51,952 bases of DNA. Source: a bacterium. GTDB lineage: Bacteria > Armatimonadota > Chthonomonadetes > Chthonomonadales > JAMCWF01. Positions 1 to 51,952 of the stretch are shown here, piece by piece. Below the pieces are notes generated by a model. It was not told where the DNA came from. It ran no database searches and saw only the letters and a list, made by a program, of their open reading frames with translations. Positions within the stretch are counted from its first letter, which is position 1; each line of letters begins with the position of its first letter. The position numbers were made by a program, and so were the translations under genes. Location of the stretch: positions 1 to 51,952 of the forward strand of contig JAKBZR010000012.1 in NCBI GenBank assembly GCA_021842405.1, written 5' to 3'.

Positions 1-762
1 ATAGCCGCCCATGCCGCCGCCCATCATGCCGCCGCCAAAGCCGCCCATGCCGCCGCCCATCATGCCGCCGCCAAAGCCGCCCATGCCGCCGCCCATCATG
101 CCGCCGCCAAAGCCGCCCATGCCGCCCATCATACCGCCGCCAAAACCGCCCATACCGCCGCCCATCATACCGCCGCCATAGCCGCCGCCAAAACCGCCTC
201 CGAAGCCGCCGCCTAAGCCGCCGCCTAAGGAGGAGTAACGCGGCTCGATGACACTGCCGCCGAATGCGGTGGCGATATCAGCCGCGTCGGCGAAATTCAC
301 CGGAATTTTCACCGTGTGCTGCTGAGACGCAGTGCTCGTTTGCTGATTGTTGGTGTTGTTCTGCTGTTGGTTGTAGTAGTTGTTTTGCTGTTGCTGCTTC
401 ATCATGATTTGATACACACCGTTTTCAACCCGGTATGTAAGCGGCATAGTGGAGCTGGTTGATCGCAGCAGGGAATCCAGTGCCACATGGAAAGGCACGT
501 CATGCAGGCTTACGGTGACGGTGCCTTCAATTGAGTTATCCAGCGTGTAGTTCGCTCCAACCGAGTCAAACAACAGCCTGAGCGCAGAACGAATGTCTGC
601 GCCGTCAAGGTTGAGACTGACACGCTTGTTGGTAATGTCGTTTGAGCCGTTCCCTCCGTCTTGCGCGTATGATCGCGTCGGTGCAACCAGCGCAAATGGT
701 GCGAAGAAAATGAAAACCGACAACGTAATAAGCCCGTGCTTACTTTGAAGGTGATTCACCAT
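1..762 (-). CDS. Secretin-like protein, N-terminal part (partial)
   Basis: The frame is open from an ATG at 762 to the window edge, giving 254 residues; the C-terminus lies outside. A ribosome binding site (AAGGAGAG) precedes the ATG. Residues 1-33 form a signal peptide ending near SYAQ. Residues 42-110 fit the STN (secretin/TonB N-terminal) domain, with the pattern LDGADIRSALRLLFDSVG, a VTVSLHDVPF strand and a Tyr-Arg-Val strand. A Gln/Asn-rich linker follows, then a strand-helix piece (HTVKIPVNFADAADIATAF) like the start of a secretin N1 domain. The rest is Gly-Met-Phe repeats. STN plus N1 is the layout of PilQ/GspD-type secretins, so an outer-membrane pore or pilus role is inferred. The pore domain is not visible, so a different STN-domain protein remains possible. 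Confidence 0.75.
   Translation of the reverse strand, partial: MVNHLQSKHGLITLSVFIFFAPFALVAPTRSYAQDGGNGSNDITNKRVSLNLDGADIRSALRLLFDSVGANYTLDNSIEGTVTVSLHDVPFHVALDSLLRSTSSTMPLTYRVENGVYQIMMKQQQQNNYYNQQQNNTNNQQTSTASQQHTVKIPVNFADAADIATAFGGSVIEPRYSSLGGGLGGGFGGGFGGGYGGGMMGGGMGGFGGGMMGGMGGFGGGMMGGGMGGFGGGMMGGGMGGFGGGMMGGGMGGY
4..180 (-). repeat. 36-bp in-frame tandem repeat (Gly/Met-rich)
   Basis: About five consecutive copies of a 36-bp unit (36, 36, 36, 33, 36 bp) lie inside the secretin-like gene. Each codes for 12 residues, FGGGMMGGGMGG. The three copies nearest the window edge are identical, while the fourth has lost one codon. The array may continue beyond the window. Because it stays in frame, copy-number changes would lengthen or shorten a flexible linker without breaking the protein. 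Confidence 0.9.
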
Positions 763-919
763 CAGTTCTCTCCTTGTATAGGGATCTCAAAGATCAATCG
801 AACGCGCGAAGCTGCATGCGGCTGCTCCTGATCGCCTGGCAGTTCGATTATTTATATAGACGTAATTTATGGCTGAAAGGTTACGGAAATAGCGAGGAAT
901 TCAAAAAAATTGCGCCTTT

Positions 920-1045
920 AGGAGGATGTTAAAAAGTCGCTGGAATTTCCATTTCGTCATTCCCACCTGCCTACCGCAGGCAGGCGAGCCCAGGCGGGCG
1001 GAATGACGGCCCGATGGGTGTTACAATATTTTCCAACATCCACCT
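920..1045. mobile_element. MITE-like element, family 2, copy 1
   Basis: This fills most of the gap between the secretin-like gene and jag. The left end AGGAGGATGTTAAAAAGT and the right end, read on the minus strand as AGGTGGATGTTGGAAAAT, are imperfect inverted repeats. Inside them CGTCATTCC on the left faces GGAATGACGG on the right, around a small hairpin (CCTGCCTACCGCAGGCAGG). There is no coding frame. The same end sequences and inner CGTCATTCC recur at 36297-36621. No other feature is seen between 763 and 1069. Confidence 0.6.
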
Positions 1046-1069
1046 AGATCTCGATCCGGGAGAGGAAGG

Positions 1070-1588
1070 TTACTCGATGCGCGGGGTTATCACCACGTAA
1101 CGATTGGGATCTACCCCTTCGCTGTAGGTGGTGACTTCCGGATCATCGGCCAGTGTATTATGAATGATGCGTCGCTCTTGAGGAGGGAGTGGGTCCAGCT
1201 CCGCTTCCTGCCCGAGCTCTTTGACCTGAGCAGCCAGATCGAGCGCGAGCTTTCTTAGTGTTTGCGCACGCCGCTCTCGATAGCCTCCGGCATCCAGAAT
1301 CAACCGCTTTTCACGGCCGTACCGGTTTACTAAAGCCTGGTTGACCAGATATTGCAGTGAATCGAGATACTCTCCATATCGCCCAAAAATCGCATCCGCG
1401 TCTTCTCCGACCAGCTCCAAATTGAGATACGGTGAGTTCCAGTTCACAGTGCCCGGCCTGACATCCAAGTCGGTTACGCTAAAAAGCTCAGTGATAAAAC
1501 GGGTGCAATCGGAGGCGAAATCCTCAGCTTCTGGAGAGAGCGACTGATTCAATGGAGATATCCCTTCATCTGATCTAACCGGTTTCAT
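1070..1588 (-). CDS. jag: RNA-binding protein Jag/KhpB (KH and R3H domains)
   Basis: A 172-residue protein with a KH-like region at about 50-105 (LVGEDADAIFGRYGEYLDSL, then the LVNRYG and LILDAGGYRERR segments). An R3H domain covers about 112-172 and has the typical ERRIIHNTLADDPEVTTYSEG motif. The usual N-terminal Jag-N domain is weak or absent, so it is shorter than Bacillus Jag (about 208). It starts at an ATG at 1588, 21 nt after the yidC stop. The order rpmH-rnpA-yidD-yidC-jag is conserved in many bacteria. The family binds RNA and has been linked to cell elongation and envelope regulation; its role here is inferred. Confidence 0.9.
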   Translation of the reverse strand: MKPVRSDEGISPLNQSLSPEAEDFASDCTRFITELFSVTDLDVRPGTVNWNSPYLNLELVGEDADAIFGRYGEYLDSLQYLVNQALVNRYGREKRLILDAGGYRERRAQTLRKLALDLAAQVKELGQEAELDPLPPQERRIIHNTLADDPEVTTYSEGVDPNRYVVITPRIE

Positions 1589-1609
1589 TCAATCAATGAT
1601 TGTGGCCAT

Positions 1610-2863
1610 CTAACGCTTCCGTTTTCGCGGTCTTGCTTTAGATGGGTTGACGGTCTCTACGATTGGTGCAGGCGCCTCCGCTTTGGCGCCATTTCGACTG
1701 ATTATGGTGCTGGCATCGGTGGAATTAGCCGCCTCCAACGCAGCCTGCTGCTTTAACGGTCGGTGCATATAATAGTACTGCTGAACCATGGTTATTACAT
1801 TTAGCGCCAGCCAATAGAGCAAAAAGGCAGACGGCCATTGGTAACGCCAAAACATGTAGAAAAAGATTAGCGAGGAGATTAATGCCATCGTCTTTTGCTG
1901 TTCGGCTTGAGCGGGATCGGTTACCGGTGTTAGGCGCATTACGAGGTAGTTCGAAGCGGTGTAGATAACCAGCAAAGGGATATCGGGCAAGCCCAGGTTC
2001 GCGGCCACGATACCGGGATAGCGATGACACAGCGAGCTGCCTATCCACAGGAATGTCCCCTTCATAAAAGCAAAGCGATAGACCTCAATCGCGGTGTAGA
2101 TCAATATGAGAAAAGGTATCTGCAGCAACATCGGCAAACAGCTCCCGAAGGGGTTGATCCCATGCTCTTTAAACAGATCCATCTGCTTCTGGCCCAGATC
2201 TGCACCTTTATATTTTTTTTGAAGCTCTTTGATCAGAGGTTGGAGGCGCTGCATGTCGCGCATACTGGCGTACTGTTTTTTGGTGAGAGGAGTCAGCAGC
2301 AATCTCACCAGTACCGCCAACAGCAGCATGGAAAAAGCATAGCTGAAAGCAGGCACTCGACCGGTGATATTGACCAGCGCATTAATTAACTTATATTTCC
2401 AATCATGAGAATTATAGAGGTCAATTTTTTTGATTAAGGTCGGAATCACATCGGACTGCTTGAGCTGAGCGACCACCTTGGAGTTTGGGTACTCATCCTC
2501 TAATTGCTGGAAGAGCTGGTAAGCCTGCTGTTGATAGGAGTTACGTTCGGCTGGATTCTTGCCGGCTGTGGCTGCCAGTAGTCCCGCCTCATAGAGCGCT
2601 TGGGACGCCAGAACGTCGTTTTTTCCATGAAGGCTGTTTGCGACACCGGTGTATGCGTTGATGGCGGCCTGGGTTTTACCTTGAGCTTGCAGCGTCCGCG
2701 CCTTCGCAAGGGGGCTTACCGGTTTCACCGACTTCGCGGAAGCTGAGAACGGGATCAAGATCAGGACGATACTGGCGAAAGCGATGCTGAACGTTCGCAA
2801 CCAGCAGTGAGATGAAAACAATGTACTTTTTATTTTGTTGGTCAAATTCTTATCAGAACGCAC
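1610..2863 (-). CDS. yidC: Membrane protein insertase YidC
   Basis: YidC inserts and folds inner-membrane proteins, alone or with the Sec translocon. An N-terminal hydrophobic segment (SIAFASIVLILIPFSASA) is followed by a TPR-like helical region (about residues 45-140) in place of the large beta domain of proteobacterial YidC. The conserved Oxa1 core comes next: LLLTPLTKKQYASMRDMQ, the cytoplasmic hairpin with LQPLIKELQKKYKG, and FGSCLPMLLQIPFLILIYTA. The tail is basic (RPRKRKR), as in ribosome-binding YidC tails. The start is taken at GTG 2863, six bases after a GAGG site and just after the yidD stop (417 residues). A TTG at 2938 would add 25 residues and overlap yidD. Confidence 0.93.
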   Translation of the reverse strand: MRSDKNLTNKIKSTLFSSHCWLRTFSIAFASIVLILIPFSASAKSVKPVSPLAKARTLQAQGKTQAAINAYTGVANSLHGKNDVLASQALYEAGLLAATAGKNPAERNSYQQQAYQLFQQLEDEYPNSKVVAQLKQSDVIPTLIKKIDLYNSHDWKYKLINALVNITGRVPAFSYAFSMLLLAVLVRLLLTPLTKKQYASMRDMQRLQPLIKELQKKYKGADLGQKQMDLFKEHGINPFGSCLPMLLQIPFLILIYTAIEVYRFAFMKGTFLWIGSSLCHRYPGIVAANLGLPDIPLLVIYTASNYLVMRLTPVTDPAQAEQQKTMALISSLIFFYMFWRYQWPSAFLLYWLALNVITMVQQYYYMHRPLKQQAALEAANSTDASTIISRNGAKAEAPAPIVETVNPSKARPRKRKR

Positions 2864-2870
2864 TTTTTCC

Positions 2871-3107
2871 TCATTTTGGAACGGGATCGTCACCGCCCTC
2901 ACAAAACGGATTACATCGCAATATTCGCCATACTCCAAGTCCGATGCCTTTAACCACGCCGAATTTCAGAATCGCTTGGGCGGCGTATTCTGAGCAGGTC
3001 GGCTGAAAGCGGCAGACTCGCGGTTTCAATCGCGAGAAACGCTGGTACACCCGGATGAAACCAACGATGATCCGCCTAACAATGGGTAGACTCGGATCCG
3101 CCTCCAT
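2871..3107 (-). CDS. yidD: Membrane protein insertion efficiency factor YidD
   Basis: A 78-residue protein with the family hallmark GFIRVYQRF followed by RVCRFQPTCSEYAAQAI and the ending LRCNPFCEGGDDPVPK. YidD is a small membrane-associated protein that helps YidC-dependent insertion. The start is set at the ATG at 3107 because it gives the usual family N-terminus. An ATG at 3152 would add 15 residues and overlap rnpA further. It overlaps the rnpA end by 32 nt and is followed directly by yidC, so the genes are probably translated together. Confidence 0.9.
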   Translation of the reverse strand: MEADPSLPIVRRIIVGFIRVYQRFSRLKPRVCRFQPTCSEYAAQAILKFGVVKGIGLGVWRILRCNPFCEGGDDPVPK

Positions 3108-3459
3108 TTTTGCTACCCATTTTCGTTCGATTTTCGATGCGTGAAAGTCCATTTCGTATTGCGTAACAGATATCGGAGAACGTTCGATTTTTCACACCGG
3201 AGCGCGCAATGATTATGTAGTCACGAGGGGGACCGGATGTCGCGCCGATGGATCGGATCGCTTCACTGAGGTGACGTTTCAACCGATTGCGCACCACTGC
3301 TTTTCCAAGTCTCTTGCTGATTGAAAACCCAAATCGCGGTGAGCCTTCATTGCTGGGTAACGCGTAAATAACCAACCACTGAGTTACGTCCGATAACCCT
3401 TGAGCATAGACCCGTTTAAAATCACCCCGTCTTCTGAGCCGAAATTCCTTCCCTAGCAA
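3076..3459 (-). CDS. rnpA: Ribonuclease P protein component
   Basis: This is the protein subunit of RNase P, which matures the 5' ends of tRNAs together with the RnpB RNA. The 127 residues show FRLRRRGDFKRVYAQG near the N-terminus, FGFSISKRLGKAVVRNRLKR with the RNR motif in the centre, and DYIIIARSGV near the end. The C-terminal ~20 residues are Gly/Ser-rich and overlap yidD. The start is a TTG at 3459, 30 nt after the rpmH stop; no strong ribosome binding site is visible, which suggests coupling to rpmH. Confidence 0.92.
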   Translation of the reverse strand: MLGKEFRLRRRGDFKRVYAQGLSDVTQWLVIYALPSNEGSPRFGFSISKRLGKAVVRNRLKRHLSEAIRSIGATSGPPRDYIIIARSGVKNRTFSDICYAIRNGLSRIENRTKMGSKNGGGSESTHC

Positions 3460-3489
3460 TTGGAGCTGGCACGCAAATGTGGTGCGGCA

Positions 3490-3624
3490 TCAAACGGTGA
3501 GCCGCTCACGCCCTTTCAAGCGGCGGGCTTTCAATACTCGACGACCATCGTTCGTCCGCATGCGCTGACGAAATCCATGCACCCTTTTGTGCCGTCGTTC
3601 TTTTGGTTGATAGGTACGCTTCAC
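3490..3624 (-). CDS. rpmH: 50S ribosomal protein L34
   Basis: A 44-residue basic protein starting [18 protein letters not shown] and ending LKGRERLTV, with the [15 protein letters not shown] centre typical of L34. It is a structural protein of the large ribosomal subunit. The start is a GTG at 3624 with a strong GGAGGAG site just upstream. It is the first gene of the rpmH-rnpA-yidD-yidC-jag run. In many bacteria dnaA lies on the other side of rpmH; here there is a MITE and a membrane protein gene instead. Confidence 0.95.
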
Positions 3625-3651
3625 AATCTCCTCCAGCAAGATAAACAAGAG

Positions 3652-3679
3652 AGTATAGCACATGCTGCACTGGATGGAA
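3652..3679 (-). promoter_or_regulatory. Probable sigma-70 promoter for rpmH
   Basis: On the minus strand TTCCAT (3674-3679) and TATACT (3652-3657) are separated by 16 bp. Transcription would begin about 20 nt before the rpmH GTG. The -10 box is good and the -35 box weak. Confidence 0.45.
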
Positions 3680-3689
3680 TAGTGCCGTT

Positions 3690-3841
3690 ACAAAAGAAAG
3701 AGTTCAGGTTTGCGGGAATGATTTTCGTTCGACCCCCATCCTGAGTCTGGGAGAAGAAGGGAGGTATTGGGAGCGCGTTAGGCCGACCCCCATCCCGCCC
3801 TCTAACACCCGCCTAAATTACCCAGAGAACTGAACTGTTAC
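3690..3841 (-). mobile_element. MITE-like element, family 1, copy A
   Basis: The right end reads, on the minus strand, GTAACAGTTCAGTTCTCTGG followed by GTAATTTAGG; the left end is AAAGAGTTCAGGTTTGCGGG followed by AATGATTTTCGTTCGACCCC. Both ends match copies B and C, in reverse orientation. The interior is non-coding and C-rich. It lies between rpmH and the presenilin-like gene and directly abuts a second, solo left end at 3842-3886. Confidence 0.7.
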
Positions 3842-3886
3842 TTACAAGAGAAAGAGTTCCGTCCTACAGGAATAATTTTCGTCCGC
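3842..3886 (-). repeat. Solo end of a family 1 MITE, forming the 3' end of a gene
   Basis: GAAAGAGTTCCGTCC, then AGGAATAATTTTCGTCCG, repeats the left end of copy A (GAAAGAGTTCAGGTT, GGGAATGATTTTCGTTCG) in the same orientation, with several differences. It encodes the last ~14 residues and the stop codon of the membrane protein gene at 3842-4849. Confidence 0.6.
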
Positions 3887-4849
3887 CGACTTGATAACAG
3901 ACCGATCCAAAAAGGCCCCCATTTTCACTGTTCCTGCGCTCTCTGATTGCGGGCTTCGATTACGGTGGAAGCTGGACTGCCGATGCTGAAGGTACCATAT
4001 TCCGGTAGCGACCGCGATTACGATCAGCCCGGCATACAGGATCGCCAGCAGTTCAGATCGCTGATAGTGAAAGTGACGCCAGTTCGCAACCAGCAAAACG
4101 ATCGCTACCGGCACCAGGGCGGGTAAGGCTTGCGCCCAACTCCCCAAGCGGTCCGCTTGGCTCACTACCAGCATATAGACAATGAGGGTGATGCACAAGC
4201 CGATGAACGTCTTCTTTTCATTCATCGAGAAACGGTAAACGCAGGCATAGAAAAAGGCGATGAACATAAAGTCGGCGAATCCGATGAAGAGCGCCGGCGC
4301 AGCTCCATGGCTGCCATGTGCGATAGGAGGCAGTTTAATCAAGAATGGCTTTGCGAGGTTCGGCGCTTTGGTCATGATTTGGTGAACTGGCCCCCCGCCC
4401 ATCACGGTGTACCAGTCCACCAACGCGGCCACTAAGCTGACCGGTGGAATTAAGTTTTTCTCGCGAATGATTCCCGATAGCAGCACGCCGATCGAGCTGG
4501 CGAAACACATAATGATGAGCGAGCTTAAACCGGGGATCATCATCAGCTCGATCAGCGGTACGATCGGCGGGTGGAGATGAGTTGAAATGTATCCAATTAA
4601 AAAGATAACGACGGAAGCACCAGCGAGAAGGATCGCTGAACGGGTTTGTGAGATATGTTTTGCCAGTTTAGTAATGAACAACAACTGAAAAAACATCGCA
4701 ATGATAGTGGAAAGTACGAAGATGAAAAGGCTGTCGTAAGGAGTCCGCAGGGCGATTTGCCAGTAAATCAGGTAGATGATACCGATTAATAGTGGCCCCT
4801 TTGGTCCGAAAGTGAGATCCCGGAGTCGGGTGGAGTATTCTTTTCGCAT
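3842..4849 (-). CDS. Presenilin/SPP-like polytopic membrane protein (putative GxGD aspartyl protease)
   Basis: A 335-residue protein with about 9-10 hydrophobic segments. Three short motifs occur in the order and spacing of presenilins and signal peptide peptidases (family A22): an Asp in a hydrophobic segment (D145 in ALVDWYTV), GFADFMF with D193 in the next one (canonical GxGD; Ala replaces the second Gly), and ALPALVP (PAL, 243-245) two segments later. FIGLCITLIVYML before PAL also resembles the presenilin segment there. The D193-PAL distance of 50 residues is close to that in presenilin-1. These enzymes cut membrane proteins within the bilayer; activity here is inferred. The C-terminal 14 residues come from a MITE end. 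The ATG at 4849 has a weak ribosome binding site. A transporter of unknown type is the alternative. Confidence 0.55.
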   Translation of the reverse strand: MRKEYSTRLRDLTFGPKGPLLIGIIYLIYWQIALRTPYDSLFIFVLSTIIAMFFQLLFITKLAKHISQTRSAILLAGASVVIFLIGYISTHLHPPIVPLIELMMIPGLSSLIIMCFASSIGVLLSGIIREKNLIPPVSLVAALVDWYTVMGGGPVHQIMTKAPNLAKPFLIKLPPIAHGSHGAAPALFIGFADFMFIAFFYACVYRFSMNEKKTFIGLCITLIVYMLVVSQADRLGSWAQALPALVPVAIVLLVANWRHFHYQRSELLAILYAGLIVIAVATGIWYLQHRQSSFHRNRSPQSESAGTVKMGAFLDRSVIKSADENYSCRTELFLL

Positions 4850-5026
4850 GTCTTTAAGAATTGCCGCGTGCCTTCTCCATCGAGGAGCGATCGAGCAATC
4901 CTCTCCTTATCTTATTGCCCATTCAGCGGGCATAACCGTAATACGGGCAGATGATCCCGATGATTACCGCTCCCAGCCTGTTGATCCCGAATTTTAGCGA
5001 AGAACTCAATTTTACACTTATTCTTT
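4850..5026. other. Intergenic stretch, no feature seen
   Basis: The presenilin-like gene starts leftwards at 4849, and no protein, RNA or clear promoter could be supported here before MITE copy B begins. Confidence 0.5.
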
Positions 5027-5159
5027 GTAAGAGTTCAGTTCTCTGGGCAATTTGGGCAGCAGGCTTTACCCCTATAGCAATAATCAACACCCTCCCCGCT
5101 TGCGGGGAGGGCTGGGGTGGGGTCGAACGAAAATCATTCCCACAAAACTGAACTCTTAC
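5027..5159 (+). mobile_element. MITE-like element, family 1, copy B
   Basis: At 133 bp this is the shortest and cleanest copy. It starts GTAAGAGTTCAGTTCTCTGG and ends AAAACTGAACTCTTAC, an inverted repeat. Near the right end a hairpin CCTCCCCGCTTGCGGGGAGG is followed by GCTGGGGTGGGG, then CGAACGAAAATCATTCCC. No protein is encoded. The terminal TA on both sides could be a TA target duplication, as in IS630/Tc1-type elements; that is inference. Confidence 0.75.
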
Positions 5160-5164
5160 TAATC

Positions 5165-5194
5165 TTTACAAAACAGGCGCTTGTATTATATAAT
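5165..5194 (+). promoter_or_regulatory. Sigma-70 promoter of the ANTAR regulator operon
   Basis: TTTACA (5165-5170) and a perfect TATAAT (5189-5194) are 18 bp apart in an AT-rich stretch directly after MITE copy B. The predicted transcript starts near 5201 and has a leader of about 230 nt before the regulator gene. Confidence 0.7.
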
Positions 5195-5200
5195 GTTAAT

Positions 5201-5429
5201 AATTAGAGTGTCAATTCAGCGCCCGGCTGAAGCAGACCAGCATAGGTCCGCAATGGAGCGGCCCTTATGATTTTACACCCACTTCCTTCCCTTCTCGCTC
5301 TTTTCAATGCTCCAACGAGGCGCTGGACCGCTGCTTCCTCTTGGCGAGGACGCATAAGCTACCGATTTCAACGACGGCGGGAGGCGGTTGATACGTGGTA
5401 CGGCCGGGCTGCTGGCAGGAGGTTATTCA
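5201..5429 (+). promoter_or_regulatory. Long 5' leader of the ANTAR regulator gene
   Basis: About 230 nt lie between the predicted start of transcription and the ATG at 5430. No good reading frame is present (a short ATG frame at 5267 lacks a ribosome binding site). The second half is G+C-rich and looks able to fold (GCGCTGGACCGCTGCTTCC, GGCGGGAGGCGG, GTACGGCCGGGC). It ends in AGGAGG before the start. I do not recognise a known riboswitch. ANTAR proteins act on leader RNA hairpins, so self-regulation here is possible but unproven. Confidence 0.35.
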
Positions 5430-6011
5430 ATGACATCGAATCCACTTCGAATACTTATCGGAGATGATGATCCGATCATCCGAATGGATTTAAAGCAGAT
5501 GCTGAATGAAGCGAGCTATGATGTGGTCGCCGAGGCGGAAGACGGCAGCCAGGCGGTGGAACTGGCGCGCCAGTTAAAACCGGACGTTCTCATTCTCGAT
5601 ATTAAAATGCCTGAGATGGATGGAATCGACGCGGCTAAAATCATCTCCGAAGAAAAAATCGCACCGGTGATCCTGCTTACCGCCTACAGCCAGGTGGATT
5701 TAATAAATCGGGCTAAGGAATCGGGCGTCTTTTACTACCTGCTCAAGCCGTTCATTCAAGCCGATCTGGTGCCGGCCATCGAGATCACCATGTCGCGCTG
5801 GGAGCAGTTCATCGCGCTGGAAAATCAGGCACTGAGCCTGGAGGATAAGCTGGAGACCCGAAAGGCGGTAGACCGGGCAAAAGGGATTTTGATGGACCAG
5901 CATGGGCTGAAGGAACAGGAGGCTTTCCGACGGATTCAGGTTCAGAGCATGAACACGCGCAAATCGATGCGGGAAATTGCGGAGGCGATCATTATCGCGA
6001 ACAACGTGTGA
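5430..6011 (+). CDS. ANTAR-domain response regulator (transcription antiterminator)
   Basis: A 193-residue two-domain protein. The receiver domain (about 5-120) has the acidic pocket GDDD (11-14), the phosphorylated Asp57 in LILDIKMPEMDG, Thr84 and Lys106 in LLKPF. The ANTAR domain (about 132-190) carries AVDRAKGILMDQHGLKEQEA, the signature of AmiR/NasR and EutV proteins, which bind paired hairpins in nascent mRNA and prevent termination. The start is at ATG 5430 because AGGAGG lies seven bases upstream; a further-upstream start at 5388 has none. The kinase at 6058 is the likely partner, as in EutV-EutW. Its RNA targets cannot be read from this window. Confidence 0.92.
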   Translation: MTSNPLRILIGDDDPIIRMDLKQMLNEASYDVVAEAEDGSQAVELARQLKPDVLILDIKMPEMDGIDAAKIISEEKIAPVILLTAYSQVDLINRAKESGVFYYLLKPFIQADLVPAIEITMSRWEQFIALENQALSLEDKLETRKAVDRAKGILMDQHGLKEQEAFRRIQVQSMNTRKSMREIAEAIIIANNV

Positions 6012-6057
6012 AATTTTCATATTATGAACCGGAATTTCAGAAAGCGGTGTAATTTGG

Positions 6058-7827
6058 ATGCGTTCATTACTGTTTAAGCGACGATTACGCGCCCTTCAAC
6101 AGCGCAGCGATGACCCAGATATTCAAATTCTACAGGCTGAGTTGGATAGCCGGGAACGGCAGCTTCACGAATCGCATCTACTGATTGACCAGCTTCGAGC
6201 TGAACTGGAGGAAAAGGGCGGCGAAGCGGAGGCTCTCCGCCGTATTGGAGAGGCGACCGGCTCCGCCATTGACCTCGAGGAGATGCTCAAGGTTATAGCG
6301 GATGTGGCGGTTCAGGTTACCGGTACCGATTCTTGCCAGGTCTACATCTATGACAGCACCCATGATGAGCTGGTATTGAGGGCGGCCGACCCAACCGCTC
6401 AAAACATGGTGGGCAAAATCAGGCTCAAACTGGGCGAAGGAATTACCGGCTGGGTCGCCCGCGAGCGAAAACATGTGGCGGTCATCCGTAAAGCTTACGC
6501 CGACCACCGCTTTAAATATTTCTCAGAAATCCACGAAGATGAGTATGAAAGTATCCTGTCGGTGCCGCTGGTGATGAAGCAGCAAATTTTAGGCGTCATC
6601 AACGTCCGCACCCGCCAACCGCGAGAGTATACCAAACATCAGGTCCGCCTCCTCTCCGGGATCGCCAGCCAGGTCGCCGGTGCTATTCAACAGTCGGAAC
6701 GGCGTAAACAGCTCGAAACGACCGCCGTCCAGTTGCGAACTCTCTCCGCCGTCAGCGAAGCGATCACCTCCAACTTGTACCTCGAAGAGCTGCTGCAACT
6801 TTTCGTGGCGGTTATCGCCCAGACCTTGGGATACAAAATATGTACCGTGATGCTGGTGAATGAGGAGAATCAGGAGCTGATCATTAAGGCTACACAGAGC
6901 GAAAGCAGCGATTACCGTAAAAAACCCAATCCCAAAATTGGAGAGAGCATCGCCGGGCGCGCGGTGGCGGAAGGTAAGGTGATCACCGTTCTGGATGTGA
7001 AGAATGAGCGCGATTACGGCTTTCCTGACGTCGCCCAGAAGGCCGGTCTCTGCTCTATGGCCAGCGTGCCGTTGATGGTGCATAATCGGGTTATCGGCGT
7101 ATTGAACTGCTACACCGATAAACCGCATATCTTCAGCAAAGAAGAAATTGCGATTCTCCGTGCGATGGGTACCCAGGCCGCTTTAGCCATCGAACACGCT
7201 AAGTTAATGGTTCGCGCGGCGGTAATTCAGGAAATGCACCATCGGGTTAAAAATAACCTTCAACAGATCGCCAGCTTGGTCCGCCTCCAATCACACTACA
7301 GTCAATACAAAACGGTGGAGGAAGCGCTGAACGATACCTTGAAGCGGATCCTTGCCATCGCGGCGGTTCACGAGCTTCTTTCCCGCGATGATCTGGATGC
7401 CGTGAGCGTGCGAAAGCTGGCCGAACAGATCCTCACCGCCACCAAGCAAAGCGTGGTTCACCCTGGCAAAACGGTCCACAGCAAGGTGGAGGGAAACGAC
7501 CTGATGTTGCCGCTCGCCCAGGCCACCCGGGTGGCATTGGTTTTAAATGAGCTGATCCAAAACGCGATCGAGCATGGATTTCGCTCATTGGATGAAGGGA
7601 GAATACACGTTCACATCATCGAGGATGAAAAAGAGGTCCGCCTGGTGGTGATTAATGACGGCGAGCCGCTGCCCGATCATTTCGACCTGGCAAAAACGAA
7701 CACGCTGGGGCTGAGGATTGTCCAGGACCTGGTGTGTGGAGGGCTCAAGGGCCAATTCTCGCTGGTGAACGATAATGGTATCGTGGCTACGGTCGTCTTT
7801 CCTCGTGACACCAACACCACCGACTGA
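6058..7827 (+). CDS. Soluble sensor histidine kinase (two GAF domains, HisKA_2, HATPase)
   Basis: A 589-residue protein without membrane segments. A coiled coil (about 20-65) leads into two GAF sensory domains (about 75-215 and 230-380). A HisKA_2 domain follows, with IQEMHHRVKNNLQQIASL (His394/His395, one of them the phosphoacceptor). The HATPase has an N box (ALVLNELIQNAIEHGF) and a G box (NTLGLRIVQDLV). It presumably senses a cytoplasmic small molecule or redox state and phosphorylates the ANTAR regulator 46 bp upstream. HisKA_2 kinases paired with ANTAR regulators are known from eut control. The ligand is unknown. The ATG at 6058 has only a weak ribosome binding site. Confidence 0.92.
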   Translation: MRSLLFKRRLRALQQRSDDPDIQILQAELDSRERQLHESHLLIDQLRAELEEKGGEAEALRRIGEATGSAIDLEEMLKVIADVAVQVTGTDSCQVYIYDSTHDELVLRAADPTAQNMVGKIRLKLGEGITGWVARERKHVAVIRKAYADHRFKYFSEIHEDEYESILSVPLVMKQQILGVINVRTRQPREYTKHQVRLLSGIASQVAGAIQQSERRKQLETTAVQLRTLSAVSEAITSNLYLEELLQLFVAVIAQTLGYKICTVMLVNEENQELIIKATQSESSDYRKKPNPKIGESIAGRAVAEGKVITVLDVKNERDYGFPDVAQKAGLCSMASVPLMVHNRVIGVLNCYTDKPHIFSKEEIAILRAMGTQAALAIEHAKLMVRAAVIQEMHHRVKNNLQQIASLVRLQSHYSQYKTVEEALNDTLKRILAIAAVHELLSRDDLDAVSVRKLAEQILTATKQSVVHPGKTVHSKVEGNDLMLPLAQATRVALVLNELIQNAIEHGFRSLDEGRIHVHIIEDEKEVRLVVINDGEPLPDHFDLAKTNTLGLRIVQDLVCGGLKGQFSLVNDNGIVATVVFPRDTNTTD

Positions 7828-7842
7828 CTTTTCTCCCATTTC

Positions 7843-8046
7843 GTAAGAGTTCAGTTCTCTGGGTAATTTAGGCAGAAGTCCCTCACTCCCTGTCTGCCGC
7901 CAGGCAGGCAACTCTTTTCCCAATCCTGTGAGAGTGCTGGGGGAAGAGATTGCTTCGCTTCGCTCGCAATGACACCCTCCCCCGTTTACGGGGGAGGGCT
8001 GGGGTGGGGGCGAACGAAAATCATTCCCGGAGAACTGAACTGTTAC
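7843..8046 (+). mobile_element. MITE-like element, family 1, copy C
   Basis: A 204-bp element starting GTAAGAGTTCAGTTCTCTGG and ending GGAGAACTGAACTGTTAC. Compared with copy B it has an extra ~70 bp containing GAGATTGCTTCGCTTCG followed by CTCGCAATGAC, a sequence repeated at 29541-29567 and in part at 36409-36495. Its right portion again holds a CCTCCCCC...GGGGGAGG hairpin and CGAACGAAAATCATTCCC. It fills most of the gap between the kinase and mlaE. Confidence 0.75.
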
Positions 8047-8131
8047 CCCTTTCGCCCCGCTTTCAACGCCATCTTCCTAAGCTGGTATACTGATAGCGGT
8101 ATCCTGGGTTTAGGATGCGGCTTAACCTACT

Positions 8132-8950
8132 ATGGAAGATACAAGCTCTCTTGCAGCGACACCCAACCGTACGATAACGAGGCCGTCATTTACGCTACCA
8201 CTCGTTGCTACGCTGGTATTTATAGGCCAGACGTGGGACCTATTCATGCGAGCGATCTCCGCCATTGTTCACGGTAAGGTGGATTGGCGCGATACATTGC
8301 GTCAGATGGACCTATTGGGAGTGGGAACATTGCCGATCGTCTTTGCAATTGCCTTCTCCACTGGAGCCGTCTACGCCCTCTACTCCACCGCCCTTATGGT
8401 TCAATATGGCGCCGGTCATGTAGTGGGCGGAACGATCTCCTTTTCATTCGTTACCGAGTTAGGCCCGATGCTGGCGGGAGTCGCGATTGCGGCTCGCGTC
8501 GGTTCAGCGATTGCGGCTGAAATTGGAACGATGGTGGTCACCGAACAAGTTGACGCACTGCGTGCGATGGCCGTTTCGCCGGTCCGGTATCTGATCGCTC
8601 CTCGACTGCTGGCCTGCCTGCTGATGGCCCCCGCGATCGGGCTGTTCGCCATATTTTCCGGCATTGGAGGTGGTATGATTATGTCAGTATTCCACGGGGT
8701 CCCAGCGCCGGAGTTTTTGGAATCGACTCGAACGGTCGTTTTTGCAACTGACATCTGGAAGGGTGTATTCAAAGTGGTCTGGTTTAGTGTTACAGTTGCA
8801 ATCGTAGCATGCCAGCAAGGGCTTGCGACAACGGGTGGAGCTGCCGGTGTGGGCAAAACAACGACTCGATCGGTAGTGCTCTGCGTTTTACTGGTCTTTT
8901 TGTCCGATGTGATGCTTGCTCAAATCCTCGGCGCCACTCATCGGATATGA
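8132..8950 (+). CDS. mlaE: MlaE-type phospholipid ABC transporter permease
   Basis: A 272-residue inner-membrane protein with about five membrane segments and the MlaE motifs FVTELGPMLAGVAIAARVGS and AEIGTMVVTEQVDALRAMAV. MlaE forms the membrane channel of the MCE complex that moves phospholipids between inner and outer membranes. The stop overlaps the mlaF start (ATGA), so the two are translationally coupled. The ATG at 8132 lacks an obvious ribosome binding site. Confidence 0.92.
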   Translation: MEDTSSLAATPNRTITRPSFTLPLVATLVFIGQTWDLFMRAISAIVHGKVDWRDTLRQMDLLGVGTLPIVFAIAFSTGAVYALYSTALMVQYGAGHVVGGTISFSFVTELGPMLAGVAIAARVGSAIAAEIGTMVVTEQVDALRAMAVSPVRYLIAPRLLACLLMAPAIGLFAIFSGIGGGMIMSVFHGVPAPEFLESTRTVVFATDIWKGVFKVVWFSVTVAIVACQQGLATTGGAAGVGKTTTRSVVLCVLLVFLSDVMLAQILGATHRI

Positions 8951-9747
8951 CAAAACCAATGGTTGAAACGTTATCGCAGGAGCATCCTGCCATTCAAATT
9001 AAAAATATCAGCTACGCCGCCAACCGGCGCCCAATCTTGCACAACGTCTCATTGAAAGTGGAATCCGGTGAGACGCTGGCCGTGATGGGTATGTCGGGAT
9101 CGGGTAAAACGACTCTGATTAAATGCCTGGCCGGCCTGTTGAAACCGCAATCCGGTGCGATTGAGATTGAGGGAACCGACATCGTGGCGCTTTCGGAATC
9201 ACAGATTGAGAAGATTCGACTAAAAATTGGTTTTGTCTTCCAAAACGCCGCACTTTTCGATTCGCTGACCGTCTTTGAGAACGTCTCGTTCGGCCTGCGG
9301 CGCCATCGCCACCTCAAACCATCCGAGCTGGCGAATATTGTGAACGAAAAGCTTGCCCTCGTCGGGTTGACCGATTCGGCAAATCTCTATCCTTCCGAGC
9401 TATCAGGCGGCATGCAAAAGCGGGTAGGCATTGCCCGCGCACTGGCGATGGAACCCACGATTTTACTCTTTGACGAACCGACCAGCGGCCTCGATCCGAT
9501 CATTGGCACCAGTATTGATAACCTGATTCTTTCGCTGCAAGAACATCTTCGTATCACGGCGGTGGTGGTCTCCCACGATGTGGCGTCGGTTTTTCGCATC
9601 GCCGATCACATTGCATTGATCCACAACGGATCGGTCGCCTGTTATGGCACTACGGATGAGATTGCAAACTGCTCGATCCAGATGGTGAAACAATTCATCG
9701 GTAGCTATCATCCAATACCCCGTAGTGACCGGGTTTCGGTCCATTGA
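8947..9747 (+). CDS. mlaF: MlaF-type ABC transporter ATP-binding protein
   Basis: A 266-residue ATPase with Walker A GMSGSGKTT (48-56), the Q loop in IGFVFQNAALFDSLTVFENV, the signature LSGGMQKRVGIARAL, Walker B ILLFDEPTSGLDP and a switch His in VVVSHD. It powers the MlaE channel. The start is at ATG 8947, overlapping the mlaE stop; a longer frame reaching into mlaE is not credible. mlaD follows 15 nt later behind a GGGAGG site. Confidence 0.93.
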   Translation: MTKPMVETLSQEHPAIQIKNISYAANRRPILHNVSLKVESGETLAVMGMSGSGKTTLIKCLAGLLKPQSGAIEIEGTDIVALSESQIEKIRLKIGFVFQNAALFDSLTVFENVSFGLRRHRHLKPSELANIVNEKLALVGLTDSANLYPSELSGGMQKRVGIARALAMEPTILLFDEPTSGLDPIIGTSIDNLILSLQEHLRITAVVVSHDVASVFRIADHIALIHNGSVACYGTTDEIANCSIQMVKQFIGSYHPIPRSDRVSVH

Positions 9748-9762
9748 ATCGGGAGGCTGCTA

Positions 9763-11193
9763 ATGCTTGACCCGAAAGAGGCCATTCGGCCCGCCATTGT
9801 GATCATCATTGCGGGAATTTTGGCATTCGGCGCATGGGCATTTTTAACCCACTGGACATGGTCGAATTCCTACCTTATTAAGGTTCCATTTCAAGATACG
9901 AAGGGCATTCTGCCACAGTCCCCGCTGCTGATGAACGGAGTCAGCATCGGCTCGATCAAAAGCATCCACCTCAACCCGATCACCCACATTCCGACCATTA
10001 CCCTTCAGATCGAGAAGAAGTATCCGATTCCAGTGGATTCCACTTTTATAATCACATCCGGCTTGCTGGTCGCGAATCCCCAAATTGAAGTGATACCCGG
10101 TGTGTCCCATGAAAACTTGGCCAACGGCGCCATAATCAGCCCGAATCACGCCCGAGTCTCCGGCGCATTAGAAACCATTTCACCGCAGATGAGTGCAACC
10201 GTTAAGCTGATGAATCAATCGCTGCTCAACCTGACAAAACACGCCAATATTGTTTTGGGAAAAACCGACAAACTACTGGACCAGTTGAACAGTCTTACTC
10301 AATCGGCAAATCGTCTGATCGGCAATAAAAGTCTGCAGGCCAACTTAGAGGAATCGGTTGCGAATCTGCGTCGCGTCACCGATCAAGCTGCTGTCACCGC
10401 TAAGAATGTGAGCACCCAAATTCGCCAGATGTTGGCTCGCAATGCGCCGAAATTCGATAAGCTGGCCAATGGAGCGGTCGATTTACTGCAACGTCTTGGC
10501 GACACGGTGGATGCAGCGCGCGGTGCGGTAGCCAAGCTTTCCGAACAGGTGAGCAATCCTCGGCTCCAGCAGGGTCTTCAGGATACGCTTGAACTGGCTA
10601 AGACCACGATTGCTCGCTTCAGCCAGATCGCAACCGATATTCATGAGCTGACCGGTAACCCTCAGGTTCAGCAAAATCTCCGCTCTTCAGTGGAGAATTT
10701 AAAAAACGCCTCATCCGAGGGCGAAAAGATATTAGGCAAAGTAAACAAAATCGTCAACAAAATCAAGATACCCAGCTCTCACCACCTCTTTGGTATCGGA
10801 ACTCCGAAATTTCAGGTAGACTTCTTAGAGCGAGCCCAAGCACCACATTTTCGTTCGGATGTAAACATAGAGTTGCCTATCGGTGCTCAAAATGCTTTTG
10901 ACCTGGGCGTGTATGGTTTTACCCAGCAAAACCGCCTGAACGCCCAATACCAGACCTTTTTAGGCAATAACACCGACCTTCGCTATGGAATCTATGCATC
11001 CAAGCTGGGCGTCGGACTGGATTGGCAACCGGTGCCGGGCACTCTTTTTACGATCGATGCTTTCGATCCGAATAAGGGCCGCCTCAACGCACGCGGCCTG
11101 TTCCGGATCAATAACCGATTCTCTTTGTGGTTTGGCGGAGATGATATCTTTCGCCATACCACCCCGATAATGGGCGTTCGTATGACTCCTTAG
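9763..11193 (+). CDS. mlaD: MCE-domain protein MlaD with long helical stalk and barrel-like C-terminus
   Basis: At 476 residues this is far longer than proteobacterial MlaD (about 180). A membrane anchor (about 13-28) is followed by an MCE domain (about 35-115, with GILPQSPLLMNGVSIGSI and an IIT-SGLLVANPQIEV core). A long amphipathic helical stretch covers about 130-340. The last ~130 residues are alternating beta strands (FQVDFLERA, SDVNIELPI, LGVYGFTQ, LNAQYQTFL, YGIYASKLGVGLDW) that look like a small outer-membrane barrel. A single MlaD spanning the envelope with a C-terminal barrel has been described in the diderm Firmicute Veillonella parvula. The same design is inferred here. It ends the mlaEFD operon. 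Confidence 0.88.
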   Translation: MLDPKEAIRPAIVIIIAGILAFGAWAFLTHWTWSNSYLIKVPFQDTKGILPQSPLLMNGVSIGSIKSIHLNPITHIPTITLQIEKKYPIPVDSTFIITSGLLVANPQIEVIPGVSHENLANGAIISPNHARVSGALETISPQMSATVKLMNQSLLNLTKHANIVLGKTDKLLDQLNSLTQSANRLIGNKSLQANLEESVANLRRVTDQAAVTAKNVSTQIRQMLARNAPKFDKLANGAVDLLQRLGDTVDAARGAVAKLSEQVSNPRLQQGLQDTLELAKTTIARFSQIATDIHELTGNPQVQQNLRSSVENLKNASSEGEKILGKVNKIVNKIKIPSSHHLFGIGTPKFQVDFLERAQAPHFRSDVNIELPIGAQNAFDLGVYGFTQQNRLNAQYQTFLGNNTDLRYGIYASKLGVGLDWQPVPGTLFTIDAFDPNKGRLNARGLFRINNRFSLWFGGDDIFRHTTPIMGVRMTP

Positions 11194-11249
11194 CGGTTTC
11201 AATTTACGTTCTGCCCGACCAATCAATTTAAGAAGGGATCAATTCATTA

Positions 11250-11795
11250 ATGAAAGTGATTTTGCTGCGTGACGTCCCAAAAGTGGGCCGCAGCGGTGAT
11301 ATCGTGAATGTCGCCGATGGCTTCGCTCGCAACTACCTCTTTCCTCGCGAGCTGGCGACGATGGCTCAGGGAGGCGCGCTCCGCGAGGTGCAGTCTCGGT
11401 TAGCTCGCGAGAAGGAAATGGAGACGCAACAACTCGCCCAAGCGCGCGAAAACGCCGAAAAACTGAAAAACGCAACCATTTCCATCAGCGGCAAAGTGGG
11501 TACGGGCACCAAATTATACGGTTCGATTACCGCCGCTGACGTGGCAGGAGTGATTGAACGGGAGTTTCAAATAAAGATAGACCGCCGCCGGATTGATCTC
11601 ATTGACCCGATTAAATCAACCGGCAATTTCCCATTGCGGATTAAGCTCCATAGCGAAGAGATTGTTCCCATTACACTTGAAGTGATCAGCGAGGCAGAGG
11701 CGGCATCCCGGGCAAAAGAGCCGGCACCAGTCGCGGCAACCATTGTCGAAGAGCCGGCGGTGGAGGAATCGACCGACACGCAGCCGGTGGGATAG
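11250..11795 (+). CDS. rplI: 50S ribosomal protein L9
   Basis: The 181 residues begin MKVILLRDVPKVGRSGDIV and contain the NYLFPRELA motif, the connecting helix and the C-terminal RNA-binding domain (about 60-148). The last ~30 residues are an acidic Ala/Pro/Glu tail not found in typical L9 (about 148). It starts at ATG 11250 behind AGAAGGGA. rplI followed by dnaB is a common bacterial order. Confidence 0.95.
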   Translation: MKVILLRDVPKVGRSGDIVNVADGFARNYLFPRELATMAQGGALREVQSRLAREKEMETQQLAQARENAEKLKNATISISGKVGTGTKLYGSITAADVAGVIEREFQIKIDRRRIDLIDPIKSTGNFPLRIKLHSEEIVPITLEVISEAEAASRAKEPAPVAATIVEEPAVEESTDTQPVG

Positions 11796-11848
11796 TGCTT
11801 GGGCCGGTTCAGTTTAATGGATAACGGAGTAACGATTGAGGAGTTAGG

Positions 11849-13294
11849 GTGCCAATAACCGACAGACCGGAAGAGTATATTCGCAGCGCTGCGGTCGGCC
11901 GCCGTGAAGCGAGCGATCTGGCAGACCGGATTCCGCCACAAAACCTCGACATGGAAATGGCGGTCCTCGGCTCCATGCTGATTAAGCGGGAAGCGATTGA
12001 CATTACGGCTGAGGTGCTGCGCTCCGAAGACTTTTATCGCGAAATGAATCGGGTCATATTTGACGCGATATTGGCTTTATGGACGCGGAGCGAACCGGTT
12101 GATCTGCTATCCCTCCAGGAGGAACTGATCCGCTCCAATCACCTCGAAGCGGTCGGGGGTATCCCCTACCTCACCAGCTTGATGGATGCGGTGCCCACCG
12201 TTACCAATGTGGAGCACTATGCCAAGATCGTGGCTGAAAAGGCAACTCTCCGACGACTCATTGATGCATCCAATCAAATTCAAGGACTTGCCTACAGCGA
12301 TTTTGATATCGTGGATGACGTGGTTGACAAAGCGGAGCAGATCATTTTTGACGTCGGCAAGCGGAGAAAGGAATCCTACTTCACGCCGATCCGAGTGTTG
12401 ATGGACTCGGTATATGATAAGATTGAGTATCGTGCCGAACATAAAGACGCTGAAACCGGACTCGAAACCCCCTTCCAAAGCCTCAATTTCATGACCGCCG
12501 GCTTGCAATCCTCCGACCTGATCATTGTCGCCGCCCGGCCCTCGATGGGTAAAACCGCGCTCTGCCTCTCATTGGCACAACACGCCGCTATGAAAAAAAA
12601 TAAGACCACCGCCATTTTTAGTCTGGAGATGTCCAAAGAGCAGGTTGGAATGCGGCTTATTTGCAGCGAAGCGAGAGTGGATGCCCACCGGCTGCGCACC
12701 GGATATATCCCCGACAGCGATTGGACCAAAGTGGGGGCTGCGGTAGGTCGCCTGGCGGAAGCGCCCATCTTCATTGACGATTCAACCGATATATCGGCGC
12801 TTGAGATTCGTTCGAAATGCCGCCGCCTCCAGGCCTCATCGCAGGGCTTGGGACTGGTCATTGTTGATTACCTTCAGTTGATGCGGGGGAATCGCCGAAC
12901 CGAGAATCGAACGCAGGAGATTTCCGAGATTGCGCGCTCGCTGAAATCGCTGGCACGGGAGCTGGCGCTGCCGGTGGTTGCCCTCTCTCAGCTCTCCCGC
13001 GCGGTTGAACAGAGAGAAAACAAGCGACCCATGCTTTCTGATTTGCGGGAATCGGGCAGCATCGAGGCGGAAGCCGACGTGGTCATATTTATTTATCGGG
13101 ATTCATACTATAAGATGAGGGAGGCCATTAACGACGAGGAAGCCGATCTCGAGAAACCAAAAGAGTATGCGGTGGAGAAAACCGAACTAATCATTGCAAA
13201 ACAGCGTAATGGCCCAACTGGGCACGTCGCGGTCGCTTTTCATCCGCAATATGCGCGGTTTGACAACTATGAAGAAGGATATCAGGAGGGTTAA
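11849..13294 (+). CDS. dnaB: Replicative DNA helicase DnaB
   Basis: A 481-residue hexameric helicase. The N-terminal domain (about 25-130) begins with IPPQNLDMEMAVLGSML. The RecA-like domain has Walker A ARPSMGKTALC near residue 230, FSLEMSKEQVGMRL, Walker B LVIVDYLQLM and the RAVEQRENKRPMLSDLRESG region. It has no sign of an intein. The start is a GTG at 11849 behind GAGGAG. It unwinds DNA at the replication fork. The purD start lies just after the stop. Confidence 0.96.
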   Translation: MPITDRPEEYIRSAAVGRREASDLADRIPPQNLDMEMAVLGSMLIKREAIDITAEVLRSEDFYREMNRVIFDAILALWTRSEPVDLLSLQEELIRSNHLEAVGGIPYLTSLMDAVPTVTNVEHYAKIVAEKATLRRLIDASNQIQGLAYSDFDIVDDVVDKAEQIIFDVGKRRKESYFTPIRVLMDSVYDKIEYRAEHKDAETGLETPFQSLNFMTAGLQSSDLIIVAARPSMGKTALCLSLAQHAAMKKNKTTAIFSLEMSKEQVGMRLICSEARVDAHRLRTGYIPDSDWTKVGAAVGRLAEAPIFIDDSTDISALEIRSKCRRLQASSQGLGLVIVDYLQLMRGNRRTENRTQEISEIARSLKSLARELALPVVALSQLSRAVEQRENKRPMLSDLRESGSIEAEADVVIFIYRDSYYKMREAINDEEADLEKPKEYAVEKTELIIAKQRNGPTGHVAVAFHPQYARFDNYEEGYQEG

Positions 13295-13295
13295 G

Positions 13296-14591
13296 GTGCG
13301 ACTGCTGGTAGTGGGTGGAGGCGGGCGGGAGCACGCCATTATCTGGAAACTTGCTCAAAACAACCGAGTGAGCCGAATCTACTGCGCACCCGGCAACGCC
13401 GGAATTGGGCGCCAGGCTGAATGCATCAAGCTGAAAGCTACCGATGTGGATGCACTGGGTCATTTCGCCGAATCGGAACGGATTGATCTGACCATCGTCG
13501 GCCCCGAAGCGGCCTTGGCTACCGGCATTGTGGATCGCTTTGAAGCGCGAGGTCTGCCTATCTTCGGTCCGTCTACCGATCCAGCACGTCTTGAAACCAG
13601 CAAAATTTTCGCTAAAGAGGTGATGCAGCGCTACAACATTCCCACCGCTGATTTCTGGGTCTTCGATAAACCGAACGACGCGCACCAGCAAATTCGCCGC
13701 TACTACACCAAACAAACCGATGCCAAACAAAATCTGGTGGTTAAGGCGGATGGCATCGCGGCCGGCAAAGGTGTGATCGTCGCATCCAACGAAAGTGAAG
13801 CGCATCAGGCAGTGGACACCATCATGGTTCAACGCGCGTTCGGAGGGGCGGGCGACCGGATCGTGCTGGAGGAACGCCTCTATGGCCGTGAGGTTTCGAT
13901 CATGGCATTTACCGATGGCGAAACGGTGATTCCGATGCCGCCTTCTCAAGACCATAAGCGCGCTTTTGATAACGACCAGGGGCCGAATACCGGTGGAATG
14001 GGCGCCTTCGCACCGGTGCCGTGTTTTTCATCGGAGCTTTTAAACCAGGCTCTTGAATCGGTTTTGAAACCGGCCATCTTTGCCATTCGCGATCTCGGCA
14101 TTCCCTACAAAGGAGTGTTGTATGCCGGAATCATATTGACATCTGATGGAATGAAAACGCTGGAGTTTAACTGCCGCTTCGGTGATCCGGAAACGCAGGC
14201 CGTTCTCCCCTTGTTGGAAACCGATTTGCTGGAAGTGATGCAGGCGGTGGTTGAGTGCTCGCTGGACAAGGTGAATGTGACTTGGAAAGCCCAATCCGCA
14301 GTCTGCGTGGTGGCTGCCAGTCAGGGCTATCCAGGCGACCCCCAAACCGGCTGCGTGATAGACGGTTTGGATAAAGCCGCATCGCTGCCGGACACCATCG
14401 TGTTTCACGCCGGTACGCAACTGGAAAACGGGCAGTTCGTGACATCGGGAGGGCGCGTGCTGGGTGTCACTGGTCTGGGAGAGAATATTAAACTCGCGCG
14501 CGAACGTACTTATGACGCCATCGAGCAGATTGATTTTGATGGAATGATCTATCGCCGCGACATTGCCGCATCGGCCGCCGTTCCGGTTTAA
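13296..14591 (+). CDS. purD: Phosphoribosylamine-glycine ligase (GARS)
   Basis: It catalyses the second step of purine synthesis, joining glycine to phosphoribosylamine using ATP. The 431 residues show the N-terminal VRLLVVGGGGREHAI, the ATP-grasp segments VVKADGIAAGKGVIVA and DHKRAFDNDQGPNTGGMGA, and FNCRFGDPETQ. The start is a GTG at 13296: AGGAGG lies six bases upstream, inside the end of dnaB. Earlier in-frame starts would run deep into dnaB. It is close to the usual length (about 425). Confidence 0.95.
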   Translation: MRLLVVGGGGREHAIIWKLAQNNRVSRIYCAPGNAGIGRQAECIKLKATDVDALGHFAESERIDLTIVGPEAALATGIVDRFEARGLPIFGPSTDPARLETSKIFAKEVMQRYNIPTADFWVFDKPNDAHQQIRRYYTKQTDAKQNLVVKADGIAAGKGVIVASNESEAHQAVDTIMVQRAFGGAGDRIVLEERLYGREVSIMAFTDGETVIPMPPSQDHKRAFDNDQGPNTGGMGAFAPVPCFSSELLNQALESVLKPAIFAIRDLGIPYKGVLYAGIILTSDGMKTLEFNCRFGDPETQAVLPLLETDLLEVMQAVVECSLDKVNVTWKAQSAVCVVAASQGYPGDPQTGCVIDGLDKAASLPDTIVFHAGTQLENGQFVTSGGRVLGVTGLGENIKLARERTYDAIEQIDFDGMIYRRDIAASAAVPV

Positions 14592-14601
14592 GAACCTGGT
14601 C

Positions 14602-14880
14602 TTATTGCGAATCGGAATTCGACGGTAGCCGGCGGGAAGCACTAATCGCGGCAACGATCATGCACACGATTCCAACCCCCACTGCGGTATAGCCAACTGC
14701 GCTGCTTAAATGGCGGAAAGAGACCGTTGCAGCCGCCCAGGCCAGACACGATATCGCCAGCCACAACCTTGCCGTCCGAATTGAATAGTTGGAAGCTCGC
14801 CGGCTCGACACCCAATTCATCGCCCCGGCCACCAAAAAGCCGACCGCGATCCAATCCATCATCCCCTGAGTATTCAGCAT
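14602..14880 (-). CDS. Small membrane protein of unknown function
   Basis: A 92-residue protein with three hydrophobic stretches (MDWIAVGFLVAGAMNWV, LWLAISCLAWAAATV, VGYTAVGVGIVCMIVAA) and a Ser-rich polar tail. The ATG at 14880 overlaps the end of the sugar kinase gene by 7 nt, which suggests coupled translation. I recognise no family. It converges with purD, ending 10 bp from it. Confidence 0.65.
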   Translation of the reverse strand: MLNTQGMMDWIAVGFLVAGAMNWVSSRRASNYSIRTARLWLAISCLAWAAATVSFRHLSSAVGYTAVGVGIVCMIVAAISASRRLPSNSDSQ

Positions 14881-16385
14881 TTATGGAGAAAATCACGCAG
14901 CAGCGGATACATCTCACAATAGAGCGAATAGCGCTCGGCATACCGGGCGGCCAACTCCGGCTGCGGTTCATAGGTCTCCTTTATCTTGACCAGATGGCTC
15001 ACCGCTTCTTTTAAATCGTGATAAATGTTGGTTGCAGCCCCGGCCAGCATTGCCACGCCCAAGCATGCCGCCTCAGAAACGTTCAAGGAAGAGACGGGGC
15101 GATTAAAGATGTCCGCCTTAAGCTGCATCCAGACCCGCGACTTGGCACCGCCACCAATAGCCCGCAAATGATGGATGGCCACCCCTGATTTTTCGAGGTA
15201 GTCCAGGTTTAGGCGCATTTCGTAAGTAACCCCATCCAAGAGCGCCTTAACCAGATCGTTGTGTGTGTGACCAAGGGTCAATCCCAAAATCGCACCCTTG
15301 GATTGGGGATCAAACCAGGGCGTCCCGGTAATCGTAAAGTGCGGCAACACTAAAATGGGAGATGGACCGGAACTCGCTTTGCCGAGCAAAACATCGTAAA
15401 CATCCAGCCCACTAATCTGCGCCTCTTCGATTTCGGTGCGTCCGAAATTGTCGCGGTACCAGCGCAGTAATGAGCCGCCGGTAAAATTAAATGAGAGGGT
15501 GCAGTAGAGTCCGGGATAGGCATGATGATAACAACAGTAACTGTTTCGGCGCATATCATCCGTGAGCACCAAGTGATCAAAGGCGGGCGTGATGCACTCC
15601 ACCGTTCCGGTGGCATCCATTGCTACGCCCGATTCAATGACGCCGGCGCCGAGCGCGCCGGCCGGCTGGTCATGGGCGCCGGTTACCAGCATGACCTTTT
15701 CCGGTAATCCCAAGCTTTCAGCCATTTCATGGGTGATCGGAGCGACCACGGTGCCGGATGGAAGCGCCTCCGGAAAAAGGCTCTCCTCGATGCCGGCCAC
15801 CCCTAATATCTTGTCGGACCAGCGTTCCTCATGCACATCAAATGCCATAGTTCGGCCGGCCAGGGAGTAGTCAATTGCCGCCCTTCCCCCTAGCTTGTAG
15901 ATCGCCATATCTGCCCAGCATAAAAACTTGCTGGCCTTGCCGAATACCTCCGGGCGATTCTCTCGCCACCATAAAATCTTATTGATCGTATGCATAGGGT
16001 GGAGCGGCATACCGGTAATTTGAAAGATGCGCTCAGCGCCTAATTTGTTTTCAAAGAATGCCGCCTGCTCGATCGTGCGATTATCGAAGGTGACGATGCT
16101 GTTCCCTAGAAAGTTGCCCCGATCGTCAATTGGAGTGCATGCCTCACCCTGTGAGGAGAACGATATAGCGGTAACCGGATCGCCATTGCCGGCTCGCGCG
16201 ACCGCTTCCTGAATGGCACTCTGCACCCCGTTCCATACAGCTTGGGGATTTAGCTCCATCCACCCCGGATTTTGCCCCTGCAGCAAGGGATACTCCCGAT
16301 ATCCCTGCCCGATCACCTCTCCGTCCATTCGAAACACAATCGCCTTACATCCGGTGGTGCCGATATCAACGCCCATCAGGCTCAT
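14874..16385 (-). CDS. FGGY-family carbohydrate kinase (xylulokinase-like)
   Basis: A 503-residue sugar kinase with an N-terminal phosphate-binding loop GVDIGTTGCKAIVF, a sugar-site SFSSQGEACTPID, GAHDQPAGALGAG and the C-terminal ATP-site IGGGAKSRVWMQLKADIFN. The fold and length fit xylulokinase and its relatives; the exact sugar cannot be told from motifs. GAGGAGG precedes the ATG at 16385. No sugar isomerase or transporter is next to it, and the co-transcribed gene is a small membrane protein. Confidence 0.85.
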   Translation of the reverse strand: MSLMGVDIGTTGCKAIVFRMDGEVIGQGYREYPLLQGQNPGWMELNPQAVWNGVQSAIQEAVARAGNGDPVTAISFSSQGEACTPIDDRGNFLGNSIVTFDNRTIEQAAFFENKLGAERIFQITGMPLHPMHTINKILWWRENRPEVFGKASKFLCWADMAIYKLGGRAAIDYSLAGRTMAFDVHEERWSDKILGVAGIEESLFPEALPSGTVVAPITHEMAESLGLPEKVMLVTGAHDQPAGALGAGVIESGVAMDATGTVECITPAFDHLVLTDDMRRNSYCCYHHAYPGLYCTLSFNFTGGSLLRWYRDNFGRTEIEEAQISGLDVYDVLLGKASSGPSPILVLPHFTITGTPWFDPQSKGAILGLTLGHTHNDLVKALLDGVTYEMRLNLDYLEKSGVAIHHLRAIGGGAKSRVWMQLKADIFNRPVSSLNVSEAACLGVAMLAGAATNIYHDLKEAVSHLVKIKETYEPQPELAARYAERYSLYCEMYPLLRDFLHKC

Positions 16386-16503
16386 ATTGTCTTCATATCC
16401 TCCTCGATTCGGGCAGTCGCCTGCCTGCAGCAGATGAACCTACCTCCATTTACTGAATTCAACATGAAACAATCGAAATAAGTCAAGACTCATCCGGCTT
16501 CAG

Positions 16504-17043
16504 TCAAGGTTGCTCCAGCGAAGAGCCGCAGCGGACACAAAACCGCGCCGTTGGAAAGTTCATCGCGTTACATGTCGGGCATGGCAGCCTCGACCATTTC
16601 GCGGACGGCACCTTTACCACCGCGGTCGCATCCCCGATGCGCGGATCAGGATCGGTATGCATCAGCCGATCTTTAACTCGCTGCACGCACTCGGCCTGCA
16701 ACCCCTTGGCCACCAAATGTTGGGGTTCCAGCATCAGTGTGGTTCGAAGCTCGTCCAGCGCATCTTCATAATCGCCGCGTTGAGCTAGCACCAGCGCCAT
16801 ATTGTAATGCGCCGATGCCCTGCGCGGAGCGCAGCGGATCGCATCCCGAAATGCTTTGATTGCATACTCCCAATTCTGAGTATTCGCATAAGCGATTCCC
16901 AATAGCTCGCTGGCTTCCGCACAATCGGGCTGCGTCGCTAAGATCTCGGTTAATAGGGTGCGGGCTAAACGCTGGTTGCCCGCCTTCATCGCTTGGACGG
17001 CGGCCGAAAGCCGCCCTTGCGCGGTTGGAACGTCATCTTTCAT
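16504..17043 (-). CDS. TPR protein with C-terminal zinc ribbon
   Basis: The 179 residues hold three to four TPR repeats (about 10-120; for example AYANTQNWEYAIKAFRDAI and ALVLAQRGDYEDALDELRTT). A zinc ribbon with two CxxC pairs (CPTCNAMNFPTARFCVRC) closes the chain. Such proteins are protein-protein adaptors; a specific partner is not evident. The ATG at 17043 has AGGAG nine bases upstream. Confidence 0.8.
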   Translation of the reverse strand: MKDDVPTAQGRLSAAVQAMKAGNQRLARTLLTEILATQPDCAEASELLGIAYANTQNWEYAIKAFRDAIRCAPRRASAHYNMALVLAQRGDYEDALDELRTTLMLEPQHLVAKGLQAECVQRVKDRLMHTDPDPRIGDATAVVKVPSAKWSRLPCPTCNAMNFPTARFCVRCGSSLEQP

Positions 17044-17483
17044 CCGTGTACTCCTTCATCGAGCCGACCATACGAAGAATGATGTTGAAGTAACGCTGCC
17101 GATCGCCAAAAATGCGGGCAGCATGATGATTAATTGGATTACCACAACCGTAACCGAAAGGTTCTTATCCAGCCGACCTTTTAATTCGGTGTGAGGCTAA
17201 TTGCCACGCATATCGTCCCCGCTATTATGCTCTTGTCAGCCGAAACCCCTGAAGATTACCGGTATCAATCCCGATAATCTCATCGGTTGCTTCGAGCTGA
17301 ATATTACTATTGATTGTACCTGCTTTGCTATTTTTAACGATTCGACTAATTGCCTATCGTTGAACTACTTTTTAGCAGCTTGATTGAATGCCGGTCCGGT
17401 CTTGGTTGAGACTGGGATTGTGCCGGAGCAATCACTGAAATTTACAGAATGAACCACTCGATACGGAAGGAGGAATTCCACTC
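17044..17483. other. Divergent intergenic region before the flagellar genes
   Basis: The TPR gene leaves to the left and flgF to the right, so promoters for both should lie here. A minus-strand open stretch at about 17047-17185 (hydrophobic, ending VTSTSFFVWSAR) has no ATG, GTG or TTG before its hydrophobic core. It is not called. I saw no convincing sigma-28 or sigma-54 site. Confidence 0.4.
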
Positions 17484-18224
17484 TTGATTCGGGGTATCTA
17501 TTCGGCGGCGTCCGGCATGCTGGCCGAACAAACCGTCCAAAACGTAATCGCGGCCAATCTGGCCAATCTCAATACGGTCGGCTATAAGCAGGACGTGCCC
17601 ACCTTCCGCGCTTACCATGAGATGGCGCTCAACCGGATTTCGGGAGGTGCCGCCACCCCAATCGGCATCGCCGGGATCGGCGCTCAATTTGACCGGATCA
17701 CAACCGACTTTTCGGCCGGCCCACTCGCACACACCGGCAATGCCACCGATCTGGCAATCACCGGCGCTGGCTTTTTCGTCGTTCAGACCGCAGCCGGGCC
17801 ACGTTACACCCGAGCGGGTAACTTTCACCTCACCACAACCGGCGAGCTGGTGAATGCCGACAACGATCCGGTGATGGGGTTGAAGGGCGTCATCAACGTT
17901 CCAAAGGGCGGGCCGATGGTGATCGGATCGGATGGCAGTGTCAACGTGAACGGGAAGTTGGTCGGCCGCCTTCAAGTTGTCCAGGCAAACCTTCAGACGA
18001 TTCAGAAGCAGGGATATACGCTCTTTGATGCTCCGGCCAGCGCCGTTCAACCGGCAAAGGGTTACGCGGTCCGTCAGGGCTACCTGGAGCAATCCAACGT
18101 CAACCCGATTGACGAGATGGTTCAGATGATCGCGGTTGCCCGAGCTTATGATTTGGCTCAACGGGCAATAACCAGCCAGGACAGCACACTCAAAGAGGCC
18201 GCCAGCAATGTCGGCCAGGTGTAA
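17484..18224 (+). CDS. flgF: Flagellar basal-body rod protein FlgF
   Basis: The 246 residues begin with the flagellar rod motif MIRGIYSAASGMLAEQTVQN and NLANLNTVGYK. The centre has DLAITGAGFFVVQT, and the C-terminus YLEQSNVNPIDEMVQMIAVARAY. This is the FlgF/FlgG family; the shorter, first gene is assigned FlgF (proximal rod). The start is a TTG at 17484 with AAGGAGG ten bases upstream. It begins a ten-gene flagellar run. Confidence 0.88.
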   Translation: MIRGIYSAASGMLAEQTVQNVIAANLANLNTVGYKQDVPTFRAYHEMALNRISGGAATPIGIAGIGAQFDRITTDFSAGPLAHTGNATDLAITGAGFFVVQTAAGPRYTRAGNFHLTTTGELVNADNDPVMGLKGVINVPKGGPMVIGSDGSVNVNGKLVGRLQVVQANLQTIQKQGYTLFDAPASAVQPAKGYAVRQGYLEQSNVNPIDEMVQMIAVARAYDLAQRAITSQDSTLKEAASNVGQV

Positions 18225-18270
18225 ACGCTAACCAAAAAAATGCATGTTTTATCGGCCGGACTGTCTGCCG

Positions 18271-18351
18271 CGCAGTCGTAACCGCTTTCACGCGAAGCGT
18301 TTCAAATCCGCAATCGTAACCGCTTTCACGCGAAGCGTTTCAAATCCGCAG
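18271..18351 (+). repeat. 38-bp tandem duplication between flgF and flgG
   Basis: Two copies of a 38-bp unit (18271-18308 and 18309-18346), differing by one base, plus five bases of a third. Each unit contains CGCTTTCACGCGAAGCG, which can form a small hairpin. No protein is encoded. It may set mRNA stability or attenuate transcription between the rod genes. Confidence 0.85.
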
Positions 18352-18442
18352 ATGGAGGCCGAAGCCGGCTCCGGATTGATGGAAGGAGCCACATATCAAC
18401 GGCCATTTCGCAGATGGCCTTCTGTAAGGAGGTAATTCCGAG

Positions 18443-19228
18443 ATGCGAGCACTTTACATAGCCGCCACCGGAATGAGCGCGCAGCAGTTTAATTTGGATG
18501 TTATCGCCAATAACCTGGCAAACGTCAATACGGCCGGATTTAAGCAATCCCGCGCCGAGTTCCAAGACCTGCTCTACCAGACGATCCATGCGCCCGGTGT
18601 TCAGATGGGACAAAACGCTCAGCTTCCGGTGGGTTCTCAGATCGGCCTTGGTGTAACGTCCGGCGCGACCGCCATTCAATTTACTCAAGGGGCGCTGCGC
18701 ACCACCGGCGGCAACTACGACATCGCTATAAACGGCGACGGCTTCTTTCAAATTCTAATGCCGGATGGTACCCTCGCTTACACCCGTGACGGCGAGTTCA
18801 GCGTTGACAGCACCGGTAAGCTGGTGACCAGTCAGGGCTATGCCTTGCAGCCTGAGATTGTAATTCCGCAGGATATGCAGACGGTCACCATCAGTCCCGA
18901 CGGCATCGTTTCGGTCACTCGCGCCGGTCAGACTAATCCGGATCAGATCGGCCAGATTCAGCTCACACGCTTCATTAATCCACAGGGCTTGATGAGTCTG
19001 GGCAGCAATCTCTATGCTCCCACACAAGCATCCGGCACCCCGATTACCGATGTGCCCTCTCAAAGCGGCTTGGGCACCCTGATTCAAGGCTCCATCGAGG
19101 GCAGCAATGTCAACATCGTGAATGAGATGATTGATCTGATAATGGCTCAACGCGCCTATGAAAGCAACAGCAAAGCTATCCAGACGGCCGACCAGATGTT
19201 GACTACCGCCAACCAGATCAAGCAGTAG
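18443..19228 (+). CDS. flgG: Flagellar distal rod protein FlgG
   Basis: The 261 residues start MRALYIAATGMSAQQFNLDV with NNLANVNTAGFKQSRAEFQD. The FlgG-like centre is DIAINGDGFFQI and the end is EGSNVNIVNEMIDLIMAQRAYESNSKAIQT. FlgG makes the distal rod that passes through the P and L rings. AAGGAGG precedes the ATG at 18443. flgA follows 13 bp later. Confidence 0.95.
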   Translation: MRALYIAATGMSAQQFNLDVIANNLANVNTAGFKQSRAEFQDLLYQTIHAPGVQMGQNAQLPVGSQIGLGVTSGATAIQFTQGALRTTGGNYDIAINGDGFFQILMPDGTLAYTRDGEFSVDSTGKLVTSQGYALQPEIVIPQDMQTVTISPDGIVSVTRAGQTNPDQIGQIQLTRFINPQGLMSLGSNLYAPTQASGTPITDVPSQSGLGTLIQGSIEGSNVNIVNEMIDLIMAQRAYESNSKAIQTADQMLTTANQIKQ

Positions 19229-19241
19229 GGGGTGGAAAACG

Positions 19242-20240
19242 ATGCGATTACTTCCAGCAACCCTTATCTTAATGATCTTCACTTTACGGCCTGCCGACGC
19301 ATCGGCGGTTCAAAAGTCAACCGGCAGCCGCTCACAGCATAAAGTGTTGATCATCGTCCAACCCAATTCAACGATCAGCACGGGGCATATCACGCTCGGC
19401 GAGATCGCCGATATCGCCGGCTCCGATTCCCACCTCATCACCGAGTTGAAAACACTGGATGTCGGGGTATCGCCGCTGGCCGGACTTTACCGCATTTTAT
19501 TGCCCAGCGACATTATGGTGCGCCTGCGTTTCAACCATATAGATCTGAAGCGCATCGCCATTACGATTCCCAAACAGGTTCGCGTCTCGCGATCGGCAAC
19601 CAACGTAACCGGCGAGCAGATGCTGCAAGCGGCAATCACGGCGGTGAAATCGGCCATGAAGGACACCAACGGCGTCAACATTAAACCGGTTCAGATTCCG
19701 CAAGACACCAGTGTGCCGCAAGGTGTTGTGGCGGTGACAGCCGGAACGCCGGAAGGCCAATTGAACAGCGGCATCGTGACGGTACCGGTGACGATCTCGG
19801 TCAACAATCGTCCCAACGCCACGATAGATGTGCCCTTGCGAATACAGAAAACGGCGCTGGTGGTGGTCGCAGCGCATCCCTTGGGGGCACAAACGATTAT
19901 CGGTCCGAACGATGTCACTCTGACGCCGGTGGTGCTGCAGGATGGCGCGCCCGACGCGATCTACCGGCTTTCAGACGCAATCGGAAAAAAAACGACTCGG
20001 CGTATTTTGGAAGGCTCGCCCATCCCGGCCAACGCGGTACAAGCACCACCCATTATCGCTTCCGGCGATCGAATCATCGTGGAGATCACCGTCGGCGGTG
20101 TCACCGTTCAAGCCCCAGCGATCGCGCGGGACGCCGGTGCATTGGGAGATCACATCCGGGTCTATTGCACCGAGACTCACAAAAACCTGATTGGGAAGGT
20201 CATTAATTCACAAACCGTTCTTGCATCGGAGGCTTACTGA
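19242..20240 (+). CDS. flgA: Flagellar P-ring chaperone FlgA
   Basis: The 332 residues begin with a signal peptide (about 1-22). The C-terminal SAF-type region has VVVAAHPLGAQTIIGPNDVT, YRLSDAIGKKTTRRILEGSP and VEITVGGVTVQAPAIARDAG, typical of FlgA. FlgA is a periplasmic chaperone needed for P-ring assembly by FlgI. It is longer than the E. coli protein (219), with an extra N-terminal region. flgH starts 2 bp after the stop. Confidence 0.9.
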   Translation: MRLLPATLILMIFTLRPADASAVQKSTGSRSQHKVLIIVQPNSTISTGHITLGEIADIAGSDSHLITELKTLDVGVSPLAGLYRILLPSDIMVRLRFNHIDLKRIAITIPKQVRVSRSATNVTGEQMLQAAITAVKSAMKDTNGVNIKPVQIPQDTSVPQGVVAVTAGTPEGQLNSGIVTVPVTISVNNRPNATIDVPLRIQKTALVVVAAHPLGAQTIIGPNDVTLTPVVLQDGAPDAIYRLSDAIGKKTTRRILEGSPIPANAVQAPPIIASGDRIIVEITVGGVTVQAPAIARDAGALGDHIRVYCTETHKNLIGKVINSQTVLASEAY

Positions 20241-20241
20241 A

Positions 20242-20844
20242 ATGCGATCAATACGAACCAGTCTTTTCATCTCATTGTTTATAGCCGGCATATCGCTTGG
20301 CTACGGGGCGTCGGCGCGCGCTGATTCGCTCTTCCCGGTGAAAGGGAGCCGTTACATCTCGTTTTTCAGCGACAACCGGGCTCACCATGTCGGCGATGTG
20401 CTGACGGTGCTCATCTCCGAGAACACGACCGCCACTTCGAGCGCCGCCACTCAAACCACTAAAAGCGAGGCGGCCAATTTCGGCGGAGGCGTTGGTTTCC
20501 TGGGCAAGCTGTTTTCACCGTTTGGAGCGTCCAGCAGCGGATCCCTGAACGCCAGCGGTCAAACCACCCGATCCGGTTCATTGACCACCGAAATGGCGGT
20601 CCGCATCAAGAAGATATTGCCGAACGGCGATTACCAAATCGAGGGCTCGCGTTCGCTGAAGATCAATAAGGAGACCCAGAGGGTGAAGCTGACCGGCATC
20701 GTTCGGCCGGAGGACATTAGTCCGCAGGATACGGTCTCCTCACCGCAGGTGGCGGATGCCCATATTGAATATCTTGGCAAAGGGATTATCGCTCGCCAGC
20801 AACATCGCGGCCTCATATCCACCATCTTTGGCTGGCTGTTCTAG
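20242..20844 (+). CDS. flgH: Flagellar L-ring protein FlgH
   Basis: The 200 residues have a signal peptide (LFISLFIAGISLGYGASARA) without an obvious lipobox Cys. The FlgH core follows: VGDVLTVLISENTTATSSAA, MAVRIKKILPNGDYQIEGS, IVRPEDISPQDTVSSPQVAD and HIEYLGKG. It forms the outer-membrane ring of the flagellum, direct evidence for an outer membrane. The ATG at 20242 is chosen because GGAGG lies upstream and flgA ends at 20240. Confidence 0.94.
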   Translation: MRSIRTSLFISLFIAGISLGYGASARADSLFPVKGSRYISFFSDNRAHHVGDVLTVLISENTTATSSAATQTTKSEAANFGGGVGFLGKLFSPFGASSSGSLNASGQTTRSGSLTTEMAVRIKKILPNGDYQIEGSRSLKINKETQRVKLTGIVRPEDISPQDTVSSPQVADAHIEYLGKGIIARQQHRGLISTIFGWLF

Positions 20845-20907
20845 GAATTGATGAAAACGATGGTGAGGATAGATTTAAGCAATCAACTGAAAAGGGGTCA
20901 CTGAGAG

Positions 20908-22002
20908 ATGCTCAAGCGATTGGCTTTCATTTCAATATTGGCGTTGATCTCGACTGCAGCGCTCGCGCAGGTCCGATTGAAGGATATCGCGACCATCGAA
21001 GGAGCCCGCGGCAACCAACTGATCGGCTATGGGATTGTGGCAGGGTTGGACGGGACCGGTGACAGTCAGAGCGCGCTGTTTACCGTTCAATCCATTGCGG
21101 ATGCGCTGCAAAAATTCGGCGTGAACGTTCCCGCCCAATCCATCCGGATGAAAAACGTGGCGGCTGTCATGGTGACGGCAAACCTGCCCCCATTTGCCCG
21201 TCCCGGCAGCGAGATTGATGTGACGGTCTCCTCGATCGGCGATGCGAAATCGCTTCAAGGCGGCACCCTGCTTCAAACGCCTCTTTTGGCAGCCAACGGT
21301 CAGGTTTATGCCGCCGCACAGGGACCTATCTCGATTGGAGGCTTCAACGTTTCAGCCGGCGGCTCATCGGTTCAAAAAAACCAGACCAATGTAGGATTAA
21401 TTCCAAACGGCGCCTATGTTGAGCAGTCGGTGCCCACCACAATCACTAAGGGGCAATCCATTCACATTCTGCTGAATAGCCCTGATTTCACAACCGCCAG
21501 CCGAGTGGTGTCCGCTATTAAATCCGCTTACCCCACTGTGACGGCAGTGGCTGTGGATCCGGGCACGGTTAGAGTGGACATTCCACCAAATGATCATCGT
21601 GACCTGGTCGAGTTCGTCTCCCAGTTGGAGCTGTTGCGTGTGGTACCCGATACCATCGCGCGGATCGTGGTCAATGAGCGCACCGGCACCGTCGTTATCG
21701 GCGGCAATGTAACCATCTCGCCGTGCGCCGTCGCCCATGGCAACCTCCACATTCAGGTGCAGAATAATCCAATCGTCGCGGTGCCGCCGCCTTTTAGTTC
21801 CGGCAAGCCGATAGTGGTGCCCAATAAATCCGTTCAGGTGCAAGAGACAAAGAGCGGCTTGGCCGCTATGCCGGCAACCACCACCGTCTATCAACTGGTG
21901 CGTGCGCTGAATGCGCTGGGCGTTACACCGCGGGATCTAATTGCGATCTTACAAACGATGCAGGCTTCCGGCGATATTGCGGCTACCATCGAGGTGCAGT
22001 AA
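20908..22002 (+). CDS. flgI: Flagellar P-ring protein FlgI
   Basis: The 364 residues have a signal peptide (1-20, ending AALAQ). Hallmarks are VRLKDIATIEGARGNQLIGY, GLVAGLDGTGD-like GIVAGLDGTGDSQ, KNVAAVMVTANLPPFARPGS, and VRALNALGVTPRDLIAILQ at the end. It polymerises into the periplasmic ring in the peptidoglycan layer. The stop shares one base with the flgJ start. Confidence 0.95.
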   Translation: MLKRLAFISILALISTAALAQVRLKDIATIEGARGNQLIGYGIVAGLDGTGDSQSALFTVQSIADALQKFGVNVPAQSIRMKNVAAVMVTANLPPFARPGSEIDVTVSSIGDAKSLQGGTLLQTPLLAANGQVYAAAQGPISIGGFNVSAGGSSVQKNQTNVGLIPNGAYVEQSVPTTITKGQSIHILLNSPDFTTASRVVSAIKSAYPTVTAVAVDPGTVRVDIPPNDHRDLVEFVSQLELLRVVPDTIARIVVNERTGTVVIGGNVTISPCAVAHGNLHIQVQNNPIVAVPPPFSSGKPIVVPNKSVQVQETKSGLAAMPATTTVYQLVRALNALGVTPRDLIAILQTMQASGDIAATIEVQ

Positions 22003-22331
22003 TGAACGGTGTGAGCAATCCAGGATCAACTTCGGTGCTGCCGCTCATCAGCTCGGCCGGCAAAGCTCAAATGAATCGAGAAGATCAGTCGTTGGCGAAG
22101 CTGAAACAGGCGACCACCGATTTTGAGGCGATCTTTATCGGCGAGATCCTCAAGGAGATGCACTCCGATGCCAGTAAGGGAGGGCTGTTCGGAAATTCAT
22201 TTGAGATGGGCACCTACCGGGAAATGTACGATGAAGCGATCGCTCAACAACTGGCTAAATCCGGAATTCTTGGAATCGGAAAGATGCTCTATCAAGAGCT
22301 GGCGCCCGCGGTCAAGGAGGAGACTCGTTGA
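22002..22331 (+). CDS. flgJ: Flagellar rod-binding protein, FlgJ N-terminal type
   Basis: The 109 residues have the rod-binding domain motif TTDFEAIFIGEILKEMHSD, then GGLFGNSFEMGTYREMYDEA and QLAKSGILGIGKMLY. The peptidoglycan-hydrolase domain of E. coli FlgJ (313 residues) is absent, as in many non-enterobacterial species, so a separate lytic enzyme would be required. It overlaps flgI by 1 bp and the next gene by 4 bp. Confidence 0.88.
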   Translation: MNGVSNPGSTSVLPLISSAGKAQMNREDQSLAKLKQATTDFEAIFIGEILKEMHSDASKGGLFGNSFEMGTYREMYDEAIAQQLAKSGILGIGKMLYQELAPAVKEETR

Positions 22332-22876
22332 AACGCAATTTAAGTAACCTTTCTCTAAAAGCAGGGCAGTTACGATTGGCGGAATGGTCGGATCGGTTGG
22401 CCTCCACTCTGCAAAACGAGCTTTTTGCCATCCGCCATCTGGCCAATCTATCCAGCCAGCAAACGGCTGCCATCGTTCAAAACGATCTACCCAAAGTGAA
22501 CCGGATCGTTGAGCAACAGGCCGATTCGAATCAGCGGTTGGCAAGCCTCGAAGCGGAGAGGGCAAAAATGACCGTTCAGATGGCGGCATATCTGGGTGTT
22601 CAACCTGAAAACGCACCGTTAATACGATTGCGGGAGATCGAGGAGATGCTGCCGGAACCGAATCGGAGACGCCTTTCATCCATTCGGAAGGAGTTGGCGC
22701 GCTTGATGGACCGAATCCAGCACACGAATGACCTTAACTCCATTTTAATCGGCAATATGCTGGAGATGATTAATCAAACGGTGCAAGAGATTGTCCGCCT
22801 AGCCACCAGTCCGCCCGGATACGGCGGCCGATCTTATGCTCAGGGCGCCACTCTGTACCTGGATACCAAAGCCTAG
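22328..22876 (+). CDS. flgN: FlgN-family flagellar chaperone
   Basis: A 182-residue, mainly helical protein with the pattern LQNELFAIRHLANLSSQQT and LASLEAERAKMTVQMAAYLG. FlgN binds the hook-filament junction proteins FlgK and FlgL before export, and flgK and flgL follow directly. The start is a TTG at 22328 overlapping the flgJ stop, with AAGGAGG upstream. The assignment rests on helical pattern and context more than on strict motifs. Confidence 0.8.
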   Translation: MKRNLSNLSLKAGQLRLAEWSDRLASTLQNELFAIRHLANLSSQQTAAIVQNDLPKVNRIVEQQADSNQRLASLEAERAKMTVQMAAYLGVQPENAPLIRLREIEEMLPEPNRRRLSSIRKELARLMDRIQHTNDLNSILIGNMLEMINQTVQEIVRLATSPPGYGGRSYAQGATLYLDTKA

Positions 22877-22905
22877 TATGGCTTGATGAAGAAACGAGAA
22901 AGACA

Positions 22906-24324
22906 ATGCCTTCGACCTTTTTTGGTATAGAAACCGCACTCAGAGCGCTTGGCACCAGCCAAACCGCTCTGGACGTGATCAGCAACAATATTGCGAATGT
23001 AAACACTCCCGGCTATTCCCGCCAGACGGTAAACATCTCGGAGACCGATCCCTGGCCGACTCCGGATGCCTTCTCAGGTGGATTGTCAGGTCAACTGGGC
23101 AGCGGGGTCACCGTCACCTCCATTCAACGGGTGCACAATCAATACCTCGACACTCAGTATATGAACGCCAATTCGCAGCAAAGTTATTTCACTGCAATGC
23201 AAAATACCTTGAATCCGGTGCAATCCGCCTTCAATGAGCCGAGCGATAACGGTCTGAACTCGATGATATCCAGCTTCTTCAACGATTTTCAGCAGCTCTC
23301 ACTGGATCCGCAAAGCCAATCGGCCCGCGAAGTGATTCGTAATCAAGGGGCTGCACTCGCCTCGCAATTTAATTCGCTGGCCCAATCTTTATCGTCGGTT
23401 AGCCCGCAGGTGGATCAGCAGATAACCGCTGATGTAAAACAGGTCAACCAGATTACCTCTCAAATCGCGGTACTAAACAAACAAATCAGGCAAGTGATCG
23501 CTTCCGGCCAGCAGCCCAATGACTTGAAGGATCAGAGGAATCAGCTACTAAATCAACTTTCCGGGTTGGTAAACGTTCAGGTCGTGCCGGATACGAACGG
23601 CGCCGGCCAGCAAACCGGCGCCCTCAACGTGTTCGTCAGCGGATATGCCGTCGTGCAGGGCAGCTCATCCTATAATCTGCCGACCGCCAACTCGATGGCG
23701 AATGGACAGAGCGTGCTAAGCGACGGCATCAACAGCATACCGGTAACCGGAGGCCAGATAGGCGGCTTGATGCAGGCCAAGCAGCTTTCACAGACCTATT
23801 TAACCAACCTAAATTCACTGGCGTCATCTTTAATCCAGTCAGTGAACGCACAGCACCGCACGGGCTACGGATTGGATGGCATCAATAATCGCAACTTCTT
23901 CGCCGGCGCCGATGCCGCTTCCATCTCGCTGGACAGCTCCATTACGGCGAGCGTGGACGCGATTGCAGCCGCCGCAGCGCCGGCCAACGGCTCCCAACCG
24001 GTTTTAGGAAACGGCGAAAATGCCCTTGCGATTGCCGATTTAGCCCAGACCACACAATCTTCGCTTTCTAATCAAACTTTCAGTGGCTACTACAGCGGCT
24101 TGGTCGGTCAGGTCGGTGCCGACATCCAAAACGCATCCACCAGCGCAACCAACCAACAGCAGGTTATACAGCAAATTACCAATTTACAACAATCCACTTC
24201 GGGCGTAAATCTGGATGAAGAGTTGACCAATATGCTCTCCTTCGAGCGGTCTTATCAAGCGGCCGCAAAGGTGATGACCACGATGGATTCAATGTTAAAT
24301 ACGCTCATTAACCAAATGAGTTGA
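22906..24324 (+). CDS. flgK: Flagellar hook-associated protein 1 FlgK
   Basis: The 472 residues start with FGIETALRALGTSQTALDVI and NNIANVNTPGYSRQTV. The C-terminus has GVNLDEELTNMLSFERSYQA and AKVMTTMDSMLNTLINQM. FlgK joins the hook to the filament. The middle is Gln/Asn/Ser-rich and somewhat shorter than in E. coli (547). flgL follows 35 bp later. Confidence 0.95.
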   Translation: MPSTFFGIETALRALGTSQTALDVISNNIANVNTPGYSRQTVNISETDPWPTPDAFSGGLSGQLGSGVTVTSIQRVHNQYLDTQYMNANSQQSYFTAMQNTLNPVQSAFNEPSDNGLNSMISSFFNDFQQLSLDPQSQSAREVIRNQGAALASQFNSLAQSLSSVSPQVDQQITADVKQVNQITSQIAVLNKQIRQVIASGQQPNDLKDQRNQLLNQLSGLVNVQVVPDTNGAGQQTGALNVFVSGYAVVQGSSSYNLPTANSMANGQSVLSDGINSIPVTGGQIGGLMQAKQLSQTYLTNLNSLASSLIQSVNAQHRTGYGLDGINNRNFFAGADAASISLDSSITASVDAIAAAAAPANGSQPVLGNGENALAIADLAQTTQSSLSNQTFSGYYSGLVGQVGADIQNASTSATNQQQVIQQITNLQQSTSGVNLDEELTNMLSFERSYQAAAKVMTTMDSMLNTLINQMS

Positions 24325-24359
24325 TGGACGAAATCTTGTTTAACGCTTGAGGATCGAAA

Positions 24360-25256
24360 ATGATAAGAGTAAGCACCGAACAGACAACGCTGGACGCCTT
24401 GGCCGGCATCAATACCGCCTATAATCAGGTCACCACTTCACAGCAGCAACTGGAGACCGGCTATCGGATCAATCAACCGTCGGATGATCCAGCCGGAACC
24501 ACGCAGGCGTTACAAATAAAAACGTCGCTGTTGCAATTGGGGCAGTTTCAAAAAAACATCAACAGTGCGCAAAGCTTCATGAATACCAGCGATACGGCGC
24601 TAGGCCAAATCAATACCTTGCTGGATCAGGCAAAATCCATCGCGGTGCAGGGTGGCAGCAATACCCTCTCGTCCGATCAAAGCGCCGCGCTGGCTGCCCA
24701 GATACAGGGCATTATGGACCAGGTTGCTGAATTGGGAAATACAATGAATGGAACTCAATACGTTTTCGGTGGGCAAATGACCAATCAGCCTCCTTTTGTC
24801 TCAAATAACGGGAGCTACACCTATAATGGCGGCACCTCGGCAAACAACAGCGACCAAATCAACGTTGACTTTGCGCCCGGCCAGACCATGCAGATCAACG
24901 TGAGCGGCGAATCGGCGATCCAGCCCATCTTTGGTGTGCTTTCTCAACTGAAGTCGGACCTTCAATTCGGCAATGCGTCCGCGATCTCAAACAACGATAT
25001 TTCAGCGATAGACAGCCAACTCAGCCAGGTAGAGTCGGCGCAGGCCGATGTGGGCGCCAAACTCCAGACCCTAAGCAGCACCTCCCAGTACTCGCAACTG
25101 GAGCAGACAAATTACCAAAATTACCTGAGCCAGATCATGGATACCAATATGGCGCAGGCGGTTGTCACGCTGCAATCGGCGCAAACCGCCTATCAAGCGG
25201 CGCTGGCTGCCGCTTCGAATACCTTCCAGCAAAGCCTGCTCAACTATATAAAATAA
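24360..25256 (+). CDS. flgL: Flagellar hook-associated protein 3 FlgL
   Basis: The 298 residues have the flagellin-like N-terminus (TTLDALAGINTAYNQVTTSQ, LETGYRINQPSDDPAGTTQA) and the C-terminal DTNMAQAVVTLQSAQTAYQA and SNTFQQSLLNYI. It is the second junction protein and the start point for filament growth. Its sequence resembles flagellin, but the position after flgK and the length fit FlgL. Confidence 0.92.
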   Translation: MIRVSTEQTTLDALAGINTAYNQVTTSQQQLETGYRINQPSDDPAGTTQALQIKTSLLQLGQFQKNINSAQSFMNTSDTALGQINTLLDQAKSIAVQGGSNTLSSDQSAALAAQIQGIMDQVAELGNTMNGTQYVFGGQMTNQPPFVSNNGSYTYNGGTSANNSDQINVDFAPGQTMQINVSGESAIQPIFGVLSQLKSDLQFGNASAISNNDISAIDSQLSQVESAQADVGAKLQTLSSTSQYSQLEQTNYQNYLSQIMDTNMAQAVVTLQSAQTAYQAALAAASNTFQQSLLNYIK

Positions 25257-25277
25257 CCATCTAGAAACTGCAAAACG

Positions 25278-25784
25278 ATGACAACTACAAAATCAAAAGT
25301 TAAAAAATCAAGCGCCATTCAAACGATCTCGATGGCTACCACCCGATTTGGGGTTATCGAAATCACGCCGGAGCAAACTCTCACTTTTAATGCCGGCTTG
25401 ATCGGCTTCGAATCGCAAAAGCGCTTTGCCCTCATCAAAACCGAGCCCGGCAATCCGTTTCAATGGCTTCAATCGCTGGACATGCCATGGCTGGCCTTTC
25501 CGACCATAGACCCCTGGCTGTTTCAGCCCGACTACTCCCCCACCATCCCCGATTCCGATGGCTGGGAGATTGATCTGCAACCTACCGACCCGAGAGCCGT
25601 TCTAGCGATCGTCACCGTTCCGCGTGACCGGCCTCAACAAATGACCGCCAACCTGTTGGGACCCCTATTAATTAACTTGAGGAACCGTCTGGCGCGCCAG
25701 GTTATTGTGGAAAACGAGGAGTATGAAACCCAGCACCCAATCTATGATTCGCTGGTAGCCCGCTGCGCCCAAGAGGCGGCTTGA
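25278..25784 (+). CDS. fliW: Flagellar assembly factor FliW
   Basis: A 168-residue protein with the motifs LTFNAGLIGFESQKRFALI, PFQWLQSLDMPWLAFPTIDP and AVLAIVTVPRDRPQQMTANL. FliW binds flagellin and, when free, CsrA, coupling flagellin synthesis to export. The usual csrA neighbour is missing: the next gene is nadE on the other strand, ending 12 bp away. The first ~18 residues are an extra Lys/Ser-rich piece; M15 in the frame could be the true start. Confidence 0.9.
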   Translation: MTTTKSKVKKSSAIQTISMATTRFGVIEITPEQTLTFNAGLIGFESQKRFALIKTEPGNPFQWLQSLDMPWLAFPTIDPWLFQPDYSPTIPDSDGWEIDLQPTDPRAVLAIVTVPRDRPQQMTANLLGPLLINLRNRLARQVIVENEEYETQHPIYDSLVARCAQEAA

Positions 25785-25796
25785 TTCCACTTCGGC

Positions 25797-26696
25797 TCAA
25801 TAATCAACCGGACGCAGGTAGTAGTCGTTGATGGAGGTGGCGGTCAACATAGCGGTGGTTGGCAGGTGGCGCTTCCAGTGTGAGCCGTCCAGCCGCCCCT
25901 TCACCAGCTTCACGTTGTCCTGGCTGAATCCCATCGCCGTCAGCCGCTGTGGACTGTAACCTCGGAGCAGATAGTATAGAATTCGATCCGCCTCCGGGTA
26001 GGAGATGCCGAAATCCCCTTCGTCGGTCTGCCCAACGATTAAATCGGCCGAGGCCGGCTTGTTCACGATCGCATCCGGAACCCCCATGTGCCTCGCCAGC
26101 ATCCAAACCTGTGTCTTAAACAGATCACCCAGCGGATTGACCGGCGGCGAATCGTCGGCATGCCAGGTGAAGTAACCGAATAGTCTCTCGGTCTTGTTTC
26201 CGGTGCCGATGGGCAGCGCATCGAGCTTTGCCGACTGATCGAACAGCACGATCATTCTCGTCCGCGCCATCACATTGCCTCGCCGGCGCCCATCCGCACC
26301 CGATTCACAGGCAAGATATCCGTCCACCGCCGCCGTGATCTCGATGGTCCTTGATTCAATGCCGAGGTCATCAATGACCATTTGAGCGTGGGCGAGGCTA
26401 TCGGCGCTGCTGGATTGGTAGGGCATCCGAACGCCGGTCACGTTTTCCGGCCCGAGCGCCTTCGCACACAGGTAGGCGACCAGCGAAGAATCGACTCCGC
26501 CTGAAAGACCGATCACCGCTTTCCGAAATCCCCTTCTCCTTATCACTTCATCCTGCAAAAATTTCAGCAGCCACCGCTCTACCAGCTCGGTGTTGATAAC
26601 CAGGTTGGCGTCGCTCCGGATATCCAGCTTTGGCGGTCGAATAGTCGGCAGCGCGGCGGAAGGTTGACCCGACTTGCTTTTTCTTTCCCTCAACAA
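25797..26696 (-). CDS. nadE: NAD+ synthetase (ammonia-dependent type)
   Basis: It makes NAD from deamido-NAD, ATP and ammonia. The ATP pyrophosphatase loop VIGLSGGVDSSLVAYLCAKA is present, as are GTGNKTERLFGYFTWHADDS and PSADLIVGQTDEGDFG-like PASADLIVGQTDEGDFGISY. There is no N-terminal glutaminase domain. The start is uncertain: TTG at 26696 has GAGGG just upstream (299 residues), while TTG at 26750 would overlap the gene before it. Confidence 0.92.
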   Translation of the reverse strand: MLRERKSKSGQPSAALPTIRPPKLDIRSDANLVINTELVERWLLKFLQDEVIRRRGFRKAVIGLSGGVDSSLVAYLCAKALGPENVTGVRMPYQSSSADSLAHAQMVIDDLGIESRTIEITAAVDGYLACESGADGRRRGNVMARTRMIVLFDQSAKLDALPIGTGNKTERLFGYFTWHADDSPPVNPLGDLFKTQVWMLARHMGVPDAIVNKPASADLIVGQTDEGDFGISYPEADRILYYLLRGYSPQRLTAMGFSQDNVKLVKGRLDGSHWKRHLPTTAMLTATSINDYYLRPVDY

Positions 26697-26716
26697 ATTG
26701 TCCCTCGATGGCAAAA

Positions 26717-29332
26717 TTACCTGGTGGATCGCCAGGGCGTTGAATGCCAAGGCAATCTACCCTTCAACATCAATCGGCAAGGTAATCGTAAGCGTTTCGG
26801 CGCAGTGCGGCCTCCCTCCAAAAGCCGCAATCCGGGGCTTAAGATCATTGCCTCAACCTCACCGTGACCGGTTAATTCTAGTTGCGCCCCGGACGATGAA
26901 TAGTCGCTCACCTGTACCCTTACCTCGCCGCTTGATCGTCCAATCGGCTGAATTCGAACCGGCAACCGATAGAAATCAACCACCTCTCCCCTGCCCAGCG
27001 TTACCGTTCCCGGCGTATCAACCGCTCCGCTAGCTTTGCATAAATTAACGACTGAAATTGACGCCGGTGCCCCGCTTTTCACCAACACCTCGGCCAATGG
27101 GCGGGAGGTTACCGGAAACGGATAGGAAACGGTCACCGGAAAGTTGGGGGGATGCACCATTCGCACCCAGCTCAGAGGCAGCTCGGCCGGATGCAGTATG
27201 ACTGCCGGCGCCGGATTGGTGGTTACGCTCGCTGCAACGACCCCCTTCACCTCGCTGAAAGTCTTGAATTCGGGCTGAATCGGCGCCGGCATTTCGAAAT
27301 GCGCCATCAGCGGGCGATAAACCACCGACGCCGGAGAAGCGCTATTGACCCAATAGAGATTCCCCCGCTGGAGAACCAGCGGCACCTTTATCTTCATCCA
27401 GCTTGACCAGCTCAGCACTCGCACACCAGGCTTGATGGGAAATGTCTGTGAATAGGTATCCACCGGCGCCTGGTTGTATCGGGCGTGCAGCGACAGATGC
27501 AATGTGCCGCCGTTTTCCGGGAGGATCTTTAGCGACCCTTGCGGCCAGGTTGAGAGCGGACCGTTCTGAAAGCTGGAGCGATATTGCCAGAGCTTGGCGT
27601 CGCTGAAATTCACCCTGGCGCCCACATCTCCTTGCGCATCAGTAAAATCGGCTTTTGCGAAGTCGCCGTGAAAATCGCCGGGGACACCGGTCGCGTTTAC
27701 GATCAGCACGATCCCCGTTATCTTCACGATGGGCTTATGCGCAAACGCCTCCAATATCTCCTTCGCATTGCCGGTTCGCTCCACCCAGCGATTGCCGCTC
27801 ACTTGCCAATCCAGTGGGCTGCCGTTATCGTGATTCTCGTACACATTCCCCTGCGCATCAACCCCCTGAAACCGAACCATATAAAAGGTATTCAGGCTGT
27901 TTCGCACTTGAATATGAATGAACGGGTATTTATTCGGGTCGACATTGACCGGCTCCATCGCGCCTACCCACTGGTTGCCGGGAGGGGGCGACGTTCCTTT
28001 CAGCGGCTCTATCCGCCTGCCGGATGTAAATCGGCTGGTCAGAGCATTATCGGCAGCCGAGCTGGGCTCAAAAAACAGGACGCTGCGCTTCCCTCCCTGG
28101 GCCAGATGAATTAAGGCCGCCTGCTCCGACCGGCTGCGGTGGATATCCATCGAAATGATGATCCGGTATTCTTTTAACGCCGCCAGCGACGCTTGCGAGG
28201 GCAAGATAACCTTCGCTTGTGGAAAAAGGTATCGGTAGGAGCTCAGTAAGTTCCGCTCGCTGTCATACCAGGGATTGGGATGCGCGAGGCTATCCGGGAA
28301 AAGATCGTCGGCGATGATGACCGCTTTCGGCAGCGGGTTGAGGCTTTTTTCGGCCTTCAAGCGCTTCACGATGGCGGATAGGGCGCGATAGCGCCAATCG
28401 CTCCAGGTGGTGTCCGGAAAGATGTGCTCGCCTTCGTAAAACTCATTCCAGCCGTAGTTGAAGACGAGCTGCGGATTACTCAGCTCGGCCAGCCGGTAAT
28501 CATCCTCCAAATAGCGCAAATCGTCGTTTACGGTTCGGGTCGGCCTCCCGCCCACCACTGCGCCGGCGTCATCGTAGGAAGCGATCAGCGTCACCGATTT
28601 CGCCCCGATCTGGGTCTGGCCTCCCCACCAGCCGAAGGTGTACGAGTTAATCTGAGGAAAATGCTGAAATGCGTAAATTTGAGGGAGCGCATCAGTGGAA
28701 GTCCAGTAGATGTGGACCGGATTGCCCAGCGCTTTCTCCAGGCCGCTCAGCAAGGTCCGATAAAAGTGGTCCCAAACCGAAACCGTGTTGTAGGCGGTAT
28801 CGAACTGATAGGCGTAAAAGATGATGGGCAGGGCGCCATCGCCTTCATGCAGCCATAAATTGCGCGGAATTCGATCATAAAATGAGGCGACATCGTGGAT
28901 CACGAACTGGCGAAACGCATCGGTGGGCTGGATGTAGTTGGCGGCCGATCCGTGCCGGATTTCCATATCGTAAAACATGGCCACCTTCGTATGGGTTGCC
29001 TTGATCGCGTCAATGAAGGCGGAGGAGGGCTGTTGGCCGAACCATTCGTAGTGGATTCCATCAAACCCGGCCTTTTGGATCATCCTCATCTGGACGGCAT
29101 AGTAGTGCTCGGTATTGCCGATCTCAGCCGGTTGAATGCCATAGCGTTGCCACTCCGGATGGTAGGTCCACTGGCGCTGATAATAGGAGAAGGGATGCTG
29201 CTGGTTGACCTGATACCAGTCGAAAAAGTGGGTGGTGTAGATCGGACTGGCTTCGCTGGTGCCGATTAAAGCTGCAAGCAAAATGATAACACCAATCGCT
29301 ACCGTAGCAATACTTAAAATGCGCGTCCTCAA
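26717..29332 (-). CDS. Large secreted GH99/DUF5010-like protein
   Basis: The 871 residues start with a signal peptide or anchor (about 5-28). The first ~330 residues read like a GH99/DUF5010-type barrel (HFFDWYQVNQQHPFSYYQ, MIQKAGFDGIHYEWFGQQ, INSYTFGWWGG, FNYGWNEFYEG). Next comes a Rossmann-like part (about 335-430, KAVIIADDLFPDS, YRIIISMDIHRS). The rest is beta-rich, suggesting carbohydrate-binding or sandwich domains. A role in breaking down or modifying a glycan outside the cell is inferred. The start is a TTG at 29332 with GGAGGTG seven bases upstream. nadE follows on the same strand. Confidence 0.7.
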   Translation of the reverse strand: MRTRILSIATVAIGVIILLAALIGTSEASPIYTTHFFDWYQVNQQHPFSYYQRQWTYHPEWQRYGIQPAEIGNTEHYYAVQMRMIQKAGFDGIHYEWFGQQPSSAFIDAIKATHTKVAMFYDMEIRHGSAANYIQPTDAFRQFVIHDVASFYDRIPRNLWLHEGDGALPIIFYAYQFDTAYNTVSVWDHFYRTLLSGLEKALGNPVHIYWTSTDALPQIYAFQHFPQINSYTFGWWGGQTQIGAKSVTLIASYDDAGAVVGGRPTRTVNDDLRYLEDDYRLAELSNPQLVFNYGWNEFYEGEHIFPDTTWSDWRYRALSAIVKRLKAEKSLNPLPKAVIIADDLFPDSLAHPNPWYDSERNLLSSYRYLFPQAKVILPSQASLAALKEYRIIISMDIHRSRSEQAALIHLAQGGKRSVLFFEPSSAADNALTSRFTSGRRIEPLKGTSPPPGNQWVGAMEPVNVDPNKYPFIHIQVRNSLNTFYMVRFQGVDAQGNVYENHDNGSPLDWQVSGNRWVERTGNAKEILEAFAHKPIVKITGIVLIVNATGVPGDFHGDFAKADFTDAQGDVGARVNFSDAKLWQYRSSFQNGPLSTWPQGSLKILPENGGTLHLSLHARYNQAPVDTYSQTFPIKPGVRVLSWSSWMKIKVPLVLQRGNLYWVNSASPASVVYRPLMAHFEMPAPIQPEFKTFSEVKGVVAASVTTNPAPAVILHPAELPLSWVRMVHPPNFPVTVSYPFPVTSRPLAEVLVKSGAPASISVVNLCKASGAVDTPGTVTLGRGEVVDFYRLPVRIQPIGRSSGEVRVQVSDYSSSGAQLELTGHGEVEAMILSPGLRLLEGGRTAPKRLRLPCRLMLKGRLPWHSTPWRSTR

Positions 29333-29411
29333 TACTTCACCTCCGTTTAAGATCGGCTGTTGGATTCATGACCATAGGTATAACGATTACGTGATCGTTG
29401 ATGACAGCCGG

Positions 29412-29417
29412 ATTATA
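29412..29417 (-). promoter_or_regulatory. Probable -10 box for the secreted GH99-like gene
   Basis: The minus strand has a perfect TATAAT here (GGGTATAATCC), about 80 nt before the TTG start. No good -35 hexamer is seen 16-18 bp upstream, so activity may need an activator or another sigma factor. Confidence 0.4.
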
Positions 29418-29457
29418 CCCCTATGAGGTTATTGAAAAACACGTCATAGTCTTCCGG

Positions 29458-29646
29458 AAAGAGTTCAGTTCTGTGGGAGTGATTTGAGGCAGCATTGATC
29501 ACCCCCCCATCCCAGCCTTCCCCCACAAGGGAGGAAGGTGTCATTGCGAGCGAAGCGAAGCAATCTCATTCACCAGACCCTCCCAACATGGGGAAAAAGA
29601 GTTGTAGTGAGGGCCTCCTGCCTAAACCACCCAGAGCACTGAACTC
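29458..29646 (-). mobile_element. MITE-like element, family 1, copy D
   Basis: This 189-bp copy is in reverse orientation. The left end is AAAGAGTTCAGTTCTGTGGG followed by AGTGATTT; the right end, on the minus strand, is GAATGAGTTCAGTGCTCTGG followed by GTGGTTTAGGCAG. The interior carries GTCATTGCGAGCGAAGCGAA followed by GCAATCTC, the same inner block as copy C. Just before it, AGGTTATTGAAAAACACG at 29425 resembles a family 2 end. Confidence 0.7.
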
Positions 29647-29648
29647 AT

Positions 29649-30122
29649 TCGGATGGATTCCCGCTTTCTCGGGAATGACGATAACTGGGGTCATAGGAAT
29701 GACGGTTTCAGAAGAGGCCGGAATGAAAATAGGCTAGGTCATATCAGTCCTACCGGTCACACCTGGGTTCCCGCTTTCGCGGGAATGACGGCAACTGGGG
29801 TCATAGGAATGACGGTTTCAGAAGAGGCCGGAATGAAAATAGGCTAGGTCATATCAATCCTACCGGTCACACCTGGGTTCCCGCTTTCGCGGGAATGACG
29901 GCAACTGGGGTCATAGGAATGACGGTTTCAAAAGAGGCCGGAATGAAAATAGGCTAGGTCATATCAGTCCTACAGGTCACGCCTGGGTTCCCGCTTTCGC
30001 GGGAATGACGATAACTGGGGTCATAGGAATGATGGTTTCAAAAGAGGCCGGAATGAAAATAGGCTAGGTCATATCAGTCCTACAGGTCACGCCTGGGTTC
30101 CCGCTTTCGCGGGAATGACGAC
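29649..30122 (+). repeat. 110-bp tandem repeat array (about 4.3 copies)
   Basis: Units begin near 29652, 29762, 29872, 29982 and 30092, an exact 110-bp period. Each unit opens with the palindrome TTCCCGCTTTCGCGGGAA followed by TGACG, then a second GGAATGACGG, and continues ...GGCTAGGTCATATC. Copies two to five differ by a few bases; the first is more diverged. Short frames inside it repeat with the unit and are not genes. The array fills the space between MITE copy D and the PEP-CTERM gene terminator. Confidence 0.92.
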
Positions 30123-30141
30123 AGCAGGGTTAGAGACCGGT

Positions 30142-30174
30142 AAAAAAAAGCCACCTTCACCGTGAAGATGGCTT
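30142..30174 (-). terminator. Rho-independent terminator of PEP-CTERM gene 1
   Basis: On the minus strand AAGCCATCTTCAC pairs with GTGAAGGTGGCTT (one G-T/C mismatch) and is followed by eight T. It lies 28 bp after the stop of the PEP-CTERM gene. Confidence 0.88.
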
Positions 30175-30201
30175 AATGAGTGGATGTCTGGAAGAAGGTA
30201 A

Positions 30202-30912
30202 CTAGACGAGGCTTCGCCTTCGCAGCTTCAGTCCGAAAAGCGTCCCGCTAACGCCCAAGCCAAAGAGCATCGCCAGGTTCCCCGGCTCCGGCACATCGTA
30301 GGTATTAGTCAGCCCCGAGATGTGCGCGTTGCTACTCTCACCTGTATTCGAAAGAAACACAAATTCAGAAATCACTTCATTGACATTAAATGAAGATAAA
30401 TTTGGAACTATCGGTGCAGCATCGTGAGATTGCACTGGGCCGCCGCTGGAGTCACCAAAGACCGAAAGTGTGACTCCGGCCGGAGTGATGTTTTTTGTGA
30501 CATTCGATGAGGCGATATCGCCAGGCGATATGTTGCCGAATAATGCTCCGGTTGCAACTGCGCTCATGTATGCGTGATTTACGTAGACACCGTTGGCAGC
30601 CGTAACATCATACGAGAAGTTCAAAATTCTGGGTGGTTGATTATATGGGCCTGATCGAATGGTTTGAAAGCTGCTTCCAATCGTCAATCCATACTGAGTG
30701 CCAATGGAAAACGGATTGATGATCACATTGGCAGGATCAAATGTTCCTATACCACTGGCGAAAACCACAAAGTTATCGAAAGTGAGCGGCCCCGATACCA
30801 GCGAATTGCTGGGGTTACTCGCCAACGAAGCGAGAGTGACCGCCCTGCTTGAGTTTGCCGCCAAAAGGCAAAGGCTACATACCGCTGCGACGAGCGTGAA
30901 TCTCAATTTCAT
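30202..30912 (-). CDS. PEP-CTERM sorting-domain protein 1
   Basis: The 236 residues have a signal peptide (about 1-24) and mature start VTLASLAS. A beta-rich, Ser/Gly/Asn-rich body follows. The C-terminus is the PEP-CTERM signal: YDVPEPGNLAMLFGLGVSG, a hydrophobic helix and the basic end LKLRRRSLV. Exosortase normally cuts and anchors such proteins for surface or matrix use; no exosortase gene lies in this window. The ATG at 30912 has AAGGTAG upstream. It is a paralogue of the gene at 31149-31880. Confidence 0.88.
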   Translation of the reverse strand: MKLRFTLVAAVCSLCLLAANSSRAVTLASLASNPSNSLVSGPLTFDNFVVFASGIGTFDPANVIINPFSIGTQYGLTIGSSFQTIRSGPYNQPPRILNFSYDVTAANGVYVNHAYMSAVATGALFGNISPGDIASSNVTKNITPAGVTLSVFGDSSGGPVQSHDAAPIVPNLSSFNVNEVISEFVFLSNTGESSNAHISGLTNTYDVPEPGNLAMLFGLGVSGTLFGLKLRRRSLV

Positions 30913-31148
30913 TTTCTGTCTACCTTTCTTCCAACTTTGCAAACACGAATGGGGTGGATATCGTGTTGATTGTCAAATTCGATCTCAAACGGCTTCTTAC
31001 TGCTGTATTTGTTTTCGAGATACACTCGGTATCTTCATTTACTCCTAGTGCAAATTCCGTGCCAATTGCCCACCTTTTCGGCGAAAGTTGAAAAATTGGC
31101 CGACCAATTATTTCGTCCGCAAATCGGCCGGCCTAGTTAATCTCACAT

Positions 31149-31880
31149 TTATACACGACGGCGACGCAACTTGAGCCCGAACAGACCGCCGCTGAATCCC
31201 ATTCCCAGCAGCATGGCAAAAGTGCCTGGTTCCGGGACATCGTAGGTCTGCATGGCATTACCCGTTAATGACAAAGTGCCGCCATTGGGACCAAACCCAA
31301 TGTCTGTCCCGATATCTTTCTCGACATTCAGAAACGGTAGTTTAGGCACCAACGTGTAGTCGCTTAGCACGGGCGGAGCATTGCTGCTGGCAAATACCGT
31401 CAGCGACTTGCTGTAGCCACCATTCCCGGACAATATCTCCGACACCGTATCGTTGAAGCTGGTGATTGAACCAGATGTTACGTTACCGGTTCCCGCGATT
31501 TGGGAGTGCGCGCTGGTTAAGGTCAGATAGCTAAATCCGGGCGCTATAGCTACCTTGTAATCGAACGTTAGGTCTGCGGTGAACATCTGGTTGGCGGTGC
31601 CGTTGATCACGATGGGGCTGGTCACCGGCGCGATGTTAATCCCCCATTCACCATTCGGTAATGTAATGGTACTTATATCCACATTTGCCGGCTGCACAAA
31701 TGATACCCCCGGGGTGGGAATGCCAACAATGTTGAAGTTGCTGAAAATCAACGGCCCAACCGATAGTGTGCCGCCGCTGCTAACCAGCGACGCCAGCGTC
31801 ACCGCCGACGCCGGCTTGATACCGGCCACTCCAATTAAACAGAGAAGAACCCCGACCACTACGGCTCTTTTAGTCTTCAT
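31149..31880 (-). CDS. PEP-CTERM sorting-domain protein 2
   Basis: The 243 residues have a signal peptide, the same mature start (AVTLASL), and the same SVGPLIFSNFN opening as paralogue 1 (SGPLTFDNFV). The C-terminal signal is YDVPEPGTFAMLLGMGFSG followed by LKLRRRRV. ATG 31880 is preferred (AAGGG nine bases upstream); ATGs at 31886 and 31889 are alternatives. It lies 236 bp upstream of paralogue 1 on the same strand, so the pair looks like a local duplication that has diverged. Confidence 0.88.
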   Translation of the reverse strand: MKTKRAVVVGVLLCLIGVAGIKPASAVTLASLVSSGGTLSVGPLIFSNFNIVGIPTPGVSFVQPANVDISTITLPNGEWGINIAPVTSPIVINGTANQMFTADLTFDYKVAIAPGFSYLTLTSAHSQIAGTGNVTSGSITSFNDTVSEILSGNGGYSKSLTVFASSNAPPVLSDYTLVPKLPFLNVEKDIGTDIGFGPNGGTLSLTGNAMQTYDVPEPGTFAMLLGMGFSGGLFGLKLRRRRV

Positions 31881-32287
31881 ATTCATCATCCCTTCTGGCT
31901 GTCTTCGCGAAAACTAAACGATCGAGTACCGTTTTCGCCGAAAACAGGCTTTAACAACCTATGCTTCTCGCTTCGAAACATCGTTTACGATCAGCCTGAA
32001 GCATTTTCATAAGCCAATTCAATGACGGGAAAGTGGAACAGCCCGTTCATGATTGGAACTGGGTGTATGGTTATCTCCCTTTCGATACCGACTACCACCT
32101 CCTTTAACCACAATAAGCGAAATAGGATCAAAGTCAACCAAAACTGTTAATACAATAACAGAACAACCGGTATTTCAACCGTTGTCCTTTTTCGGCCTAC
32201 TACGGAAAAACCAGAGTGGAGGAGCGTGGACAATCAGAAATCAGCACCACGCTACACCCCTCATTGAGTAGTAGGAGGCTTAACCCA
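31881..32287. other. Divergent intergenic region
   Basis: It separates the PEP-CTERM gene (-) from the small secreted protein gene (+). It is AT-richer than its surroundings and must hold promoters for both. I could not define a clear -35/-10 pair, and no RNA gene was recognised. Confidence 0.4.
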
Positions 32288-32737
32288 ATGATACGTAAAT
32301 TCTCGCTCGCCGCCGCGCTCATCTGCGTCACTTTCGCCTTAACGCAAATGCATGCCAATGCGGCTACCAACAACAGTTGCCAGGTTCTTGGCTACGGCAC
32401 CGTCGGTTCGGAGTTCAACTTCACATTAAACTGCTACGTAAACAACGGAACCGCCAGTTGGTTCTACTTTGTGGCGTCCGATCCTGCCACTCACAAAACA
32501 ATTGCGACGGATTGGCTAACTGGAGCATCCGTTAATGTCAACTGGTCTAATGGCACACTCAGCCTGCAGGCACCGATTAACTTTAATGGTGCTGCATCCA
32601 TGCTGAATATCAGTATCTCGGCTCCGAACTCCAGTTATAAACGCAGCATATCTTTTAATATCACAAAAAACGGCAACCCTGTCTACCAGGACGCTGGCGG
32701 TGTTCCCTCTCCGGGTTACATTTCAGCCTACCCATAA
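32288..32737 (+). CDS. Small secreted protein of unknown function
   Basis: The 149 residues begin with a signal peptide (RKFSLAAALICVTFALTQ, cut near NAAT). The mature part is beta-strand-like and rich in Asn, Ser and Thr (SEFNFTLNCYVNNGTASWF, INFNGAASMLNISISAPNSS). Two Cys (in NSCQVL and LNCYVN) could form a disulfide. The ATG at 32288 has GGAGG nine bases upstream. I recognise no family. A terminator follows. It sits next to the PEP-CTERM genes but lacks that signal. Confidence 0.75.
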   Translation: MIRKFSLAAALICVTFALTQMHANAATNNSCQVLGYGTVGSEFNFTLNCYVNNGTASWFYFVASDPATHKTIATDWLTGASVNVNWSNGTLSLQAPINFNGAASMLNISISAPNSSYKRSISFNITKNGNPVYQDAGGVPSPGYISAYP

Positions 32738-32824
32738 AGGAAATCGGGATCAAACAACCTGGTTGAACGCTTTGTAAAACGAGTTGCTCGAGCGATGGGC
32801 GCCAAACGAGCAAAACGATTTCCA

Positions 32825-32858
32825 GCCCGCATCGGCTCTCGATGCGGGCCATTTCTTT
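32825..32858 (+). terminator. Rho-independent terminator
   Basis: GCCCGCATCG pairs perfectly with CGATGCGGGC around the loop GCTCT and is followed by a T-rich run (ATTTCTTTAT). It lies 88 bp after the small secreted protein gene and may also limit transcription toward kdsB. Confidence 0.8.
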
Positions 32859-32926
32859 ATTCACTTATACTATCTGCAAATTCCGTGCCAACTGATCTAG
32901 TTTGGCCGATAAATCCGGTAATCTGG

Positions 32927-33655
32927 TCAGGATTTTTCCCTATCCGCCAGAATAGCGCGCATCCGAGCCAGGTCTTGCTCCGTATCCACGCTTAATGGCG
33001 CCTCCGGCCAGCGAACCATCTTTATCGCCACCCCGCTCTCCAGCGCCCGCAACTGCTCCAAGCTTTCGGCCATCTCGAGCGGAGTCGGCTTCATCCGTAC
33101 ATACTTTACCAGAAATGCCCGCCGGTACGCATATAATCCGATGTGTTGCCACACGGCCGAGCCTTTAGTGCGTGGATAAGGGATTCTTGATCGCGAAAAG
33201 TAGAGCGCCCGATCAAATTGGTCAAAGACGACCTTCACACAGGCCGGATTTTCCAAGTCCTCGTCGGGACAAGGGCACATGAGACTGCTCATTTGAAGGG
33301 ACGGATCATCAACTAAGGGCATCATCACCGCGTCAATCGCTTCCGGAGCGATCAGCGGCTCATCGCCTTGGATATTCACCACGATGTCGCAGTCGAGCTT
33401 TTCCGCCGCCTCGGCCAAGCGGTCGGTGCCGCTGCGATGGGTAGGAGCGGTCATCACCGCCCGAGCGCCCCACCCCTCCGCCGCATCCCGAATCGCTTCA
33501 TCCGGCGTCGCAATAAGCACCTCTTCCAGGTTTTTCGCCAGCAGCGCTCGCTCCCACACCCGCTGCAGCATCGGCTTGCCGCCGATATCAATCAATGGCT
33601 TGTTGGGCAGCCGGGTCGCCGCCAGCCGGGCCGGTATGATGCCAACCGATCGCAT
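32927..33655 (-). CDS. kdsB: CMP-Kdo synthetase (3-deoxy-manno-octulosonate cytidylyltransferase)
   Basis: It activates Kdo with CTP for lipid A core synthesis. The 242 residues show the nucleotide loop VGIIPARLAATRLPNKPL, the THRSGTDRLAEA segment, VVNIQGDEPLI and the late HIGLYAYRRAFL. The start is placed at the ATG at 33655 (after GAGAGGGG); an ATG two codons earlier (33661) is also possible. It sits downstream of two heptosyltransferase genes and serves WaaA at 38871. Confidence 0.94.
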   Translation of the reverse strand: MRSVGIIPARLAATRLPNKPLIDIGGKPMLQRVWERALLAKNLEEVLIATPDEAIRDAAEGWGARAVMTAPTHRSGTDRLAEAAEKLDCDIVVNIQGDEPLIAPEAIDAVMMPLVDDPSLQMSSLMCPCPDEDLENPACVKVVFDQFDRALYFSRSRIPYPRTKGSAVWQHIGLYAYRRAFLVKYVRMKPTPLEMAESLEQLRALESGVAIKMVRWPEAPLSVDTEQDLARMRAILADREKS

Positions 33656-33671
33656 CCTCATCCCCTCTCAA

Positions 33672-34691
33672 TCAAGAAATCGGCACCTTGCTTTTCCAAA
33701 GATCCAGCGCGGCGGAAATCACCGCTTCGCTGTCCAGCGCATCCAACCCGACTCGATTGGTGGCGCGGTCAAGCCGCTTTACTTTCGGCGCAGTGCCCGT
33801 TACCGTTCGGTGATTGGGCGGACCGTAGCCCCATTTCGTGGCCGTCATCGGACCGTGAACCCCCACCGTCGAGGTACCCAGCGCGGCCGCAATGTGGATC
33901 AATCCAGTATCGCCCGCCGCCAGCAACCGGCACTCCGATATAACCGCCATCACCTCCCGCAAGCTGGTTTGGCCAATTAAGTTGATTGACTTCTGCGCCA
34001 TCTGCTCGGCCATCACCTCGCCGACGCCCCTCTCGCCCGCCCCACCGAGCAGCAAGATGACGGCGCCGGTTGAGAAGCGCAGCGCGTCGGCCGCCTGAGC
34101 AAACCGCGCCGTATCCCACTGCTTTTTGTAAGGATCGTTGGCGCCGGGTTGAAATGCAATTATTGGCGACCCATCCTCTACCCCAAAGCGTTTTAACAAT
34201 TCGCGCCCCCGAATCCGCTCGTCTTCGGCAAGCCAGAGCTCAGTCGCTCCGTTTTCGACCGGCAGGCTGACCGATCGTAAAAGCTCCAGGCCGCACTCTA
34301 TCTCCGGACGATCCGCCTCATAAGGCAGTGAATGAGTCAAAAGCCAACCGCGGAACTCGGTGCGATGGCCGATTCGCGCCGGGATTCCGGCCATTCGTGC
34401 CAACAGCGCGCTGCTGAGAGATCGGTCGAGTAAAAAGACCGCGTTATAATGTTGCTGCCTCAGCTTATGCGCCATTACGAGCATTTCGCGCATTCGCATC
34501 CGCCCGCGCAGCATCACCTGATCGAGATTGGGACAGCCTCGCATAACCTCGCTGGCCGCCGAGCCGGTCAGCAAATCGAGCTGCCGACAGCCGCTGTGTC
34601 GCCTCAACTCGCGGATCACCGGAGTGGCCACGATGGTATCACCCATAAAACGGTGCTTCGTCACCACCAACATGCGGTCAAATCGTATCAT
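33672..34691 (-). CDS. Glycosyltransferase family 9 (heptosyltransferase-like), second copy
   Basis: A 339-residue GT-B protein. The N-terminal domain has the GT9 motif MLVVTKHRFMGDTIVATPVI. The C-terminal domain has IIAFQPGAN and the sugar-nucleotide site CRLLAAGDTGLIHIAAALGT followed by VGVHGPM. GT9 enzymes add heptose to the LPS inner core; the exact acceptor cannot be told. It overlaps the upstream GT9 gene by 14 bp, and kdsB starts 16 bp after it. Confidence 0.88.
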   Translation of the reverse strand: MIRFDRMLVVTKHRFMGDTIVATPVIRELRRHSGCRQLDLLTGSAASEVMRGCPNLDQVMLRGRMRMREMLVMAHKLRQQHYNAVFLLDRSLSSALLARMAGIPARIGHRTEFRGWLLTHSLPYEADRPEIECGLELLRSVSLPVENGATELWLAEDERIRGRELLKRFGVEDGSPIIAFQPGANDPYKKQWDTARFAQAADALRFSTGAVILLLGGAGERGVGEVMAEQMAQKSINLIGQTSLREVMAVISECRLLAAGDTGLIHIAAALGTSTVGVHGPMTATKWGYGPPNHRTVTGTAPKVKRLDRATNRVGLDALDSEAVISAALDLWKSKVPIS

Positions 34692-35778
34692 ACACGTTCA
34701 GCTTCCCCGGCAATAACCGGTAAACGGCCGCCAGCACCTCCTCCGCCGTCACCGCCGCAAGACAAGAGGGGGGAGGCGCCATACATTTCTGCTTTGAGTT
34801 AATCGGCGCCGTCTCGTGAAAACGCTTGCAAATCGAGTGGCAGCATTCACGATGCACGATGACGTTTTCAAGTTGGCCATAGGGAGCCAAGCGATCCGGA
34901 TTGCTGCGCCCAAATATGGAAATGACCGGACGCCCCAGCGCAGCCGCAATATGAGCGGTGCCGGTATCCCCACTCAGATGCAGTGAGCAGAGCTTTAAAA
35001 TGGCAATGAGCTCCGCCAAGGTAGTCATGGAAACCAGGCTTGGAACTTCGAAACGTGCTTGCTCAATAATTTGATCGGCCACTTTTTGATCGGCCGCGCT
35101 GCCGACCAATACAACCGGCACCGCGCTTTCCTCGTGCAGGCGGCGAATCAAGACGGCTATCCGGTCGGCGCCCAAGCCCTTGTATCCTCCGCCCCCGTCC
35201 GACGGGTTCACCACGATAAACGGCGAGCGGTAATCAATGGCAACTTGCGATAAAAGCACCTTCGCCCGACTTAAATTTCCGGGTGACACCGCGAGTGGAA
35301 ATTCAACCGGCGCTCGTTCCGCGCCAAGATACTCGGCGACATCCAGCAGTTGATCCACAATGTGAGCGCTTTCGGGGTGACGGGGAACCGGCTTTTCCAG
35401 CAGCGGTGCGATTTCGCGCAACCAGCAATACCCCAATCGGATGGGTGCGCCGGAAAGATAGGCCAACAGCGCGCTTTTTGATAATCCTTGTAAATCAATC
35501 GAGACATTGAAACGTCGCGCCCTCAACCGACGGGTCAAGCTTGCCAGTTCCCGAACCGTCCCAAAAGACCAGCGCGACCGCTTCCACTGCGTGGGGATGG
35601 TGAGCACTTCTTTTATATAAGGGTTTCCGGCGAGCACCGGAGCCGACATCTCCTCAACCACCCACGTTATCTCGATATGCGGGAAGTTGCGGCCGATCGC
35701 AGCGGAAACCGGCAGCGCATGGACCACATCGCCGATCGAGCTGAGCTTTATGATCAGCAGACGCTTGACTTTGTCCAT
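34678..35778 (-). CDS. Lipopolysaccharide heptosyltransferase (GT9)
   Basis: The 366 residues have VKRLLIIKLSSIGDVVHALP at the N-terminus, the GT9 hallmark, and CSLHLSGDTGTAHIAAALGR followed by ISIFGRSNPDRLAPYG near the C-terminus. It is close to WaaC/WaaF in pattern, so it probably adds the first or second heptose to Kdo2-lipid A. A Cys-rich segment (HRECCHSICKRFHE) is unusual. The ATG at 35778 is chosen; a TTG at 35796 is possible. It directly follows the broken HEPN gene. Confidence 0.9.
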   Translation of the reverse strand: MDKVKRLLIIKLSSIGDVVHALPVSAAIGRNFPHIEITWVVEEMSAPVLAGNPYIKEVLTIPTQWKRSRWSFGTVRELASLTRRLRARRFNVSIDLQGLSKSALLAYLSGAPIRLGYCWLREIAPLLEKPVPRHPESAHIVDQLLDVAEYLGAERAPVEFPLAVSPGNLSRAKVLLSQVAIDYRSPFIVVNPSDGGGGYKGLGADRIAVLIRRLHEESAVPVVLVGSAADQKVADQIIEQARFEVPSLVSMTTLAELIAILKLCSLHLSGDTGTAHIAAALGRPVISIFGRSNPDRLAPYGQLENVIVHRECCHSICKRFHETAPINSKQKCMAPPPSCLAAVTAEEVLAAVYRLLPGKLNVYDTI

Positions 35779-35802
35779 TGAAATTTCAGGCGCCAATTCA
35801 GA

Positions 35803-35910
35803 TTAATCCGCGCCGCCGTCCAAAAGATGAACACCTGCATTGAAATCCTCCTCGGCTTTCTCCAGCCAACTGCGGACGAACTCCCATTTTATCTCGTCAG
35901 GCGGCTTCAT
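35803..35910 (-). pseudogene. Truncated HEPN-domain gene
   Basis: A 35-residue frame starting MKPPDEIKWEFVRSWLEKAE and continuing EDFNAGVHLL. It matches only the first helix of HEPN proteins (about 120-140 residues). The ATG overlaps the end of the MNT gene by 14 bp, the normal arrangement of MNT/HEPN toxin-antitoxin pairs. It then runs into a stop 25 bp before the heptosyltransferase start. The HEPN Rx4-6H catalytic motif is missing, so no active toxin can be made here. Confidence 0.75.
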
Positions 35911-36226
35911 AGATTACCTTCCCGTACTTATTCGCTGGATATGCGATACCACCGATTACGCCCTTGGTCTCCTCGAACCGTTCCGTGCGCATAACGATGA
36001 TGTCCAGCGGAATCCCTAATCCAACTAGTGATCCATATAGCCTACAGCTCTCCTCACGCATATCCTGAACGTCGCGCTCAAGCACGAGTAGATCAATATC
36101 GCTATCCTCGGTCATTTGTCCCGTGGCGCCGGAGCCGAAAAGAATCACCCGGTCCGGCTGCGTCAAGCGGGTAATGCCTTCCACGATTTTCTGGATCAGG
36201 CGCTCATCAATACGGATTACTTCCAA
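35897..36226 (-). CDS. MNT-family minimal nucleotidyltransferase
   Basis: A 109-residue protein with the nucleotidyltransferase motif VILFGSGATGQMTEDSDIDL, where DSDIDLLV supplies the metal-binding Asp pair, and a later LDIIVMR with a third Asp. In MNT/HEPN modules this protein is the antitoxin and can modify the HEPN RNase. The start is a TTG at 36226 with AGGAG eight bases upstream. Its HEPN partner is truncated, so it is probably a remnant. Confidence 0.85.
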   Translation of the reverse strand: MEVIRIDERLIQKIVEGITRLTQPDRVILFGSGATGQMTEDSDIDLLVLERDVQDMREESCRLYGSLVGLGIPLDIIVMRTERFEETKGVIGGIAYPANKYGKVIYEAA

Positions 36227-36296
36227 TCGAACAATCTCCTACGGTTTCCTCAAGGGCAAATGCAATCTGGCCCCTGGATTCTTCACCCGATTAAAA

Positions 36297-36621
36297 AGGT
36301 GTTGAAAAATACGGTAAAACCCGCCGAGTCGTCATTCCGGGACCGCAAAGGGGAACCCGGAATCCAGTCGAGCGTCTATCTGAAAATCCGAACACTTCGG
36401 AATCTTGTCATTGCGAGCGACCGCAGGGAGCGAAGCAATCCCTTCGGCAAAGAGGAGATTGCTTCGTCGCCGCTTCGCGGCTTCTCGCAATGACAAAAGA
36501 CCATCAGCATCCCTGCATACCAGTAGGCAGAGGACTGGATTCCCGCCATCCACTCCACTGGAGTGGAGCCATGCGGGAATGACGAAGCGGCGGGCTTCAG
36601 CCAATTTTCAACAACCTCCTA
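36297..36621. mobile_element. MITE-like element, family 2, copy 2, with internal repeats
   Basis: The left end AGGTGTTGAAAAAT, with ACCCGCCGAGTCGTCATTCC further in, is the inverted repeat of the right end, which reads on the minus strand AGGTTGTTGAAAATT and GCCCGCCGCTTCGTCATTCC. The ~325-bp interior holds the GTCATTGCGAGCGACCGCAG block facing CTTCTCGCAATGAC, and a hairpin ATCCACTCCACTGGAGTGGA. No protein is encoded. It fills most of the gap between the MNT gene and the lpxL-type gene. Confidence 0.65.
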
Positions 36622-36746
36622 AGTCTCATATACTATACGTTATCGTACTCAAACCGACATCGGTTAATCTGAGCCAGAATCTTCAGTCGAACATGCCGAC
36701 ACCGAATTTCAAAAATAGGTCTGCGTATTGCCGGGCGGCGGGATGA

Positions 36747-37700
36747 TCAACCTTCCTCCGCGGATAGCTGATAGGCGATCCCAGGTGAAGATTTCCAACG
36801 ATTGTGCAGCCAAAGCCATTGGGTTGGATATTGCCGTATCACCCATTCTAACCGGGAATTGATGAATTCCATGATCCGTTTCACATCGGCATCCGTATCT
36901 CCGGAAGGCTCAAACCAGACCGGACTCTCGTGTACAATCCGAAATCGCCCGTTGGGCATCCGCACGCACCAAACAATTACGATCGGCGCCCCGGTTTTCA
37001 AGCAGATGCGCGCCGGTCCGGAGACGGTTCCGGTAGAGCGGCCAAAAAACGGCACGAATACGTCGGAAGCATTTTGGTCGGGCAGCATGGCAACGTACTC
37101 ATTTCTTTTCAATGCCTGTAAGATCGGCCTGATCGTTTCCCCAACGTGAAGCACCGAGTATCCGGCCGATTCCCGCACTTTGGTCATCAAATGGGTCGTT
37201 CTCGGATCTCGAGTGCGCCGAGCTACCACGTGCAATTTACGACCGCAGAGTACCTGCCATCTCGCCAGCAGCTCCCAGTTACCGATATGGCCGGTGATAA
37301 ATATCACACCTCGGCCCATCTTCTCGCACTCTTGAAGCCCCTCCTCACCCGAGGCATCCACCAGCTCCCGAATCTGTTGCTTGGATAGGTCGGGTACGGT
37401 TAAAAACTCAAATACGGTCGCGCCGAAGTTGCGAAAGACCGATCGCGTTATTTTTCTGCATTCGCGCTCGGCCATCTGATCACCGTAGGCCAGCGCCAAA
37501 TTTCGCATCGCCATGTTCCGATAACGGCGGGATAAGAAATAACAGAGGTCTCCTAGCACAAAGCCGATCTTTTGCGCGCGAAGGGTTCCCAGCGGCCCGA
37601 TCAATCGCTTCGATGCCAGTAAAAATTGAGAGCCTATCCATCGAACGGCGCGACGTTCCGGCCTGTAAATCATAAAATTCTCAGATGTTATATTGCTCAT
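36747..37700 (-). CDS. lpxL: Lipid A biosynthesis acyltransferase (LpxL/HtrB type)
   Basis: The 317 residues contain the HX4E catalytic motif (H138 and E143 in FITGHIGNWELLARW), PDQNASDVFVPFFGRSTGT for substrate contact, and a C-terminal YPTQWLWLHNRWK. The enzyme adds a secondary acyl chain to Kdo2-lipid A at the inner membrane. Whether it is the first (LpxL) or second (LpxM) acyltransferase cannot be told; it is the only one in the window. It starts 13 bp after lpxK. Confidence 0.92.
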   Translation of the reverse strand: MSNITSENFMIYRPERRAVRWIGSQFLLASKRLIGPLGTLRAQKIGFVLGDLCYFLSRRYRNMAMRNLALAYGDQMAERECRKITRSVFRNFGATVFEFLTVPDLSKQQIRELVDASGEEGLQECEKMGRGVIFITGHIGNWELLARWQVLCGRKLHVVARRTRDPRTTHLMTKVRESAGYSVLHVGETIRPILQALKRNEYVAMLPDQNASDVFVPFFGRSTGTVSGPARICLKTGAPIVIVWCVRMPNGRFRIVHESPVWFEPSGDTDADVKRIMEFINSRLEWVIRQYPTQWLWLHNRWKSSPGIAYQLSAEEG

Positions 37701-37713
37701 CTAGGCCACTTTG

Positions 37714-38874
37714 TCAACCTATATCTCCAGAAGCAGCGATATTATGGTTTACTTTCATTGATGTGGTAATCATCTCTAAAAGTTCGTCCATCTTTTCAAC
37801 AATCAGCCGCGTGCTCAGCGCCACAATTGGAATATCCCAATTCTTCAGTGGAAGCGATTGAAGGCGGGCTTGATCTTTCATGGTTGTAACGATCACTTCC
37901 GCGCCAGCGGATTGGGACCGCCGAACGATCTGATGCACCTCCTTGTGACTGTAGGGATGATGATCTGGAAATTGAGTCCAGCCTTCAATAATGGCGCCCA
38001 AATTCTGCAAGGTTTGGTAAAATCGGCTTGGCCGGCCAATCCCGCAAAATGCGCTGATCCGCTTCCCTTTCAGCCACTCCACCGGCCGCTCATCATTTAT
38101 TTTATGCTCTCGACCATGTTCAAGTGCAACCAAGCTTTGCGGCTCAAATCGTGCATAGAAAATTGGAATCGAGTCCGCCACTCTTTCAATCATCTTTTTG
38201 ATCTTTTCCTGGTGGGCCGGCTCTGGTTGCTCCTTTTTTACCATAACGATAGCATCCGCTCGCTTCAGGTGGCTGGGCGGCTCTCGCAGCAAACCGGCCG
38301 GCAGCATCCACCCATTTTCGAAAGGCCGCTCCGAATCCAACATAACGATCCGAAAGTCTTGATGAAGCTGCCAAAACTGCATGCCATCGTCGAGAATTAC
38401 TAAATCGGGATGAAAGCGCTCTAAAGCGAGGCAGCCCGTCAGCCGACGATCTTTGCCCACTATGACCGGTGTGTCTTTTAGCGATCGTGCGATCTCTTGC
38501 GCCTCATCCCCCGATTCGGCGGCAGAGAGCACGATGCGCTCTCCATCGCTGACGACCCCGCCGCTTTTCTCGAGGCTACCACCGTATCCCCGCATCAGAA
38601 CTGCAATGGAAAATCCAATTTTCATTAACGATTCGCTGAGCGCGATCGTGAATGGCGTCTTGCCGGTACCGCCGCTCGATAAATTCCCGACGCAGATGAC
38701 CGGGCACTTGATCCGACACTGCTTTCGTATGCCCCACCGGTACGGAGCCAGATAGATTTCTAAACCAGCACGATGAATAGCTGCCAGTGGCACCAACAGC
38801 GCCCGGATCGCCACCGCCGTAACGTCTTGCCGCTCACCCGAGATGGTGGCCTTCAGCCCATCGTACCCGCTCAT
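37714..38874 (-). CDS. lpxK: Tetraacyldisaccharide 4'-kinase
   Basis: It phosphorylates the 4' position of the lipid A precursor. The 386 residues have a membrane-associated N-terminus, the Walker A-like VGNLSSGGTGKTPFTIAL, LMRGYGGSLEKSGG, the catalytic LVILDDGMQFWQLHQDFRIV and FCGIGRPSRFYQTL. The start overlaps the waaA stop (ATGA), showing coupled translation. At 386 it is longer than the E. coli enzyme (328), mostly at both ends. Confidence 0.94.
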   Translation of the reverse strand: MSGYDGLKATISGERQDVTAVAIRALLVPLAAIHRAGLEIYLAPYRWGIRKQCRIKCPVICVGNLSSGGTGKTPFTIALSESLMKIGFSIAVLMRGYGGSLEKSGGVVSDGERIVLSAAESGDEAQEIARSLKDTPVIVGKDRRLTGCLALERFHPDLVILDDGMQFWQLHQDFRIVMLDSERPFENGWMLPAGLLREPPSHLKRADAIVMVKKEQPEPAHQEKIKKMIERVADSIPIFYARFEPQSLVALEHGREHKINDERPVEWLKGKRISAFCGIGRPSRFYQTLQNLGAIIEGWTQFPDHHPYSHKEVHQIVRRSQSAGAEVIVTTMKDQARLQSLPLKNWDIPIVALSTRLIVEKMDELLEMITTSMKVNHNIAASGDIG

Positions 38875-40199
38875 TTTGCCTTTATCAACGAAACGATCGA
38901 ATCGGCGTAACGGCCGGCTGCCCCTCTATTTTCTTCAATCAACTGGACTGCCCGGTGCTCAATGTCCCGCCGCCGCGCTTCATCCTGCAAAATCGCCAGA
39001 ACATCATCAGCCAACCGCTCTGAAGTGGTTTGAAATGCCACCGCCGCTTCAATCGCAAGCGAGGCGATTTCCCGGTTTTCACCCATATACGGCCCAAAAA
39101 ATACCGGCTTCCCATGGGCCATCGGCTGCAGGATATTCTGGCCTCCACCTGGTGCAATCAGGCTATTGCCAATGATTGCAACATCTCCAACTGCATAGAT
39201 ATCCGCAAGCTCGCCGTATGTGTCCAATATCACTTGCCGCGTTTCAATTCTTCCCTCGCTGCGTCTCCCCGGTTGAAAACCAGCGTCTAGAAAAAGCTGT
39301 TTCAGCTCTTCAGCCCGCTCAACATGCCTTGGTGCCCAAATGATGCAACAATCGGGAGCTGTACTCAGTAATTTCTGATAGGCTTCCATGATGAGCTTTT
39401 CCTCTTCCAAAGTGCGAGTGCTGCCCACCACCAAAGTCCAACCTCTACCCGGTAAACCCAGATCAGATCGTAAACGCTCCACCTCATCGGTTGAAAGCCT
39501 TCTCACCGGCTGGTCAAACTTTGAATTTCCCAATACGCTGATCCGCTCCGGTAACGCACCCATCGAGATAAATCGCTCCCGATCCCCCTCCGTTTGTACC
39601 AATAAGAGGTCGAACTGCTTCAGCGTCCAACTAAAGAGCCACTTCCAGCGCATATACCGTTTGAAGCTTTTTTCAGAAACGCGGCCATTGGTCAATATAA
39701 CGGCGACCCCGTACCTTTGGGAAAGGTGGACGAGATTAGGCCAAAGCTCGGTTTCCATCACAACCAGCGCGGCCGGTTTCACTCTGTGTAAGGCGTTCTT
39801 AATTGCCGGCACGTAGTCCACCGGAAATGCGATGGAGTGATCGAGCAACTCACCCTGGCACTTTCGCACCATCTCAATGCCCCCCGCGGTTAAGGAGCTC
39901 ATCACGATGCTCGCATCCGGCAATCTCTCTCTCAGCTCCTTTAGAATTGGTCGAGCCGCCGCCACCTCACCAACCGAAACGGCATGCACCCATATTCGAA
40001 CGGTGCGATCAACCCTCGGAGGGAGCGCCACCCATCCCAATCGTTCAATCCAATTCGCTCGCTCCTTCCCTTGTGCAAATCTTATAATAAAATAGATAGC
40101 TAGCGCAGGGGCCGAGATTATGAGCAGCAGGTTATAAAGGAGGTAGGGTATGATGGGCGATTTGTCCCCGGCATGGTCACGGTGCCTTTGCCTACTCAA
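38871..40199 (-). CDS. waaA: 3-deoxy-D-manno-octulosonic acid transferase WaaA/KdtA
   Basis: A 442-residue GT30 enzyme. A membrane anchor (about 16-42) is followed by IWVHAVSVGEVAAARPILKE with the catalytic Glu. Also present are VVMETELWPNL, LTNGRVSEKSFKRY, WAPRHVERAEELKQLF and APGGGQNILQPMAHGKPVFF. It adds Kdo to the lipid A precursor. The start is a TTG at 40199 that overlaps the preceding gene by 8 bp; no in-frame ATG is available before the anchor. Confidence 0.94.
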   Translation of the reverse strand: MSRQRHRDHAGDKSPIIPYLLYNLLLIISAPALAIYFIIRFAQGKERANWIERLGWVALPPRVDRTVRIWVHAVSVGEVAAARPILKELRERLPDASIVMSSLTAGGIEMVRKCQGELLDHSIAFPVDYVPAIKNALHRVKPAALVVMETELWPNLVHLSQRYGVAVILTNGRVSEKSFKRYMRWKWLFSWTLKQFDLLLVQTEGDRERFISMGALPERISVLGNSKFDQPVRRLSTDEVERLRSDLGLPGRGWTLVVGSTRTLEEEKLIMEAYQKLLSTAPDCCIIWAPRHVERAEELKQLFLDAGFQPGRRSEGRIETRQVILDTYGELADIYAVGDVAIIGNSLIAPGGGQNILQPMAHGKPVFFGPYMGENREIASLAIEAAVAFQTTSERLADDVLAILQDEARRRDIEHRAVQLIEENRGAAGRYADSIVSLIKAK

Positions 40200-40917
40200 T
40201 CGGCCATTCTTTCGGGTAAGAGTATCCCATCCGGCGCTCCGCTTCTTGCTCGACCCGATTCGTCGCGATCTCCACTCTTCGTGCCTGAGCGTTTTTCACC
40301 TCTTCATCGGATGTCTGTTCCAGCTCGATCGGCTTACCGAGGATCATCACCGCTTTCGAGAAGGGCAGTGGAATCAGATACTGGTCCCAAGATACCGTTA
40401 ACCGTCGCCATTTAGCGCTAGCGCCGATCGGGAATATGGGTGCCTGTGATTTCTGCGCTAGAAAAATAGTACCCCCTTGCACTTTATGCGTTGGACCGCG
40501 GGGACCATCCGGTGTAAATGCGAGCACACCCCCTTCCGATATTTTTTTAGTTAAGGTCAGTGCGGCCCTTATTCCGCCACGACCGGTGGAGCCTCGAATC
40601 GTATGAAATCCAAATCGCTGAAATATCTCATTTTGTATTGAACCATCCCGCGACAGCGAAATCAGCGCCCAGTATCCTCGCTTGTAAAAAACGTTTGCTG
40701 GTATCAATGATCTCCCATGCCACACGACAACGATCCCTCCACGCCCCCCTTTCTTCAGATCGTCAAGTTGGTCCAAGCCCTCATACTCCATTCTGAGCGT
40801 GCAGAATATGCTGCGTGCAACCAGCCAAATCCCAAACCCAAGCCTTCGGGCGCGCCGAGTATCACTGCTTTCGATCGGCGCTTCATTAACTGAGGTGCGG
40901 TTGGCAATTTCGTGCAT
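40192..40917 (-). CDS. DUF374 lysophospholipid acyltransferase-family protein
   Basis: The 241 residues show GGIVVVWHGRSLIPAN (a variant acyltransferase block with His), LISLSRDGSIQNEIFQRFGF, GSTGRGGIRAALTL and FTPDGPRGPTHKVQGGTIFL, the pattern of DUF374 proteins. These sit in LPS clusters next to waaA and resemble lysophospholipid acyltransferases. Whether it acylates lipid A is unknown. The ATG is at 40917. Confidence 0.9.
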   Translation of the reverse strand: MHEIANRTSVNEAPIESSDTRRARRLGFGIWLVARSIFCTLRMEYEGLDQLDDLKKGGRGGIVVVWHGRSLIPANVFYKRGYWALISLSRDGSIQNEIFQRFGFHTIRGSTGRGGIRAALTLTKKISEGGVLAFTPDGPRGPTHKVQGGTIFLAQKSQAPIFPIGASAKWRRLTVSWDQYLIPLPFSKAVMILGKPIELEQTSDEEVKNAQARRVEIATNRVEQEAERRMGYSYPKEWPIE

Positions 40918-41041
40918 TAATCTTTACCCATTACAACTTTTTGAGATTATGGCTTGGCAAGTTTTGACAAAAGCGAGACTTGTTGGAAATCGGCTCTCAC
41001 CCTAATGCTCAACTGGGACATTGTTATTTCACCACCTCAAA

Positions 41042-42802
41042 TCAAGAGGCGGCGGGTGGCAACTCGGCGCGAAACTGAGTTTCATATAATCGAGCATACA
41101 GCCCACCCATTGCGAGGAGCTCTGTATGCGTGCCCGTTTCAATAATTCGGCCCTTGTCGAGGACCAGAATACGATCCGCCCCTAGAACAGTGGAGAGGCG
41201 GTGGGCAATGACAATCGTGGTGCGCCCGTGCATTAATTTATCTAGGGCTTCCTGCACCAGCGCTTCCGAGGAGGCATCCAGGTTTGAAGTGGCTTCATCT
41301 AAAATCAAAATGCGAGGATTCATCAGTATGGCCCGCGCAATTGCGATCCGCTGGCGCTCCCCGCCCGAAAGCCGGACCCCGCGTTCACCTACAACTGTAT
41401 CAAAATCTTCATGTAAGCTCTCGATAAAATAGGCGTTGGCTGCATAAGCAGCCTTTTGAATCTCCTCATCGGTGGCGCTCTTGTTTCCGTAAGCGATATT
41501 TTCCTTTAAGGTGCCGCCAAATAGCCAGGTGTCTTGCGGAACGATGCCGATCTGCCGGCGAAGGCTCTGTATCTTGACATCTTTTACCGGTATCTCATCA
41601 ATCTCGACATATCCATCATCGGGGTCATAGAAGCGAGGGATCAAATCCACCAGCGTGCTCTTACCAGCGCCACTCGGCCCTACAACTGCAACCACCTCAC
41701 CCGGCTCCACGTTGAACGATACATTCTGTAAAACCGGATCACTATCTTGGTAAGAAAAGGTCACATTGTGAAAGGTGATCTGGCCATTGATTGGCGGCAT
41801 TAATCGGGCGTTCGGCCTTTCTTTGACCTCCGGCTGCTGATCCAACACTTCACGGAATATCCGTTCGGCCGCTGCAAGTGCCTGATGGCGCGCCACATTG
41901 ATACCGCCTAGGTTACTGGCGGAATTGGCGATGGCGTTCAGCAAATACAGGAACTGAAGCAACCCGCCGGTACTCATCTGATGGTGGGCAACTTCTATGC
42001 CGCCGAACCACATGGTGAAAGCAATACCGAAGGCGCCGATGAATTGAATGACCGGCCTCATCTTGGCGCTTTTCTGCACGCCGCCCATCACCGTTTTGAA
42101 GGTCCGCTCGTTTTGGCTGCTGAACCGTGCCACTTCATGCTGCTCGGTGGCAAACGACTTAATGATGCGAACGCCGGACAGCGTCTCTTCCGCAATGGTG
42201 GTGATGTCGGCCAGGTTGATTTGAACCATATCCGAAATTCGACGGATCCGCCGCCCTATCCGAGTGATCACGATGGCCATCAACGGAATCACGCAGACCG
42301 AAACAAGTGCCAGCCGCCAGCTTACATAAAACAGAAGGGCCAAACTGCCAACGATGGTGATCGGGGCCGAAACGACATCCCTCAAGTTCATCGCCATGTT
42401 TTGAACGGCTGGAACATCGCTGGTCAGCGTCGCCATAATATTGCCGGTACGATGCTGGCTGAAATAAGAGAGCGAGAGGGATTGCAGGTGTGCGAAGATA
42501 TCATCCCGCAGCTTGGTGGTTACCCGTTGGGCGACTAATGATAAGAGGTAGTTTTGGCCGTAATCGAATATACCTTTAACCAGCACCAGTGCCACCGCAC
42601 CGGCACACGCTCCGTTTAAGCGGCCGACATTTTGGGACGCCATCGCATCCACCGTCCACTTGATCAACCAACCAATGAAAACGGTGCATAGGCTGACCAT
42701 CGCCGCACAGGCTAAACCACTATAAAGCAGCCATCGCATCGGCCTTAAATAGGTGATTAACCGGCGCTCGGTATCACGATTTTTTAACTTGGTTGCATCC
42801 AT
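41042..42802 (-). CDS. msbA: MsbA-type lipid A exporter ABC transporter
   Basis: A 586-residue half-transporter. Six membrane segments (about 20-310) are fused to an ATPase with Walker A VVGPSGAGKSTLVDL, Q loop in IGIVPQDTWLFGGTLKENIA, signature VRLSGGERQRIAIARAIL, Walker B ILILDEATSNLDASSE and switch His in VIAHRLST. Its place between lpxB and the DUF374/waaA genes argues for lipid A-core flipping rather than drug export. It starts 5 bp after lpxB. Confidence 0.9.
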   Translation of the reverse strand: MDATKLKNRDTERRLITYLRPMRWLLYSGLACAAMVSLCTVFIGWLIKWTVDAMASQNVGRLNGACAGAVALVLVKGIFDYGQNYLLSLVAQRVTTKLRDDIFAHLQSLSLSYFSQHRTGNIMATLTSDVPAVQNMAMNLRDVVSAPITIVGSLALLFYVSWRLALVSVCVIPLMAIVITRIGRRIRRISDMVQINLADITTIAEETLSGVRIIKSFATEQHEVARFSSQNERTFKTVMGGVQKSAKMRPVIQFIGAFGIAFTMWFGGIEVAHHQMSTGGLLQFLYLLNAIANSASNLGGINVARHQALAAAERIFREVLDQQPEVKERPNARLMPPINGQITFHNVTFSYQDSDPVLQNVSFNVEPGEVVAVVGPSGAGKSTLVDLIPRFYDPDDGYVEIDEIPVKDVKIQSLRRQIGIVPQDTWLFGGTLKENIAYGNKSATDEEIQKAAYAANAYFIESLHEDFDTVVGERGVRLSGGERQRIAIARAILMNPRILILDEATSNLDASSEALVQEALDKLMHGRTTIVIAHRLSTVLGADRILVLDKGRIIETGTHTELLAMGGLYARLYETQFRAELPPAAS

Positions 42803-42807
42803 GTTTA

Positions 42808-44172
42808 CTAGTAATCGAGAGGCTGCTCTTGGTGAGCCAAGCTCAAGGCCAGCCGGGCGGTCCGCTCGCTGGCGCCGCCGTTCCCCAGCAATGATTTTAC
42901 CTCACCGAGCGCAACCTGAACCTCAGATCGGCGCTGAGGAGAGAGCAAATACTCCACAACGAGATTGGCGATTGCTTCCGGAGTCGCCTCATCTTGGATC
43001 AATTCGGGGCAAATTCGGCGATTCGCCAGGATATTCGGCATGCCGATATGTTCCACTTTTTTACGAATTCGTCGTAACCGGTACTCCACTTCCATGAGGC
43101 GAGAGCCGCGGTAAATGATGACCATCGGCGTCTGCAAAATGGCTGCCTCCAATGTGGCGGTTCCAGAGCAGATGATAAGGCAATCTGAATGTGCCATCAA
43201 GTCAAAGCGATGATCGCCCAAAATTAAGATGGGTATCGTATCGGTTTGGCTTGCAGGTTGAACGACTCGCCACCGATGTGACAGGAGGGGCTGATTGCAG
43301 GATGCTGAAATTTCAAATCCCTCCGGCGTGATCGCCCGAATGCTCTCGCGCTTCCCTGCCTCATCGCTTTTGATTTTCGCGCTCCGATCTATCATTTCAA
43401 TCAGCGAAAAACGACGTCCATTTCGCCTGCCATGCTGATTGGCATTCTGAACATACCTTTCAATAACCTGTTGATTGACTCCGGGTGCTTTAGCGACCAC
43501 AAACTGCGCGTTTTGAATCTGTTTTTGGATAAGCCGGGCCGCATCCAGCATAACGGGGGTATTATGCTCCACTTCAAAAGGGCGACTTCCAGGCAATAGC
43601 CCGATGATCGGTGCGTCAACCTTCATCCCGTAACGATCAGCAAATTCAGAGCCGGTCATCTCAGGTCGGGCCAGATCGAGCAACGGGTGGCTGACGAATT
43701 CCGCGCTGGCGCCTGCTTCTTTCCAGATTGAAGCGGCCCAGGGGAAAGGCGACGCGATGAGGTTGCAATACTTTGCCAGCTTTGCCGAAGCATATCCCTG
43801 CCGCCGCCAGGATCCAGGGGGAAAGTAGTAGAGGGTTCGTAACCGATGTTGGTGGCAAAAGCGGGCGACCCTTGAATTAAAAGCTCCAAAATCAATCAGG
43901 ATTACAACCGATGGCCTCTCTCTTAATAGCCGCCGCTTCAGCTCCTGAAAAATCAACCACAATCTCGGCGCTTTGGCCAGCGATTCCACGATGCCGATGG
44001 CGCTCCATTCTGCGCTGTCGTACATCAACTCAACGCCCGCTATTCGCATACAAGCGCTGCCGATCCCCCACAGATTCCAGTTCGGCTCCAACATCAGCAG
44101 ATGAGAGGCAAGTGCGCCACCCGTCAAATCGCCCGACACTTCTCCGGCCACCATCGCGATATTGCCGTTCAC
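42808..44172 (-). CDS. lpxB: Lipid-A-disaccharide synthase
   Basis: LpxB joins UDP-diacylglucosamine and lipid X. The 454 residues have the N-terminal IAMVAGEVSGDLTGGALASH, VVILIDFGAFNSRVARFCHQ, YYFPPGSWRRQGYASAKLAK and the C-terminal LIICSGTATLEAAILQTPMV. E. coli LpxB has 382 residues. The extra length is mostly an insertion at about 235-300 with many charged residues before ILILGDHRFDLMAHSDCLII. The start is a GTG at 44172, with GAGG upstream. Confidence 0.93.
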   Translation of the reverse strand: MNGNIAMVAGEVSGDLTGGALASHLLMLEPNWNLWGIGSACMRIAGVELMYDSAEWSAIGIVESLAKAPRLWLIFQELKRRLLRERPSVVILIDFGAFNSRVARFCHQHRLRTLYYFPPGSWRRQGYASAKLAKYCNLIASPFPWAASIWKEAGASAEFVSHPLLDLARPEMTGSEFADRYGMKVDAPIIGLLPGSRPFEVEHNTPVMLDAARLIQKQIQNAQFVVAKAPGVNQQVIERYVQNANQHGRRNGRRFSLIEMIDRSAKIKSDEAGKRESIRAITPEGFEISASCNQPLLSHRWRVVQPASQTDTIPILILGDHRFDLMAHSDCLIICSGTATLEAAILQTPMVIIYRGSRLMEVEYRLRRIRKKVEHIGMPNILANRRICPELIQDEATPEAIANLVVEYLLSPQRRSEVQVALGEVKSLLGNGGASERTARLALSLAHQEQPLDY

Positions 44173-44235
44173 CCTCGCACCTCAACCTTAAGATAATTCA
44201 GATTGTGGTATCCCCACCAACGTCAGGTGGTCCCG

Positions 44236-45054
44236 CTAATGGGGTAGATCGTTTTGACGCCCTCCGTATCCATCTTTTATGCTACGGATAAACGAAATGA
44301 GGTAATCAACCTCTTCGCTCGGCTCCACTTCGTCCTCGATGGTTTCCAAAGCCTGTGAGGTGTTAAGGCCGGAGTGATAAAGAAGCTTGCATGCATGCCG
44401 AAGGCTGGCTCGAATGCCGGCCGGCACACCATGACGCCGTAATCCCACCCGATTCACATCCAGCACCCGGGCCGGTACCCCATCCATAACCATAAACGGC
44501 GGCACGTCCCGATTTATCTTTGAAAAGCCGCCCACCATTGCCAGCTTGCCGATTCGCACGAATTGATGGATTCCGACCATGCCGCCAAAAACCACATTAT
44601 CTTCAATCACCACGTGTCCGCTGAAACCAACGTAGCTGGAAATCATGTTGCCGTCACCAATTATCACATTGTGACCGACATGCGCATAGGCCATCAGCAT
44701 ATTATTGTGCCCGAGACGGGTGACATTGCTCTCTCCGGTAGCACGATGTATCGTAACATACTCCCGGATGATATTGTTGTCTCCGACGACTACCAGGCTA
44801 TGCTCACCTCGAAACTTCACATCTTGGGGTTGGCCTCCAAGGGCTGCTCCGTACCATATTTGGCAATTACGACCAATTCTTGTGTTGCGCTCAATGACAA
44901 CGTGAGCTTTCAGCGATGTCCCGTCACCGATTTGAACATCCTCACCGATCACGCAGTAGGGCCCAATTTCAACCCCGGACCCAAGCTCCGCGGTTGGGTG
45001 TAAAACCGCAGTGGGATGTATCTTCGTCTCACGCTGGTTTTCGGTCATTACCAT
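44236..45054 (-). CDS. lpxA: UDP-N-acetylglucosamine acyltransferase
   Basis: This is the first step of lipid A synthesis. The 272 residues form a left-handed beta helix of hexapeptide repeats (IHPTAVLHPTAELGSGVEIG and onward) with the catalytic His in LMAYAHVGHNVIIGDGNMIS and the acceptor region GMVGIHQFVRIG. A C-terminal helical domain follows (HACKLLYHSGLNTSQALETI). The ATG at 45054 lies just after the fabZ stop, behind AAGGGAA. Confidence 0.95.
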   Translation of the reverse strand: MVMTENQRETKIHPTAVLHPTAELGSGVEIGPYCVIGEDVQIGDGTSLKAHVVIERNTRIGRNCQIWYGAALGGQPQDVKFRGEHSLVVVGDNNIIREYVTIHRATGESNVTRLGHNNMLMAYAHVGHNVIIGDGNMISSYVGFSGHVVIEDNVVFGGMVGIHQFVRIGKLAMVGGFSKINRDVPPFMVMDGVPARVLDVNRVGLRRHGVPAGIRASLRHACKLLYHSGLNTSQALETIEDEVEPSEEVDYLISFIRSIKDGYGGRQNDLPH

Positions 45055-45061
45055 TATTCCC

Positions 45062-45559
45062 TTACACCTCCGTCAGCTCGACCCCATCGTTGTTCTCTCT
45101 GCCATCGTAGCTAATTGTATCGGTCGGCATTCGGCGATCCACCAGTGCGTAGGTCATCTCACATTGGGCGACCACGTCGCTGCCAACTCGTGCGACCATT
45201 CGAACTTTTCCGAACGACTTTCTCACCGACATAACCTCAACCTCAGTAATCAGCACATCACCCGGGACGACCGGTTTGCGAAATCGAACGTTCTCAATTC
45301 CACCGATCACCGCCAGTTTGTTACGATGTCCCGACAGGCTAAGCATCAGCACACCGCCGACCTGCGCCATCGCTTCAATGATGAGAACTCCCGGCATCAT
45401 TGCCTGTCCCGGAAAATGGCCGTTGAAAAAGTCCTCGTTGATGCTTACATTTTTTAGACCAACCGCTCGTTTGCCTGGTTCAATTTCCAGAATCCGATCA
45501 ACCAGCAACATCGGATACCGGTGCGGCAGGATGGAACGTATATCTTCCACATCCAGCAT
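45062..45559 (-). CDS. fabZ: 3-hydroxyacyl-ACP dehydratase FabZ
   Basis: It dehydrates hydroxyacyl-ACP in fatty acid synthesis and competes with LpxA/LpxC for substrate. The 165 residues begin LDVEDIRSILPHRYPMLLVD and have the active-site His48 and Glu62 in FFNGHFPGQAMMPGVLIIEA. The start is placed at the ATG at 45559 behind AGAGGAGAAG; a frame from 45658 would add 33 residues that do not resemble the family. In some lineages fabZ is fused to lpxC; here they are separate neighbours. Confidence 0.94.
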   Translation of the reverse strand: MLDVEDIRSILPHRYPMLLVDRILEIEPGKRAVGLKNVSINEDFFNGHFPGQAMMPGVLIIEAMAQVGGVLMLSLSGHRNKLAVIGGIENVRFRKPVVPGDVLITEVEVMSVRKSFGKVRMVARVGSDVVAQCEMTYALVDRRMPTDTISYDGRENNDGVELTEV

Positions 45560-45773
45560 CTTCTTCTCCTCTCTTGTTGGCGCGCCGATACCGCTATTCG
45601 AGCCGATCATGCTCCCTTGCCTCCTCCATCTTCTTTGAGAGACACACCGTACACGCACTAAGCGCCAATTGCAAAACGTTCCCGTAGCTCACTCCAACTT
45701 CAGAGTGCAGCCACCGCCTACCCGAGATCATAACCAGACCACACACCGAAAAAAATGGATTCGGGATATCATT

Positions 45774-46595
45774 TTATTCGCTCACTGCTTCCTCGCTGAT
45801 CATTCGAGCTAACGCCACGTTCGCTCGATGGCTTGGTTTGATCGCCGTTATGGCTGCCTTTATGGGATGCCCTACCAGCGTAAGGTCACCAAATAGATCG
45901 AGCACCTTATGTCGCAAACATTCGTCGGGATATCGCAGCTCGCCGGAAAACCGGTCTTCAAATATTACGATCGCGTTTTCTAAAGACCCTCCACGTGCCA
46001 AGCTGGCTGAGCGAAGCGCTTCCACCTCGGTGGCGAAGCCAAACGTTCGGGCCGGTGCCACCTCCCTCTCGTAGCTCTCGGGCGTGCCGTCAAAGTGACC
46101 CCCCTGCAACCCCAGTAACGGATGCTCAAATTCGGTTACGCAAACGATTGAAAAATCATCGCTCGGCGCGGCGACCAGCCAGCTATCCCCTTCACGAACC
46201 GCACACGCCCGCTTCAACCGCAATGCCTTTCGCGAAGCACTCAGCCGGTTCAGTCCGATTTTACGAATCGCCTGCACGAACGGCGCCGCACTGCCGTCCA
46301 CGGCCGGGACCTCTTCCCCCTCAATCTCAACCACCGCGTTGTCAATCGCCAAGCCGTTTAACGCGGATAACAGATGTTCGACCGTCCCAATCCGTAAATC
46401 ACCCGAGCCGAGCACCGTGCAGCGGCGCGTATCCACCACGTGTCGCCAATTCGCTTCTAAAAGCTGAGTGCCTTGCCGAAACACTATGCCGCTGTCGGCT
46501 TCGGCCGGCTTTAATGTTACTTTGCCGAAGTTGCCGGTATGTAACCCGACACCGGAAAGTGTTATCTCATCACCAATCGTCTGTTGAAAATCCAA
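45774..46595 (-). CDS. lpxC: UDP-3-O-acyl-N-acetylglucosamine deacetylase
   Basis: This zinc amidase carries out the committed step of lipid A synthesis. The 273 residues have the zinc ligands His74 (TVEHLLSAL) and His229/Asp233 (CLRHKVLDLFGDL), and a catalytic His256 (SHRAN). ITLSGVGLHTG at the N-terminus is typical. It is slightly shorter than E. coli LpxC (305), mainly at the C-terminus. The start is a TTG at 46595 with GGAGG ten bases upstream. Confidence 0.94.
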   Translation of the reverse strand: MDFQQTIGDEITLSGVGLHTGNFGKVTLKPAEADSGIVFRQGTQLLEANWRHVVDTRRCTVLGSGDLRIGTVEHLLSALNGLAIDNAVVEIEGEEVPAVDGSAAPFVQAIRKIGLNRLSASRKALRLKRACAVREGDSWLVAAPSDDFSIVCVTEFEHPLLGLQGGHFDGTPESYEREVAPARTFGFATEVEALRSASLARGGSLENAIVIFEDRFSGELRYPDECLRHKVLDLFGDLTLVGHPIKAAITAIKPSHRANVALARMISEEAVSE

Positions 46596-46818
46596 CTCAG
46601 AGCGCCTCCGCCTTGATTCAATTATCTTCCGATCAAACCCAATGTTAGTGATACCGGTCTGCCGTTTATCCGTTCTTGAAAGTCATTCCGTTCGCTATTA
46701 CGCGATCATCAGGATGTTCAAAACGATAACGTATCGGCCCCATTCTTCCCGATTCTCTCCCGGCAACCAGATTAATATGATGGAAGCGAAAGAGTTGTTG
46801 AATTCATTATCAGTATTA

Positions 46819-46824
46819 ATTATA
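46819..46824 (-). promoter_or_regulatory. Possible -10 box before lpxC
   Basis: The minus strand has TATAAT (GATATAATTAA) in the 241-bp gap between lpxD and lpxC, about 220 nt before the lpxC start. No clear -35 hexamer is seen. The gap is AT-rich and otherwise empty. It could allow lpxC and the genes after it to be expressed separately from bamA-lpxD. Confidence 0.3.
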
Positions 46825-46836
46825 TCTTAAATGCGG

Positions 46837-47922
46837 CTAGCTCCGATCATCAGTGTGGGTTACCATCCCGCTTTTTAACTCTTCGATCTGCTTTTCAAGA
46901 TTTTTAACCCGCCTCCTCAGCTCTGGTAGTTCCGCGATCATCGCCTGTTCTCTAAGCTTTTGAAGGTGTGGACGCGCCGGATAACCCGAAACCTGAGTCC
47001 CTGGCTCTACGTCTCCAATCACGCCAGCCTGGGCCAGCACCACCGCTTCATCACCGATCTCAATGTGGTCTTTAATGCCGGCCTGTCCAGCTAGGATCAC
47101 ACTCTTTCCAACCGTGACGCTTCCTGCAATACCCACCTGTGCCACAATGATGCAGCCTGCCCCGATTTTCACGTTGTGGGCTATGTGTACCAGATTATCA
47201 ATTTTGGTGCCCGCTCCAATTTGGGTGGCTCCCGTCTTGGAACGATCAATCGTGACATTTGCACCGATCTCCACATCGTCACCGATCTCCACCGTCCCAA
47301 TATGTGGCACCTTTGCCAGCGAGCCGCTTATCGGGACGTAGCCAAATCCATCGGAACCAATGACCGCACCAGGATGGATGATGACCCGGTTTCCAATGTG
47401 CACCTCTCGGCATACCGTAACCTGCGGGTTGATTACGCACTCGTCGCCTATCGTCGCATCATCCCCGATGTAGGTGAGCGGGTAGATGATACTGTTGCGG
47501 CCGATCTTAACTCGCCTTCCTATCACCGCGCCGCGCATAACGGTGGCGCTCTCCGCCACTGTCGTCGTGGCATCCAGCGCCACATCGGGATGAACTCCCT
47601 TCTCAACCTCGACGGGCGGAATAAAAAGCGCTAGTATTTCCGAGAAAGCCTGGCGCGGCTTGGCAACGCGAATTACCGGCTTGGTGGATGCTGCAGGTGC
47701 ATCGAGTCCGACAACCACTGCGCTGGCAGGTGTGCTTTGCGCATGCTGGCGATGTCTTTCATCCTCGGCAAAGACCAGATCGCCGGATTCCGCCTCTTCG
47801 ATGCTTGCGACTCCTTTGATCACTAGTTCGGGATCGCCCTCTAAAATTCCGCCGACCCAATGATTTAACTGGCCTAATTGAAATGGCGGCTTTAACTTAA
47901 TCCGGCTACTGGTTGGAGCCAT
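46837..47922 (-). CDS. lpxD: UDP-3-O-acylglucosamine N-acyltransferase
   Basis: This is the third step of lipid A synthesis. The 361 residues have an N-terminal uridine-binding domain ([20 protein letters not shown]) and a hexapeptide beta helix ([20 protein letters not shown] and onward). The catalytic His lies in [20 protein letters not shown], and the C-terminal helix is a coiled coil ([19 protein letters not shown]). The ATG at 47922 overlaps the end of the lipoprotein gene by 17 bp. Confidence 0.95.
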
Positions 47923-49075
47923 TTTTTACACCAACCGCCCACCGATTCTTCAGCCAAGAGGCGGCAACGGAGGTGACATCACGAACTCCTTTGCCTGGCG
48001 AAACGATCTTCCAATGCCTCTGAGATGCTAGGACCGAAAGCTGATCCAACGTGTCCGTTACGATATACTGATTCAGCGCCAGTGCGGACTGTTTCATCTT
48101 CATTACGGAGTGGCTTAAAACAGCTTGCGAAGATTGATACCCTCTCGTTTTGTTGGACCTATTCTGATCATTCACCATTTGCATGATCCGGCCGGCTCGC
48201 TTAACCGGCAATGCCGGCGGTGCAGGTTGAGCAGGCGGGAGATCCTCATGCAAATTAGATTCTAGCTGTTTTTCTTCACGTGCACGGCGGGATTGCAACA
48301 GGCTTTTCGTCTCTCTCACCGAAAAAGCCTCATTCTGATCAGCCTGCTTGATCGCTTGCCGATATTGCTCATCAACCCCCGCTGTCTCTTTAGCGGTTAA
48401 CGCCGCGATATCGGCCTTTTCACGCTGAAGAATCTCCTTAATTTGGGCATGTGTATTGCGTTGCTCTTGGATTGCCTTCAACTTTAACGGGCCAAACAGC
48501 GCCCTGACTTGTGTTCTAAGAGCGAGTTCCTTAAGTTGTAGGGGCAGCAATATGTCTTTATAGTGTTCTTCCAACTTTTGTTTTGCCGTCAGCTTTCCCA
48601 GCCGATTCGCCTCCAGCCGGCGGCTGTGTTCGGCATCCAGTTCCGCCAAGCGCTGCGTAAGCTGGCGCTCCAATTGGGCTTCCATCCGCTGGAGAACGAA
48701 CTGATCACGTGATCGCAATTCAGTTTTCAAGCGGTTTACCCTTTGATTTGCCACCGCCCGCGCGCGCTCCAGTTCCAATCGAGAGAGATGTCCAGGGATG
48801 CTGGTATTCGGCTGCAATAATGTCAACGCTTTTTTCGAGGATGCGTTGGCCAATGAGGCTCCTCCAAAGGGGTGTATATTGCCGATTTCCGATTGCAGAA
48901 ACTGAAGCTCTCTCCATGCTGGGTGCAACCGCTCTAGTTTTTGCAAATTTACTGATACCTGCTGGAGCCCGGTTGACCCGGACTGTTTGCGGCACCCGAC
49001 ACCGCATAGCAGCAGGACAAATCCCACAAGCCCCCAATAATGGTTACTTCTTATAGTCCTTGTTCGCCTGCGCAA
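47906..49075 (-). CDS. Putative coiled-coil lipoprotein between skp and lpxD
   Basis: An N-terminal hydrophobic stretch ends in a lipobox-like LCGVGC, suggesting a lipoprotein. The segment [20 protein letters not shown] resembles the start of the OmpH/Skp core. Residues ~115-290 are a long, highly charged coiled coil ([40 protein letters not shown]). A Pro/Ala-rich linker and a C-terminal domain follow. It may be a Skp-like periplasmic chaperone held in a membrane. The start is uncertain: TTG 49075 gives a positively charged signal peptide, while GTG 49027 gives a very short one. Confidence 0.65.
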
Positions 49076-49706
49076 TGACCGCGTTAGTAATATCGGTACC
49101 CGCGTAAAGTGCCACATCGCTGCTAAAGACCACCGAGATATTTTGTTTCTTAGCAACCTTCTCCACCGCTGCACGAATATCGGTTACGATCTTCTGAGTT
49201 ACTTGCTGCTCCTTCTGCTGCAACTCCTTCGCGTACTGACTTCGGAGTTGAGCATAAGTCTGCTGTGCCTGTGGAATCATATTCTCCAATTGATTGAGTT
49301 GAGTTTTTTCAGTGGCGGTTAAATCGCTGTCTTTCTTTTGGCGTAATTGCTGAAGCGTCTGTGAGAGCTGTAAGCCTTTTTGGGTGAGTTGATTGATCTG
49401 TGTTTTATCGGCGGTGGTTGGATTGGGTTTCTCTGAAAGCGCATCCAATTGCTCTTGTTCCGCTTCGGATAATAATGGCATGCTATCGCGTCGCGCCAGC
49501 CGTTGCTGATACGTATTTTGCAACGTCTGCAACTCGGCGTCTGCATCTTGCTTTTCAGTGAAGTTACTGGCTACCTGATTAAAATCCACCGTGGCGAAGG
49601 TAATCGTTGGATTTTTCGTCTGACCTGAAGCGCTAACCGCGTAGGCGATACCTAGTATAACCGAGAGTATAACGAGTGATCGCCACAAAACGGGAGATCG
49701 TTGCAT
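49044..49706 (-). CDS. skp: OmpH/Skp-family periplasmic chaperone
   Basis: The 220 residues have a signal peptide (about 1-28, LVILSVILGIAYAVSASG) and then the OmpH start ITFATVDFNQVASNF. A long Gln-rich coiled coil (about 50-165) and the C-terminal VEKVAKKQNISVVFSSDVAL follow. It is larger than E. coli Skp (161) because of a longer coiled coil. Skp carries unfolded outer-membrane proteins to BamA, whose gene is directly upstream. The ATG at 49706 has AAGGAG ten bases before it. Confidence 0.9.
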   Translation of the reverse strand: MQRSPVLWRSLVILSVILGIAYAVSASGQTKNPTITFATVDFNQVASNFTEKQDADAELQTLQNTYQQRLARRDSMPLLSEAEQEQLDALSEKPNPTTADKTQINQLTQKGLQLSQTLQQLRQKKDSDLTATEKTQLNQLENMIPQAQQTYAQLRSQYAKELQQKEQQVTQKIVTDIRAAVEKVAKKQNISVVFSSDVALYAGTDITNAVIAQANKDYKK

Positions 49707-49819
49707 ACGAGCGAAACTCCTTTTTTCCAATATCTGCTAAGTATAGCAGAATTTTGAAGGATGCGGTCGGTTGGATCGTTCAGGAAGCACCGCAGCACTC
49801 ACAGGCCTCTTCACCGGCT

Positions 49820-51727
49820 TTAAAACGGTTGGCCAAAGCTGAATTCCGTGCGCGCGCCTTCACTGCCGAATCCCTCATCAATTCGAATCGGGCCCATCGG
49901 AGTTCTCACCCGGATACCGAAACCCACTCCAACCGAAGGGCTGAACCCTTCGTGCTGCGCAAAGTTGGTAAAGGTGACTCCTTGATACGGCCCGCCCCAA
50001 GCATCGCCCACATCCACGAATACGACCCCGGTCAGCGCGTTGGCCAACGGCTCTTGATATTCGATTGAGCCGAGAAACATGTTCTTTCCCCAGAATCGGC
50101 CCTCTCGATATCCTCGCAGTGTGTTCGCACCACCGATGAAATATAGATCGGTAAACGGTAGGGTGCCCAAACTGGTCCCCAGCATCAAACGCAACTCGAT
50201 CACGTGGCGTTTGTCGTTTGGATTGATACGCCGTCCCTCCGGGCTGAAGTATTGGCGAGCCTCGAGGTTCGCTTTGACAAAATTTACGGCACCGAATCCG
50301 ACCCCCATCGGATTTCCAAAAATATCATGGGTCGCTGATAGAACTGCATGTCCTATATCCATCGAATAGGTTTGAGTTCCACCGACCGCCGGCTCAGCAT
50401 CGAAATCGAGCGTGTCATGCAGCAACCGAAGCGTAAGATCGGATATGGGGCCGTTTTGGAGAACGGAGGCGTCAATCGTATTGGTTGGGATATTGTTAAC
50501 CCGCACGTTATCGTATCGAACGCCGACATAACCCCGGTATGTGCTTCCCATCGGCCGGCTCAACGTGATGTCGCCGCCCACATGGACTTCATAGTAGTCA
50601 TTGTTGCTGAGCGTGTTCACATTTTGGCTGAACAAGTTTTGAGCGAATCGGTATACGGTTTTATTGAACAAGTCAATCGAAAGGGCGGTGTGATTGCGAT
50701 CTAGCCAAGGCTGAGTAAACCCCAGCTCAAAGCTGTTGCGTCCGGCCACACCGCCCGTTTCCCACATCAAGCTGATCGTCTCCCCTAAACCCTGGAAATC
50801 GGTCTCGGTCAACTGTGCGGTTCCAACCAACTGCTGCAAGCTGCTGTAGCCGATACCCAGCGATGCCTGGCCGGTCCTTTTTTCGGTGATATTGAGATTG
50901 ATATCGGCTTCGCCCGGGCCGGCACTAACGACCGATGGAAGCACCTCACTAAACAGGTTGGTGTTGTAGACATTGGTAATATCTTTTCTCAGTTGAATGG
51001 TTGAAAAGTAACTGCCGACTTTGGTCTTCATCTCCCGCGTTACAACGATGGGGCGGGTTTTGTGGAGGCCGGTTATCTTTATGGCGTGAACTTTTGTGAC
51101 GATGATCGGTATGTTGAGGATGCCGTTGGTGAAATTGACGTTCGATGAAACGAGAGCGGTGTAGCCTTGCTTTTCATATAGGTTTTGGATGGCTAGAAAA
51201 TCTTGCCTCAGTGTAACCAGATTCAAGATATCACCCGGCCTTAAGGTCATTATCTTCAATATCTGGGCGACCGGTATGGGGCCGGCGCCGGTAATGTTGA
51301 TCCCCTCGATCTTATCGTTCTCATCCACCTGGATAACGATTTTCGTTTGATTTCCGGTTGTTTCAGCCGTGACCTTCACCTGGTTGTTGGGGTTGGTATG
51401 GTGCCAGCCGAAATTTCCGGTTTGTAGAAGACGTTGTTGAGCTTTCGTGAGTAGGTCAGGAGTATACGGCTCACCAATGCTGAGACCTGATGCGCTGATT
51501 ATCGAATCCCGGTTGATATACTTATTCCCAATTACAATGATATCAACGATTTTGCTTTGAGCCGTCGGAGCCGGATTAGTGGCTAAGGGAGTTACCGCCG
51601 GAGCTGAGGGTGTAGTTGGCGGATTTAAAGGCGGTGTTGTTTGTGCCTCCCCAAAGCGGGGAACGATCATGATTGCGATTACAGCAGCCGTTCGTGCAAT
51701 TCGCTCAATTCGACGAGACAATATCAA
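49820..51727 (-). CDS. bamA: Outer membrane protein assembly factor BamA
   Basis: BamA folds and inserts outer-membrane barrel proteins. The 635 residues have a signal peptide (about 1-29), a Pro/Thr-rich linker and about three POTRA domains (IVDIIVIGNKYINRDSIISA; INITGAGPIPVAQILKIMTL; IKITGLHKTRPIVVTREMKT), against five in E. coli. A 16-strand barrel with the YFIGGANTLRGYREGRFWG motif ends in FSFGQPF, a C-terminal Phe signature. The start is a TTG at 51727 with AAGGAG upstream. It heads the bamA-skp-lipoprotein-lpxD run. Confidence 0.95.
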   Translation of the reverse strand: MILSRRIERIARTAAVIAIMIVPRFGEAQTTPPLNPPTTPSAPAVTPLATNPAPTAQSKIVDIIVIGNKYINRDSIISASGLSIGEPYTPDLLTKAQQRLLQTGNFGWHHTNPNNQVKVTAETTGNQTKIVIQVDENDKIEGINITGAGPIPVAQILKIMTLRPGDILNLVTLRQDFLAIQNLYEKQGYTALVSSNVNFTNGILNIPIIVTKVHAIKITGLHKTRPIVVTREMKTKVGSYFSTIQLRKDITNVYNTNLFSEVLPSVVSAGPGEADINLNITEKRTGQASLGIGYSSLQQLVGTAQLTETDFQGLGETISLMWETGGVAGRNSFELGFTQPWLDRNHTALSIDLFNKTVYRFAQNLFSQNVNTLSNNDYYEVHVGGDITLSRPMGSTYRGYVGVRYDNVRVNNIPTNTIDASVLQNGPISDLTLRLLHDTLDFDAEPAVGGTQTYSMDIGHAVLSATHDIFGNPMGVGFGAVNFVKANLEARQYFSPEGRRINPNDKRHVIELRLMLGTSLGTLPFTDLYFIGGANTLRGYREGRFWGKNMFLGSIEYQEPLANALTGVVFVDVGDAWGGPYQGVTFTNFAQHEGFSPSVGVGFGIRVRTPMGPIRIDEGFGSEGARTEFSFGQPF

Positions 51728-51757
51728 AAGAAATTTCTCCTTGAAAACTTTCGTACC

Positions 51758-51952
51758 CTAAGAACGGTAGTATGGGTCCAACCGGCGGCGTAACTGCGCC
51801 CGAGCTCGGGAGAGCCGTGTCTTGACGTTATCGAGCGAAAGGCCGGTTACCGCGACTATTTCATTGTAGGACAGCCCTTCAATCTCGCGCAATACGATAA
51901 TCTCGCGATATTCGCCAGGCAGGGAATCAATCGCCGCCAGTATTTTAGTGCG
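51758..51952 (-). CDS. ECF-type RNA polymerase sigma factor, C-terminal part (partial)
   Basis: The last 64 residues of a gene that enters from the right edge. They match sigma-70 region 4: AAIDSLPGEYREIIVLREIE, GLSYNEIVAVTGLSLDNVKT and RLSRARAQLRRRL, the helix-turn-helix that reads the -35 box. The remaining regions lie outside the window. It ends 30 bp before the bamA start on the same strand, hinting at control of envelope genes. Confidence 0.9.
   Translation of the reverse strand, partial: RTKILAAIDSLPGEYREIIVLREIEGLSYNEIVAVTGLSLDNVKTRLSRARAQLRRRLDPYYRS

Follow-up and report, generated by a model that had tools for sequence, protein, structure and literature searches.

The GxGD proteases of the presenilin, SPP and PSH types have been described, in the literature searched, in eukaryotes and archaea only. 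Presenilin is the core enzyme of the gamma-secretase of Alzheimer's disease, and in presenilin-1 (PS1), SPP and PSH water is activated by two aspartates, in an active site whose shape depends on the PAL segment. The gene at positions 3842-4849 (minus strand) of the window, i.e. the whole stretch of 51,952 nucleotides that was analyzed, raises the question whether bacteria possess enzymes of the same kind. The open reading frame starts with ATG and encodes a protein of 335 amino acids with nine predicted transmembrane (TM) helices, which yields no notable match in single-sequence searches. A preliminary description had proposed that this protein is presenilin/SPP-like, based on Asp145, a GFAD motif ending in Asp193 and a PAL motif at residues 243-245. 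The open reading frame was confirmed, and the three landmarks, found in the places proposed, lie at the core of what is conserved in a family spread across the phylum. They stay conserved across the aligned members and hence represent the backbone of the family, which most likely constitutes a new variant, found in bacteria, of the GxGD intramembrane proteases.

Distribution and genomic context of the family

Sequence searches across Armatimonadota, the phylum to which all distribution counts refer, identified homologues in 263 of 291 genomes, nearly always in a single copy, with the gene present in 56 of 61 relatives; the family profile added two genomes (G042 and G066) missed by the single-sequence search. 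One named relative comes from an Armatimonadetes MAG. Two neighboring matches within one locus (L114:3899-5734) are possibly tandem copies. Plasmids contained no match, and no relative was found in viral contigs with a haloarchaeal PSH as the query. The family is covered by no Pfam or NCBIfam model and is unnamed in all libraries searched; the literature search retrieved no report of it, and prior notice is possible, for example in Raut et al. 2021, Proteins (cited in PMC9263693). Purifying selection acts on the window gene, as judged by comparison with the copy from the same genus (dN 0.067, dS 0.586, dN/dS 0.11), with 89 of the 130 differences located at third codon positions.

The divergent neighbors of the gene, annotated with Pfam, encode a response regulator with an ANTAR domain (5388-6011, plus strand) and a GAF-GAF-HisKA_2 sensor kinase (6058-7827, plus strand). 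Related kinase and regulator genes adjoin the family gene, mostly in divergent orientation, in 39 loci from many genera. Other groups have a gene resembling leucyl-tRNA synthetase downstream of it (28 loci); neither arrangement points directly to the mechanism. By eye, a rnpA-yidD-yidC-jag-like cluster could be recognized immediately downstream of the window gene and in the same orientation. The possibility that the gene replaces SppA was considered, given that S49 is missing from the window genome, and was rejected, because about half of the phylum carries S49 and no clear pattern emerges.

Several features of the DNA around the gene were observed. Imperfect repeats in inverted orientation flank it on both sides, at 3688-3885 and 5024-5162 (42 nt at 93% and 31 nt at 90% identity), and were not found in the 60 family loci checked, including the locus from the same genus. 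One copy includes the last codons of the open reading frame: the gene end overlaps an imperfect 44-nt repeat copy (3842-3885, minus strand, by repeat comparison), and the final ~13 residues of the protein, which enter this repeat, form a tail without conservation. At 5089-5214, some 340 bases ahead of the gene, there is a perfect sigma-70-like promoter on the minus strand (TTGACA-18-TATAAT), overlapped by a promoter-like site on the plus strand that matches at 11 of 12 positions, and a terminator-like hairpin lies between the sigma-70-like promoter and the start codon. The gene would have a long leader, for which attenuation is conceivable.

Conserved residues, predicted helices and their packing

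Three residues, D145, G190 and D193, are each present in 231 of the 231 aligned members; they are also unvarying in an alignment of 161 members and constitute the only invariant columns of an alignment of 127 members. Family-mean hydropathy predicts nine helices, at approximately residues 19-35, 40-60, 70-90, 105-124, 134-150, 186-205, 214-232, 240-257 and 267-287. The putative first catalytic aspartate, D145 (codon at 4415-4417; this and the following features are on the minus strand), is borne by TM5 (residues 134-150, 4400-4450). The next helix, TM6 (residues 186-205, 4235-4294), bears the Gx[GA]D motif, represented in the window protein by GFAD (residues 190-193, 4271-4282) with D193 as the putative second catalytic aspartate. 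The PAL motif (residues 243-245, 4115-4123) is located at the start of TM8, with one helix separating it from the GxGD helix. The window protein thus displays the succession typical of the GxGD class, namely an invariant Asp in one TM helix, a GxGD-type Asp in the next and PAL at a later helix.

Other highly conserved positions (of 231) are G121 (229), E266 (227), P243 (224), P136 and L245 (217 each), V149 (210) and P174 (207). Among these, P174 belongs to the inter-Asp loop (residues 151-185, 4295-4399), which is predicted to be extracytoplasmic from the charge distribution, and most members have a conserved Pro 28-30 residues past D145. E266 (codon at 4052-4054) is a family-specific, nearly invariant acidic residue past the PAL helix, and precedes an extra helix predicted from hydropathy, TM9 (residues 267-287, 3989-4051), that is absent at this place from A22 proteases. 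An Asp, Gx[GA]D and Px[LMI] co-occur in 220 of the 231 members, the PAL site itself being PAL in 142, PGL in 39 and PLL in 24. The distance from the second Asp to the Pro ranges from 43 to 58 residues in the family, mostly 44-54; it is 50 in the window protein, 48 in PS1 and 56 in PSH, which confirms both values on which the preliminary description had based its comparison with PS1. The motifs are far beyond chance, and the occurrence of a chance motif in a single protein is ruled out by the 231 members. The residue preceding D145 is more variable (V in 79 members, F in 49, I in 35, A in 31 and Y in 8), and the window protein, with Val, lacks the (Y/F)D of GxGD proteases. The FIGLCITLIV segment, which had been likened to the presenilin segment before PAL, shows this resemblance in the window protein only, because positions 215-220 are poorly conserved.

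The replacement of the second Gly of GxGD by Ala, correctly recognized in the preliminary description, extends far beyond the window: position 192 is occupied by Ala in 125 members, the window protein among them, by Gly in the other 106 and by nothing else, with about five A/G changes across the family tree. The Ala of GFAD is an old and common state and no defect. A change of the GxAD type slows presenilin, and in PSH the Gly-to-Ala substitution in the motif of the second Asp slows cleavage and does not abolish it (PMC2947513); because this PSH variant still cleaves, the GxAD motif is compatible with activity.

To the extent that covariation is informative, it is consistent with the packing expected of such an active site. 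Mean-field couplings were computed on 231 sequences (effective number 192); they are noisy and retain phylogenetic signal. Among the top 150 couplings, the most enriched helix pairs are TM7-TM8 (10 versus 1.7 expected), TM5-TM6 (7 versus 1.7), TM5-TM8 (6 versus 1.5) and TM6-TM8 (4 versus 1.8), and one of the strongest couplings, V149-P243, links PAL to the helix of the first Asp. Couplings such as K131-S208, L133-F207 and T148-A192 have position sums (i+j) of 339-340, compared with 338 for D145 and D193, and fit an antiparallel register of TM5 and TM6 that would set the two aspartates beside each other. Because the phylogenetic signal was not removed, this result is suggestive only, and the band score for an antiparallel register did not single out a sum near 339. 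AlphaFold predictions from two sequences, the window protein and its relative from the same genus, had pLDDT values of 42.7 for the full length and 44.4 for TM4-TM9, too low for a fold search.

Profile comparisons and competing interpretations

A relationship to presenilin emerges once the family is represented by a profile. In an hmmsearch against all 177,635 distinct PDB sequences, the best match was the C-terminal fragment of PS1, with E-values of 0.024 for the profile of 50 members and 0.008 for that of 127 members, in a register that places GFAD over GLGD and PAL over PAL; the sole other match of the 127-member profile was an acetylcholine-receptor fragment (E 0.047), on the N-terminal helices. 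When all Pfam-A models were compared with the 127 members, Presenilin had the most matches (7, with E-values up to 1, all below the cut-off). Weak matches of the Presenilin model (PF01080, curated cut-off 34.3 bits) in 151 genomes fell on the gene of this family in 8 of 49 cases, and those of Peptidase_A22B (PF04258) in 4 of 10; these matches are not mutually independent, because the members are related. Neither model exceeded its cut-off in any of the 151 genomes, which is how the profile check proposed in the preliminary description turned out, and the PSH model (PF06550) remained below its cut-off in all 201 genomes tested, with no match recognized on the family gene.

In hhalign comparisons, the family aligned with the PS1 C-terminal fragment at P=0.001, a value that none of 300 hydropathy-preserving shuffles attained, and with PSH at P=0.006, reached by 1 of 300. 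The latter alignment, made with a PSH query identical to PDB 4hyc across all 301 residues, simultaneously superimposes D145 on D162 and D193 on D220, the Asp of the PSH motif GMGD. PSH was represented in these comparisons by a single sequence or by a pair; the pair gave a weaker match (P 0.07-0.14), D145 still aligning with D162, and the Natrinema PSH homologue alone matched over the GxGD helix only (P 0.27). The sequence similarity to A22 proteases is restricted to the motif helices. The profile evidence for common ancestry with presenilin thus appears good, not conclusive. The presenilin/SPP-like character claimed at the outset is upheld, as the PDB and Pfam profile searches converge in the right register, and membership in A22 is not, as no A22 model scores above its cut-off.

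These limits on the similarity count in favor of a convergent origin. The protein could be a diaspartyl protease, or a hydrolase of another kind, that has its two Asp residues in the membrane and a GxGD-like helix without being homologous to presenilin; the similarity is short and below the family cut-offs, the helix numbering differs, and a nearly invariant Glu precedes an additional helix. Convergence has even been suggested for presenilin and SPP themselves (PMC2947513). We nevertheless consider this scenario unlikely, given that three separate motifs agree in order and spacing and that the register emerges unprompted when the profile is aligned with PS1 and PSH.

Still less probable is a multi-spanning membrane protein in which the two Asp residues serve some other purpose, such as proton- or cation-coupled transport or sensing, and the resemblance to presenilin is due to chance. 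Two buried Asp residues are known in transporters too, a conserved pair of kinase and response regulator genes adjoins the gene, and the window member, alone in the family, weakly matches NnrS (PF05940). This match, however, amounts to 21 bits against a cut-off of 28 and, being limited to one member, led us to reject the NnrS identity; no transporter family recurs, the restrictions at G-x-[GA]-D and PAL are those of a protease, and fusions with PDZ domains are found. A significant match to an unrelated transporter, the outcome that the preliminary description had set against its own reading, was therefore not obtained. As for a divergent type IV prepilin peptidase (A24, PF01478), which would share the GxGD motif and the aspartyl mechanism, its probability is close to nil: the Asp residues of A24 enzymes are in soluble regions, several helices apart (PMC2947513), whereas those of the family occupy neighboring hydrophobic helices, 48 residues apart, and are followed by the PAL motif. 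No A24 match appeared in any Pfam scan, and this identity was rejected, the genome carrying a separate, clear A24 prepilin peptidase gene on another contig.

Predicted orientation, domain fusions and relation to known proteases

In our judgment, these proteins are probably intramembrane aspartyl proteases of bacteria that belong to the GxGD (presenilin/SPP) kind and form a family of their own, core to Armatimonadota, with a predicted SPP-like orientation and, presumably, N-in substrates. Across the family, the loops TM2-3, TM4-5, TM6-7 and TM8-9 carry the larger net positive charge, so that, by the positive-inside rule, these loops are predicted to be cytoplasmic and the inter-Asp loop and the C-terminus to be outside. 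The domain fusions agree with the charge distribution in this respect. Six members from the genomes of one family of the phylum, f15 (L240, L242, L243, L244, L245 and L246), end in a PDZ-like domain after the last helix; in the Pfam analysis of L240, L242 and L246, PDZ_2 exceeded the cut-off in L246. The versions from another family, f17 (L055, L056 and L247), are about 1000 amino acids long. They begin like a signal peptide, continue with a CarboxypepD_reg-like domain (Pfam match in L055 and L247) and an extra helix ahead of the presenilin-like domain, and have a large soluble domain past TM9, alpha/beta hydrolase-like by eye. Inspection of the window by eye also revealed flagellar genes at 18443-25256 and the lipid A/LPS and outer-membrane genes kdtA, lpxK, lpxB, lpxA, lpxC, lpxD and bamA at 36747-51727. 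The lpx, bamA and flagellar genes indicate a flagellated cell with two membranes, in which the outside would be the periplasm.

In the mechanism that we propose, D145 in TM5, D193 in TM6 and PAL at the start of TM8 would form an active site within the inner membrane that cuts the transmembrane helix of a substrate. With the inter-Asp loop and the C-terminus facing the periplasm, this site would be oriented as in SPP and not as in presenilin. SPP, with the active site in this orientation, cleaves type II helices, and presenilin has the opposite orientation (PMC7366577); the substrates would therefore probably be N-in (type II) helices, such as leftover signal peptides or periplasmically clipped single-pass proteins. 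Where a C-terminal PDZ domain is present on the predicted periplasmic side, in one family of the phylum, it probably serves to select or gate substrates, in a manner comparable to RseP, and the PDZ forms may choose substrates by their C-termini.

Among known systems, PSH (MCMJR1; PDB 4hyc, PF06550) shares with the family an Asp helix that is directly followed by a GxGD helix, Val at Asp+4 (210 of 231 in the family), Pro at Asp+29, a Pro-x-Leu starting a later helix and the lack of any sign of gamma-secretase-like partners. Unlike PSH, the family scores below the PF06550 cut-off, has four instead of five predicted helices ahead of the first Asp, an extra helix past the PAL helix preceded by the nearly invariant Glu, mostly no Tyr before the Asp, and many members with GxAD. 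Presenilin-1 (A22A, PF01080) is similar in its GxGD-F-x-F helix, the one intervening helix and LPAL, but the active site of the family is predicted in the opposite orientation, its inter-Asp loop is short and without a long insert, and its profile score is below the cut-off. Motifs, spacing and the predicted outside location of the inter-Asp loop are shared with SPP and the SPPLs (A22B, PF04258), whereas the family is bacterial, below the cut-off and predicted to have its N-terminus inside rather than outside, because the number of helices ahead of the Asp differs. With the PDZ-bearing site-2 proteases (RseP, M50), the family would share cleavage within the membrane and, in some of its members, a PDZ domain on the periplasmic side; those enzymes are, however, zinc metalloproteases with unrelated catalytic motifs, and the PDZ of the family is C-terminal. 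The window genome has separate M50 genes.

The A22 layout of nine helices, with Asp residues in TM6 and TM7 and PAL in TM9, differs from that predicted here, in which these elements occupy TM5, TM6 and TM8 and one more helix follows. Because of this different layout, scores below every A22 cut-off and the general lack of the Tyr of YD, we do not place the family in any named A22 family; judged from its sequences, it would work like presenilin and SPP while standing outside these families. As a more detailed picture, which we favor with some reservation, the gene is core to Armatimonadota and represents a bacterial branch of the presenilin superfamily that is ancient and has been inherited vertically, with SPP-like orientation, periplasmic PDZ gating in some lineages and, as the wild type in about half of the members, GxAD, which in presenilin is the G384A disease form.

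If a whole bacterial phylum has a family with this catalytic signature, the GxGD class becomes wider, the question whether presenilin and SPP have a common origin is affected, and simple single-chain enzymes become available for mechanistic work. The natural A/G variation beside the second Asp provides a ready-made test of why the G384A change slows catalysis in presenilin. The C-terminal PDZ domain of some members recalls regulated membrane proteases, and the fusions suggest that regulated intramembrane proteolysis in bacteria may also proceed via an aspartyl protease. With the catalytic signature of presenilin strictly conserved in a protein whose gene occurs in nearly all genomes of this little-studied phylum, bacteria probably have their own branch of presenilin-type membrane-cutting proteases.
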